From: Rhodospirillales bacterium
GTDB taxonomy: Bacteria > Pseudomonadota > Alphaproteobacteria > Kiloniellales > JAKSDN01
DNA length: 38,594 nt
Direction: 5' to 3'
NCBI GenBank assembly: GCA_029859805.1
Contig: JAOUCL010000012.1
Coordinates: 1-38,594, forward strand
Below, one piece after another: positions 1 through 38,594 of this stretch; the stretch's first letter is position 1; each line of letters opens with the position of its first letter. Position numbers and translations under genes: made by a program. Under the pieces are notes generated by a model, which made no database searches, was not told where the DNA came from, and worked only from the letters and a program-made list of their open reading frames with translations.

Positions 1-198
1 CTGGAAGAGCTCGGCTACCGCATCGCCGCCTACCCGCTGACCCTGCTCTCGGCCGCCATGAAGGCGATGGAGCAGGCGCTTTCCGAGATGGCCGCCGGGC
101 GCCACCCCGACGCGCTCCTCAAGGACTTCGCGGAGCTGCGCGAGGCGGTCGGCTTCGAGGACTACTACCGCGACGAGGAGCGCTACCGGGACGGTTGA
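1..198 (+). CDS. Isocitrate lyase/PEP mutase family protein, C-terminal end (partial)
   Basis: Only the last 65 residues are in the window; the frame is open from base 1 and ends with TGA at 196-198. The visible part (LEELGYRIAAYPLTLL, then a helix with KAMEQAL, then GFEDYYRDEERY) matches the C-terminal helices of the isocitrate lyase/phosphoenolpyruvate mutase superfamily, which includes 2-methylisocitrate lyase and oxaloacetate decarboxylase types. The catalytic barrel with its metal site lies upstream, so substrate cannot be judged. It converges on the methyltransferase gene that ends 12 bases later on the other strand. Confidence 0.75.
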   Translation: MEELGYRIAAYPLTLLSAAMKAMEQALSEMAAGRHPDALLKDFAELREAVGFEDYYRDEERYRDG

Positions 199-210
199 AG
201 TCGCCGCCCA

Positions 211-1038
211 TCAGACTGCTCTGCAGATCACCTCCCAGGGCGCGGCGCGGGCTTCTTCCATGTTGCGCAGGATATTCGCGATCTTCTCGCGGTAGCTTTC
301 GCCCATGATGATCTGCGGCCCCAGGGGCGGCGGCGCGCCCTCGGCGAAGCGCCCGCGCGTCTCGTGAAAGAACGCGACGCCGAAGGCGGTCCGGTCGCGC
401 TGGGTCAGGATCTCGAAGCCGGCTGTCTCCAGCAGCGCGCGCAGCTCTTCGATGCTGACCAGAAAGCTGGTCGAGGGATCCTCGGCCCAGGGCACCGGAT
501 ACCGCGGCGCGCCGCCCGGTCCCTTCAGCACGTCGTAGAGGCCGAACACGCCGCCGGGCTTCACGACGCGCCGGGCCTCGGCATAGAGCGCCCTCTTGTC
601 GGCGATGTTCATCGCGGCATGGATGGTATAGGCGCCGTCGAAGGCGGCCGCGTCGAAGGGCATCGCAAGCGCGCTGGCCTGGCGGTAGTCGATGCACTCG
701 GCCAGCCCAGTGCGCGCGGTCAACATGGCCGCGACCTGGCAGAACTCCTCGGTCAGATCGATGCCGGTGATGCGGCAGCCGCGGTCCCCGGCGAAATGGC
801 GCGCGGGGCCGCCGATGCCGCAGCCGATGTCGAGCAGATGCATTCCGGCGCCGGCTTCGAGCCGGACGGCGAAGTCGACCGTCGCCGGACGCCCGCCGAC
901 GTGCAACTCGTCGATCGGCGCGAGATCAGCCGGCGCGAGGTTGTCCGGGTCCTTGCCCGACTGCGCCAGCGCCGTGAGGATCGTTCCGGCAAGGTCGCCG
1001 TGCGTGTAATGCGCCATCACCCTCTGGTCGATCGGCAT
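211..1038 (-). CDS. Class I SAM-dependent methyltransferase (UbiE/COQ5-like)
   Basis: This 275-residue protein has a clear SAM-binding motif I, LLDIGCGIGGPARHF, near residues 68-82, followed by an acidic residue after the second strand (ITGIDLTEEF) and the post-motif AMPFDAAAFDGAYTIHAAMNI. The C-terminal part (RRVVKPGGVFGLYDVL) is typical of the Methyltransf_11 / UbiE-like group acting on small molecules. The substrate is not evident. It is transcribed alone on the minus strand, with a 640-base gap upstream. ATG at 1038 gives the full N-terminal helix before the SAM fold. Function beyond methyl transfer from SAM is unknown. Confidence 0.85.
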   Translation of the reverse strand: MPIDQRVMAHYTHGDLAGTILTALAQSGKDPDNLAPADLAPIDELHVGGRPATVDFAVRLEAGAGMHLLDIGCGIGGPARHFAGDRGCRITGIDLTEEFCQVAAMLTARTGLAECIDYRQASALAMPFDAAAFDGAYTIHAAMNIADKRALYAEARRVVKPGGVFGLYDVLKGPGGAPRYPVPWAEDPSTSFLVSIEELRALLETAGFEILTQRDRTAFGVAFFHETRGRFAEGAPPPLGPQIIMGESYREKIANILRNMEEARAAPWEVICRAV

Positions 1039-1485
1039 GCCTTCGCCTCTTCGCAGCCTGGTTCACGGTTCCGGTTCGCAGGATCCATCCTCCCTAGAGG
1101 GCGATCCGCAGGAAGCAACGCGCCTGTGGGAAACCTGTGGATGAATTGTGCATCACATGCATTCTTATGCACAGAAAATTGCAGGGTGCCGCAGTTTTTC
1201 ATATTGCGGCGAAACGCCATCCGAAGGATCATGGTGGTGCGGTTTTCGATCTTCGGGTCGGGGATCGCACGGACCGGGAAGCCTTTAGGCGGATGGGTCC
1301 GGCGGGGCCGCTGCCTTCGGGTAGCAGACCCATCGGGTCAAGAAGTTTTCAGGTGGATCGGTTCAGGAGGCGTCAGGAGTACTCTTCGGAGTACGTTGCA
1401 TGGACCCCGCGTCCGCGCACTTGGCGCCTCCCCTTTTTTGCCCTCCCGACGTCGTATTTTTGCGGCCACGCGCGCTCCGGGCGAC

Positions 1486-1537
1486 AAAAAGGCCCGGCGC
1501 GATCTCGGCTCCAGGAGCCTTCGAACCGCGCCGGGCC
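1486..1537 (-). terminator. Strong rho-independent terminator (minus strand)
   Basis: Perfect 11-base stem: GGCCCGGCGCG at 1491-1501 pairs with CGCGCCGGGCC at 1527-1537. An inner hairpin (GGCTC/GAGCC, 1507-1519) sits in the loop, and the minus strand continues with TTTTT at 1486-1490. The orientation fits transcripts coming from the homocysteine methyltransferase gene, about 150 bases upstream, or a short transcript begun within this gap. Confidence 0.7.
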
Positions 1538-1583
1538 CTTCTGTCAGGATACAAACTTAGGACCCGCGTCCATGCATTGGCGT
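1486..1583 (-). ncRNA. Possible small RNA or terminated leader
   Basis: On the minus strand a perfect TTGACA (1612-1617) is followed after 18 bases by a weak TACTAG (1588-1593), so a transcript could start near 1582 and end at the strong terminator at 1486, giving about 95 nt. The predicted RNA would carry a short GGAC-GCGG-GTCC hairpin before the terminator. The -10 match is poor, no known RNA family was recognised, and the terminator may simply serve the upstream gene. Confidence 0.3.
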
Positions 1584-1685
1584 GGCTCTAGTAACCAGCC
1601 TGAGTCGCTCTTGTCAACTAAATTTTGTGGTCTAGTACGCAAACCCCCCCACATATAGTTAACAAAGAGTTAACATGTCAGGGTA

Positions 1686-2630
1686 TCACGATGACGGCCG
1701 AGGCCCCGCGTGGCGCGGCAGCCGCGCCGTCATGGCCTCGATATGCTCGGGGCCGATGCCGCAGCAGCCGCCGATGATCTGAACGCCGCCCTCGACCCAG
1801 GCACAGGCCAGCTCGGCGAAGTCCCCAGGCGGCATGATGTCGACGAACTGCCAGTCGGGCATCTTGAAGAAGCCGGATTCCGGATAGGCCGAGACCGGCC
1901 CGGGCCAACGCTCGAAAAGCACGTCGAGTCCCGCCGTCGTGTCCTTCGCATAGCTGTGCATGATCCCGGCGACCGAGCCGCCCACGCGCATGATCGGCTC
2001 GATCACCTCGGCGAAATCGAGGTCGTCGCGGCGATGCATGGGAACCCGGCCGCCCTTGGCCGCGCCCACGCTGAAGCCCACCCAGATCGGCAGGCCGGTC
2101 GCCACCGCCGCCTCGACCGCATAGGTCGCCTGTTCGATGTCGCACATCATCTCCATCAGGATCAGGTCGACGCCGGCCTCGGCCAGCAGCCCGGCGAGCT
2201 CGCCGTAGTTGGCCTTGGCCTCGGCCGCGCTGGCCACGAAGGCCGGGTCCGTTTCGCCGGTCCCCGGAACGATCGGCTGCATGGCCGAGAGCGAGCCCGC
2301 GACGGCGACGGGTCGGCCGGGCGCCGCCGCGTCGCGCGCCTCGCGGGCGAGCTGGACCGCACGGGTGTTGATCTCGGCGACCGCGTCGCCCAGCCCGGCG
2401 GGCCCCAGCATCCGGCGCGAGGTCGCGAAGGTATTGGCGGTGACCACGTCCGCCCCGACGCGGATGTAATCCTCGTGCACCCGGCGCAGCAGGTCGCCGT
2501 GGGTCATGGTCGCCCTGGCGCACCAGGCCGCGCGGTCCATCGCCGCGCCGCGGCGCTGCAGTTCGGTCCCGGTCCCGCCGTCGAGCACGATGACCTCGCC
2601 GGCCGTGAGCTTGTCTTCGAGTGGAAACAT
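1686..2630 (-). CDS. Homocysteine S-methyltransferase family protein
   Basis: This 314-residue barrel protein belongs to the family that transfers a methyl group to homocysteine from donors such as S-methylmethionine or betaine. It has the N-terminal LDGGTGTELQRRG motif (residues 16-28), the TANTF strand motif (64-68) and the C-terminal zinc-site GGCCGIGPEH with Cys289 and Cys290. The third zinc ligand, normally a cysteine in a G-I-N-C motif, is replaced by His225 in GIMHS, so the site would be His-Cys-Cys. Start 2630 is chosen because GGGGAGA precedes it by a few bases; a longer frame lacks family similarity. It follows the PagL-like gene on the same strand. The methyl donor is unknown. Confidence 0.85.
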   Translation of the reverse strand: MFPLEDKLTAGEVIVLDGGTGTELQRRGAAMDRAAWCARATMTHGDLLRRVHEDYIRVGADVVTANTFATSRRMLGPAGLGDAVAEINTRAVQLAREARDAAAPGRPVAVAGSLSAMQPIVPGTGETDPAFVASAAEAKANYGELAGLLAEAGVDLILMEMMCDIEQATYAVEAAVATGLPIWVGFSVGAAKGGRVPMHRRDDLDFAEVIEPIMRVGGSVAGIMHSYAKDTTAGLDVLFERWPGPVSAYPESGFFKMPDWQFVDIMPPGDFAELACAWVEGGVQIIGGCCGIGPEHIEAMTARLPRHAGPRPSS

Positions 2631-2756
2631 CGGATTCTCCCCCGGTGCCCGGACAGAGTGCACGATCCCCCCGCCGGGGTCACGGCCCTTTTCGGCACTG
2701 TCGGCATCCCCGCATGGAGACTGCGGGCCCGCGCGCAAGCCGGTTCGCTTGGAGCT

Positions 2757-3326
2757 TCATAACAGCTTCCCGAACGGAACCGCGACGCTGAACATGAGGC
2801 TTTCGGCACCGGGGTTGGAGTGGGACGAGGAGAACAGGTGGCCGTGCGACTGATGGGTTAACGTTATGCCGAAACGCCAGCCGCTTTCCGAGACATAGAA
2901 CATCGTTCCGCCCGCATGGAACAACGCGTCGCTTTTCAGGTCCTCGCCGTCGCCCTTGCCGAACGGCCCGACGGCAACGAAGGGGCGAAACTCCAGAGTC
3001 TCGGCAAGCACCAACAGAGCCTGCAGGCCGCCATAGGCCATGCGGCTCTCGTCGGTCGTTACCCAGCCGCCCACGTAGGGGTGCACGTAAAGCCAGTCGT
3101 CGACCCTCATCAAGGTGAAGTCCGGCACCAGGTCGAGCTGGAATATGGCGGCTTTGTTGCCGGTGCCGGTGGTCTTGCGGAGGTTGTACCCGCCGACGCT
3201 CAGGCTCGCGATGCCCGGGGCCATGCCGCTCTCGAAGAACGAAAACTCCTGGGCCGAAGCCGGCGCCGCTGGAATTGAGAACAAGAACCCGGCCAACAAG
3301 AACACGATAAAGCGCGCGCGAAACAT
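2757..3326 (-). CDS. PagL-like lipid A 3-O-deacylase (acyloxyacyl hydrolase family)
   Basis: This 189-residue exported protein starts with a signal peptide (hydrophobic residues 5-22, cleavage after ASA near 25) and continues as alternating beta-barrel strands ending in FGKLL. The PagL signature is present: THQSHG with His158 and Ser160, then NPGAES with Glu175, matching the His-Ser-Glu catalytic triad of outer-membrane 3-O-deacylases that trim lipid A. In canonical PagL the serine is often followed by Asn-Gly-Gly; here it is His-Gly. It lies upstream of the homocysteine methyltransferase on the same strand, with a 126-base gap, so a shared transcript is possible but no functional link is apparent. 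Confidence 0.75.
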   Translation of the reverse strand: MFRARFIVFLLAGFLFSIPAAPASAQEFSFFESGMAPGIASLSVGGYNLRKTTGTGNKAAIFQLDLVPDFTLMRVDDWLYVHPYVGGWVTTDESRMAYGGLQALLVLAETLEFRPFVAVGPFGKGDGEDLKSDALFHAGGTMFYVSESGWRFGITLTHQSHGHLFSSSHSNPGAESLMFSVAVPFGKLL

Positions 3327-3672
3327 CCCACCCCTCCCCGAAACCTTGCACTAACGGATGCAGACCTGCGACCCGCCCACATTAACACAATAACAAAGGC
3401 CGGAATGGTTGAATTGGACCAAGGTTCCTGCCCGACCGGACCGCTAGAAACGGGGCGGGGACGGGTTGCCCCGGAGGCATCGTCCGGCTGGTGGCGACAA
3501 ACCGGCAGCCGGAAGGTTTTCGCAAGAACTTCTTTTCAAATCGACCAGCGATATGGAAGTATTATAACGTGAAAATATTGTAAACTCGCACGCTAACAAA
3601 TAATAAACCGTCGTTCATATAAATAAGATACCCACTTCACGGCACCTTTCGGATCTATGGGAGATGTCCGCC
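3327..3672. other. AT-rich intergenic region between divergent genes
   Basis: The gap separates the PagL-like gene (minus) from a lipoprotein gene (plus). Bases from about 3530 to 3640 are strikingly AT-rich for this genome. A candidate plus-strand promoter is TTGTAA at 3578-3583, 17 bases, then TAATAA at 3601-3606; both hexamers are imperfect. No RNA gene or coding frame was recognised. Confidence 0.4.
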
Positions 3673-4287
3673 ATGAGAATCTTGTTGATACTGTTTATCG
3701 CCTTGTCGCTCTTTGCCTGCGTCAGGGCACCGTATTACAAATCGCCGGAGCAGCAGTCCCTCTCCGACGAGCATTTCAAGGTCGCGACGACCGTCCGAAC
3801 CGACGCGCAGGACGCGTTCGTCGCCTTCACGACGAGACCGGGCTTCGAGCAGAAGGAAGGCCCGATGGCACTTGTGAAGGTGGACACCTTTCTTCGTGCA
3901 TACATCAACAAGAATACGCGGGCTCGGATCTTCGAGGTCCATCAGCTGATCAACTACACCGGCAAGAAACGGCGCGACTACGAGACCGTCGAGTATCAGA
4001 CGGCGCGGGGCCCGAAATCGGTCGGACTGACACAGCTGCGGTCGGATGCCGAATGCCTCCTGACGTCCGGCGAGGTATGCAATTACGAGGAGCACATCGG
4101 GTTCCGCGTGAGCGGGAAATTGCTGCGCGAGATCGCCTCGTCCTATGACCGGAACAAGGGCAGGGCGCCCTCGTGGAGCCTGAAATTCGTCCCCCTTTCG
4201 GGCCAGAACTTCCAGACCCGGATCACGGCGGCGGAGGTCAAGGGCCTGCTCGACAAGATGAGCGAGTACGAGCGAGCCATGATGTAG
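3673..4287 (+). CDS. Putative lipoprotein, unknown function
   Basis: The product (204 residues) opens with a lipoprotein signal, MRILLILFIALSLFAC; the Cys in LFAC would be the lipidated residue. The mature part is mixed polar sequence with no family I recognise. It includes a pair of cysteines (ECLLTSGEVC) likely to form a disulfide outside the cytoplasm, and a C-terminal KGLLDKMSEYERAMM helix. An in-frame ATG at 3664 exists, but GGGAG at 3659-3663 is well spaced for 3673. The gene is visibly less GC-rich than its neighbours and stands alone behind an AT-rich upstream region, which could indicate transfer. Confidence 0.65.
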   Translation: MRILLILFIALSLFACVRAPYYKSPEQQSLSDEHFKVATTVRTDAQDAFVAFTTRPGFEQKEGPMALVKVDTFLRAYINKNTRARIFEVHQLINYTGKKRRDYETVEYQTARGPKSVGLTQLRSDAECLLTSGEVCNYEEHIGFRVSGKLLREIASSYDRNKGRAPSWSLKFVPLSGQNFQTRITAAEVKGLLDKMSEYERAMM

Positions 4288-4323
4288 CATCGAGCCCCGG
4301 CGGCGATCCCGGCCCGCTTCGTC

Positions 4324-5118
4324 TCAGAACCCTGCGCTGGAACCGGCAAGGCGCGCCAAGGCCGCGTTCAGCCAGCCCTCCAGCCGCCCGGCCCATTCGC
4401 GCTGGCTGTCTGCGCTTTCGATCAGGTCGTGGCGGATCTCGACCTCGATATGCGGGATGCCGCGCTGCTCGCCGTGCACCGGGATCGTGTAGTCGCTCTC
4501 GTCGCTGATCGCATAGGGCTGGTTGTCGCCGATGCACAGCCCCGGCTCTTCGGCCATGAGCGTCATCAAGGCCCGGGCAAGTCGATCATCACGGTTGTAC
4601 AGTAGCCCGATGTGCCAGGGCCGCGGCTCGCCCTTATAGACCGGGGTGAAGCTGTGCACGCAGACCAGCACGCTGTCCCGCCCCTTGGCGCGGCGCGCGT
4701 CGAGCGCGGCGACGATGGTGTCGTGATAGGGGTGGAAGATCTCGCGGGCCCGGACGGCAGCGTGGTCCGGGTGCAGGTCCCGGTTGCCGGGAATCTCCGT
4801 ATGCTCGCTGATCGCCGCGATCGAATCCGGCCGGTGCGTCGCGCGGTTGCAGTCGATCACCAGGCGCGAATAGGCCTGCAGCACGAGGGTCGCGTCGAGC
4901 CGCGCCGAGAGGCCGCGGGCCACCTCGGCCGCGCCCGGGTCCCAGGCGATGTGCCGCCGCAGCTCGGCATCGGCGACGCCGAGCGAGCCGAGCCGGCCGG
5001 GGATGCGGTTGCCGGCGTGGTCGCAGGCGAGGAAGACCGGCGAGGCGCCGTCGGGACGTTCGACCGAGACCGGATGCGGATCGTCCGGCGTCAGCAGCCT
5101 GTTGTTGATCTCCGTCAT
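4324..5118 (-). CDS. N-formylglutamate amidohydrolase family protein
   Basis: This 264-residue protein fits the N-formylglutamate amidohydrolase (FGase, HutG-type) family, whose members hydrolyse N-formyl amino acids, as in histidine degradation. Visible marks are VFLACDHAGNRIP near residues 28-40, HIAWDPGAA, SRLVIDCNR, VHSFTPVYKGE and the final HIEVEIRHDLI, which together carry the conserved His and acidic residues of the zinc site. No other histidine-utilisation gene is nearby, so the substrate may differ. The start at 5118 is preferred over 5154 because a GGGGGCAGGA stretch sits just upstream and family similarity begins there. Confidence 0.85.
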   Translation of the reverse strand: MTEINNRLLTPDDPHPVSVERPDGASPVFLACDHAGNRIPGRLGSLGVADAELRRHIAWDPGAAEVARGLSARLDATLVLQAYSRLVIDCNRATHRPDSIAAISEHTEIPGNRDLHPDHAAVRAREIFHPYHDTIVAALDARRAKGRDSVLVCVHSFTPVYKGEPRPWHIGLLYNRDDRLARALMTLMAEEPGLCIGDNQPYAISDESDYTIPVHGEQRGIPHIEVEIRHDLIESADSQREWAGRLEGWLNAALARLAGSSAGF

Positions 5119-5349
5119 GTCCTGCCCCCGCTCCGCCCGGCGCCGCGCCATCATGCCCCGGCGGCAGCCCGCTTGGCCAGCCCGGGGCTACGGTTTCGGG
5201 GTCCTGCCGTCTTGCCGGGAGCCGGCCTGTTGCGCCAAGATGGCACGAGACCGAATCGAAACACCGCGCCTTTCCAGGATACAGCCGCAAAGTTGCCCTA
5301 GAATGTGCGCCGGGGGTGCGAGGGGCGCGCCCCGGAGTGGAGTGATCAT

Positions 5350-6027
5350 ATGCTGCCGAAGACCCTTAGCGCCGCGAAGAACGTGCCGCTGTTTCGCCGA
5401 ACCAAGGCGTTGGAGAACGAGATCGACGCCTTCCTCGACAAGCTCTCCCAGGCCGGCCTGTCGTTCCGCCGGGCCGTGCAGATCTATCTGGCCGAGGGCG
5501 CGAGCGCCGAGTTCGAGGAGAAACTGAGCGACGTGAACACCCTGGAGAGCAGCGCCGACCACCTGCGCCGCGGCATCGAGACCCAGCTCTATACGCAGAC
5601 CCTGATCCCCGAGTCGCGGGGCGACGTGCTGGGCCTGCTCGAGAACCTGGATTCCGTGCTCAACCTCTTCGAAGGGGCACTCTGGGGCTTCTCGATCGAG
5701 ACCCCGGACATCCCGGAGGAATTCCGGGGCGATTTCGCCGTCCTGGCGGACCAGGCCGTCAATGGGGTCGAGTCCATCGTGCTCGCCTCGCGGGCCTTCT
5801 TCCGCAACATCGAGGCGGTCGCCGACCACATGCACAAGGTGATGTTCTACGAGAAGGAAGCCGACAAGGTCAGCACCAAGCTCAAGCGCGCGATCTTCGC
5901 CTCGGAGCTGTCGCTCGCCCACAAGGCCCACCTGCGCAGCTTCGTCGAGCACATCGACAACGTGGCCGACCGGGCCGAGGACGTGGCCGACCGCCTGGCC
6001 ATCTACACGATCAAGCGCACCGTCTGA
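5350..6027 (+). CDS. DUF47 (PhoU-like) phosphate transport regulator
   Basis: This 225-residue, mostly helical protein belongs to the DUF47/TIGR00153 family, structurally related to PhoU and regularly encoded before Pit-type phosphate transporters. Characteristic stretches are LESSADHLRRGIE, LIPESRGDVLGLLENLD and HIDNVADRAEDVADRLAI, with acidic E/D-rich helices that in PhoU-like proteins bind metal clusters. It is thought to modulate the partner transporter in the cytoplasm. ATG at 5350 is chosen because GGAGTGGAG precedes it; the longer frame adds an unrelated Arg-rich tail. It ends 15 bases before pit, so the two are very likely co-transcribed. Confidence 0.9.
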   Translation: MLPKTLSAAKNVPLFRRTKALENEIDAFLDKLSQAGLSFRRAVQIYLAEGASAEFEEKLSDVNTLESSADHLRRGIETQLYTQTLIPESRGDVLGLLENLDSVLNLFEGALWGFSIETPDIPEEFRGDFAVLADQAVNGVESIVLASRAFFRNIEAVADHMHKVMFYEKEADKVSTKLKRAIFASELSLAHKAHLRSFVEHIDNVADRAEDVADRLAIYTIKRTV

Positions 6028-6042
6028 GGCGGCCCGCCCGCC

Positions 6043-7545
6043 ATGGATGCCGCCGTCCTGTTCTTTCTGTCCAGCGGCCTGTTCCTAGGCTGGTCGCTTG
6101 GCGCCAACGATGCCGCCAACGTGTTCGGCACCGCCGTCGGGACGCGGATGGTGCGCTTCGCCACCGCCGCGGTGATCTGCAGCGTGTTCGTCGTCCTGGG
6201 CGCGGTGATCAGCGGCGGCGGCGCCGCCCATACCCTGGGCAAGCTGGGCGCGGTCAACGCCCTGGGCGGGTCCTTCATGGCGGCCTTCGCGGCGGCCTTC
6301 GCGGTCTATTTCATGACCAAGGCTGGCCTCCCGGTCTCGACCACCCAGGCGATCGTCGGCGGCATCATCGGCTGGAACCTGTTCAGCGAAACCCGCACCG
6401 ACACCGGAACGCTGGTCACGATCCTCGGCACCTGGATCATCTGCCCGCTGCTGGCCGCCGCGATCGCCGCGCTGCTGTTCAAGGCGACGGTCTATCTGCT
6501 GCGCGTGACCAAGCCCCATCTCCTGCGCGCCGACGCCTACACCCGGCTCGGGCTGCTCCTGGCCGGCGCCTTCGGCGCCTACAGCCTGGGCGCCAACAAC
6601 ATCGCGAATGTCATGGGCGTGTTCGTGCCCGCCTCGCCCTTCACCGACTTCAAGGTCCTGGGCCTGGTGACCTTCTCCTCGACCCAGCAGCTCTTCCTGA
6701 TCGGCGCGCTCGCCATCGGCGTCGGCGTCGTGACCTACTCCCGGGCGGTGATGGTGACCGTCGGCCGGAGCCTGATGCCGCTCTCGCCGGTCGCCGCCTG
6801 GGTCGCGGTCGTGGCCCACTCGCTGGTCCTCTTCCTCTTCGCCTCCGAGGGTCTGGAACGCCTGCTGGCGGAGAACGGGCTGCCCACCATACCCCTGGTC
6901 CCGGTTTCCAGCTCCCAGGCCGTGGTCGGCGCGGTGCTCGGCATCGGGCTTGTGCGGGGCGGCCGGGCGATCCGCTGGCACGTGCTCGGCGGCATCGGCG
7001 CGGGCTGGGTGCTCACGCCGCTGATCGCCGGCCTGATCTGCTTCGTCGGACTGTTCTTCCTGCAGAACGTTTTCAATCAGCAGGTCTACCGCCCGGTCCC
7101 CTACGTCGTGTCCGACCAGGTGCTGAAGCGTGTCGCGCGCGAGGGCGTTTCGGTGGCGCCTCTCGGCGATCTGGCGGGCCGGACCTTCGCCTCGGCCCGG
7201 CAGTTCCGTGGCGAGCTCGACAAGCTGAGCGGGTTGGACGCGGACGCGCGCGCCCAGGTCATGATCTACGCCGAGCGCGCGGACCTGTTCCTCGACCCGG
7301 CGGGCTTTGCCGGGATCGATCCGCTCGAGCTGAATACGGCACAGATCGAGGCTCTGGCGCGCCTCGCCGGCCGGCGCTACGTACACCGCTGGGCGCTGGC
7401 CGAGGCGCTCGCCAGACAGAGCGAGGACTGGCGCCTGCGGCCTGAGGTGCGGGTCAACAAGAGCTACAACAAGGAGCTTCAACGCAAGCTGGACTGGGTC
7501 TTTCGCAACTTCGGCGCGGAACAACAGGGCCCCGTGGCGCGATGA
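6043..7545 (+). CDS. pit: Pit-family inorganic phosphate transporter
   Basis: A 500-residue inner-membrane carrier of the PiT (PHO4) family, which imports phosphate, usually as a metal-phosphate complex with protons. The two family repeats are clear: GANDAANVFGTAVGT (about residues 21-35) with STTQAIVGGIIGWN, and LGANNIANVMGVFVP with SSSQAVVGAVLGIG. About ten hydrophobic segments occupy residues 1-345. A soluble tail of roughly 150 residues, with charged helices, follows. It is flanked by the DUF47 regulator and overlaps the metallophosphoesterase-like gene by four bases, forming a three-gene phosphate operon. Confidence 0.93.
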   Translation: MDAAVLFFLSSGLFLGWSLGANDAANVFGTAVGTRMVRFATAAVICSVFVVLGAVISGGGAAHTLGKLGAVNALGGSFMAAFAAAFAVYFMTKAGLPVSTTQAIVGGIIGWNLFSETRTDTGTLVTILGTWIICPLLAAAIAALLFKATVYLLRVTKPHLLRADAYTRLGLLLAGAFGAYSLGANNIANVMGVFVPASPFTDFKVLGLVTFSSTQQLFLIGALAIGVGVVTYSRAVMVTVGRSLMPLSPVAAWVAVVAHSLVLFLFASEGLERLLAENGLPTIPLVPVSSSQAVVGAVLGIGLVRGGRAIRWHVLGGIGAGWVLTPLIAGLICFVGLFFLQNVFNQQVYRPVPYVVSDQVLKRVAREGVSVAPLGDLAGRTFASARQFRGELDKLSGLDADARAQVMIYAERADLFLDPAGFAGIDPLELNTAQIEALARLAGRRYVHRWALAEALARQSEDWRLRPEVRVNKSYNKELQRKLDWVFRNFGAEQQGPVAR

Positions 7546-8411
7546 CGGATGTCCTGGATCTGGGCGCTTTCGACGAGCCGGTTCTCGTCTTCGGCGGTCC
7601 CTACGGCAATCTGCAGGCGACCCGAGCGCTCCTGGACGAGGCAGCGCGGCGCGGGATCGCGCCGTCCCGCCTGCTCTGCACCGGCGACGTGGTGGCCTAT
7701 TGCGCCGATCCGCAGGCGACGGTCGACCTCATTCGCGAGGCCGGCATCGCCGTGGTCATGGGCAACTGCGAGGAGTCCCTGGGCAGCGGGACCGAGGACT
7801 GCGGCTGCGGCTTTGCGGCGGGGTCGAGCTGCGACCTCCTGTCGGCCCAGTGGTTCGCCTATGCCGGCCGCACGCTGGACGACGGCGCCAAGGCCTGGAT
7901 GCAGGGCCTGCCTCGGCGCATCGCCTTCACCCTGGCGGGCCGACGTCTCGCCGCCATCCACGGCGGCGTCGAGCGGATCAACCGCTACGTCTTTCCGGCC
8001 ACCCCGGCGGCGGACAAGGCCGCCGAGATCGCCCGGGCCGGGGCCGAGGGCGTGATCGGCGGCCACTGCGGCCTGCCCTTCACCGAGATCGTCGAGGGCC
8101 GTCTGTGGCACAACGCCGGCGCCATCGGCCTGCCGGCCAACGACGGCACGCCGCGGGTCTGGTACTCGACGCTGTCGCCCTCGGACGACGGCATCGCGTT
8201 CGCGCACCACGCGCTCGCCTACGACCACGAGACGGCCGCGGCGGCGATGCGCGACCGCGGCCTGCCGGCGGCCTATGCCGAATCCCTCGGGACCGGCCTG
8301 TGGCCCGCCGACGACGTCATGCCGGAGGCGGACCGCCGCACCCGCGGCCGCCCGCTGGCACCCGCCCCGGTCCTTTGGCGGCACGACGCCGGGCGGCGAA
8401 AGCGGGCGTGA
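7542..8411 (+). CDS. Divergent metallophosphoesterase-fold protein with altered metal-site motifs
   Basis: The 289-residue product follows the calcineurin-like phosphoesterase layout (YfcE/ApaH-like), but most metal-ligand motifs are changed. The opening DxHGN motif is GGPYGN (residues 18-23). GD is kept at 48-49. GNHD has become GNCE (74-77). The HG motif is kept (His140). The final GHTH is GHCG (His175, Cys176). A cysteine cluster, DCGCGFAAGSSC, spans residues 86-97. These changes look like a conserved subfamily rather than decay, since the frame is intact and overlaps pit by ATGA. It may bind a different metal or not be a phosphatase. Phosphate-related function is suggested only by its neighbours. 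Confidence 0.75.
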   Translation: MTDVLDLGAFDEPVLVFGGPYGNLQATRALLDEAARRGIAPSRLLCTGDVVAYCADPQATVDLIREAGIAVVMGNCEESLGSGTEDCGCGFAAGSSCDLLSAQWFAYAGRTLDDGAKAWMQGLPRRIAFTLAGRRLAAIHGGVERINRYVFPATPAADKAAEIARAGAEGVIGGHCGLPFTEIVEGRLWHNAGAIGLPANDGTPRVWYSTLSPSDDGIAFAHHALAYDHETAAAAMRDRGLPAAYAESLGTGLWPADDVMPEADRRTRGRPLAPAPVLWRHDAGRRKRA

Positions 8412-8563
8412 ATCCGGCGCCGGACCCCCGGGAAAAGAGCCGGTCCGAAAAAAAACTGGATTAAGACTGGTTCGCATGGTGTTGATCTTTCCGGGTGGCC
8501 GGCTGACGCGGGCCGCTCGCCGACAACCATCGTTGACAACCATCGACTAGGGAGGCTCCAAAC

Positions 8564-8815
8564 ATGTTCGTTCGCACGATTTTCCTCGCCGCCGCGGCGC
8601 TTGCGCTTCAGGTCACCGCCGCTTCGGCCGGCCAATGCCCGCTCGATATCAAGAAGATCGATGCGGCGCTCGCCGCAAGCCCGCAGCTTTCGGCGGCGCA
8701 GCTGGACGAGGTCAAGACCCTGCGCAAGACCGGCGCGGACCAGCACAAGAGCGGCCAGCACAAGCAGTCGGTCGAAACGCTGCACAAGGCGAAGGCGATC
8801 CTGGGCGTCAACTAG
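8564..8815 (+). CDS. Small exported helical protein, unknown function
   Basis: An 83-residue protein with a signal peptide (hydrophobic residues 5-20, cleavage after ASA near 22), leaving a mature peptide of about 61 residues that begins GQCPLDIKKID. The rest is charged and helical, with KTGADQHKSGQHKQSVETLH resembling one tetratricopeptide-like helix pair. One cysteine follows the cleavage site. A good GGGAGG ribosome site precedes the start. It lies 75 bases upstream of the ECF sigma factor gene and may belong to its regulon; two copies of GACAACCATCG (8522-8532, 8535-8545) lie just before it. Confidence 0.7.
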   Translation: MFVRTIFLAAAALALQVTAASAGQCPLDIKKIDAALAASPQLSAAQLDEVKTLRKTGADQHKSGQHKQSVETLHKAKAILGVN

Positions 8816-8890
8816 GCTCCGGACGGCGGCGGGACGGCGGCCTACCCGGTCAGCCGTCCCGCCCGTCCCACGCGCCACGGACGCGCCGCG

Positions 8891-9406
8891 ATGCCCGACT
8901 TCACGGCCCGGCTGGAAGCCGAGATTCCCGCGCTCAGGCGCTATGCGCGGGCGCTCCTGCGCGACCGCGACCGGGCCGACGACCTGGTGCAGGACTGCCT
9001 CGAGCGCGCGATCGTCAAGCGCGGCACCTGGCGGCGGCCGGGAAACCTGCGGGCCTGGCTGTTCACCATCATGCACAATCTCCACGCCAACCAGATGCGC
9101 AGCCTCTCCAGGCAGCCGGCCAGCGTGTCACTCGATCAGGCCCCCGAGCAGTCGACGTCCGCCCGGCAGGTCGAAACCGTGGCGGCGAACGAGGTGCTGA
9201 GCGCCCTCGCGCAGCTCGACGAGACCCAGCGCGAGGTCCTGGTGCTCGTCGCGGTCGAGCAGCTGCGCTACCGGGAGGTCGCGGCGGTCCTGGACCTGCC
9301 GCTGGGCACCGTCATGTCGCGCCTGGGCCGCGCCCGCGAACGCCTGCGCCAGGCCATGAACGGCGACGCGCCCGAGCCAAAGGCGTCGCTTCGGAGGGTG
9401 AAATGA
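8891..9406 (+). CDS. ECF-type RNA polymerase sigma factor
   Basis: This 171-residue sigma factor has only the two domains typical of the extracytoplasmic-function class. Region 2, about residues 10-75, includes RDRDRADDLVQDCLERA and a tryptophan-containing RAWLFTIMHN that contacts the -10 element. Region 4, about residues 105-155, includes LAQLDETQREVLVLV and the helix-turn-helix EVAAVLDLPLGTVMSRLGRA. Its stop overlaps the start of the membrane anti-sigma gene, the usual arrangement in which the partner holds the sigma factor inactive until an envelope or oxidative signal. The target promoters are not known; its own promoter could not be located with confidence. Confidence 0.9.
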   Translation: MPDFTARLEAEIPALRRYARALLRDRDRADDLVQDCLERAIVKRGTWRRPGNLRAWLFTIMHNLHANQMRSLSRQPASVSLDQAPEQSTSARQVETVAANEVLSALAQLDETQREVLVLVAVEQLRYREVAAVLDLPLGTVMSRLGRARERLRQAMNGDAPEPKASLRRVK

Positions 9407-10182
9407 CCGCCGGACCGCAAGAGATCTCCGAGCAGGACCTTCAGGCCTACGTGGACGGCTGGCTGGACCCGGCGCGCCTCGCCGCCGTCGAGGCCTACCT
9501 GGCCGAACACCCGGACGAAGCGGCCAGGCTGGCGGCCTATCGCCGACAGAACGAGGCGCTGCGCGGCGCCTTCGCCGAGCCCAGAGGCGAGGACGTTCCC
9601 GAGCGGCTGCTCCTGGCGGCGCGCCGGCGAAGCCCCGGCCGGCCGCTTGCCTGGCTCGCCCGCGCCGCCGCCGCGCTCGCGCTCGTGGCCGTCGGCTTTG
9701 GCGCCGGCTGGGGGTTGCGCGGCGGACTGGAGACGAGCGGCCTGGCCCGCGGCGACGGCGCCTTTCTGGTCCAGCAGGCCGCGGCCGCGCACCGGGTCTT
9801 CAGTGTCGAGGTGCGCCATCCGGTCGAGGTGCGTGCCGAGGAGGCGCACCTGGTCGCCTGGCTCTCCAAGCGGGTCGGCGTGCCGCTCAAGGCGCCCGAC
9901 TTGAGCGGCCACGGGTTCCGCCTGGTCGGCGGCCGGCTGCTGCCCGCGGCCGAGGGCACGGCGGCGCAGCTGATGTATGAGGACGAGGCGGGCCGCCGGG
10001 TGACCGCCTACATGACGGCCAACACCTCGGGCGGCGAGACCGCGTTTCGCTTCGCCGAGGACCGGGGCCTGGCCGCCTTCTACTGGCTCGAGGGCCCGCT
10101 CGGCTACGCCCTGGTCGGCGCGCTCACCCGCGCCGAGCTGATCGCCCTGGCCAAGAGCGTCTACCGGCAGCTGGAACTCTGA
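9403..10182 (+). CDS. Transmembrane anti-sigma factor
   Basis: This 259-residue protein begins with a cytoplasmic anti-sigma domain (ISEQDLQAYVDGWLD, then VEAYLAEHPDEAARL), continues with one membrane helix at about residues 83-105 (WLARAAAALALVAVGFGAGW), and ends in a periplasmic domain of about 150 residues. It lacks the HxxxCxxC motif of zinc anti-sigma factors. It should sequester the ECF sigma factor encoded immediately before it, with which it shares an ATGA overlap. The periplasmic part has no cysteine and no recognised ligand domain, so the signal is unknown. The sequence ends cleanly at YRQLEL. Confidence 0.88.
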   Translation: MTAGPQEISEQDLQAYVDGWLDPARLAAVEAYLAEHPDEAARLAAYRRQNEALRGAFAEPRGEDVPERLLLAARRRSPGRPLAWLARAAAALALVAVGFGAGWGLRGGLETSGLARGDGAFLVQQAAAAHRVFSVEVRHPVEVRAEEAHLVAWLSKRVGVPLKAPDLSGHGFRLVGGRLLPAAEGTAAQLMYEDEAGRRVTAYMTANTSGGETAFRFAEDRGLAAFYWLEGPLGYALVGALTRAELIALAKSVYRQLEL

Positions 10183-10458
10183 ACCGCCCAGCGCGGTGGC
10201 TCGGCAGCCATTCCTTCCGCGGCAGGGCGGCTGGCGCGCGGGGCGCCGGGCCGCTTTCCGCGAAGCTCCGCCGGAATCTAGGCAAGATAGTTAATACTTA
10301 TGTAATAGCTTTTTCGCATTATCCGGTCTTGCCGCCGGTGTCCTCGCCCGCCATCGCAGCCGGACGCCGCGGCACGACGGGCAGTGCCGAGGCGCGATGC
10401 GCCGCCCGCACAGCCTTGGAACGGGATCCGGTTTGAACCTGAAAGAGGGACGAGATTG
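10183..10458. other. Intergenic region before the binding-protein gene
   Basis: The first 95 bases are GC-rich with several short inverted repeats but no T-run. Bases 10280-10320 are AT-rich (AGTTAATACTTATGTAATAG) and probably hold the promoter for the phosphate-binding-like protein and chemoreceptor, though no convincing -35/-10 pair or Pho box was found. A ribosome site, AGGGA, sits just before 10459. Confidence 0.4.
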
Positions 10459-11226
10459 ATGAAGCATCTATCGACAGCCGTGGCAGCCGCCTTGCTCGGG
10501 GCCGTGGCCCTCGGCGCCACGGCCGGCACAACCCTTGCCGCAGGCAACATCCGTATACACGGCTCTTCGACCATCGCGAAGAAGATTGTTTGGCCGAACA
10601 AGGGCGCATTGGAGAGCAAAACCGGGCTGAGCTTGTCGGTCATCACCAACGGATCGGGCAACGGCCTCAAGGATCTGGCCGCGGGCAAGGCAGACATGGC
10701 GATGATTTCGGCGCCGCTCGAGGTCGCGGCCGAACTGACCAACCGCAAGGCGCCGGGGTCTTTGGATGTGACCGAATTTCAGGCCCATCGGATCGGCAGT
10801 GTGCGGATCTTCTTCGTCGTGCACCCGAGCAATCCGGTCAAATCCCTGTCGGCAGAGCAGGTCAGGGATATCTTCACCGGCAAGATCACCAATTGGAAAG
10901 AGGTGGGTGGCCTCGACAGCAAGATCCTGCTCGTGAACGAGCGCGCAGGCCACGGCACGCGTACGGTGCTCGAAAGCGTCTTCATGCAAGGCCGTGCGTT
11001 TTCGAGGAGCGGTCGCGTCATGAAGGCCCTGGCGCAGCAGACACAGGTCGTAGCCCAGGCGCCGAACGCCATCACCTTCGGCAATATGTCGAGCATCGAC
11101 TCCTCGGTGGTCGTGCTTCAAGGGCTGGAGGTTCTGCAGCCGTTGTCCTTGGTCACCAAAGGCGCTCCCAAACCCGAAATGGCAAAGCTGATCGCCGAGG
11201 CTGCCGCCATCGGCGCCCGGCTGTAG
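10459..11226 (+). CDS. PstS-like periplasmic substrate-binding protein
   Basis: The product (255 residues) has a signal peptide ending TTLAAG near residue 28, then IRIHGSSTIAKKIVWP, the GSST phosphate-loop signature of PstS-like binding proteins. SGNGLKDLAAGKADMAMIS and DIFTGKITNWKEVGG are also typical of this family, as is NERAGHGTRTVLES, which corresponds to the second anion-binding loop. It probably binds phosphate or a similar oxyanion in the periplasm. No pstCAB permease genes follow; instead a chemoreceptor gene starts 90 bases later, so it may serve signalling rather than uptake. The start at 10459 has an AGGGA ribosome site; longer frames lack a signal peptide. Confidence 0.85.
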   Translation: MKHLSTAVAAALLGAVALGATAGTTLAAGNIRIHGSSTIAKKIVWPNKGALESKTGLSLSVITNGSGNGLKDLAAGKADMAMISAPLEVAAELTNRKAPGSLDVTEFQAHRIGSVRIFFVVHPSNPVKSLSAEQVRDIFTGKITNWKEVGGLDSKILLVNERAGHGTRTVLESVFMQGRAFSRSGRVMKALAQQTQVVAQAPNAITFGNMSSIDSSVVVLQGLEVLQPLSLVTKGAPKPEMAKLIAEAAAIGARL

Positions 11227-11316
11227 TTTCTTGCCGCGACGCCTGCCGGGCGAAGGCCTGTCTGGCAGGCGTCGGCGTCGTTCAACCGCTTTGTTTCCAA
11301 GGGCAGGATTCCAATC

Positions 11317-13128
11317 ATGAAACTCAAGCTTGCCGTCAAGCTTTGGGCCATAACCGGCTCGGCGCTTCTTGCGACGGCCGCTGTCGGCCTTGTTGCCATG
11401 GTCGGCGCGCAGCGAATGCAAAGCATAGGCAAGGACCTCTACGAAGGCAGTTTCGTAGATCTGGCCGTGACGGCGGATTTGTCCTTGGGCTTCGAACGGC
11501 AACACGCATTGGTAGGAGCGGCGCCGGCTCAGCTGGATATTGCTGTGCTGGCCAATGATCGCACCAGGTTCGAAGCGTTGAACGAGGAGATGGCCGCGAA
11601 GCTGACGGACTACGCGGCGACCAGGCCGGACGCCAAGACGCGGGACCGCACCAATCGGATTCTCGAGGCGCTGAAGACGTTCAGGACGGAGGCCGCGCGG
11701 GTCTACGAGGCGAGCGCCGCTTTCGCGCAGGACCAGGCCATCGGAATCCTACAGGAGCCGGTGGCCGCCGCCAGAAAGACGGTCGAGGACCTGCTGACCG
11801 AGATCTCCGATGACGCCCGGAGCAAGGCCCAGGCAAGCGCGGACAACATGAATGCGAGCGCCGAGACACTGCATCATGTCGTGATGGTCGTCGTGCTGAC
11901 GCTGCTGGTGTCGGTCGGCGGGGCAAGCGTTTGGGTCGTCTCCCGCAGCGTCATAAATCCGATCAAGGGCCTGACGAATGTGATGGGACTTCTCGCCGAG
12001 GGCGACACGGCAGTCGAGGTCCTCATGGCCGGCCAGCGCGACGAGATCGGCGAGATGGCGCGCGCCGTGCAGGTATTCAAGGAGAACGCGATCGAGCGCG
12101 ACCGCCTTCAGGCGGAGCAGCAGGAGGCCGAGCAACGCGCGGCCGAGGAGAGGGGGAAACACGAGGAGGAGCGGCGCGAGGCGGCCGAAGACAAGGCCAG
12201 GCGCGAGACCGAGCGCCTGGAGGCCGAGCGCACGGCAGAGCAGGAGCAGCGCGAGGTCGAGACGCGGGCGGAGCAGCACAAGCGGCAGGCGGCGCGGCAG
12301 CTCGCCGACGGCTTCGAGGCCAGCGTGATGGGTGTCGTGGACACGGTCGGCACCGCCTCCTCGCAGCTGCAGTCCACGGCCCGGTCCATGACCGCCGTCG
12401 CCGAGGAGACCGCCCGGCAGGCGACCACCGTGGCCGCTGCCTCGGAGGAGGCCTCCAGCAACGTCGAGACCGTCTCCGCCGCGGCCGACGAGCTGAGCAA
12501 CACGATTGCCGAGATCGGCCGTCAGGTGGCCCAGTCCGCCGACATCACCCGGCGCGCCGTGGACGAGGCCGAGCGCACCAACGGCAGCGTCCAGGGCCTG
12601 TCCGAGGCGGCGCAGAAGATCGGCGAGGTCGTCGGCCTGATCAACGACATCGCCGAGCAGACCAACCTGCTGGCGCTGAACGCGACGATCGAGGCGGCGC
12701 GCGCCGGCGAGGCCGGCAAGGGCTTCGCCGTGGTCGCCTCGGAGGTCAAGTCGCTCGCCACCCAGACCGCCAAGGCGACCGACGAGATCGGCCAGCAGAT
12801 CGCCGGCATGCAGGGCGTCACCAGCGACGTGGTCAAGGCGATCGAGGGCATCGGCAAGACCATCGGCGAGGTCAACGAGATCGCCACGGGCATCGCCTCG
12901 GCGGTCGAGCAGCAGGGCGCGGCGACCCAGGAAATCGCCCGCAACGTCCAGAACGCGGCATCCGGCACGCGCGAGGTGAACACGAACATCTCCGGCGTGA
13001 CCCAGGGCGCCGCGGAAACCGGCGAGTCCGCGAGCCAGGTCCTCGACGCCGCCGGCCAGTTGTCCAAGCAGTCCGAGGCCCTGCGCCAGGAGGTCGACAA
13101 GTTCCTCGCCGAGGTCCGCGCCGCGTAA
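11317..13128 (+). CDS. Methyl-accepting chemotaxis protein
   Basis: A 603-residue chemoreceptor. A membrane helix near residues 9-30 and another near 187-210 bracket a helical periplasmic sensor of about 155 residues. A HAMP domain follows ([20 protein letters not shown], to about 262), then a very Glu/Arg-rich coiled coil (about 260-335). The signalling domain includes the conserved hairpin tip [19 protein letters not shown] near residues 440-460. It would relay ligand occupancy to CheA/CheW. The adjacent PstS-like binding protein could be its ligand carrier. The C-terminal end, [12 protein letters not shown], resembles many alphaproteobacterial receptors and lacks a CheR-tethering pentapeptide. 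Confidence 0.92.
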
Positions 13129-13278
13129 CGGCAGCGTTCATCGCCGCACCCGGCGGCGCCTTGACCTGGATCATGGCGCGCCTCGGCGCTTCGGCGCAGT
13201 CTGTCTATATAATTGCCCGGGGCTTGGACTCCGAGCAGTTGGCTATCGTTACACCTGAAGAACGCGAGGAACGAAGCC

Positions 13279-13986
13279 ATGCGACATTCGATCCCACTCG
13301 TTCTCGGACTATTTCTCGCACTGGCGCCGGCCGCGGCGAATGCCGACGCGCACCAGGCCTGGCAGGCCTACCGCGCCGGCGCCTACGCCAAGGCGCTCGC
13401 GGCGCTGCAGCCGCTGGCCGAGGCCGGCGATCCGGAGGCCCAGTACGACCTGGGCTCGCTCTACTGCGACGGCCTGGCGGTCGGGCGCAACTACCGGCAG
13501 GCGGCCGAATGGTACGGCCGCGCGGCGGCGCAGGGCCACATGCGCGCCCAGTTCACCCTGGGCTTCCTCGCCTATCACGGCGCCGGCCGGGGCGAGGAGG
13601 ACGGCGCGGTGGCGCGCGACCCGGTCCAGGCGGCGCGCTGGCTGAAGCCGGCGGCAGAGCGCGACAATGCCATGGCGCAGTATCTGCTGGCCTCCTTGTA
13701 CCGGAAGGGCGAGGGCGTGCCGCGGGACGACAACAAGGCGCTCGGCTGGGCGCTAGCCGCGGCCGATCGGGGCGTCACCGCGGCCCAATACGAGGCGGGG
13801 CTTCTGCTCGGTTCCCGGGAACACGCCTGGGCGTCCTGGATGGAGGCTTACAAGTGGTTCGTCCTGGCCGCCCGCAAGGGCTATCCCGGCGCCCGGCAAA
13901 ACCTCGAGATCCTGGCCAAGCGCCTGAACCACAAAGAGATCGGCCAGGCCGAGGCGGCGGCGGACGCCTGGCGACCGGTGCGGTAA
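13279..13986 (+). CDS. Exported Sel1-repeat (TPR-like) protein
   Basis: This 235-residue protein has a signal peptide (LVLGLFLALAPAAANA, cleavage near residue 22) and then tandem Sel1-like repeats recognisable as AGDPEAQYDLGSLYCDG, GHMRAQFTLGFLAYHGAG, RDNAMAQYLLASLYRKGEG and GVTAAQYEAGLLLG, a helical scaffold for protein contacts in the periplasm. The start at 13279 is set by GCGAGGAACG upstream. A TATAAT at 13208-13213 is a possible -10 element, but no good -35 hexamer accompanies it. Partner and function are unknown. Confidence 0.8.
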   Translation: MRHSIPLVLGLFLALAPAAANADAHQAWQAYRAGAYAKALAALQPLAEAGDPEAQYDLGSLYCDGLAVGRNYRQAAEWYGRAAAQGHMRAQFTLGFLAYHGAGRGEEDGAVARDPVQAARWLKPAAERDNAMAQYLLASLYRKGEGVPRDDNKALGWALAAADRGVTAAQYEAGLLLGSREHAWASWMEAYKWFVLAARKGYPGARQNLEILAKRLNHKEIGQAEAAADAWRPVR

Positions 13987-14125
13987 GCCGGCTGGTCCTC
14001 CGGCGCGGGCCCGGATAGGGACCTTGACGAAGCTGCGCAAGTGCCCCCGGCTCTCGCCGGGGCGCTTCCGTGCGTTCCAAACGACCCCGCTTTGGTCAAT
14101 CGAAGGGACGGTCTAGTACCTGCGA

Positions 14126-14269
14126 ATGGACGAAGTGACTCGGGCCTCGCCCCCCGTCCCTCGACAAGCTCGGGATGAGGGGCTCAATTTGAAGCCCTCA
14201 TGCTGAGCTTCCTCATCCCGAGCGCGTCGAGGGACGAAGTATGAGGGCGAGTCGGCAATGACTTCATTC
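14126..14269. repeat. Intergenic palindromic (REP/MITE-like) element
   Basis: Core inverted repeat: GTCCCTCGAC (14156-14165) pairs with GTCGAGGGAC (14226-14235), and GCTCGGGATGAGG (14168-14180) pairs with CCTCATCCCGAGC (14211-14223), leaving a loop of about 30 bases that itself contains GGGCTTC-like inverted segments. Weaker complementarity extends outward to about 14126 and 14269 (GAATG...CATTC ends). The structure resembles short palindromic repeats scattered between genes in alphaproteobacteria; only one copy is visible here, so repetition in the genome is inferred. Confidence 0.6.
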
Positions 14270-14279
14270 ATCGGCTCGT

Positions 14280-14288
14280 TGGTATAAT
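14280..14288 (+). promoter_or_regulatory. Extended -10 promoter for the gamma-glutamyltransferase-family gene
   Basis: TGG-TATAAT at 14280-14288 is an exact extended -10 element (TGnTATAAT); only a weak -35 (ATGACT, 14258-14263) lies upstream. Transcription would start near 14295, about 40 bases before the ATG at 14337. Confidence 0.45.
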
Positions 14289-14336
14289 CTGTTCCCGCCC
14301 TAGCTCGGGATGGATCACCAGACAGGACAGTCGCCC

Positions 14337-15887
14337 ATGGACCGCACCATCGAACAGTGGCAGATCGCGAAGCCGGTCGCGCGCTCGCGGAAGGGCGTGG
14401 TCGCGGCCCAGAACGCCCGGGCCGCCGAGGTCGGCGTCGAGGTGCTGCGCGCCGGCGGCAACGCGGTCGATGCGGCGGTGGCCGCGGGCTTCGCGCTCGG
14501 CGTCGCGGAGCCCTGGATGAGCGGCCTGGGCGGCGGCGGCTACATGCTGGTCTATCTGGCGGCCGAGGGCCGCGTCCATGTAGTCGACTTCTCGATGGTC
14601 GCGCCGCGCGCGCTCGACCCCTCCGCCTTTCCGCTGGCCGGCGGCGGCCGCGACGACGACCTGTTCGGCTGGCCCGCCGTCGAGGGGGACCGGAACGTCG
14701 CGGGGCCGCTCTCGATCGCGACGCCGGGCACGGTCGACGGCTTCGGCCTGGCGCTGGAGCGCTTCGGCACCATGCCTTGGCGCGATGTGCTCGAGCCGGC
14801 GGCCGCGCTGGCGCGCCGGGGCCACCCGGTCGACTGGTGGACGACGTTGAAGGTGGCCGGCGAGGCCGGGCTGCTGGCGCGCGACGAGGCGGCGCGCGGC
14901 GTTTACCTGCCGGGCGGCCTGCCGCCGGTCGCCGCCGAGACCGGGACCGATTACCTCGACCTGGGCGCCTTGCCGGACACCCTGGAGCATTTGGCGACCG
15001 CCGGGCGGCGGGACTTCTATGAGGGCGGGCTGGCCGAGCGGCTGGCCGCCGAGCTCAGCGCCGCCGGCAGCGTGCTGTCGCGCGAGGACCTGGCCGGATA
15101 CCGGGCGCGGGTCGTCGCCCCGCTCACGGTCGAACGGGGCGACGCGCGGATCCACCTGCTGCCGGGCCTCAGCGCCGGCCCGACCTTCGCCGATGCGCTC
15201 GCCCGGCTGCCCGCGATCGCCAAGGGGGCTCCGGGCCCCGGCGCCTACGCCGGCTACGCCGAGGCGCTCGCCGCGGCCACCGCAAGGCGGCTGGAGGAAA
15301 TGGGACACAGCGGGGACACGGCGGGCCAGGGCTCGACCACCCATATTTCGGTGATCGACGGCGCGGGCAACATGGTCGCCTGCACCAACACGCTGCTGTC
15401 GCTCTTCGGCTCGAAGGTCATCTTGCCGGGGACCGGCGTGCTGATGAACAACGGCATCATGTGGTTCGACCCGCGCCCCGGCCGGCCGAACTCGATCGCG
15501 CCGGGCGTCCGCCCGCTCTCCAACATGTGCCCGGTCGCCGTGACCCGGGAAGGCGCCCCCTGGTTCGCGCTCGGCGCGTCGGGCGGGCGGCGGATCCTGC
15601 CGGCGGCCTTCCAGCTCGTCTCCTTCCTGGTCGACTGCGGCCTTTCTCTGGAGGAGGCCGTGCACCTGCCGCGTCTCAACGTCGACGGGTCGCCGACGGT
15701 CGAGGCCGACCGGCGCCTGCCGCTTGACACCATCGAGGCGGTCGCGGCGCGCCTGCCGGTCGCGGCGGTCGAGGCCCTGGTCTCGCCCAACAAGTTCGCC
15801 AACCCGCTGGTGGTGCTGCGCGACGGCGACGGTTGCCTCGGGGCGGCGCCGGTCCGCTCGCCGGTCGCCGCGGCGCTGGGCGCCTGA
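14337..15887 (+). CDS. Gamma-glutamyltransferase family enzyme
   Basis: This 516-residue Ntn-hydrolase of the gamma-glutamyltranspeptidase family starts with VVAAQNARAAEVGVEVLRAG and GGNAVDAAVAAGFALGV, then GLGGGGYMLVYL, all typical of the large subunit. Self-cleavage would occur before Thr334 in GQGSTTHISVID, making that threonine the nucleophile of the small subunit, which then shows PGTGVLMNNGIMWFDP and GASGGRRILPA. No signal peptide is visible, unlike periplasmic GGT, so it is likely cytoplasmic and may act on another gamma-glutamyl or amide substrate. ATG at 14337 has AGGA nine bases upstream; an upstream in-frame ATG (14310) lies closer to the promoter. Confidence 0.88.
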   Translation: MDRTIEQWQIAKPVARSRKGVVAAQNARAAEVGVEVLRAGGNAVDAAVAAGFALGVAEPWMSGLGGGGYMLVYLAAEGRVHVVDFSMVAPRALDPSAFPLAGGGRDDDLFGWPAVEGDRNVAGPLSIATPGTVDGFGLALERFGTMPWRDVLEPAAALARRGHPVDWWTTLKVAGEAGLLARDEAARGVYLPGGLPPVAAETGTDYLDLGALPDTLEHLATAGRRDFYEGGLAERLAAELSAAGSVLSREDLAGYRARVVAPLTVERGDARIHLLPGLSAGPTFADALARLPAIAKGAPGPGAYAGYAEALAAATARRLEEMGHSGDTAGQGSTTHISVIDGAGNMVACTNTLLSLFGSKVILPGTGVLMNNGIMWFDPRPGRPNSIAPGVRPLSNMCPVAVTREGAPWFALGASGGRRILPAAFQLVSFLVDCGLSLEEAVHLPRLNVDGSPTVEADRRLPLDTIEAVAARLPVAAVEALVSPNKFANPLVVLRDGDGCLGAAPVRSPVAAALGA

Positions 15888-16194
15888 GCGCGCCCGGCCG
15901 GCCGGTCGCGGTCAGGGGAATCGCTCGAACACCAGGAAGCCTTCCCCCTCGACGGGGGAAGGTTTGGATGGGGGTGACCATCGGCGCCGGCACGACGATC
16001 AGCTTTTTTTGCTTCGACCAAAGAGGTGTGATCGAACCTCCCCCCTCCTCGGTCCTCCCCCGCAAGGGGGGAGGAAGAAGAACCCCCGCTTCTAGCGATT
16101 GCCCTGCGATCGCAGTCCCTTGTCAGAGACGTTTTCCGCCCTATGTTGAGCCTGTCGGGAACAAGGCGAGCAGCCGAGCGGAAGGAGCGAGCGA
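15888..16194. other. Intergenic region filled by GC hairpins
   Basis: No gene is seen. The gap holds two strong hairpins, annotated as one repeat-like element at 15940-16074, and a short leader before the DUF302 gene. The sequence GGAAGGAGCGAGCGA just before 16195 supplies its ribosome site. Confidence 0.5.
15940..16074. repeat. Paired C/G-rich hairpins (intergenic mosaic-type element)
   Basis: Hairpin 1: CCTTCCCCC (15940-15948), five-base loop, GGGGGAAGG (15954-15962). Hairpin 2: CCTCCCCC (16054-16061), GCAA tetraloop, GGGGGGAGG (16066-16074, one base unpaired). The sequence between them (TTTGGATGGGGGTGA...) matches the style of dispersed intergenic palindromes common in alphaproteobacteria. 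The first hairpin could also act as a weak terminator for the preceding gene, though no T-run follows. Confidence 0.5.
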
Positions 16195-16581
16195 ATGAGC
16201 TACCATTTCAGCAAGACACTTCAGATGTCCTTCGACGAGGCGATCGACCGCGTGATGGCGGCGCTGCAGGCCGAGGGCTTCGGCGTGCTGACCGAGATCG
16301 ACGTCAAGGCGACCCTCAAGAAGAAGCTCGACGTGGACTTCCGCCAATACCGCATCCTGGGCGCCTGCAACCCGCCGCTGGCCTACCAGGCCCTGCAGCT
16401 CGAGGACAAGATCGGCACCATGCTGCCGTGCAACGTTCTGGTCCAGGAGACCGACGACGGCCAGGTCGAGGTCTCGGCCGTCGACCCCATCGCCTCCATG
16501 CAGGCCATCGACAATCCGGCCCTGGGCGAGGTCGCCCAAACCGTGCGGGCCAAGCTGCGCGACATCGTCGAAGCCTTGTGA
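16195..16581 (+). CDS. DUF302 family protein
   Basis: A complete 128-residue DUF302 domain: SFDEAIDRVMAALQAEGFGVL at the start, EIDVKATLKKKLDVDF, the family motif YRILGACNPPLAYQALQLED (near residues 52-71), and PCNVLVQETDDGQVEVSAVDP. The single conserved cysteine in GACNP may be functional. DUF302 proteins are small cytoplasmic proteins without a settled role and are often found near sulfur or redox genes. It precedes the FNR-box-controlled cytochrome operon by 195 bases on the same strand, but that operon has its own promoter. A ribosome site, AGGAGCGAGCGA, precedes the start. Confidence 0.85.
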   Translation: MSYHFSKTLQMSFDEAIDRVMAALQAEGFGVLTEIDVKATLKKKLDVDFRQYRILGACNPPLAYQALQLEDKIGTMLPCNVLVQETDDGQVEVSAVDPIASMQAIDNPALGEVAQTVRAKLRDIVEAL

Positions 16582-16658
16582 CGGCCCCGCCGCCGGCGCG
16601 CCGTCGAACGCGCCCCGGTTGAAGGAAAAGACCGCGGTCCCATCTTGCCGGTCGAGAA

Positions 16659-16672
16659 TTGATCTCGATCAA
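16659..16672 (+). promoter_or_regulatory. FNR/ANR-type binding site
   Basis: A perfect TTGAT-CTCG-ATCAA palindrome, the exact consensus of FNR-family regulators. A -10-like GATATA lies at 16693-16698. A start near 16706 would place the box centre at about -41, the class II activator position. It should drive the cytochrome b / DsrMK-like operon beginning at 16777 under low oxygen. Confidence 0.75.
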
Positions 16673-16776
16673 AGGATATATTCCAGGTTGTTGATATAGC
16701 CCTCTCGCCGGTTTCGCGGTGCAAAGGCGCGTCACGCGCTGCCGCAGGAGCCGGTCCTTGGTATCGGAGGGAATCT

Positions 16777-17868
16777 ATGACCTTTGTGCACAGCATCGTC
16801 CGAGCGCTGCGCCTTGCCGCGCTGTTGCTGGCAATTTCGTTCGCGGCAATGACGACCTTGACGGGCGGCCCGGGGTTGGGCGCGCCGGCCTTGGCCCAGA
16901 CCGGCGTCGAAACGCCCATGGAGGAGCCGAGCCCCGGATCGGGAAAGGTGCCCGGCCGGAGCATCGGCAACGCCAGCGACGCGGAGATTTGGCGCGCCGT
17001 GCGCCACGGCCTGCAAGGCAACGTTTCGCTGCCCGACAAGCAGGCCGGCTTGCTGGTCCAGTCCGAAGGCGAGGAGTGGCGCTCCATACGCAACGGCCCG
17101 GTCACCAAGTTCGGCGGCTGGCTGCTGCTCGGCATGGTCGGCGTCGCGGCGCTCTATTTCGCGCTGCGCGGCCGAATCCCGATCAAAGACGGCCGCTCCG
17201 GAATTCGCGTTCCCCGCTTCACCCAGACCCAGCGCGTGGTGCACTGGTTCACCGCGTCGCTTTACGTTCTGCTGGGGTTGAGCGGGCTGATCATGCTCTA
17301 CGGCAAGCACGTTCTCATTCCGCTGTTCGGCCCGGAGGTCTTCGGTGCGATCGCGAGCGCGGCCATGCAGGGACACAACCTCTTTGGGCCGCTGTTCGCT
17401 TTCGCCATCGTCGCGCTGTTCTTCGTGTTTCTCGAGCACAACAGATTCCGCTGGGCCGACGTGAAATGGTGGCTTTCTCTCGGCGGCTTCGTGGGCGGAC
17501 ATCCGAAATGCGGGTTCTACAACGGCGGCGAGAAGGTCTGGTATTGGATGGCCGTGGCGTTGGGGCTGACGATTGCGGTAAGCGGCCTGCTGCTCGATTT
17601 CCCCTTCATCCTGGCGGCTCCCCAGAAACTGCAGATCGCGCATCTCGTGCACAACATCGCGGGCGTCGCGATCATCGCCGGCGGCGTCGGCCACATCTAT
17701 CTGGGCACAGTCGGCATGGATGGCGCGCTCGAGGCCATGACGCGCGGCGACGTCGACGCCAACTGGGCCAAGGAACACCATGACCTGTGGTACCAGGAAA
17801 CGATCGCCGCCCAGCAGACCGCCCGGCAGACCGTGGCCCAAGGCGCCGCGGCGGAGGTGACGACATGA
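16777..17868 (+). CDS. Formate dehydrogenase gamma-type cytochrome b subunit
   Basis: This 363-residue membrane protein matches the FdnI/FdoI family, the diheme cytochrome b that passes electrons between an Fe-S partner and quinone. An N-terminal signal/membrane segment (about residues 10-38) and a periplasmic stretch (SDAEIWRAVRHGLQGNVSLP) precede a helix near 112-130. The cytochrome core has four further helices, with histidines in QRVVHWFTASLYVLLGLSG, GHNLFGPLFAFAI, and AHLVHNIAGVAIIAGGVGHI. No catalytic (molybdenum) or FdnH-type subunit gene is adjacent; instead it overlaps a DsrM-like cytochrome gene by ATGA. It may therefore be a quinone module for a different enzyme. A GGAGGGAA ribosome site precedes it. 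Confidence 0.88.
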   Translation: MTFVHSIVRALRLAALLLAISFAAMTTLTGGPGLGAPALAQTGVETPMEEPSPGSGKVPGRSIGNASDAEIWRAVRHGLQGNVSLPDKQAGLLVQSEGEEWRSIRNGPVTKFGGWLLLGMVGVAALYFALRGRIPIKDGRSGIRVPRFTQTQRVVHWFTASLYVLLGLSGLIMLYGKHVLIPLFGPEVFGAIASAAMQGHNLFGPLFAFAIVALFFVFLEHNRFRWADVKWWLSLGGFVGGHPKCGFYNGGEKVWYWMAVALGLTIAVSGLLLDFPFILAAPQKLQIAHLVHNIAGVAIIAGGVGHIYLGTVGMDGALEAMTRGDVDANWAKEHHDLWYQETIAAQQTARQTVAQGAAAEVTT

Positions 17869-18509
17869 CCTTTCTGGAGCTGACCGAGGGGCCCCTGTGG
17901 TACGCGGCCTCGGCGATCTTCGTCGTCGGCGTGCTGTGGCGGCTCGCCGGCATCGTGAGGCTCGGCGGCCCGCGCGACCTCAGCGTGCCGCGCGCCTCGG
18001 CCACCGCCGGGGCGATCAAGGGCATCTTCCTGCACATGGTCCCGCACGGCGGGTTCTTCAGCCGCACGAAGTTTCATTTCTTCGCGGGCTATCTGTTCCA
18101 TCTCGGCCTGTTCGTCCTGGTCCTCTTCGCGGCGCCGCACGTCCTCTTCATCGAGGAGCGCCTGCTCGGCTTCGGCTGGCCGGCGCTGCCGCGCTGGGGC
18201 TTCATCCTGGTCGCCGAGGCGACCTTCGCCGGGTTGATCCTGTTGTGGCTGCGCCGGCTGACCGACCCGGTGATGCGTCAGCTGTCCGACGGCGACGACC
18301 TGGCCGGCACGGTACTGACCTTCGTCGCGCTCCTGACCGGCTGCCTGGCGCTGCAGGAATCGCACGACAGCCTGCGCGCGCTGCACATGCTGTCGGTCGA
18401 GGTGCTCATGGTCTATTTCCCCTTCAGCCGGCTGATGCACGCCTTCACCTTCGCGTTCAGCCGCGCCTACACGGGCGCCAGCTACGGCCGCCGAGGAGTC
18501 GTCCCATGA
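17865..18509 (+). CDS. DsrM/NarI-like membrane cytochrome b subunit
   Basis: A 214-residue protein with about five membrane helices, related to the nitrate reductase gamma/DsrM group of diheme cytochromes b. Candidate heme-ligand histidines lie in FLHMVPHGGFF, KFHFFAGYLFHLGLFV and LRALHMLSVEVL, ending with FPFSRLMHAFTFAFSRAY, which is typical of DsrM/HdrE-like subunits. In sulfate reducers and sulfur oxidisers DsrM pairs with DsrK to exchange electrons between quinone and a cytoplasmic thiol or disulfide. Here it sits exactly between the FdnI-like gene and the DsrK-like gene with four-base overlaps on both sides, implying a stable three-subunit complex. Confidence 0.82.
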   Translation: MTFLELTEGPLWYAASAIFVVGVLWRLAGIVRLGGPRDLSVPRASATAGAIKGIFLHMVPHGGFFSRTKFHFFAGYLFHLGLFVLVLFAAPHVLFIEERLLGFGWPALPRWGFILVAEATFAGLILLWLRRLTDPVMRQLSDGDDLAGTVLTFVALLTGCLALQESHDSLRALHMLSVEVLMVYFPFSRLMHAFTFAFSRAYTGASYGRRGVVP

Positions 18510-19771
18510 CCGCAGAAACGCCCGCCGCGACCGCGATCGACCGCTTCGTCACGCAGATCGGCGCGCAGGTCGCAGCCTACCTCGACGCCTGCGTCCACTG
18601 CGGGCAATGCGCCGAGGCCTGCCATTTCTACGAGGTCAGCGGCGACCCGCGCCACACGCCGGCCTACAAGCTGGTGCCGCTCGCCCGGGCCTACCGGCGC
18701 CACAAGGCGCCCTTCGCGCGGCTCAAGCGGACGCTGGGATTGGCCCCCGCGGAGCTCGAGGAAGCCGATCTGCGCGAGTGGCAGGACCTGATCTACGATA
18801 CCTGCACCATGTGCGGGCGCTGCACCATGGTCTGCCCCATGGGCATCGACATCGCCTCCCTCGTGGGCTTGCAGCGCCGGGGTTTCGCCGCCGCCGGCAT
18901 CGGCCCGGAGGACCTCTTCGAGGTGGCCGAGAACTCGCGCATCAAGGGCAGCCCCCTGGGGGCCACGCCCAAGGTCCTGGCCGAGCGCATCGAATGGCTG
19001 TCCGACGAGCACGAGGTCGAGATTCCGCTGGACAAGGCGCAGGCGGATGTCCTGCTCACCGTGTCGTCGATCGAAACGATGAAGTATCCGCAGTCGATCG
19101 TCGCCATGGCCCGGCTGCTGAATCATGCCGGCGAGAACTGGACCCTGTCGTCGAAGGGCTACGAAGCCACCAACTTCGGCGTGCTTTCGGGCAAGTCGGA
19201 CGTTGCAAAGCTGATGCTGACCAAGATCGTGGAGGCGGCCGAGTCCGTCGGCGCGAAGCTCGTCGTCATTCCCGAATGCGGCCACGCCTACGGTGCGCTG
19301 CGCTGGACCGGGGCCACCATGATGGGCCGGCCCCTGCCGTTCCAGGTGATGCACATTACCGAGTACCTCGCCAAGCTCAAGCGCGAGGGCCGGCTCAAGC
19401 TGAAGCCGATGGCCAAATCCGTCACCTATCACGACCCCTGTCAGATCTCGCGGCGCGGCGGCGCCACAGAGGAGGCGCGCTTTCTGCTGTCGGACTTCGC
19501 CCAGGACTTTCGCGAAATGGCGCCGACCGGCAACGCCAACTGGTGTTGCGGCGGCGGCGGCGGGGTGGCGGCGATCGCCAGTGCCACCGAGCTGCGCCGC
19601 AAGGTCTTCGAGATCAAGATGCAGCAGGTCGCCGACACCGGGGCCGAGTCCATGGTCTCGGCCTGCGCCAACTGCCGCCAGACCCTCGACGACGGCAAGG
19701 CTCACTACGAGTGGGACCGCGAGATCGACAGCCTCGTGGAGATCATCGCCGACCACCTGGTCGAGGCCTGA
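18506..19771 (+). CDS. DsrK/HdrD-like iron-sulfur protein
   Basis: A 421-residue soluble subunit with two 4Fe-4S motifs, CVHCGQCAEAC (about residues 31-41) and CTMCGRCTMVCP (about 97-108). A cysteine-rich CCG region follows: YHDPCQIS, then WCCGGGGG about 35 residues on, then ACANCRQTL. An earlier ECGHAYGA resembles the first half-site. This is the heterodisulfide-reductase HdrD/DsrK layout, in which the CCG site holds a noncubane cluster that reduces or oxidises disulfides or persulfides. Glycolate oxidase GlcF has a similar layout but no cytochrome partners. Encoded last in the FNR-box operon, it is the likely catalytic subunit; its sulfur substrate is unknown. Confidence 0.85.
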   Translation: MTAETPAATAIDRFVTQIGAQVAAYLDACVHCGQCAEACHFYEVSGDPRHTPAYKLVPLARAYRRHKAPFARLKRTLGLAPAELEEADLREWQDLIYDTCTMCGRCTMVCPMGIDIASLVGLQRRGFAAAGIGPEDLFEVAENSRIKGSPLGATPKVLAERIEWLSDEHEVEIPLDKAQADVLLTVSSIETMKYPQSIVAMARLLNHAGENWTLSSKGYEATNFGVLSGKSDVAKLMLTKIVEAAESVGAKLVVIPECGHAYGALRWTGATMMGRPLPFQVMHITEYLAKLKREGRLKLKPMAKSVTYHDPCQISRRGGATEEARFLLSDFAQDFREMAPTGNANWCCGGGGGVAAIASATELRRKVFEIKMQQVADTGAESMVSACANCRQTLDDGKAHYEWDREIDSLVEIIADHLVEA

Positions 19772-19806
19772 CCGGGACCTCCGGCCCGGCCGCGTTCACC
19801 CGGTGC

Positions 19807-20181
19807 TCACCTGGCAGCGGCCCGGGGAGCCCGCGCGCGCTTGGAGCGCTTGGCCCCGGGCGTGCAGAAGCAAAACAGCTTGTCCAACGCCATCATGAGC
19901 CGACGCGCCTCTTCGCTGACCAGGGAATAATAGATCGTCTTGCCCTGACGCCGGTGGGCCACGAGATCGTCGGCCTTGAGCCGCGCAAGCTGTTGGGACA
20001 CGGTCGGCTGGCGCAGTGCCAGCGTGGTCTCGAGCTCCGTGACCGAGCGCTCCCCCTTGGCCAGGAGGCAGAGCAGCCGCAAGCGGTTCTCGTTGGCCAG
20101 GGCCTTGAGCAGGTTGCTGGCGGTCCCGACGTTCTCGACCATTCCGGCCGCCGCGCCCGTGATGTCCTTCGCCGCTGCCAT
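19807..20181 (-). CDS. ArsR-family repressor of the SqrR/BigR thiol-switch type
   Basis: This 124-residue winged-helix repressor has LKALANENRLRLLCLLAKGE with Cys38, the recognition helix RQPTVSQQLARLKADDLV, and Cys104 and Cys106 in LFCFC. One cysteine in the second helix plus one in the last helix is the arrangement of SqrR/BigR/YgaV, which form a polysulfide bridge and release DNA when sulfane sulfur is present. Metal-site residues of arsenic sensors (ELCVCD) are absent. It is the last gene of dsrE2A-tusA-fadL-arsR and converges with the DsrK-like gene, with only 35 bases between. Start 20181 is preferred over upstream candidates because family similarity begins soon after. Confidence 0.85.
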   Translation of the reverse strand: MAAAKDITGAAAGMVENVGTASNLLKALANENRLRLLCLLAKGERSVTELETTLALRQPTVSQQLARLKADDLVAHRRQGKTIYYSLVSEEARRLMMALDKLFCFCTPGAKRSKRARAPRAAAR

Positions 20182-20247
20182 ACCTGACGGCCGGTCGACG
20201 GAACGCGGATTCACTTGCGCGCCGACCGGCCTCGGCAAGACCGGGCC

Positions 20248-21564
20248 TCAGAAGTGCCAGGCGTAGCCGAGCGTGACCTCGTACTGGTACATCTTCAGTT
20301 TGATCTTCTGCGAGGAGTCCAAGGGGTTGCGGCCGGATAGAGTCGTCTCAGGCGCGAACATGCCGGCCAATTGCAGGGTGTGGTTGTCGTTCAGCTTGTA
20401 CTCGACGCCGCCGGTAATGTGGTGCTCCATAACCGCCGGCGCGAGGATGTTGAACAGCACCTCGGAATCGTCGATCGGCTGATCGGTGTAGGAGTAGCCC
20501 GCCCGCAGCATCCACTGTTCGTCGGCCTGCCACTGGGCGCCGAACTTGAAGATGTTGGTGTTCTCCCACCCGAACCCGGGACCGTTATCATCGCCGAGCA
20601 GACCGGAGGACGAGAATTCGTTCCCGACCGCATCGACATCGTTGTACCAGATCCGCTTGTAGTCGAAGAGCAGGGTCAGCTCCGGGATCGGGTTCCAGGA
20701 GACGCCCACCTGCAGGGCCGGCGGGATGTCGAAATCGCCCTGCTCGGCGAACAACCCCTTGTAGTCGTCGAACTCGTCCATGTAGGTGCGCAGCTGATAG
20801 GTCACGCCGAGGCCCACGTTCGCGGGTAACTCGGCCTGAATGCCGAAGCGTGCGCCGAGTCCGAAGGATTCGTCGTGGCCGTTGTTGGTGAGGTTCGAGG
20901 GATCGGAGGAAAAGCCGAACACACCAAACTGGGACAGACCCTTTGCTTCGAAACGCTGATACGCCACGATCGGACCGACGCCTATGGCGAACCTTTCGAG
21001 CACCCCGGGGACCTCGAGCTGAGGTATCTCGCGGGCATAGGTGAACTGCAGGAAGGCCTGCATCAGATCGACGCCGGCGGTGCCGTCGCAGAACACGCCG
21101 CCCGAGCCAAGGCTGCACGTCGCGTCGCCCCCGTCGTAGCTGGTATTCATGCCGCCGTTGCCGTAGAGCGCCACGCCGACCGCGGACAGATCGTCGATCT
21201 GATAGCTCGCCGCGACGCTGGGGATGAAGAAGATCTCTCTGTCGCTCTTGACCTTATCGTTGGGCACGAGCCGGAAGGGGTCGCTGCCGCCTTCGGCGTC
21301 GAACTCCCGGTGCGGGCTGAAGAACGAGAGGTCGGCGTTGAGTTGGTTGTCGATGCCGACCAGCCCGGCGGGATTGAGGGCCTGGGACATGGCGTCCTGG
21401 GAATAGGCCGCGCCGGTCCCCGCCATCATCTTGGAGAGCGCCCCGAAACCATGCTGGAAGTAGCCTTCCGTCGCCTGCGCCGGCGTGCCGGTCGCTACGA
21501 GGCCCGCCAGGATGACCGCAGCAGCCGAGACGGCTCCTCCGGCGCCATTTTGTGGGATCTTCAT
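20248..21564 (-). CDS. OmpP1/FadL/TodX-family outer-membrane transporter
   Basis: This 438-residue outer-membrane protein has a signal peptide ending PAQATEGYFQHGFG, the start of the FadL hatch domain, followed by GTGAAYSQDAMSQALNPAGL, a FadL family hallmark, and many amphipathic strands ending in the aromatic terminus LGYAWHF. FadL proteins carry hydrophobic molecules across the outer membrane. In sulfur oxidisers they are often suggested to carry elemental-sulfur-like or fatty-acid substrates; here the setting between tusA and a sulfane-sensing repressor favours a sulfur-related role, which is inference. A paired cysteine (CSLGSGGVFC) probably forms a disulfide. GGAGG precedes the start at 21564. 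Confidence 0.87.
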   Translation of the reverse strand: MKIPQNGAGGAVSAAAVILAGLVATGTPAQATEGYFQHGFGALSKMMAGTGAAYSQDAMSQALNPAGLVGIDNQLNADLSFFSPHREFDAEGGSDPFRLVPNDKVKSDREIFFIPSVAASYQIDDLSAVGVALYGNGGMNTSYDGGDATCSLGSGGVFCDGTAGVDLMQAFLQFTYAREIPQLEVPGVLERFAIGVGPIVAYQRFEAKGLSQFGVFGFSSDPSNLTNNGHDESFGLGARFGIQAELPANVGLGVTYQLRTYMDEFDDYKGLFAEQGDFDIPPALQVGVSWNPIPELTLLFDYKRIWYNDVDAVGNEFSSSGLLGDDNGPGFGWENTNIFKFGAQWQADEQWMLRAGYSYTDQPIDDSEVLFNILAPAVMEHHITGGVEYKLNDNHTLQLAGMFAPETTLSGRNPLDSSQKIKLKMYQYEVTLGYAWHF

Positions 21565-21745
21565 GATTCCTCCGTTGAGTTCAGCCAAGGTGTTTGGCGT
21601 CCTCGATGGACGTCGTGCAGGCATACTAGGCACACAAACCCGTAAAGATTATGTGGTTAATCCTCCACGTTTATTCCTATTCCCCCCTTTTTGCCTTCGC
21701 CCGCTTCGACGCGCCCCGAGGCGGGGCGTTACGCAGGCGCCGAGG

Positions 21746-21973
21746 TCACGCCGTATGCTTGATCAGGAAGGTATAGAGGCCGCCCTCGGTCTTCGAGTCG
21801 AGCAGCTCGTTGCCGGTGGTGCGGCAGAAGGCCTCGAAGTCCGCGACCGAACCGGGGTCCGTCGAGAGGACCTGAAGCACCTCGCCCGTCGGCACGTCCT
21901 TGAGAGCCTTCTTCGCCTTCAGGATCGGCAGCGGGCAGTTCAGCCCTTTTGCGTCAAGCAGATGCTCGGCCAT
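21746..21973 (-). CDS. tusA: TusA-family sulfurtransferase
   Basis: A compact 75-residue TusA protein. The family motif CPLP with the persulfide-carrying Cys13 follows the strand LLDAKGLN. Then come LKAKKALKDVPTGEVLQVL and STDPGSVADFEAFCRTTGNEL, the full TusA fold with a second cysteine (Cys50). It would receive sulfane sulfur from a rhodanese or DsrE partner and pass it on in the cytoplasm. It is encoded 54 bases after dsrE2A and before the FadL-like gene. A second, distinct TusA is encoded at 38178 in the sHdr operon, so the two may serve different donors or acceptors. Confidence 0.92.
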   Translation of the reverse strand: MAEHLLDAKGLNCPLPILKAKKALKDVPTGEVLQVLSTDPGSVADFEAFCRTTGNELLDSKTEGGLYTFLIKHTA

Positions 21974-22027
21974 TTTCTCTGTCTCTCTCTTGCTTGTGCG
22001 ATGCGGTTGATGGGCCCGTCGACCGGG

Positions 22028-22525
22028 CTAGATGAACAGGTTGATGTCGGAGTTAGTGGCGGTCTCCATGTAGGTGGCGGCGCCGCCGAGCTCCGGGCCC
22101 TCGATCATGTCGTCGAGCGAGTATTCGAAGAGGTCCAGGGTCATCTGGCACGCGATCATGCGCACGCCGGAGTCGACCGCGGCCTCGCGCAGCTCCTCGA
22201 TGGAGGCCACGCCCTTCTTCTTGGTCAGGTTCTTCATCATCCGGGTTGCGGCCGCGTCCACGCCCGGGATCATCGACACGGCGTTGGGCATCGTCATGTG
22301 CATGCCCATCATGGGCATCTTCATGGCCGGGTTGCCGAGCGTCGAGAGCTGCAGATCGAGCTTCTTCAACAACAGCGGCAGGCCGTAGAAGGTGAAGAAC
22401 ATCGTTACGTTCAGGCCCATGGCGGCGGCGGTCGTCGCCAGAATGAAGGGCGGGTAGGCCCAATCCAGGGTGCCTTTCGTGACGATGATCGAGAGGCTCT
22501 TGGCGTTGTTGGCAGTATCCGACAT
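22028..22525 (-). CDS. dsrE2A: DsrE2-type sulfur carrier protein
   Basis: This 165-residue protein is of the DsrE2 branch of the DsrE/DsrF/DsrH family. It has SLSIIVTKGTLDWAYPPFIL, TMFFTFYGLPLLLKK, a methionine-rich stretch (KMPMMGMHMTMP, residues 69-80) and the conserved Cys126 in RMIACQMTLDLF, which should carry persulfide sulfur. Hydrophobic segments near residues 24-50 suggest membrane association, known for DsrE2 proteins. The start at 22525 fits the family N-terminus; ATG at 22552 is possible. It heads the minus-strand sulfur operon and shares a promoter region with the lipoate operon running the other way. The A subtype is my best assignment. Confidence 0.87.
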   Translation of the reverse strand: MSDTANNAKSLSIIVTKGTLDWAYPPFILATTAAAMGLNVTMFFTFYGLPLLLKKLDLQLSTLGNPAMKMPMMGMHMTMPNAVSMIPGVDAAATRMMKNLTKKKGVASIEELREAAVDSGVRMIACQMTLDLFEYSLDDMIEGPELGGAATYMETATNSDINLFI

Positions 22526-22594
22526 TGCGTCAAATCCCTTCGGTTCAGCCATCGCCTGGGCCGACGGCGCCCCGCGCCCATTCGGCCTGTCCAA

Positions 22595-22622
22595 TTGACA
22601 TTCTAGAAAGCTAATTTATAAA
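22595..22622 (+). promoter_or_regulatory. Promoter for the monooxygenase-deacylase-lipoate operon
   Basis: TTGACA at 22595-22600, a 16-base spacer, then TATAAA at 22617-22622. The start would be near 22629, leaving a leader of about 188 bases before the first gene. It overlaps an opposing promoter for dsrE2A, so a regulator bound here could control both directions. Confidence 0.55.
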
Positions 22623-22641
22623 AATCGAATATGACTGTCAA
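22613..22641 (-). promoter_or_regulatory. Promoter for dsrE2A-tusA-fadL-arsR
   Basis: On the minus strand, TTGACA (22636-22641) is followed by TATAAA at 22615-22620 with a 15-base spacer, or by TAAATT at 22613-22618 with 17. The -10 elements of the two opposing promoters overlap on the same bases, so the polymerases should exclude each other. Confidence 0.5.
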
Positions 22642-22816
22642 TCAAACTGCCGCACTATTTCGTGATTAACCATAAGAGACGGCTGTCGCGGGTGGGGCTC
22701 GGACAACGGGTGAACCGGGTCTCGACTGGATGTCTCCTTAATGCGACTGTGCCTTTGCTTGCTCTCGCCGCTGGGGCGAAACTGGACCAGAGGGAAATGG
22801 GGCGGACGTCCGGCAG

Positions 22817-23890
22817 ATGAAGATCGACCTGTTTATGGAGTTTCCCTCGCCGCCGGACGCGGAGCTGACCTTGTCCGGGGTGATCGAGGACGGTCTCGGG
22901 CTGGTGCGCGCGGCGGATGCCCTGGGGTTCGACGCGGTCTGGCTGGCCGAGCACCACTTCCTGGGCGACTACTGCAACGCCGCGGCCCCGGACATGCTGT
23001 TGGCGGCCATGGCGCGGGAGACCAAACGGATCGGGCTCGGCTTCGGGATCGTCCCTCTGCCGATCCATGATCCGGTGCGTGTCGCCGAGCGGCTGGCGAC
23101 CCTCGACATCCTGTCCGACGGCCGCGTGCACTGGGGCGTCGGCCGCGGCGTCACCGTCACCGAACTCGAGGGATTCGGCGTCGATCCGGCGGACAGCCGG
23201 GACGTCTTCCGCCGGCGCTTCACCGAACTCGGCGATATCCTGCGAACGGGCCAATTCACGCGCGACGGCGAGCGCTACGAGCTTCGCCCGCCGCCCGGCC
23301 CGCGCCTGGGCACCGGCTGGCTGGCGGCGGTCAGTCCCGAGAGCTTCGAGCTGGCCGCCGAGTTGGGGCTGAACGCCATGACCGGGCCGTTCAAGCCCTG
23401 GCCCTTCGTCAAGGAGGACCTGAAGCGCTACCGCCGCCTGGCCGCGCGGTCGCCGGCGCCCTCCGGCGGCGCCACGTCCTTCACGCTGGCGGTCTATTGC
23501 GCAGAGGACCACGAGGCGGCGCGGGCCCGTGCCGAGCCGGGACTCCTGTGGATCTACCGCAAGATCCTCGAGGTCTCCCGCCCGCTGCTGGCCGCGCGGA
23601 CGGCCGGCTACGAGCACTACCGCAAGCTGGGCCGTCTGGCCTCGCTGTTCGACGATGTTCTGACCCTTCGTGTCCTCGAGGCGATGGGCCTGGCCGCCGT
23701 GGGAAATCCGGAGCACGTGGCCAAACGGCTCGCGTCGCTGCAGGCGAGCGGTCTCGACCGGGTGAACCTGATGATCGGCGGCGGCGACCTGAGCGCCGGC
23801 GAGTCCGTCGACTGCCTGCAGCTCCTGGCCGAACGGGTGCTGCCGGCCGTCGAAAGCGGTGCGGATGCGGCCGAGGCCGCCCCGGCATGA
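22817..23890 (+). CDS. Luciferase-like (LLM class) flavin-dependent monooxygenase
   Basis: This 357-residue barrel protein is of the bacterial luciferase/alkanal monooxygenase superfamily. It has GFDAVWLAEHHFLGDY (about residues 38-53, with the family's His-His pair), IGLGFGIVPLPIHDPVRVAERLATLDILSDGR and GVGRGVTVTELEGFGV, all conserved in LLM oxidoreductases using FMN or F420. The substrate is unknown; LLM members oxidise aldehydes, sulfonates, sulfones and other organics. It is the first gene of the lipoate-assembly operon, overlapping the deacylase gene by ATGA, so a link to lipoate or organosulfur chemistry is plausible but unproven. The ribosome site is weak, and GGACGTCC just before the start could form a small hairpin. 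Confidence 0.87.
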   Translation: MKIDLFMEFPSPPDAELTLSGVIEDGLGLVRAADALGFDAVWLAEHHFLGDYCNAAAPDMLLAAMARETKRIGLGFGIVPLPIHDPVRVAERLATLDILSDGRVHWGVGRGVTVTELEGFGVDPADSRDVFRRRFTELGDILRTGQFTRDGERYELRPPPGPRLGTGWLAAVSPESFELAAELGLNAMTGPFKPWPFVKEDLKRYRRLAARSPAPSGGATSFTLAVYCAEDHEAARARAEPGLLWIYRKILEVSRPLLAARTAGYEHYRKLGRLASLFDDVLTLRVLEAMGLAAVGNPEHVAKRLASLQASGLDRVNLMIGGGDLSAGESVDCLQLLAERVLPAVESGADAAEAAPA

Positions 23891-25053
23891 GCCCGGCCCC
23901 GAGCCAGCTCGGCGCGCTCGCCGCGCCCGCGCAAAAGCCCGCCTCCGCGAGTCCGCGGCCGGTCTTCGTCGCTAGCGAGGTCTACCGGCGCGCCGCCTAT
24001 GGCAGCAACCATCCCCTGGCGATACCCCGCGTGGCCACGGTCATGGAGCTGTGCGACATCCTGGGCTGGCTCGATGACGGCGCCTTCCACGACAGTCCGC
24101 AGGCCACGGCCGCGCAGCTCGCGGCCTTCCACGACCCGGACTACATCGCCGCGCTGCGCGGGGCCGACGAAGCGGGCCGGGCGGACCGGGGGGTCCGCGA
24201 GCGCTACGGCTTGGGCACCATGGAGAACCCGGTCTTTGCCGGCATGTACGAGCGGGCGGCCACATCGGTCGGCGGCTCGATCCTGGCCGCCGAGCTCGCC
24301 CTGGAAGGCCGCGTCGCCTACCACCCGGCCGGCGGTACCCACCACGGGCGGCCGGACCGGGCGAGCGGCTTCTGCTATTTCAACGATCCCGTCTTTGCGA
24401 TCCGAACGCTGTTGAACGGCGGCCTCGCGCGCGTCTACTACGTCGACCTGGACGCCCATTTCGGCGACGGCGTCCAGGACGCCTTCGCCGAGGATGGCCG
24501 CGTCCTCACCCTGTCGATCCACGAGGCCGGGCGCTGGCCCTACGCCGGACCCCTGGAGGACCGGGCGGGCGGCGCGGCGCGCAACCTGCCGGTCCCGCGG
24601 GCCTTCAACGACAGCGAACTCGATCATCTGATGGAAAGGGCGGTGCTGCCGCTCGGCCGGCGCTTCGACCCCGAGGCGGTGGTCGTCACCTGCGGCGCCG
24701 ACGGGCTGGCCGGCGACCCGCTGTCGGCGATGGAGCTCAGCAACCTCGCCCTTTGGCGGGCGGTCGAGGACTTGACCGGACTGTCGCCGCGCAGCGTGGT
24801 GCTCGGCGGCGGCGGCTACAATCCCTGGACCGTGGCGCGCTGCTGGGCCGGGCTGTGGGGCCGGCTGCGCGGCCAGGCCGTCGATGGCCCCCTGCCGGCC
24901 AGGGCCCGGGACCTGTTGCGCGGCCTGGAGTCCGACCTGATCGACGAAGACGAGATCCCGGACATCTGGCATACGACGCTCGCCGACCGCCCCAATGCCG
25001 GCGTGGTTCGCGGCCAGGTGGCGGCCCTGGCCCCGGCGGTGCTATCCCTATAG
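23887..25053 (+). CDS. Histone deacetylase/AcuC-family zinc deacylase
   Basis: This 388-residue protein has the HDAC fold with all catalytic residues in place. His152-His153 lie in GGTHHGRPDRASGFCYFND, zinc ligands Asp189 and His191 in VDLDAHFGDGVQDAF, zinc ligand Asp272 in CGADGLAGDP, and the transition-state Tyr311 in GGGGYNPWTVARCW. Bacterial relatives include AcuC and acetylpolyamine amidohydrolase, which remove acyl groups from lysines or amines. It overlaps the LLM gene and ends 13 bases before lipS1, inside a lipoate-assembly operon. A role in removing or recycling acyl or lipoyl groups from LbpA lysine is an attractive inference, but protein or polyamine deacetylation fits equally well. 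Confidence 0.88.
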   Translation: MSPAPSQLGALAAPAQKPASASPRPVFVASEVYRRAAYGSNHPLAIPRVATVMELCDILGWLDDGAFHDSPQATAAQLAAFHDPDYIAALRGADEAGRADRGVRERYGLGTMENPVFAGMYERAATSVGGSILAAELALEGRVAYHPAGGTHHGRPDRASGFCYFNDPVFAIRTLLNGGLARVYYVDLDAHFGDGVQDAFAEDGRVLTLSIHEAGRWPYAGPLEDRAGGAARNLPVPRAFNDSELDHLMERAVLPLGRRFDPEAVVVTCGADGLAGDPLSAMELSNLALWRAVEDLTGLSPRSVVLGGGGYNPWTVARCWAGLWGRLRGQAVDGPLPARARDLLRGLESDLIDEDEIPDIWHTTLADRPNAGVVRGQVAALAPAVLSL

Positions 25054-25066
25054 ATAGAGGTATGTG

Positions 25067-26104
25067 ATGGGTTGGCTGGAGCGCATTTCGGAGATCGAGG
25101 AACTGGAGGACGCCGAGTTCGACGCCGGCCTGGTGGTCGCGTTCGAGCGCGCCGGGCCGGCCACGGTCGCCCGGCCCATCCGCTTCTCCACCCCGACCTT
25201 CAAGGACTACACGACTTCCGAGCTGCAGGGCTGCGGCAAGAACAGCTTTCCGGCCTTCTCGGTCACCGCGGGCGGCTGCGCGCTGATGTGCGATCACTGC
25301 GAAGCCAAGATCCTCGAGCCCATGATTCCGGCCACCAGCCCGGAGATGCTGGACCGCAAGGTGCGCGACCTGATCCTGCTTCAGGACCTCCAGGGTTTTC
25401 TGCTTTCGGGCGGCTCCAACCGGCTGAACGAGATCCGCTACGAGCGCTTCTATCCGGTGGTCGAGCGGCTGAAGCGCGACTTCCCGCACCTGAAGATCGC
25501 GATACATACCGCGCTGACCGACGAGGCCGGGGCGACACGGATGGCGGACGCCGGCGTCGACACGGCGATGATGGATGTCATCGGCGCCCAGGAGACGGTC
25601 CGCGACGTCTATCACCTGGACCGGCCGGTGGCGGATTTCGAGGCCACCCTGGCCGCGCTCTGCACGACCTCCCTGGAGGTCGTGCCGCACATCGTCGTCG
25701 GCCTGCACTACGGCCGGGTGCTGGGCGAGGCCGAGGCCTTGGACATGGTCGCCCGCCATCCGGTCCATGCCCTGGTCCTGGTCGTGGTCATGCCGTTCTA
25801 CGCTAAGGCCGGAACCTTCCTGACGCCGGAAACCCCGGAGGTCGGCCGCATCTTCCTCGAGGCGCGCCGGCGCATACCGGACCGCCAGGTCCTGCTCGGC
25901 TGCGCCCGTCCGCCGGGCATGCACAAGCGCGTGACGGACAGCTACGCGGTGATGGCAGGCCTGGACGGCATCGCCTTTCCCGCCGATGGCGTGGCCGCCG
26001 TGGCCCGGACCATCGGCCGCCCCGCGCACCAGGAGCACGCCTGCTGTTCGATCAAGGTGGGTGGCGGCCTGTCCGAGGGCGCAAGCCTGGCCTGCGGTGC
26101 ATGA
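25067..26104 (+). CDS. lipS1: Radical SAM lipoyl synthase subunit LipS1
   Basis: This 345-residue radical SAM protein has the cluster motif CALMCDHC (Cys71, Cys75, Cys78; CX3CX2C), an earlier Cys56 in LQGCGKN and a C-terminal HACCSIK pair that could ligate an auxiliary cluster. In sHdr-type sulfur oxidisers LipS1 and LipS2 together replace LipA, inserting the two sulfur atoms into octanoyl groups on LbpA or GcvH. The assignment rests on the radical SAM motif and on the diagnostic order lipS1-lipT-lipS2-slpl(AB). ATG at 25067 follows AGAGG; a GTG one codon earlier is possible. It overlaps lipT by ATGA. Confidence 0.87.
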   Translation: MGWLERISEIEELEDAEFDAGLVVAFERAGPATVARPIRFSTPTFKDYTTSELQGCGKNSFPAFSVTAGGCALMCDHCEAKILEPMIPATSPEMLDRKVRDLILLQDLQGFLLSGGSNRLNEIRYERFYPVVERLKRDFPHLKIAIHTALTDEAGATRMADAGVDTAMMDVIGAQETVRDVYHLDRPVADFEATLAALCTTSLEVVPHIVVGLHYGRVLGEAEALDMVARHPVHALVLVVVMPFYAKAGTFLTPETPEVGRIFLEARRRIPDRQVLLGCARPPGMHKRVTDSYAVMAGLDGIAFPADGVAAVARTIGRPAHQEHACCSIKVGGGLSEGASLACGA

Positions 26105-27174
26105 TGGCCGGCCGCACCCCCGAAGTTCTGGTCGTCGGCCTGGGCCCAGCGGGCAGCCGAGCCGCCGCCGCCGCCGCGGAGGCCGGCCGTTCGGTGGTCG
26201 CCGTGGACCGGCGGCGCGCGGCCGGACATCCCGTGCAGTGCGCGGAATTCGTGCCCGCCATGATCGGCCAGGAGCTTCGAGCGCTCGACTCCGTGATCCG
26301 GCAGCGCATCCGCGCCATGGCGACCTTCGTCGAGGACCGGCCGCCGGACCTCTGGGACAATTTCCCGGGCCATATGATCGACCGCGCCGCCTTCGACCGG
26401 AGCCTTGTCGAGGCCGCGCGACAGGCGGACGCCGACTGCCGGTTCGGCGCGCAGATCGAAGGCTTCGCCCGGGACGGAACGGCGCGGCTCTCCGACGGCG
26501 GCGAGATCCGGCCGCGGCTGATCGTCGGGGCCGACGGACCGAGGTCCGCCGTGGGCCGGGCGGCCGGCCGGGTGAACACCGAGCTGGTCGAGACCCGCCA
26601 GGTCACCGTTCCGCTGAACCAGCCGCACGAGGCCACCAACATCTTTCTCTCGGCGGAGATCACGGGCGGCTACGGCTGGCTGTTCCCGAAGGGCGACGTC
26701 GCCAATCTGGGCGTCGGCGTGGTCCCGTCCGCGAGGACCCGGCTCAAGCCGTTGCTGGAGGACCTGCACCGCCGCTTGGCCGAGGAGGGACGCCTGGGCG
26801 CCGAGGTCCTGGGCCATACCGGCGGCGCGATCCCGGTGGGCGGCCTGCTCGAACCGCGGGGAAGGCTCGGCGAAGTGCCGGTCCTGCTGGCCGGGGACGC
26901 CGCGGGTCTCGCCAACCCGGTGACCGGGGCCGGTATCAACGCCGCGGTGATATCCGGCGGCCTGGCGGGCCGGGCGGCGGCCGACTGGCTCGGCGGGGCG
27001 GCCGGCGCGCTCGACGACTACGCGGAGGAAATCGAGGAGCTGTTCAAGGGCGCCCTCGACCGGGCGGTCGCGCGGCGGCGCGAGATTCTTCGCTGCTACG
27101 AGGACGCACCGGGTCCCGACGCCGCCGCCCTGCGGCGCGGCTGGATCGCCTATCCGGAGTACTGGGCGGCGTAG
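26101..27174 (+). CDS. lipT: LipT-type FAD-dependent oxidoreductase
   Basis: The product (357 residues) is of the geranylgeranyl-reductase-like flavoprotein family. An N-terminal FAD fingerprint, VVGLGPAGSRAAAAAAEAG (residues 10-28), and the second fingerprint GDAAGLANPVTGAGINAA near residue 275 are clear, with GADGPRSAVGRAAG in the middle. In the published sulfur-oxidiser lipoate pathway LipT lies between the two lipoyl synthase genes and is proposed to supply electrons to them. Here it overlaps lipS1 by ATGA and precedes lipS2 by 39 bases, exactly that arrangement. The electron donor (NAD(P)H or ferredoxin) cannot be read from the sequence. Confidence 0.85.
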   Translation: MMAGRTPEVLVVGLGPAGSRAAAAAAEAGRSVVAVDRRRAAGHPVQCAEFVPAMIGQELRALDSVIRQRIRAMATFVEDRPPDLWDNFPGHMIDRAAFDRSLVEAARQADADCRFGAQIEGFARDGTARLSDGGEIRPRLIVGADGPRSAVGRAAGRVNTELVETRQVTVPLNQPHEATNIFLSAEITGGYGWLFPKGDVANLGVGVVPSARTRLKPLLEDLHRRLAEEGRLGAEVLGHTGGAIPVGGLLEPRGRLGEVPVLLAGDAAGLANPVTGAGINAAVISGGLAGRAAADWLGGAAGALDDYAEEIEELFKGALDRAVARRREILRCYEDAPGPDAAALRRGWIAYPEYWAA

Positions 27175-27213
27175 TGCGATGAGAGTTGGAGTATCGATTC
27201 TGGGAGGTCCGCG

Positions 27214-28479
27214 ATGACCTGTTTGAAACCCGAAGGCACGACCCCGGCCGAGGAACGGACCGACGGGTTGGACTTCAACCCCTACGAGGCCATGCGGCCG
27301 CGCGCGCCGGGGGACATCCCACAGAGGGTGCGCAACGGCGCGCGCGTCAAGGCCAACGACGTCGCACCCGAGGGGGTCTACCGGCCCGACTACAACATCC
27401 TGACGCCGCACATGCGCTCGCCCGACTATGTGCAGATGTCCACGGCGGCGGCGATCACCCTCGGCATCACGCGGGGCAGGATGTATCGCTGTTCCTGCAG
27501 CCGCTGCCTCAACCTGCTGCTGACCTATCCGGAGGGCTGCCGGGCCAACTGCGCTTACTGCGGGCTGGCGCGCCACCGCGAGGCGGAGCGCGACTACGCC
27601 GACCGCAACTTCATCCGCGTCGACTGGCCGGCGGTGCCGACCGAGGAGGTGGTCGAGATCGTCGCCCGCGACGGCGAGAACACGCCCTTCCACCGCATGT
27701 GCATCAGCATGATCACGCACCCGAGCTCGGACGCGGACACGGTGATGGTCCTGAAGACGTGGACGGCGCGCATCCCGCCCGAACAGATCCCGGTCTCCAT
27801 CCTGTCCAACCCGACCACGATGACCCGCGGCGACGTACGCACCCTGCGCGATCGGGGCGCCGAGATCTTCACCGTGGCGCTGGACGCCGCGACGCCGGAG
27901 CTCTTCGACCGCACCCGGGGCAAGGGCGTACAGTCGCCGCACAGTTGGAAGAAATACTGGGAGATCCTGCACGACGCGCGCGACATCTTCGGGCCGCAGA
28001 AGTTCGGTGCCCACATCATCGTCGGCATGGGCGAGAGCGAGCACGACGTGCTTTGCCTGGTGCAGACGCTGGTCGACCTGGGCGGCCACAGCCACATGTT
28101 CTGCTTCTTCCCGGAGAAGGGCTCGCTGATGGACCACCTGCCGGCCACGCCGCGCGACCAGTGGCGCCGGGTTCAGCTGGCCCGCTACCTGATCGATTAC
28201 CGCGGCCTGCGCGTGGAGCACATGACCTTCGACGGAGAGGGCCGGGTCGCGAATTTCGGCCTGCCGCAGGGCGAGCTGGACGCCATCGTCGACGGCGGCA
28301 TCCCGTTCCGGACCTCCGGCTGCCCGGGCAAGTTCGCAGACGACATCTCCGCCTGCGACAGGCCCTACGGGGATTCGCCGCCGAGCGACATCGCCAGCTA
28401 TCCCTTCCAGCCCAACAAGACGGACCTCCGCAAGGTCCGCCGGCAGCTCGCCCTGCCGAAGCGCGAGTCGACGCCATGA
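27214..28479 (+). CDS. lipS2: Radical SAM lipoyl synthase subunit LipS2
   Basis: This 421-residue radical SAM protein has its SAM-cluster motif CRANCAYC (Cys109, Cys113, Cys116; CX3CX2C). It is preceded by CSCSRC (Cys93, Cys95, Cys98), a good candidate for auxiliary-cluster ligands like those from which LipA donates sulfur. Further cysteines lie in TSGCPGKFADDISACDRPYG near the C-terminus. It would work with LipS1 to turn octanoyl- into lipoyl-lysine in the cytoplasm. A strong ribosome site, GGGAGG, precedes the start, and its stop overlaps the lipoate ligase start by ATGA. The split of labour between LipS1 and LipS2 cannot be deduced here. Confidence 0.88.
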   Translation: MTCLKPEGTTPAEERTDGLDFNPYEAMRPRAPGDIPQRVRNGARVKANDVAPEGVYRPDYNILTPHMRSPDYVQMSTAAAITLGITRGRMYRCSCSRCLNLLLTYPEGCRANCAYCGLARHREAERDYADRNFIRVDWPAVPTEEVVEIVARDGENTPFHRMCISMITHPSSDADTVMVLKTWTARIPPEQIPVSILSNPTTMTRGDVRTLRDRGAEIFTVALDAATPELFDRTRGKGVQSPHSWKKYWEILHDARDIFGPQKFGAHIIVGMGESEHDVLCLVQTLVDLGGHSHMFCFFPEKGSLMDHLPATPRDQWRRVQLARYLIDYRGLRVEHMTFDGEGRVANFGLPQGELDAIVDGGIPFRTSGCPGKFADDISACDRPYGDSPPSDIASYPFQPNKTDLRKVRRQLALPKRESTP

Positions 28480-29543
28480 GCCGCGGGTTCCGCGTCATAG
28501 ACACTGGGGTCCGCGAGGGCCGGGCCAACATCGCCTTCGACCAGGCGCTGATCGAGGCCCACAAGGCGGGCCAGGTTCCGGACACGATCCGTTTCCTGCG
28601 CTTCCCGCCGACCGCGCTCATCGGCCGGCACCAGGCCTTGAGTCAGGAGCTGAAGCTCGACCACTGCCGGGAAAACGGCATCGGCGTGGTGCGGCGCATC
28701 ACCGGCGGCGGCGCCATCTACTTCGACGAGGGACAACTCGGCTGGGAGCTGGCCTTCGGCCGGAACACGCTCGGCATCTCCAGCCTGGCCGAGCTGACCC
28801 GGGCGATCTGCGAGGCGGCCGCCCTGGGCATCAGCACGCTGGGCGTCGACGCAAAATATCGCCCGCGCAACGACATCGAGGTGGAGGGACGCAAGCTATG
28901 CGGCACCGGCGGGTTCTTCGACGGCGACACCCTGTTCTATCAGGGCACGCTGCTGATCGACATGAACCCGGCCGACATGGTCGCCGCGCTCAGGGTGCCC
29001 GAAGCCAAGCTGGCCAAGCGCGACCTCGATTCCGCCGCTGAGCGGGTGGTCACGCTGCGCCAGCTCCTGGGCGAGGCCCTGCCGGACCTGCCCGCCATCC
29101 AGAAGGCGATGCTCGGCGGCTTCGCCGAGGGGCTCAGCATCGAGCCCCAATGGGGCGAGATCGCCGAGATCGAGGAAACCCTGGCCCAGCGCGCCTACGA
29201 CGAGGAGATCGGCAGCGACGACTTCGTCCACGAGATCGACGATCCCGGGGCGGGCGGAGACGTGCTGAGCGCCTCCCATACCTGCCCGGGCGGCACGGTC
29301 TCCGCCTATCTGCGCCTGGAAGGCCCGGCGCAGGACCGCCTGCGCGAGGTGCTGATCACCGGCGACTTCTTCGTCACGCCGCCGCGCATCGTCTTCGATC
29401 TGGAGGCGAGCCTGCGGGGCGTCCACCAAGCCGAGGCGGGCGCGGCCGTGGAGCGGTTCTTCGCCGAGGCCTCGGTCGATCTCCTGACCATCGCACCGGC
29501 GGATTTCCGCAGTGTGATCGAGGCCGCGCTGGCCGCGCGATAA
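28476..29543 (+). CDS. slpl(AB): sLpl(AB)-type lipoate-protein ligase
   Basis: This 355-residue ligase has a catalytic LplA-like domain (about residues 1-250) and a small C-terminal LplB-like accessory domain (about 260-350). Key motifs are RRITGGGAIYFDEGQLGWEL (residues 73-92; the RRxTGGGA lipoyl-AMP loop) and KYRPRNDIEVEGRKLCGTGG with the likely catalytic Lys140. Fusion of both domains in one chain is the sLpl(AB) type that co-occurs with sHdr systems and charges LbpA with octanoate or lipoate using ATP. It overlaps lipS2 and is followed 26 bases later by the amidotransferase-like gene. Its target is probably LbpA, encoded at 37194. Confidence 0.9.
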   Translation: MSRGFRVIDTGVREGRANIAFDQALIEAHKAGQVPDTIRFLRFPPTALIGRHQALSQELKLDHCRENGIGVVRRITGGGAIYFDEGQLGWELAFGRNTLGISSLAELTRAICEAAALGISTLGVDAKYRPRNDIEVEGRKLCGTGGFFDGDTLFYQGTLLIDMNPADMVAALRVPEAKLAKRDLDSAAERVVTLRQLLGEALPDLPAIQKAMLGGFAEGLSIEPQWGEIAEIEETLAQRAYDEEIGSDDFVHEIDDPGAGGDVLSASHTCPGGTVSAYLRLEGPAQDRLREVLITGDFFVTPPRIVFDLEASLRGVHQAEAGAAVERFFAEASVDLLTIAPADFRSVIEAALAAR

Positions 29544-29569
29544 CGCTTTCCAGAACCGGACGGTTTCGC

Positions 29570-30301
29570 ATGCCTCGCTCCAAAACGCCGGTCTTTGTCC
29601 TACAGCATACCTCGGGCGAGTTTCTCGGCCTGATCGAGGACCACCTCGAGGGCCGGGGCGTCCGCTTCACCTATTTCCGGCCCTTCACTGCGGACGGCAA
29701 GCTGCCGGCCACGGTCGATTTCTGCGCCGGCCTGATCCTGCTGGGCGGCGGGCCCTGGGGCACCAAGGGCGGTCGCGCCGTGCCGACGCTGACCGAGGAG
29801 CTCGAGCTGACCCGCGACTGCCTCGCGCTCGGCAAGCCGGTCGTCGGCATCGGCCTGGGCGCGCAGGTCCTGGCGATCGCCGCCGGCGGCGACAGCGAAC
29901 GGACGGAGTTGGTCTTCGAGATGGGCGAAGCCAGGCGGGTCAAGGAGGACGCCCTCAACGGCTACCTGCCCGCGCGCTATCCGCTTGCGGTCTATATGCG
30001 CGACCGCCCGGTGCCGCCGGACGACGCGGAGATCCTGGCCGTGGACCAGGCCGGCCGGCCGGCCCTGTTCCAGGTGGCCGGCAACTGCCTCGGCTTCACC
30101 GGCCATCCCGGGGCCAAGCTGGGCATGGTCGAGGACCTCATCATGGAGTTCGAGGAGTCGCCCGAGGCGCCCTGGGCAACCATGGAAGCGCTGCGCAAGG
30201 CGCAGCCGGAGATCGAGGACGCGCTGGTCCGGATCATGACCGGCCTCGTGCAGATCACCGGTCTCATGCGGCCCGGGCCCGAACCCCGCGAGCCGGGCTG
30301 A
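29570..30301 (+). CDS. Class I glutamine-amidotransferase-fold protein lacking the catalytic cysteine
   Basis: The 243-residue product follows the GATase1 layout: VFVLQHTSGEFLGLIEDHL, GLILLGGGPWGT, GKPVVGIGLGAQVLA, and GFTGHPGAK near the end. The nucleophile normally sits in GxCxGxQ; here that position is Gly95 (codon GGC), so glutamine hydrolysis by the usual Cys-His-Glu triad is impossible. His179 remains, but the Glu that should follow it in HPE is also missing. The frame is intact and the gene is the last of the lipoate operon, so loss of activity looks old. It may be a binding or scaffold protein for lipoate assembly. I cannot assign its ligand. Confidence 0.8.
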   Translation: MPRSKTPVFVLQHTSGEFLGLIEDHLEGRGVRFTYFRPFTADGKLPATVDFCAGLILLGGGPWGTKGGRAVPTLTEELELTRDCLALGKPVVGIGLGAQVLAIAAGGDSERTELVFEMGEARRVKEDALNGYLPARYPLAVYMRDRPVPPDDAEILAVDQAGRPALFQVAGNCLGFTGHPGAKLGMVEDLIMEFEESPEAPWATMEALRKAQPEIEDALVRIMTGLVQITGLMRPGPEPREPG

Positions 30302-30344
30302 GGCACATGCCGGCGCCCGCCGGTATCCCACAATTCGCGTGGGG

Positions 30345-30374
30345 TTAACATATTCACGTTTTATATTATATAAT
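30345..30374 (+). promoter_or_regulatory. Promoter of the dsrE3C-shdr-lbpA operon
   Basis: TTAACA at 30345-30350, an 18-base spacer, then TATAAT at 30369-30374. The -10 lies inside the palindrome ATTATATAAT (30365-30374), in a short AT-rich island. The start would be near 30381, about 100 bases before dsrE3C. An ArsR-type repressor site overlapping the -10 is plausible, but no exact SqrR-like motif was found. Confidence 0.55.
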
Positions 30375-30482
30375 TTTCTAATATTTTGATTGCCCTCAGT
30401 GCGCGAGAGGGCTAGCATGGGGCCAACTTGGGGCGAAATTGCCTCACGGAGAAGCGGGGCATCCGAACAATTGGGAGCGGCT

Positions 30483-30860
30483 ATGGCTGAGAAGCTGGTC
30501 ATCATCATGGCGAACACCGATCCACGTAACGGCGAGGAGCTCGGCGCGCCGATCTTCCAGGCCTCCGTGGCGGCGGCCATGGAATACGAGGTCGAGGTGA
30601 TCTGCACCGCCACCTCCGGGCGCCTGATGAAGAAAGGGGTCGCCGAGAACCTCTACGTGAAAGAGGGCTCGCCGAAGTCGGTCTACGACTTCATCAAGGA
30701 TGCCCACGAGGCTGGGGTGAAGTTCTACTGCTGCTCGCCGAACCTCGACCTCTTCGACATGACCCAGGAAGACCTGATTCCCGAGTGCGAGGGGATCGTG
30801 GGCGGCGCCCATCTGGTCGAGGAGGTCATGGAGGGCGACTGCAAGGTCCTGACGTACTGA
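30483..30860 (+). CDS. dsrE3C: DsrE3C-type sulfur carrier protein
   Basis: This 125-residue DsrE-fold protein has IIMANTDPRNGEELGAPIFQ at the start, TATSGRLMKKGVAENL, and the cysteine pair Cys83-Cys84 in FYCCSPNLDLF, then Cys102. In sHdr-containing sulfur oxidisers DsrE3C exchanges persulfide sulfur with TusA, using these cysteines, and feeds the sHdr complex. It is the first gene of the sHdr operon, behind a promoter and a GGAG ribosome site at the 30483 start. Upstream in-frame ATGs precede the ribosome site and lack family similarity. It is distinct from the DsrE2 protein encoded at 22028. Confidence 0.92.
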   Translation: MAEKLVIIMANTDPRNGEELGAPIFQASVAAAMEYEVEVICTATSGRLMKKGVAENLYVKEGSPKSVYDFIKDAHEAGVKFYCCSPNLDLFDMTQEDLIPECEGIVGGAHLVEEVMEGDCKVLTY

Positions 30861-30883
30861 TCCCAGCGGAAGACGGCAAAGCC

Positions 30884-31642
30884 ATGGATCACGCCAGCAG
30901 CACCCGCGTCCAGGAGTTCATCGGGGACCCCATCTCCGAGGCCCCCGTGGTCGACCGGGACACCCTCGAGGAGATCTTCGGCGACATACAGGCCGATCTC
31001 CGCTACGACCACGAGCTGAACGGCTGCCTCAACTGCGGCATCTGCACCGCGACCTGCCCGGCGGCGCACTACTACGACTTCAGCCCCCGCGAGATCGTCC
31101 AGCTGCTGTGGACGGAGAACCTCGAGGGCATCTACGACGCCATGCAGGAAAAGATCTGGGCCTGCGCCCAGTGCTACACCTGCGCGGCGCGCTGCCCCTT
31201 CGGGAACTCGCCGGGCGGTCTGGTCATGCTGATGCGCGAGGCGGCCATCAAGCACGGCATGCAGTCGGCCAAGGATGTCCTGCGCCCGTTCAGCCGCGTC
31301 ATGTTGAAACTGATCTCGACCGGCAACCAGCTGTCGCCGGACATGATCAACGCCGACCATTTCGCCGACTGGGGCCCCAATATCTCCAAGGTCGACGCCC
31401 CTCTGAAGCTGCTGCGCAAGGCCATCCCGATGCCGACGCTGAACACCACGGCGACCGCCTGGGAGGTCAACCTCACGACCTCCGTCGAGCTCTACACCAT
31501 CTGGGAGATGACCGGCGTCCTCGACCAGCTGGAGACCATCGACGAGAACCTGTTCGACGTCATCACGGACATCATGGACGAGAAGCGCGAGGACCTGGAC
31601 GACTGGCGCGACGAGCAGGACGAGGACGGCGAGGACGAATAG
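30884..31642 (+). CDS. shdrC1: sHdrC1, heterodisulfide-reductase-like ferredoxin subunit
   Basis: This 252-residue subunit has two complete 4Fe-4S motifs, CLNCGICTATCP (Cys48, 51, 54, 58) and CAQCYTCAARCP (Cys94, 97, 100, 104), giving an electron wire between the FAD subunit sHdrA and the CCG-type catalytic subunits. The rest is helical, ending in a very acidic tail (DDWRDEQDEDGEDE). The order C1-B1-A-H-C2-B2 identifies the sulfur-oxidising sHdr type rather than methanogen HdrABC. The start at 30884 lies 23 bases after dsrE3C; its ribosome site is weak, so translation may be coupled. Confidence 0.92.
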   Translation: MDHASSTRVQEFIGDPISEAPVVDRDTLEEIFGDIQADLRYDHELNGCLNCGICTATCPAAHYYDFSPREIVQLLWTENLEGIYDAMQEKIWACAQCYTCAARCPFGNSPGGLVMLMREAAIKHGMQSAKDVLRPFSRVMLKLISTGNQLSPDMINADHFADWGPNISKVDAPLKLLRKAIPMPTLNTTATAWEVNLTTSVELYTIWEMTGVLDQLETIDENLFDVITDIMDEKREDLDDWRDEQDEDGEDE

Positions 31643-31688
31643 GATCGCGGCGCCGGCCTCGACCGGGCGCCGAAAAAGGGAGAAAGCC

Positions 31689-33068
31689 ATGGCCACCGAC
31701 AAGGGCAAGAACGACGACGGCACGCGCTTCACCGGGCACGGCCCCGAGTGGACCGATTCGAGCCTGAGCCCCGCGCAGGCGCGCACCGCCACGGCCTGGG
31801 TCGAGCAGAAGATCGACAAGCGCTCGATGCTGACCAACAAGGACCGCGTCGAGGACGTGCGCGACATCATGTGGCAGCTCGAGAAGGAGGGCGAGATCGT
31901 CGTCCACCGGGTCGCCGACGAGCACCGGCCGGTCACCGCCAAGACGCTCTACGGCTGGGACAAGAGAATCCCGACGACCCAGCTCTGGCATCACAAGTCC
32001 TGCGGCCAGTGCGGCAACATCCCGGGCTATCCGGCCTCGCTGCTGTGGCTGATGAACAAGATGGACATCGCCTATCTGGACGAGACCGACCAGACCTCCT
32101 GCACCGCCTGGAACTACCACGGCTCGGGCATCGGCAACCTGGAGAGCCTGGCGGCCGTCTTCCTGCGCAACTTCCACCAGGCCTATGTGGCCGCGCGGGC
32201 CCAGGGCCTGCCGGACGGTTACTACTATCCCCTGGTCCACTGCGGCACCTCCTTCGGCAACTACAAGGAGGTCCGGGGCTATCTCCTGCATTCGGCGGAG
32301 CTGCGCGAGCGCGTGAAGGCGATCCTCGGCAAGCTGAACCGGCTGGTCGACGGCAAGCTGCTGATTCCGGAGGAGGTCGTTCACTACTCCGAATGGCTGC
32401 ACGTCATGCGCGGCGACATCCGCAACCACCAGGAAATCGACTGCGGCCAGGTCCGGGCCACGATTCACCCGGCCTGCCACGTCTACAAGATGGTGCCCGA
32501 GGACGCGATCTACGACGACGAGGTCCTCGACGGCAACCGGGTCGCCGTGTCGACCGGCATCATCGAGGCCCTCGGCGCCCAGGTGATCGACTACTCGACC
32601 TGGTACGACTGCTGCGGCTTCGGCTTCCGCCACATCATCTCGGAGCGCGAGTTCACCCGCTCGTTCGCGATCGACCGCAAGATCCGCGTGGCCGTCGAGG
32701 AGGCCCAGGCCGACATGATGATCGGTCACGATACCGGCTGCATCACGACGCTGGACAAGAACCAGTGGATCGGCAAGGCCGCGGGCAAGGACGTCGAGCT
32801 GCCGATTCTGGCCGACTGCCAGTTCGCCGCCCTGGTCTGCGGCGCGCACCCTTACAAGATCGTGCAGTCGCACTGGCACGCCTCGCCGACCGAGACGCTG
32901 ATGGAGAAGCTCGGCATCGACTGGCAGCAGAAGAAGGCCGAGTTCGAGGCCTACCTCAAGGAGGTCGAGGCCGGCAACCAGGAGAACCTCTACGACCCGC
33001 GGCTGATGATCACCTCGGGCCCGGGCTTCAAGAAGGCCGAGGTCAAGAAGATAGGCCAAGCGAAATGA
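31689..33068 (+). CDS. shdrB1: sHdrB1, CCG-domain catalytic subunit
   Basis: This 459-residue subunit is of the HdrB type. Cysteines lie in SCGQCGNIPGYP (Cys105, Cys108), TSCTAWNYHG (Cys138), HPACHVYKM, YDCCGFGFRH and DTGCITTL, forming the CCG-type site that holds noncubane clusters in HdrB relatives, where disulfide or persulfide sulfur is handled. It is longer than methanogen HdrB because of an N-terminal stretch of about 95 residues, as in other sHdrB1 proteins. GGGAGAAAG precedes the start, and its stop overlaps shdrA. It would be one of two catalytic B subunits in the cytoplasmic sHdr complex oxidising protein-bound sulfane sulfur. Confidence 0.92.
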   Translation: MATDKGKNDDGTRFTGHGPEWTDSSLSPAQARTATAWVEQKIDKRSMLTNKDRVEDVRDIMWQLEKEGEIVVHRVADEHRPVTAKTLYGWDKRIPTTQLWHHKSCGQCGNIPGYPASLLWLMNKMDIAYLDETDQTSCTAWNYHGSGIGNLESLAAVFLRNFHQAYVAARAQGLPDGYYYPLVHCGTSFGNYKEVRGYLLHSAELRERVKAILGKLNRLVDGKLLIPEEVVHYSEWLHVMRGDIRNHQEIDCGQVRATIHPACHVYKMVPEDAIYDDEVLDGNRVAVSTGIIEALGAQVIDYSTWYDCCGFGFRHIISEREFTRSFAIDRKIRVAVEEAQADMMIGHDTGCITTLDKNQWIGKAAGKDVELPILADCQFAALVCGAHPYKIVQSHWHASPTETLMEKLGIDWQQKKAEFEAYLKEVEAGNQENLYDPRLMITSGPGFKKAEVKKIGQAK

Positions 33069-34114
33069 ACAAGCCCGTCCTCATCCTGGGCGGGGGCCCG
33101 GCCGGACTGTCCGCCGCGCACGCCCTCGCCAGCATTGGCCAGAAGTCCGTCCTGGTCGAAAAGGAAGACCGGCTCGGCGGCGCCCCGATCCTCTCGGGCT
33201 ACGCCAGGCTGGTGCCGAGCCGCGAATGGGCCAAGGACGCCATCGGCGGCATGGTCGAGAGGGTCGCCGGCAACGGGCTGGTCGACGTCCGCACCTCCAT
33301 GACCGTCAAGGAGTTCTCCGGCGAGCCCGGGCACTTCACGGCCAGGCTGGCCGACGACTCGACGCTCGACATCGGCACCGCCGTGCTCTGCACGGGCTTC
33401 ACCCATTTCGACCCGATCAGCAAGCCGGAATGGGGCTTCGGCACCTTCCCCGACGTGGTCACCACGACCCAGGTCGAGCAGATGTTCTCCTCGGGCCAGG
33501 GCGTGCGCTGCCCCTCGGACGGGCGCAAGCCCAAGCGCGTGGCCATCCTGCTCTGCGTCGGCTCGCGCGACCGGCAGATCGGCCGCGAGTGGTGCTCCAA
33601 GGTCTGCTGTACTGTGTCCTGCAACATCGCGATGGAGATCCGCGAGGAGCTGCCCGACTGCCACGTCTACATCTACTACATGGATATCCGCACCTTCGGG
33701 CTCTACGAAGACCTCTACTATTGGAAGAGCCAGGAGGAGTTCAAGGTCAAGTACATCAAGGCGCGCATCGCGGAGGTCACCTTCGACGGCGAGAAGCTGA
33801 TCGTCAAGGGCGAGGACACCCTGGTCAAGCGGCCGATCACCATCCCCTTCGACCTGGTGGTCCATGCCATCGGCATGGATCCGAACGTCGACAACATGCT
33901 GCTGTCGTCGATCTTCGGCGTCGAGCTGCAGAAGCACGGCCATATCGCCCGCGCCAGCACCTACAGCGCCATGGGCGCGACCTCGCGCCCCGGCGTCTTC
34001 GTCGCGGGGGCGGCGACCGGCCCGGAGACCATCGACGATTCCATCGCCCAGGGCCAGGGCGCCGCGATGGCGGCCCTCGCCGGAGCCCCCGCCATCAAGG
34101 CCGCGGCGGAGTGA
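33065..34114 (+). CDS. shdrA: sHdrA, FAD-containing electron-transfer subunit
   Basis: This 349-residue flavoprotein has the N-terminal FAD fingerprint LILGGGPAGLSAAHALASIG (residues 6-25) and a cysteine block WCSKVCCTVSCN (Cys177, 181, 182, 186) for an iron-sulfur cluster, then HAIGMDPNVDNM and a C-terminal GVFVAGAATGPETIDDSIAQ that closes the FAD site. It is shorter than methanogen HdrA, lacking the extra ferredoxin domains, which is the rule for sHdrA. It is the core of the sHdr complex, joining electrons from the B and C subunits and probably passing them to NAD+ or a membrane acceptor. It overlaps shdrB1 by ATGA. Confidence 0.93.
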   Translation: MNKPVLILGGGPAGLSAAHALASIGQKSVLVEKEDRLGGAPILSGYARLVPSREWAKDAIGGMVERVAGNGLVDVRTSMTVKEFSGEPGHFTARLADDSTLDIGTAVLCTGFTHFDPISKPEWGFGTFPDVVTTTQVEQMFSSGQGVRCPSDGRKPKRVAILLCVGSRDRQIGREWCSKVCCTVSCNIAMEIREELPDCHVYIYYMDIRTFGLYEDLYYWKSQEEFKVKYIKARIAEVTFDGEKLIVKGEDTLVKRPITIPFDLVVHAIGMDPNVDNMLLSSIFGVELQKHGHIARASTYSAMGATSRPGVFVAGAATGPETIDDSIAQGQGAAMAALAGAPAIKAAAE

Positions 34115-34121
34115 CGGGCAC

Positions 34122-34988
34122 ATGTTGATGGCCCGGCGCTCGCCCGCGGACCTACCGGCGCCCGAGACCGCGCGGCCGACGCTCGACTTGAGCGGGCCCG
34201 CGCTCGCGTCCGGCCTGGAGACCCTCGTGGCGAGCAGCAAGGAGGCCGGCGGGATCGAGGTCTATATCGAAGGCATCAAGCTCAAGACCGCGGCCTTCCA
34301 ACGGACCCTGGGCGACGGCAAGGCCGCTGAGCTCGACGAGGACACCTTCAAGGCGCTCTGCGCCTTCGTCGCGCCGGTCCGCCGGCGCATCGGCCCGCGG
34401 CTCGAGGAGTACGGGTTCCCCGCGATCCGCGAAGCGGTGACGGCGCTGCTCGACGGCGCCTCGGACACCGCGACGGCGGATGCCCGGCTGGACGGTTTCT
34501 GCGGCCGGTTTCCGCAGGACAAGCAGCACCGCTGGGTGCGCGACCTGGCGACCGAGCTGCTGCACTACACCGACCCGGAGCGCTATCCGCTGATGTGCCG
34601 CTGGGTCTGGGACGCCCGGGCCAACACCGGCGTCCTGCGCGAGATCTGGCACGGGGACAACGTGGACCACATGGTGATCGACGTGCCGGACGGCTATCAG
34701 ACCTTCCTGGTGCTGCGCGAGGAGCTCAGTCAGTTCCTCACCGAGAACGGCGTGTTCCGGGACGTCACTTTCTACGTCGACTTGCTCTGCGCCCAGGTCT
34801 ATGCCGGGTACATTACCTCCCAGGGCGGTAGCTACCTGCGCGCGGATTTCTCTTCGCCCGAGGATCCGCTGCTCTACACCCGCCGCCTGCTCGGGCTCGA
34901 CGGCATCAATACCCAGACGGGGCGCAGCCGCTTCAAGGCCGTCGACGGCGGCCGCCCCGTGCTGGACGATGTCAAGCTGTTGAACTGA
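34122..34988 (+). CDS. shdrH: sHdrH, conserved protein of the sHdr cluster
   Basis: A 288-residue soluble protein lying between shdrA and shdrC2, the fixed place of the uncharacterised sHdrH (formerly called Hyp) in type I clusters. Recognisable stretches are GIEVYIEGIKLKTAAFQRTL, LLHYTDPERYPLMCRWVWDA, VIDVPDGYQTFLVLREEL and CAQVYAGYITSQGGSYLRAD. Four cysteines are present, but no cluster motif is seen. No enzyme family is apparent, so it may be an assembly or accessory factor. ATG at 34122 has a GGAG ribosome site ten bases before; an in-frame ATG at 34128 is an alternative. Confidence 0.85.
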   Translation: MLMARRSPADLPAPETARPTLDLSGPALASGLETLVASSKEAGGIEVYIEGIKLKTAAFQRTLGDGKAAELDEDTFKALCAFVAPVRRRIGPRLEEYGFPAIREAVTALLDGASDTATADARLDGFCGRFPQDKQHRWVRDLATELLHYTDPERYPLMCRWVWDARANTGVLREIWHGDNVDHMVIDVPDGYQTFLVLREELSQFLTENGVFRDVTFYVDLLCAQVYAGYITSQGGSYLRADFSSPEDPLLYTRRLLGLDGINTQTGRSRFKAVDGGRPVLDDVKLLN

Positions 34989-35004
34989 CCCTGGGGACCC
35001 GCCC

Positions 35005-35784
35005 ATGCCGATTCACGAAAAGTCCCTGATCCGCCCGGAGAATCTCCTCACCCACGAGAACCTGGAGATCGAGGGGGTCGACGTCTCGGGGCATTGGAGC
35101 ACCTTCATCGAGTCCCGGGTGGTGACGGACTACAACGAGGCCCTCGAGGACGAGATCGCGGCCCTGCCGGGCGGCGAGAACATCCACCGCTGCTGGCAGT
35201 GCGGATCCTGCACCAACGCCTGCACGGTGAACGCCTTGAACCCCGATTTCAATCCACGCTTCTGGATCTACCTGGTCCGCACGGGCATGGAGCAGGAGCT
35301 GCTGCGCGACAAGGACATCATCTGGCAGTGCGTGTCCTGCCACAAGTGCACCTATGTCTGTCCGCGCGACGTGGTCCCCGAGGGCGTGATGAAGGCCACC
35401 GCCCACTGGCTCGAGCTCAAGGGTCACCGGCCGAAGTCGCCGTCGATGCTGTTCGACGAGGTCTTCTCCGAGCAGGTCTTCGCCACCGGCAAGATCGAAG
35501 AGGGGCGCACCCTGCGCGGCTTCTTCAAGCGAACCGGGCAGCCGCTCACCCAGGACTGGCTGGTCGAGATGATCAAGCGCCTGCTCAGGCACCTTCCGGT
35601 CAAGCTGATGATCACCCTGGGACTGGCCAATGTCATCCAGCCGCGCACCCGGGGCTGGGCCGGCGCGCGCGCCGCGATCGAGGAATACGTGGAGGAGCAG
35701 GAGGCCAGGCAGCGCCAGGCGCTCGGGCTCGACCGACCACCGGCCACCGGCGCCGAGCGGCCTTTGGCCGAAGCGGCCGAGTAG
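35005..35784 (+). CDS. shdrC2: sHdrC2, heterodisulfide-reductase-like ferredoxin subunit
   Basis: This 259-residue protein has two 4Fe-4S sites. CWQCGSCTNAC (Cys63, 66, 69, 73) lacks the usual proline after the last cysteine, and CVSCHKCTYVCP (Cys109, 112, 115, 119) is standard. A longer C-terminal part includes LKLMITLGLANVIQ-like hydrophobic helices (near residues 193-210) and a charged coil. It pairs with sHdrB2 in the second half of the sHdr complex, mirroring the C1-B1 pair. It starts 16 bases after shdrH and ends 13 bases before shdrB2, and is clearly co-transcribed. Confidence 0.92.
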   Translation: MPIHEKSLIRPENLLTHENLEIEGVDVSGHWSTFIESRVVTDYNEALEDEIAALPGGENIHRCWQCGSCTNACTVNALNPDFNPRFWIYLVRTGMEQELLRDKDIIWQCVSCHKCTYVCPRDVVPEGVMKATAHWLELKGHRPKSPSMLFDEVFSEQVFATGKIEEGRTLRGFFKRTGQPLTQDWLVEMIKRLLRHLPVKLMITLGLANVIQPRTRGWAGARAAIEEYVEEQEARQRQALGLDRPPATGAERPLAEAAE

Positions 35785-35797
35785 GGAAGGACATCCG

Positions 35798-36724
35798 ATG
35801 GAGGAGAGGTACAAGAAGGTCGCCTATTATCCCGGCTGCGCCCTCGAAGGTTCGGGCCACGCCTACAACCGCTCGACCAAGGCGGTCGGCGAGAAGCTGG
35901 GACTGGACCTGGTGGAGGTGAAGAACTGGAACTGCTGCGGCGCGATGGAGGTCAAGAACATCGACCCCAAGCTGCAGACCTATCTGTCCTCCCGGGTCAT
36001 GTCCATCGCCGCCAAGGAGATGGGCTTCGACACGGTCATGGCGCCCTGCAACGGCTGCTATCACAACCTCAAGAAGGCGGAATACGACCTGGCCAACGAC
36101 CCGGACTCGGTCGAGGTGGTCGACCGCCTGTCCAAAAAGGCCGGGCACGAGACCTACGAGGCCGGCGAGATCGAAACGATCCACGCGCTCGACTGGATCA
36201 AGCAGGCCATCGGCGAGGACGGCATTCGCGCGCGGCTCGAGAATTCCCTGAAGAACCTCAAGGTCGCCAACTACTACGGCTGCATGTACACCCGGCCGCG
36301 CCATATCTTTCCGGAGAAGGACCAGGGGCCGGACAGCGAATCGACCACCCAGCCCCACTTCATGGACGACCTGCTGGCCGCAGCCGGCGCCGAGATCGTC
36401 GACTTCCCGCTGAAGACCTCCTGCTGCGGCGGCGCCCATACGCTGTCGGACTCCGACACCTCGACCAAGCTGGTCCTGAACCTGCTGCGTGCCGCCGAGG
36501 CGAGCGGCGCGGACGTCATCGCCACGGAGTGCCCGACCTGTCACTCGGGCCTCGAGATGCACCAGGTCCGGGCCGAGAAGCGCTTTGGCGTCAAGACAAG
36601 CGTGAAGATCCTGTACTTTACCCAGCTGCTCGGTCTGGCCCTCGGGCTCAAGCCGAAGAAGGTCGGGGTGCACGAGAACATCTCCGACTCCATGGCCTTC
36701 GTGAAGGAGAAGGGGCTCGCATGA
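35798..36724 (+). CDS. shdrB2: sHdrB2, CCG-domain catalytic subunit
   Basis: This 308-residue HdrB-type subunit has both CCG half-sites intact. The first has YPGCALEG (Cys14), NWNCCGAME (Cys46-Cys47) and APCNGCYHN. The second has YYGCMYTRP, KTSCCGGAH and TECPTCHSG. This is the full pattern of HdrB proteins that hold two noncubane 4Fe-4S clusters where thiol-disulfide chemistry occurs, and it is more canonical than sHdrB1. It would be a catalytic centre of the sHdr complex and a candidate contact site for LbpA. A GGGAAGG ribosome site precedes the start. It overlaps the next small gene by ATGA. Confidence 0.93.
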   Translation: MEERYKKVAYYPGCALEGSGHAYNRSTKAVGEKLGLDLVEVKNWNCCGAMEVKNIDPKLQTYLSSRVMSIAAKEMGFDTVMAPCNGCYHNLKKAEYDLANDPDSVEVVDRLSKKAGHETYEAGEIETIHALDWIKQAIGEDGIRARLENSLKNLKVANYYGCMYTRPRHIFPEKDQGPDSESTTQPHFMDDLLAAAGAEIVDFPLKTSCCGGAHTLSDSDTSTKLVLNLLRAAEASGADVIATECPTCHSGLEMHQVRAEKRFGVKTSVKILYFTQLLGLALGLKPKKVGVHENISDSMAFVKEKGLA

Positions 36725-37149
36725 GGCCGCTCGGCGACATCGAGGCGCGTATCGACCAGCTGGGCGGGGCCACCAACCCGGCTGCCGACCCGGCCGCGGC
36801 GGCGCGCGAGTTGTTGGGCCTGGGCGAGGACGTGCTGGAACACTGGATCGCCGCACGCGGCGGCACGCCGACGGCCGCCCGCCGCGAGGGATTCCGACTG
36901 CTCGCCCTGCACCGCCAGGGCGCCAAGGGCGAGCCCAGCTTCAACGCCTGCCGCGAGACCTGCCGAGAGCTGGTCTATCACCACAACCTCATCACGATGG
37001 ACCCCGGCCACCCGGACACGGCCGCCCGCCTGGCCATGGCCGCCCTGGTCGCGAACCATTTGTACCTCTTCGTGAGCGGCAAGATGGAGGTCGAACAGTT
37101 GGGCGAGTTTTGCTGCTCTTCGAGGCCATTGCATGCCAATATGAGCTGA
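36721..37149 (+). CDS. Small cysteine-containing protein of the sHdr operon (possibly sHdrI)
   Basis: This 142-residue, mostly helical protein is encoded between shdrB2 (four-base overlap) and lbpA. It contains CRETCRELVYHHN, with Cys77, Cys81, His87 and His88 on one helix, and a terminal Cys131-Cys132 pair in EFCCSSRP. These could bind metal or carry sulfur, though no known motif is complete. A small gene in this location has been named shdrI in related clusters, as far as I recall; I cannot confirm homology from sequence alone. No signal peptide or membrane segment is seen, so it should act in the cytoplasm with sHdr and LbpA. Confidence 0.75.
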   Translation: MRPLGDIEARIDQLGGATNPAADPAAAARELLGLGEDVLEHWIAARGGTPTAARREGFRLLALHRQGAKGEPSFNACRETCRELVYHHNLITMDPGHPDTAARLAMAALVANHLYLFVSGKMEVEQLGEFCCSSRPLHANMS

Positions 37150-37193
37150 GGGATAAGAGCGGGGAAGTTGGTGTCTAGACGAGGAGAGGATCG

Positions 37194-37634
37194 ATGCCCG
37201 TTGTACGCGGATGCCACATGCCCGACGAGCTGCTCTACGACGTGGAGAACCACATCTGGTTCAAGGAGGTCGGCGACGGCAACGTACGGATCGGCATGAC
37301 CACCGTCGCCACGGCCATGGCCGGCCGCTTGGTGGCGTTCACGCCGAAGAAGGTCGGGCGCAGCGTGAAGGCGGGCAAGTCCTGCGCCACGGTCGAGTCC
37401 GGCAAGTGGGTCGGCCCGGCGAAGTCCGCCGCGGCCGGCGAAGTCGTCGAGGTCAACGAAGAGCTGACCAAGAACCCCGGTGCCGCCAACGACGATCCCT
37501 ACGATGCCGGCTGGCTGGTCGTCCTCAAGCCCGAGGACTGGGACGGCGTAAAGGCCTCGTTGATCCCAGGCGCCGAGGTCGCGGACAAATACGAGGCCAA
37601 GATGGCGGCCGACGGATTCGACGGCTGCGCCTAA
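37194..37634 (+). CDS. lbpA: LbpA, lipoate-binding protein for sulfur oxidation
   Basis: A 146-residue GcvH-fold protein. The lipoyl lysine is Lys71 in ATVESGKWVGP, and ESGKWVGP is the mark of LbpA proteins that partner sHdr; glycine-cleavage GcvH normally has a different loop and sits with gcvT/gcvP. The N-terminus (CHMPDELLYDVENHIWFKEV) and the NPGAANDDPYDAGWLVVLKP close the fold as usual. LbpA is the obligatory substrate carrier of the sHdr pathway, and its lipoyl arm should be assembled by the sLpl(AB)/LipS1/LipS2 enzymes encoded upstream. GAGGAGAGG precedes the start. Confidence 0.93.
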   Translation: MPVVRGCHMPDELLYDVENHIWFKEVGDGNVRIGMTTVATAMAGRLVAFTPKKVGRSVKAGKSCATVESGKWVGPAKSAAAGEVVEVNEELTKNPGAANDDPYDAGWLVVLKPEDWDGVKASLIPGAEVADKYEAKMAADGFDGCA

Positions 37635-37650
37635 GGCAAGGAAACCCTCC

Positions 37651-38088
37651 ATGATGGAAAGACTGCGAGCAAGGACGGCCCTTTCGAGCAAGCACCAGGC
37701 GGAAGCCGTGAGCGAACCTTCGGAACTGCGGGAAAACGCCTCCCGCGCGAGCACGCTTCTCAAGGCCATGGCCAACAAGCAGCGCTTGCTGATCCTGTGC
37801 CATTTGGCCGAGGGCGAGAAATCCGTGGGAGCATTGCGGGATGAGATCGGACTGAGCCAGTCGGCGCTCTCGCAGCACCTCGCCATACTGCGCCGTGACG
37901 GGCTGGTCGAAACACGGCGCTCGGCCACGACGGTGAACTACTCCGTGGCGAGCCCCGAGGCCCTCGCGATGATGGAGACGCTCTATGGTTTGTTTTGTCG
38001 CAAGCCCGACGAGCTGCATCCTCGTCGGCCGGCCGCGGACGCCGCGTCACACGCGGGGGCGCGAACAGGAAAGGGCCGGGGAGGCTAG
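37651..38088 (+). CDS. shdrR: ArsR-family sulfane-sulfur-responsive repressor (sHdrR-like)
   Basis: This 145-residue winged-helix repressor has LLKAMANKQRLLILCHLAEG with Cys50, GEKSVGALRDEI, the recognition helix SQSALSQHLAILRRDGLV, and Cys116 in LYGLFC. The Cys50/Cys116 pair matches the two cysteines that form the sulfur bridge in SqrR/BigR and in the sHdrR regulator of sHdr genes. An unusual N-terminal extension of about 30 residues precedes the fold. It lies inside the operon, between lbpA and tusA, so it would regulate its own transcript. It is clearly different from the ArsR encoded at 19807; the symbol rests on context. Confidence 0.85.
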   Translation: MMERLRARTALSSKHQAEAVSEPSELRENASRASTLLKAMANKQRLLILCHLAEGEKSVGALRDEIGLSQSALSQHLAILRRDGLVETRRSATTVNYSVASPEALAMMETLYGLFCRKPDELHPRRPAADAASHAGARTGKGRGG

Positions 38089-38177
38089 ACGTACCCCGGG
38101 AGAGGCCCAATGGTTCTTGTCTACGGCTCCGGGCCTTCGTAACCGGCGGCCCGGAGCCGGAGCGGGGAAAGCGTGAA

Positions 38178-38417
38178 ATGAAGAAGACCGGCGCGACTCA
38201 GATCCTGAACATCAAGGGGGTCAATTGTCCCATGCCCGTGATGTGGGCCAGGACCCAGCTGGATTCCCTCGAACCCGGCCAGACGCTCGAGATCCTGGCC
38301 ACCGACCCCAGCGCGCTCTCGAACTTCCAGTCCTTCGCCCGCACGACCGGGCATGAGTTGGTCGAGCACAGCGAAGACGGCGGCGTGATCCACCTGTTGA
38401 TCAGGAAAACAGCCTGA
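38178..38417 (+). CDS. tusA: TusA-family sulfurtransferase of the sHdr operon
   Basis: A 79-residue TusA protein with the CPMP motif and persulfide-carrying Cys17, then MWARTQLDSLEPGQTLEILA and TDPSALSNFQSFARTTGHEL. Unlike the TusA at 21746 it lacks the second cysteine, having Ala or Ser there, so the two paralogs differ. It would deliver sulfane sulfur to DsrE3C and sHdr in the cytoplasm. GGGGAAAG precedes the start at 38178, chosen because upstream in-frame ATGs lie within the preceding repressor gene. Confidence 0.92.
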   Translation: MKKTGATQILNIKGVNCPMPVMWARTQLDSLEPGQTLEILATDPSALSNFQSFARTTGHELVEHSEDGGVIHLLIRKTA

Positions 38418-38448
38418 CGCGCAAGCGCCGGACGGCCCCCGAGCCGGG

Positions 38449-38594
38449 TCAGCCGCGCGCGAGGATCGCCCGGAAAGCGCCGCCGAAGCTGCCCTCCTCC
38501 AGATACTTCATGCCGTAGACCCCGCCGGCGATGATCGACAGCAGCGCGATCAGCGAGCCGAGCGCCAGGGTCGACATCCCGGTGATGCCCTGAC
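38449..38594 (-). CDS. YeeE/YedE-family (SoxT/TsuA-like) transporter, C-terminal end (partial)
   Basis: The last 47 residues are in the window; the stop TGA lies at 38449-38451 and the gene runs off the right edge. The sequence reads QGITGMSTLALGSLIALLSI and then IAGGVYGMK, a membrane helix typical of the C-terminal repeat of YeeE/YedE transporters, which import thiosulfate or related sulfur species and are called SoxT in sulfur oxidisers. The catalytic cysteine motif of the family should lie just upstream, outside the window. It converges with tusA, and the setting fits sulfur uptake feeding sHdr. Confidence 0.7.
   Translation of the reverse strand, partial: QGITGMSTLALGSLIALLSIIAGGVYGMKYLEEGSFGGAFRAILARG

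Follow-up and report, generated by a model that had tools for sequence, protein, structure and literature searches.

A gene encoding a histone deacetylase (HDAC)-fold deacylase is a regular partner of lipoate-assembly (lip) operons, not a local oddity of a single genome. The gene co-occurs almost exclusively with lipS1 and lipS2 and is co-linear with lipS1, and its product has an intact class-I active site and is separated from the housekeeping HDACs. We propose, with a little less than even confidence, that the HDAC-fold protein is a dedicated part of the sLpl(AB)-LipS1/S2 lipoate assembly in sHdr sulfur oxidisers.

The window, the whole 38,594-nucleotide stretch of DNA that was analysed, belongs to a 5.36 Mb draft assembly, and its closest named record by LipS2 is an uncultured Kiloniellales bacterium (97% identical). 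A sequence-only reading of the window had described seven plus-strand genes joined by ATGA overlaps or short gaps, an arrangement borne out by gene calls, Pfam, and NCBIfam (Table 1). The LLM stop overlaps the HDAC start in an ATGA, as do lipS1 with lipT and lipS2 with slpl(AB). The gap between lipT and lipS2 is 39 bp, and that between the HDAC stop and lipS1 is 10–13 bp, depending on the start, since a GTG at 25064 is also possible. According to the gene calls, lipX runs directly into dsrE3C-shdrC1B1A-hyp-C2B2-lbpA within one operon.

Table 1 Genes of the lip and shdr region in the window
Feature	Position	Strand	Evidence
LLM-class flavin monooxygenase (P0001)	22817..23890	+	PF00296, E 5e-56; lip-linked orthologs 53–59% identical
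Lip-type HDAC-fold Zn deacylase (P0002), predicted	23887..25053	+	PF00850, E 9e-68
lipS1, radical SAM lipoyl synthase subunit	25067..26104	+	Best named family NF053742 LipS1
lipT, FAD oxidoreductase	26101..27174	+	FAD_binding_3, geranylgeranyl reductase-type; order matches Hyphomicrobium denitrificans
lipS2, radical SAM lipoyl synthase subunit	27214..28479	+	Best named family NF053743 LipS2
slpl(AB), lipoate/octanoate:LbpA ligase	28476..29543	+	PF21948, E 9e-43 (LplA-B_cat); LplB-like C-terminus
lipX, class-I glutamine-amidotransferase fold without catalytic Cys	29570..30301	+	Weak PF00117
dsrE3C sulfurtransferase, first of the shdr genes	30483..30860	+	DsrE families; gene call
shdrC1, B1, A, hyp, C2, B2	30884..36724	+	Gene calls; synteny with related loci
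lbpA, lipoate-binding protein, acceptor motif ESGKW	37218..37634	+	Motif identical in 45/45 LbpAs

With lipS1, lipT, lipS2, slpl(AB), and lipX beside dsrE3C-shdr-lbpA, the locus is an sHdr-linked lip operon. LipS1 scores 174.5 bits against NF053742 (cut-off 230) and LipS2 176.7 bits against NF053743 (cut-off 270). The radical SAM motif CxxxCxxC is present in both, in GCALMCDHC of LipS1 and in the invariant GCRANCAYC of LipS2, and the two names are backed by synteny. The product of lipX had been read as an amidotransferase-fold protein; its weak GATase match agrees with the fold, but the nucleophilic Cys of GxCxGxQ is missing, as the protein has GIGLGAQ and the aligned relatives all lack a Cys there. 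The gene order lipS1-lipT-lipS2-slpl(AB)-lipX-dsrE3C-shdr is identical to that of the sLpl(AB)-LipS1/S2 operon of H. denitrificans, which however begins with lipS1, whereas the window operon has the LLM and then the HDAC-fold gene ahead of it (Tanabe et al. 2023, PMC10332631; PMC10451225).

The neighbourhood survey showed the HDAC-fold gene to be a conserved, near-exclusive partner of lipS1 and lipS2. LipS2 was used as bait to collect 80 named loci, a set that is biased because it consists of the best LipS2 matches; 59 of them were informative, with lipS1 preceded by 1.3 kb or more of sequence. In 43 of these 59 proteobacterial loci the HDAC gene immediately precedes lipS1, and in eight more it lies elsewhere in the same locus, a total of 51/59. 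Five of these eight loci have a gap of about 1.16 kb, with room for one extra gene, which in L076 encodes a Sulf_transp (SoxT/YeeE-like) protein. Judged by record titles, the linkage spans alpha-, beta-, and gammaproteobacteria.

The linkage also survives rearrangement. The HDAC gene is placed behind slpl on the opposite strand in L106, and the HDAC-lipS1-lipT-lipS2-slpl block is inverted relative to the shdr genes in L169 and L171. In seven loci in which no shdr gene was seen (L071, L080, L094, L096, L098, L102, and L107), the HDAC gene stays with the lip genes, and all of the corresponding genomes encode LbpA. Three seemingly HDAC-less loci (L082, L093, and L104) belong to genomes with a full-signature HDAC elsewhere, in two of the three beside dsrE2. 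Across 32 loci, HDAC distances correlate with those of the lip genes with r of 0.63–0.73 (0.70–0.73 for LipS1, LipS2, and sLpl), above the values for dsrE3C (r 0.50) and shdrC1 (r 0.48).

The lip-linked HDACs form a type of their own. In a tree of 81 HDACs, in which a very long outgroup makes the root uncertain, 25 non-lip alphaproteobacterial HDACs group into a single clade (100/99); the lip-linked HDACs fall outside it. The window genome has both types, and its second copy (L003) is located inside the housekeeping clade. Fifteen positions separate lip-type from housekeeping HDACs. A signature made of 11 of these positions, plus tunnel and rim positions, was scored on 71 HDAC matches from an even sample of genomes of the same class, 40 of which had not been used to find the positions. 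The scores are bimodal, reaching 10–11 of 11 in G000, G129, G243, G296, G336, and G413 and at most 5 in the other matches. The tree and the signature together rule out an ordinary housekeeping enzyme as the identity of the lip HDAC.

The even class sample comprises 385 genomes, ten of which have LipS2. Given the bimodal scores, the lip-type HDAC occurs in 6/10 genomes with LipS2 and 0/375 without it (Fisher p 4.8e-11, with kinship among genomes ignored). A distinct paralog of the non-lip type is present as well in four of these six genomes. In an even sample of the phylum (398 genomes, eight with LipS2), the lip-type HDAC is found in 7/8 LipS2 genomes. The union of both samples holds 16 LipS2 genomes. 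In 11 of them (G000, G129, G243, G296, G336, G413, G496, G671, G749, G777, and G787) the HDAC gene precedes lipS1, either immediately or with a single gene in between; the other five (G061, G254, G289, G415, and G448) are without it.

The claim that the deacylase keeps every catalytic residue is confirmed: His152, His153, Asp187, Asp189, His191, Asp272, and Tyr311 are present, and all are invariant in 55/55 lip-linked relatives. The protein thus has the Asp-His-Asp metal ligands, the His-His dyad, and the catalytic Tyr of a classical Zn-dependent deacylase. PF00850 is its sole match in the Pfam search, with no NAD-dependent sirtuin domain of the CobB type. The AF2 model (pLDDT 93) has an arginase-deacetylase fold of class-I type, and its structural matches include HDLP 1c3r (Z 52, 34% identity) and HDAC2 (Z 49). 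HDLP from Aquifex aeolicus (PDB 1c3p/1c3r) is the closest solved structure by both sequence and fold, with 34–35% identity.

Tunnel residues Gly161, Phe162, and Leu279 are invariant among the 55 lip types, Trp217 is present in 53/55, and Thr151 likewise in 53/55. The rim acid Glu113, found in 55/55 lip types, is often Gly in housekeeping HDACs, among which Leu279 varies as well. Glu113 aligns with Asp101 of HDAC8, a residue that anchors the peptide backbone. Polyamine deacetylases (APAH, HDAC10-like) have a Glu gatekeeper at the tunnel, which is absent from the lip types, as all 55 have Leu279. The foot pocket is formed by the motif AGGTHH together with GGGGY. The foot-pocket argument fails to single out lip substrates, since Thr151 and Trp217 are common to the housekeeping paralogs. 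The tunnel Trp may not suit a bulky dithiolane, which counts against a C8 substrate on LbpA.

The nearest studied bacterial group to the lip HDAC is cluster 2, with AcuC of B. subtilis (cluster 2c), which shares the class-I HDAC fold and the GGxHH and GGGY motifs (PMC11532494). AcuC has GGGLHH/GGGY, and the foot pockets of its cluster follow XGGLHH/(G/A)GGY (PMC11532494). The lip HDAC agrees with (G/A)GGY but not with XGGLHH, as it has Thr where AcuC has Leu before the His-His pair. The two also differ in their genomic partners, which are LipS1/S2 and not acetyl-CoA synthetase; no acsA/acu operon neighbour was found beside the lip HDAC, which is flanked by lip and shdr genes. Among the peptides tested with AcuC, an octanoyl-lysine peptide was the best substrate, and Gly-Lys sites were accepted (PMC11532494). 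AcuC is the sole cluster-2 enzyme studied, and it is an inefficient enzyme with a broad range of acyl substrates, an observation that counts against the C8-LbpA reading. The ligase sLpl(AB) is restricted to octanoate or lipoate in free form and has no transferase activity, and half-finished mercapto-octanoyl-LbpA accumulates in the heterologous host E. coli (PMC10332631).

The invariant active site, the octanoyl activity of AcuC, the ESGKW motif, and the restriction of sLpl(AB) to free acids favour C8 hydrolysis on LbpA. A putative octanoyl- or lipoyl-lysine hydrolase would fit the fold, the AGGTHH/GGGGY motifs, the Leu279 gate, and the Gly-Lys site of LbpA. We therefore predict, at slightly below an even chance, that the enzyme acts on LbpA by Zn-dependent hydrolysis, freeing its ESGKW lysine of octanoyl, mercapto-octanoyl, or lipoyl groups in editing or recycling. 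The HDAC-fold protein would bind the exposed acceptor loop of LbpA, and the acylated lysine would enter through the tunnel formed by Gly161, Phe162, Trp217, and Leu279. Water activated by the Zn site (Asp189, His191, and Asp272, with His152/His153 and Tyr311) would cleave the lysine amide, while the C8 chain would sit in the wide AGGTHH foot pocket. The groups removed in this way could be octanoyl, mercapto-octanoyl left half-finished, or lipoyl that has been damaged, and the freed lysine would be available for another round, with octanoate or lipoate returned to sLpl(AB).

Alternatively, the enzyme could act on proteins as a short-chain (acetyl or propionyl) deacylase and so maintain the activity of the lip machinery; it might, for instance, strip acetyl from the acceptor lysine of LbpA or from sLpl(AB), as AcuC reactivates acetyl-CoA synthetase. 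This role is unlikely but deserves serious consideration, because the lip HDAC shares its fold and cluster with AcuC, a known in vivo AcsA deacetylase (PMC11532494), and because the LbpA acceptor has a Gly-Lys context. However, short-chain deacylation does not explain why the enzyme would be exclusive to the lip system and not tied to other metabolism, and the non-lip paralog present in 4/6 class genomes with the lip type would be able to do the job.

Somewhat less probable is a role in precursor supply, in which the enzyme would free octanoate or lipoate from acylated proteins of the canonical LipB route (GcvH, E2 domains) for sLpl(AB) to attach to LbpA. The need of sLpl(AB) for free acids speaks for supply (PMC10332631), and LipB is encoded in the window genome. 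The hydrolase fused to sLpl in G061, G254, and G415 and the LLM and AurF oxygenases, described below, could serve the same supply. On the other hand, the enzyme would have to attack essential lipoyl enzymes, and the residue before the lysine (−1) is Asp or Val in LD and GcvH, not Gly.

A small-molecule amidohydrolase, acting on acetyl-polyamines or another amide and encoded in the operon for regulatory reasons, is improbable given Leu279 in place of the polyamine-type Glu and the invariant Glu113 at the place of the HDAC8 backbone anchor, even though some bacterial HDAC-fold enzymes do have small-molecule substrates. These small-molecule activities are described in the study of AcuC (PMC11532494). 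That the gene is a chance or hitch-hiking neighbour with no role in lipoate metabolism is very improbable in view of its occurrence pattern and persistence through rearrangements, despite the several lip operons that have no HDAC gene.

Hydrolysis of acyl groups on LbpA, the reading we prefer, is also consistent with the organization of some genomes that have no lip-type HDAC. In G061, G254, and G415, slpl(AB) carries a fused alpha/beta-hydrolase domain, in which GHSDG is the apparent nucleophile motif. LipX was considered as the fused part and rejected. No such fusion was found among the HDAC-bearing loci (Fisher 0.006, from approximate counts and small numbers). Acyl hydrolases seem to accompany the pathway repeatedly. 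The alpha/beta-hydrolase swap has three genomes as its basis. The presence of two unrelated acyl-hydrolase folds in one pathway suggests a hydrolytic step that is absent from the published scheme. The HDAC gene is not essential to the pathway, as H. denitrificans and Thioalkalivibrio-type loci (G448) have no HDAC gene next to lipS1 (PMC10451225).

The LLM monooxygenase is a lineage-specific accessory outside the lip core. The idea that LLM and HDAC form a conserved pair is ruled out by the patchy occurrence of the LLM, which is present in 7/59 informative lip loci. In six of these seven, the LLM gene is followed by one for a di-iron oxygenase resembling AurF (PF11583), in the arrangement LLM-AurF-HDAC-lipS1 or, in L054 and L057, LLM-AurF-lipS1; the genomes of the latter two have a housekeeping-type HDAC only. 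The protein belongs to the same fold and family as bacterial luciferase and other LLM monooxygenases (PF00296, Bac_luciferase, 190.8 bits, above the cut-off), and its nearest PDB structures are of the bacterial luciferase type. Unlike other PF00296 members, its subfamily is seen in lip loci only: none was found outside them at E<=1e-50 in the 384 other class genomes, with the top candidates per genome scored. The organosulfur role initially suggested for the LLM is unsupported, because the protein is closer to luciferase and secondary-metabolism LLMs and misses the cut-offs of the DmoA/NtaA family TIGR03860 (43.6 bits against 279.7) and the SsuD family TIGR03565 (28.2 against 518.2). Luciferase converts fatty aldehydes to acids, which makes an octanoate-supply role of the LLM conceivable; any part in the oxidative supply of free acid is a guess.

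No link of an HDAC to sHdr, LbpA, or lipS1 was found in the open-access literature (texts without figures), and the papers defining lip operons and H. denitrificans regulation mention neither the LLM nor the HDAC gene. The operons from which the sLpl-LipS1/S2 pathway was defined have no HDAC gene, yet one is present in the lip operons of 11/16 evenly sampled proteobacterial genomes with LipS2. The bacterial lipoamidase that we found described is NAD-dependent: the sirtuin CobB/SrtN removes lipoyl from lysine, the reaction proposed here, but has an unrelated fold and targets PDH, KDH, and GCV proteins (PMC5596343). We tentatively suggest, with confidence that stays below even, that the LipS1/S2 pathway includes a Zn-dependent lipoamidase or deoctanoylase of the HDAC family, that lipoylation of LbpA is reversible and edited, and that different acyl hydrolases, of the HDAC fold or as a ligase-fused alpha/beta-hydrolase, have been recruited to it. 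The deacylase makes testable how a ligase restricted to free octanoate and lipoate is supplied and corrected. If the proposed role is true, the deacylase would be the missing editing or recycling step, and a Zn-dependent lipoamidase dedicated to LbpA would represent a new way of controlling lipoylation.

Several lip loci of the survey contain additional genes next to the HDAC-fold Zn deacylase gene or lipS1. The gene of an AurF-like di-iron oxygenase (PF11583) is located between the LLM-class flavin monooxygenase gene and either the deacylase gene or lipS1 in L046, L054, L055, L057, L058 and L114. The His and carboxylate residues of these oxygenases are conserved. The deacylase gene and lipS1 are separated in four related loci by a gap equal in size to the transporter insertion of L076 listed below.

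Ligase extensions and an inserted gene in lip loci (coordinates within each locus)
Locus	Coordinates	Feature	Context
L038	5968-7866	sLpl(AB) with C-terminal alpha/beta-hydrolase, GHSDG motif	no HDAC in lip locus
L039	11631-13493	sLpl(AB) with C-terminal alpha/beta-hydrolase, GHSDG motif	no HDAC in lip locus
L040	11406-13307	sLpl(AB) with C-terminal alpha/beta-hydrolase, GHSDG motif	no HDAC in lip locus
L174	7463-9090	LplA-type ligase, Cys-rich C-terminal extension	
L082	6056-7759	LplA-type ligase, C-terminal extension matching DUF116 (Pfam)	
L076	6833-7873	SoxT/YeeE-like sulfur transporter gene	between HDAC and lipS1

Deacylase residue 192 (24460-24462), adjoining the Zn ligand His191, is Phe in the window and one other relative, and His in nearly all relatives. 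Positions 16777-19771 of the window encode consecutively a cytochrome b561-type protein, a small membrane protein and a CCG-type Fe-S protein; a similar trio lies immediately upstream of lipS1 in L100 and L091.

LipX (29570-30301) has been labeled a putative glutamine amidotransferase in the literature. Glutaminase activity is unlikely, since the nucleophilic Cys is missing (GIGLGAQ) in the window genome and all aligned relatives. A strong sigma-70-like promoter match (11/12) at 30345-30374, upstream of dsrE3C, suggests that the shdr genes can be transcribed separately from the lip operon.
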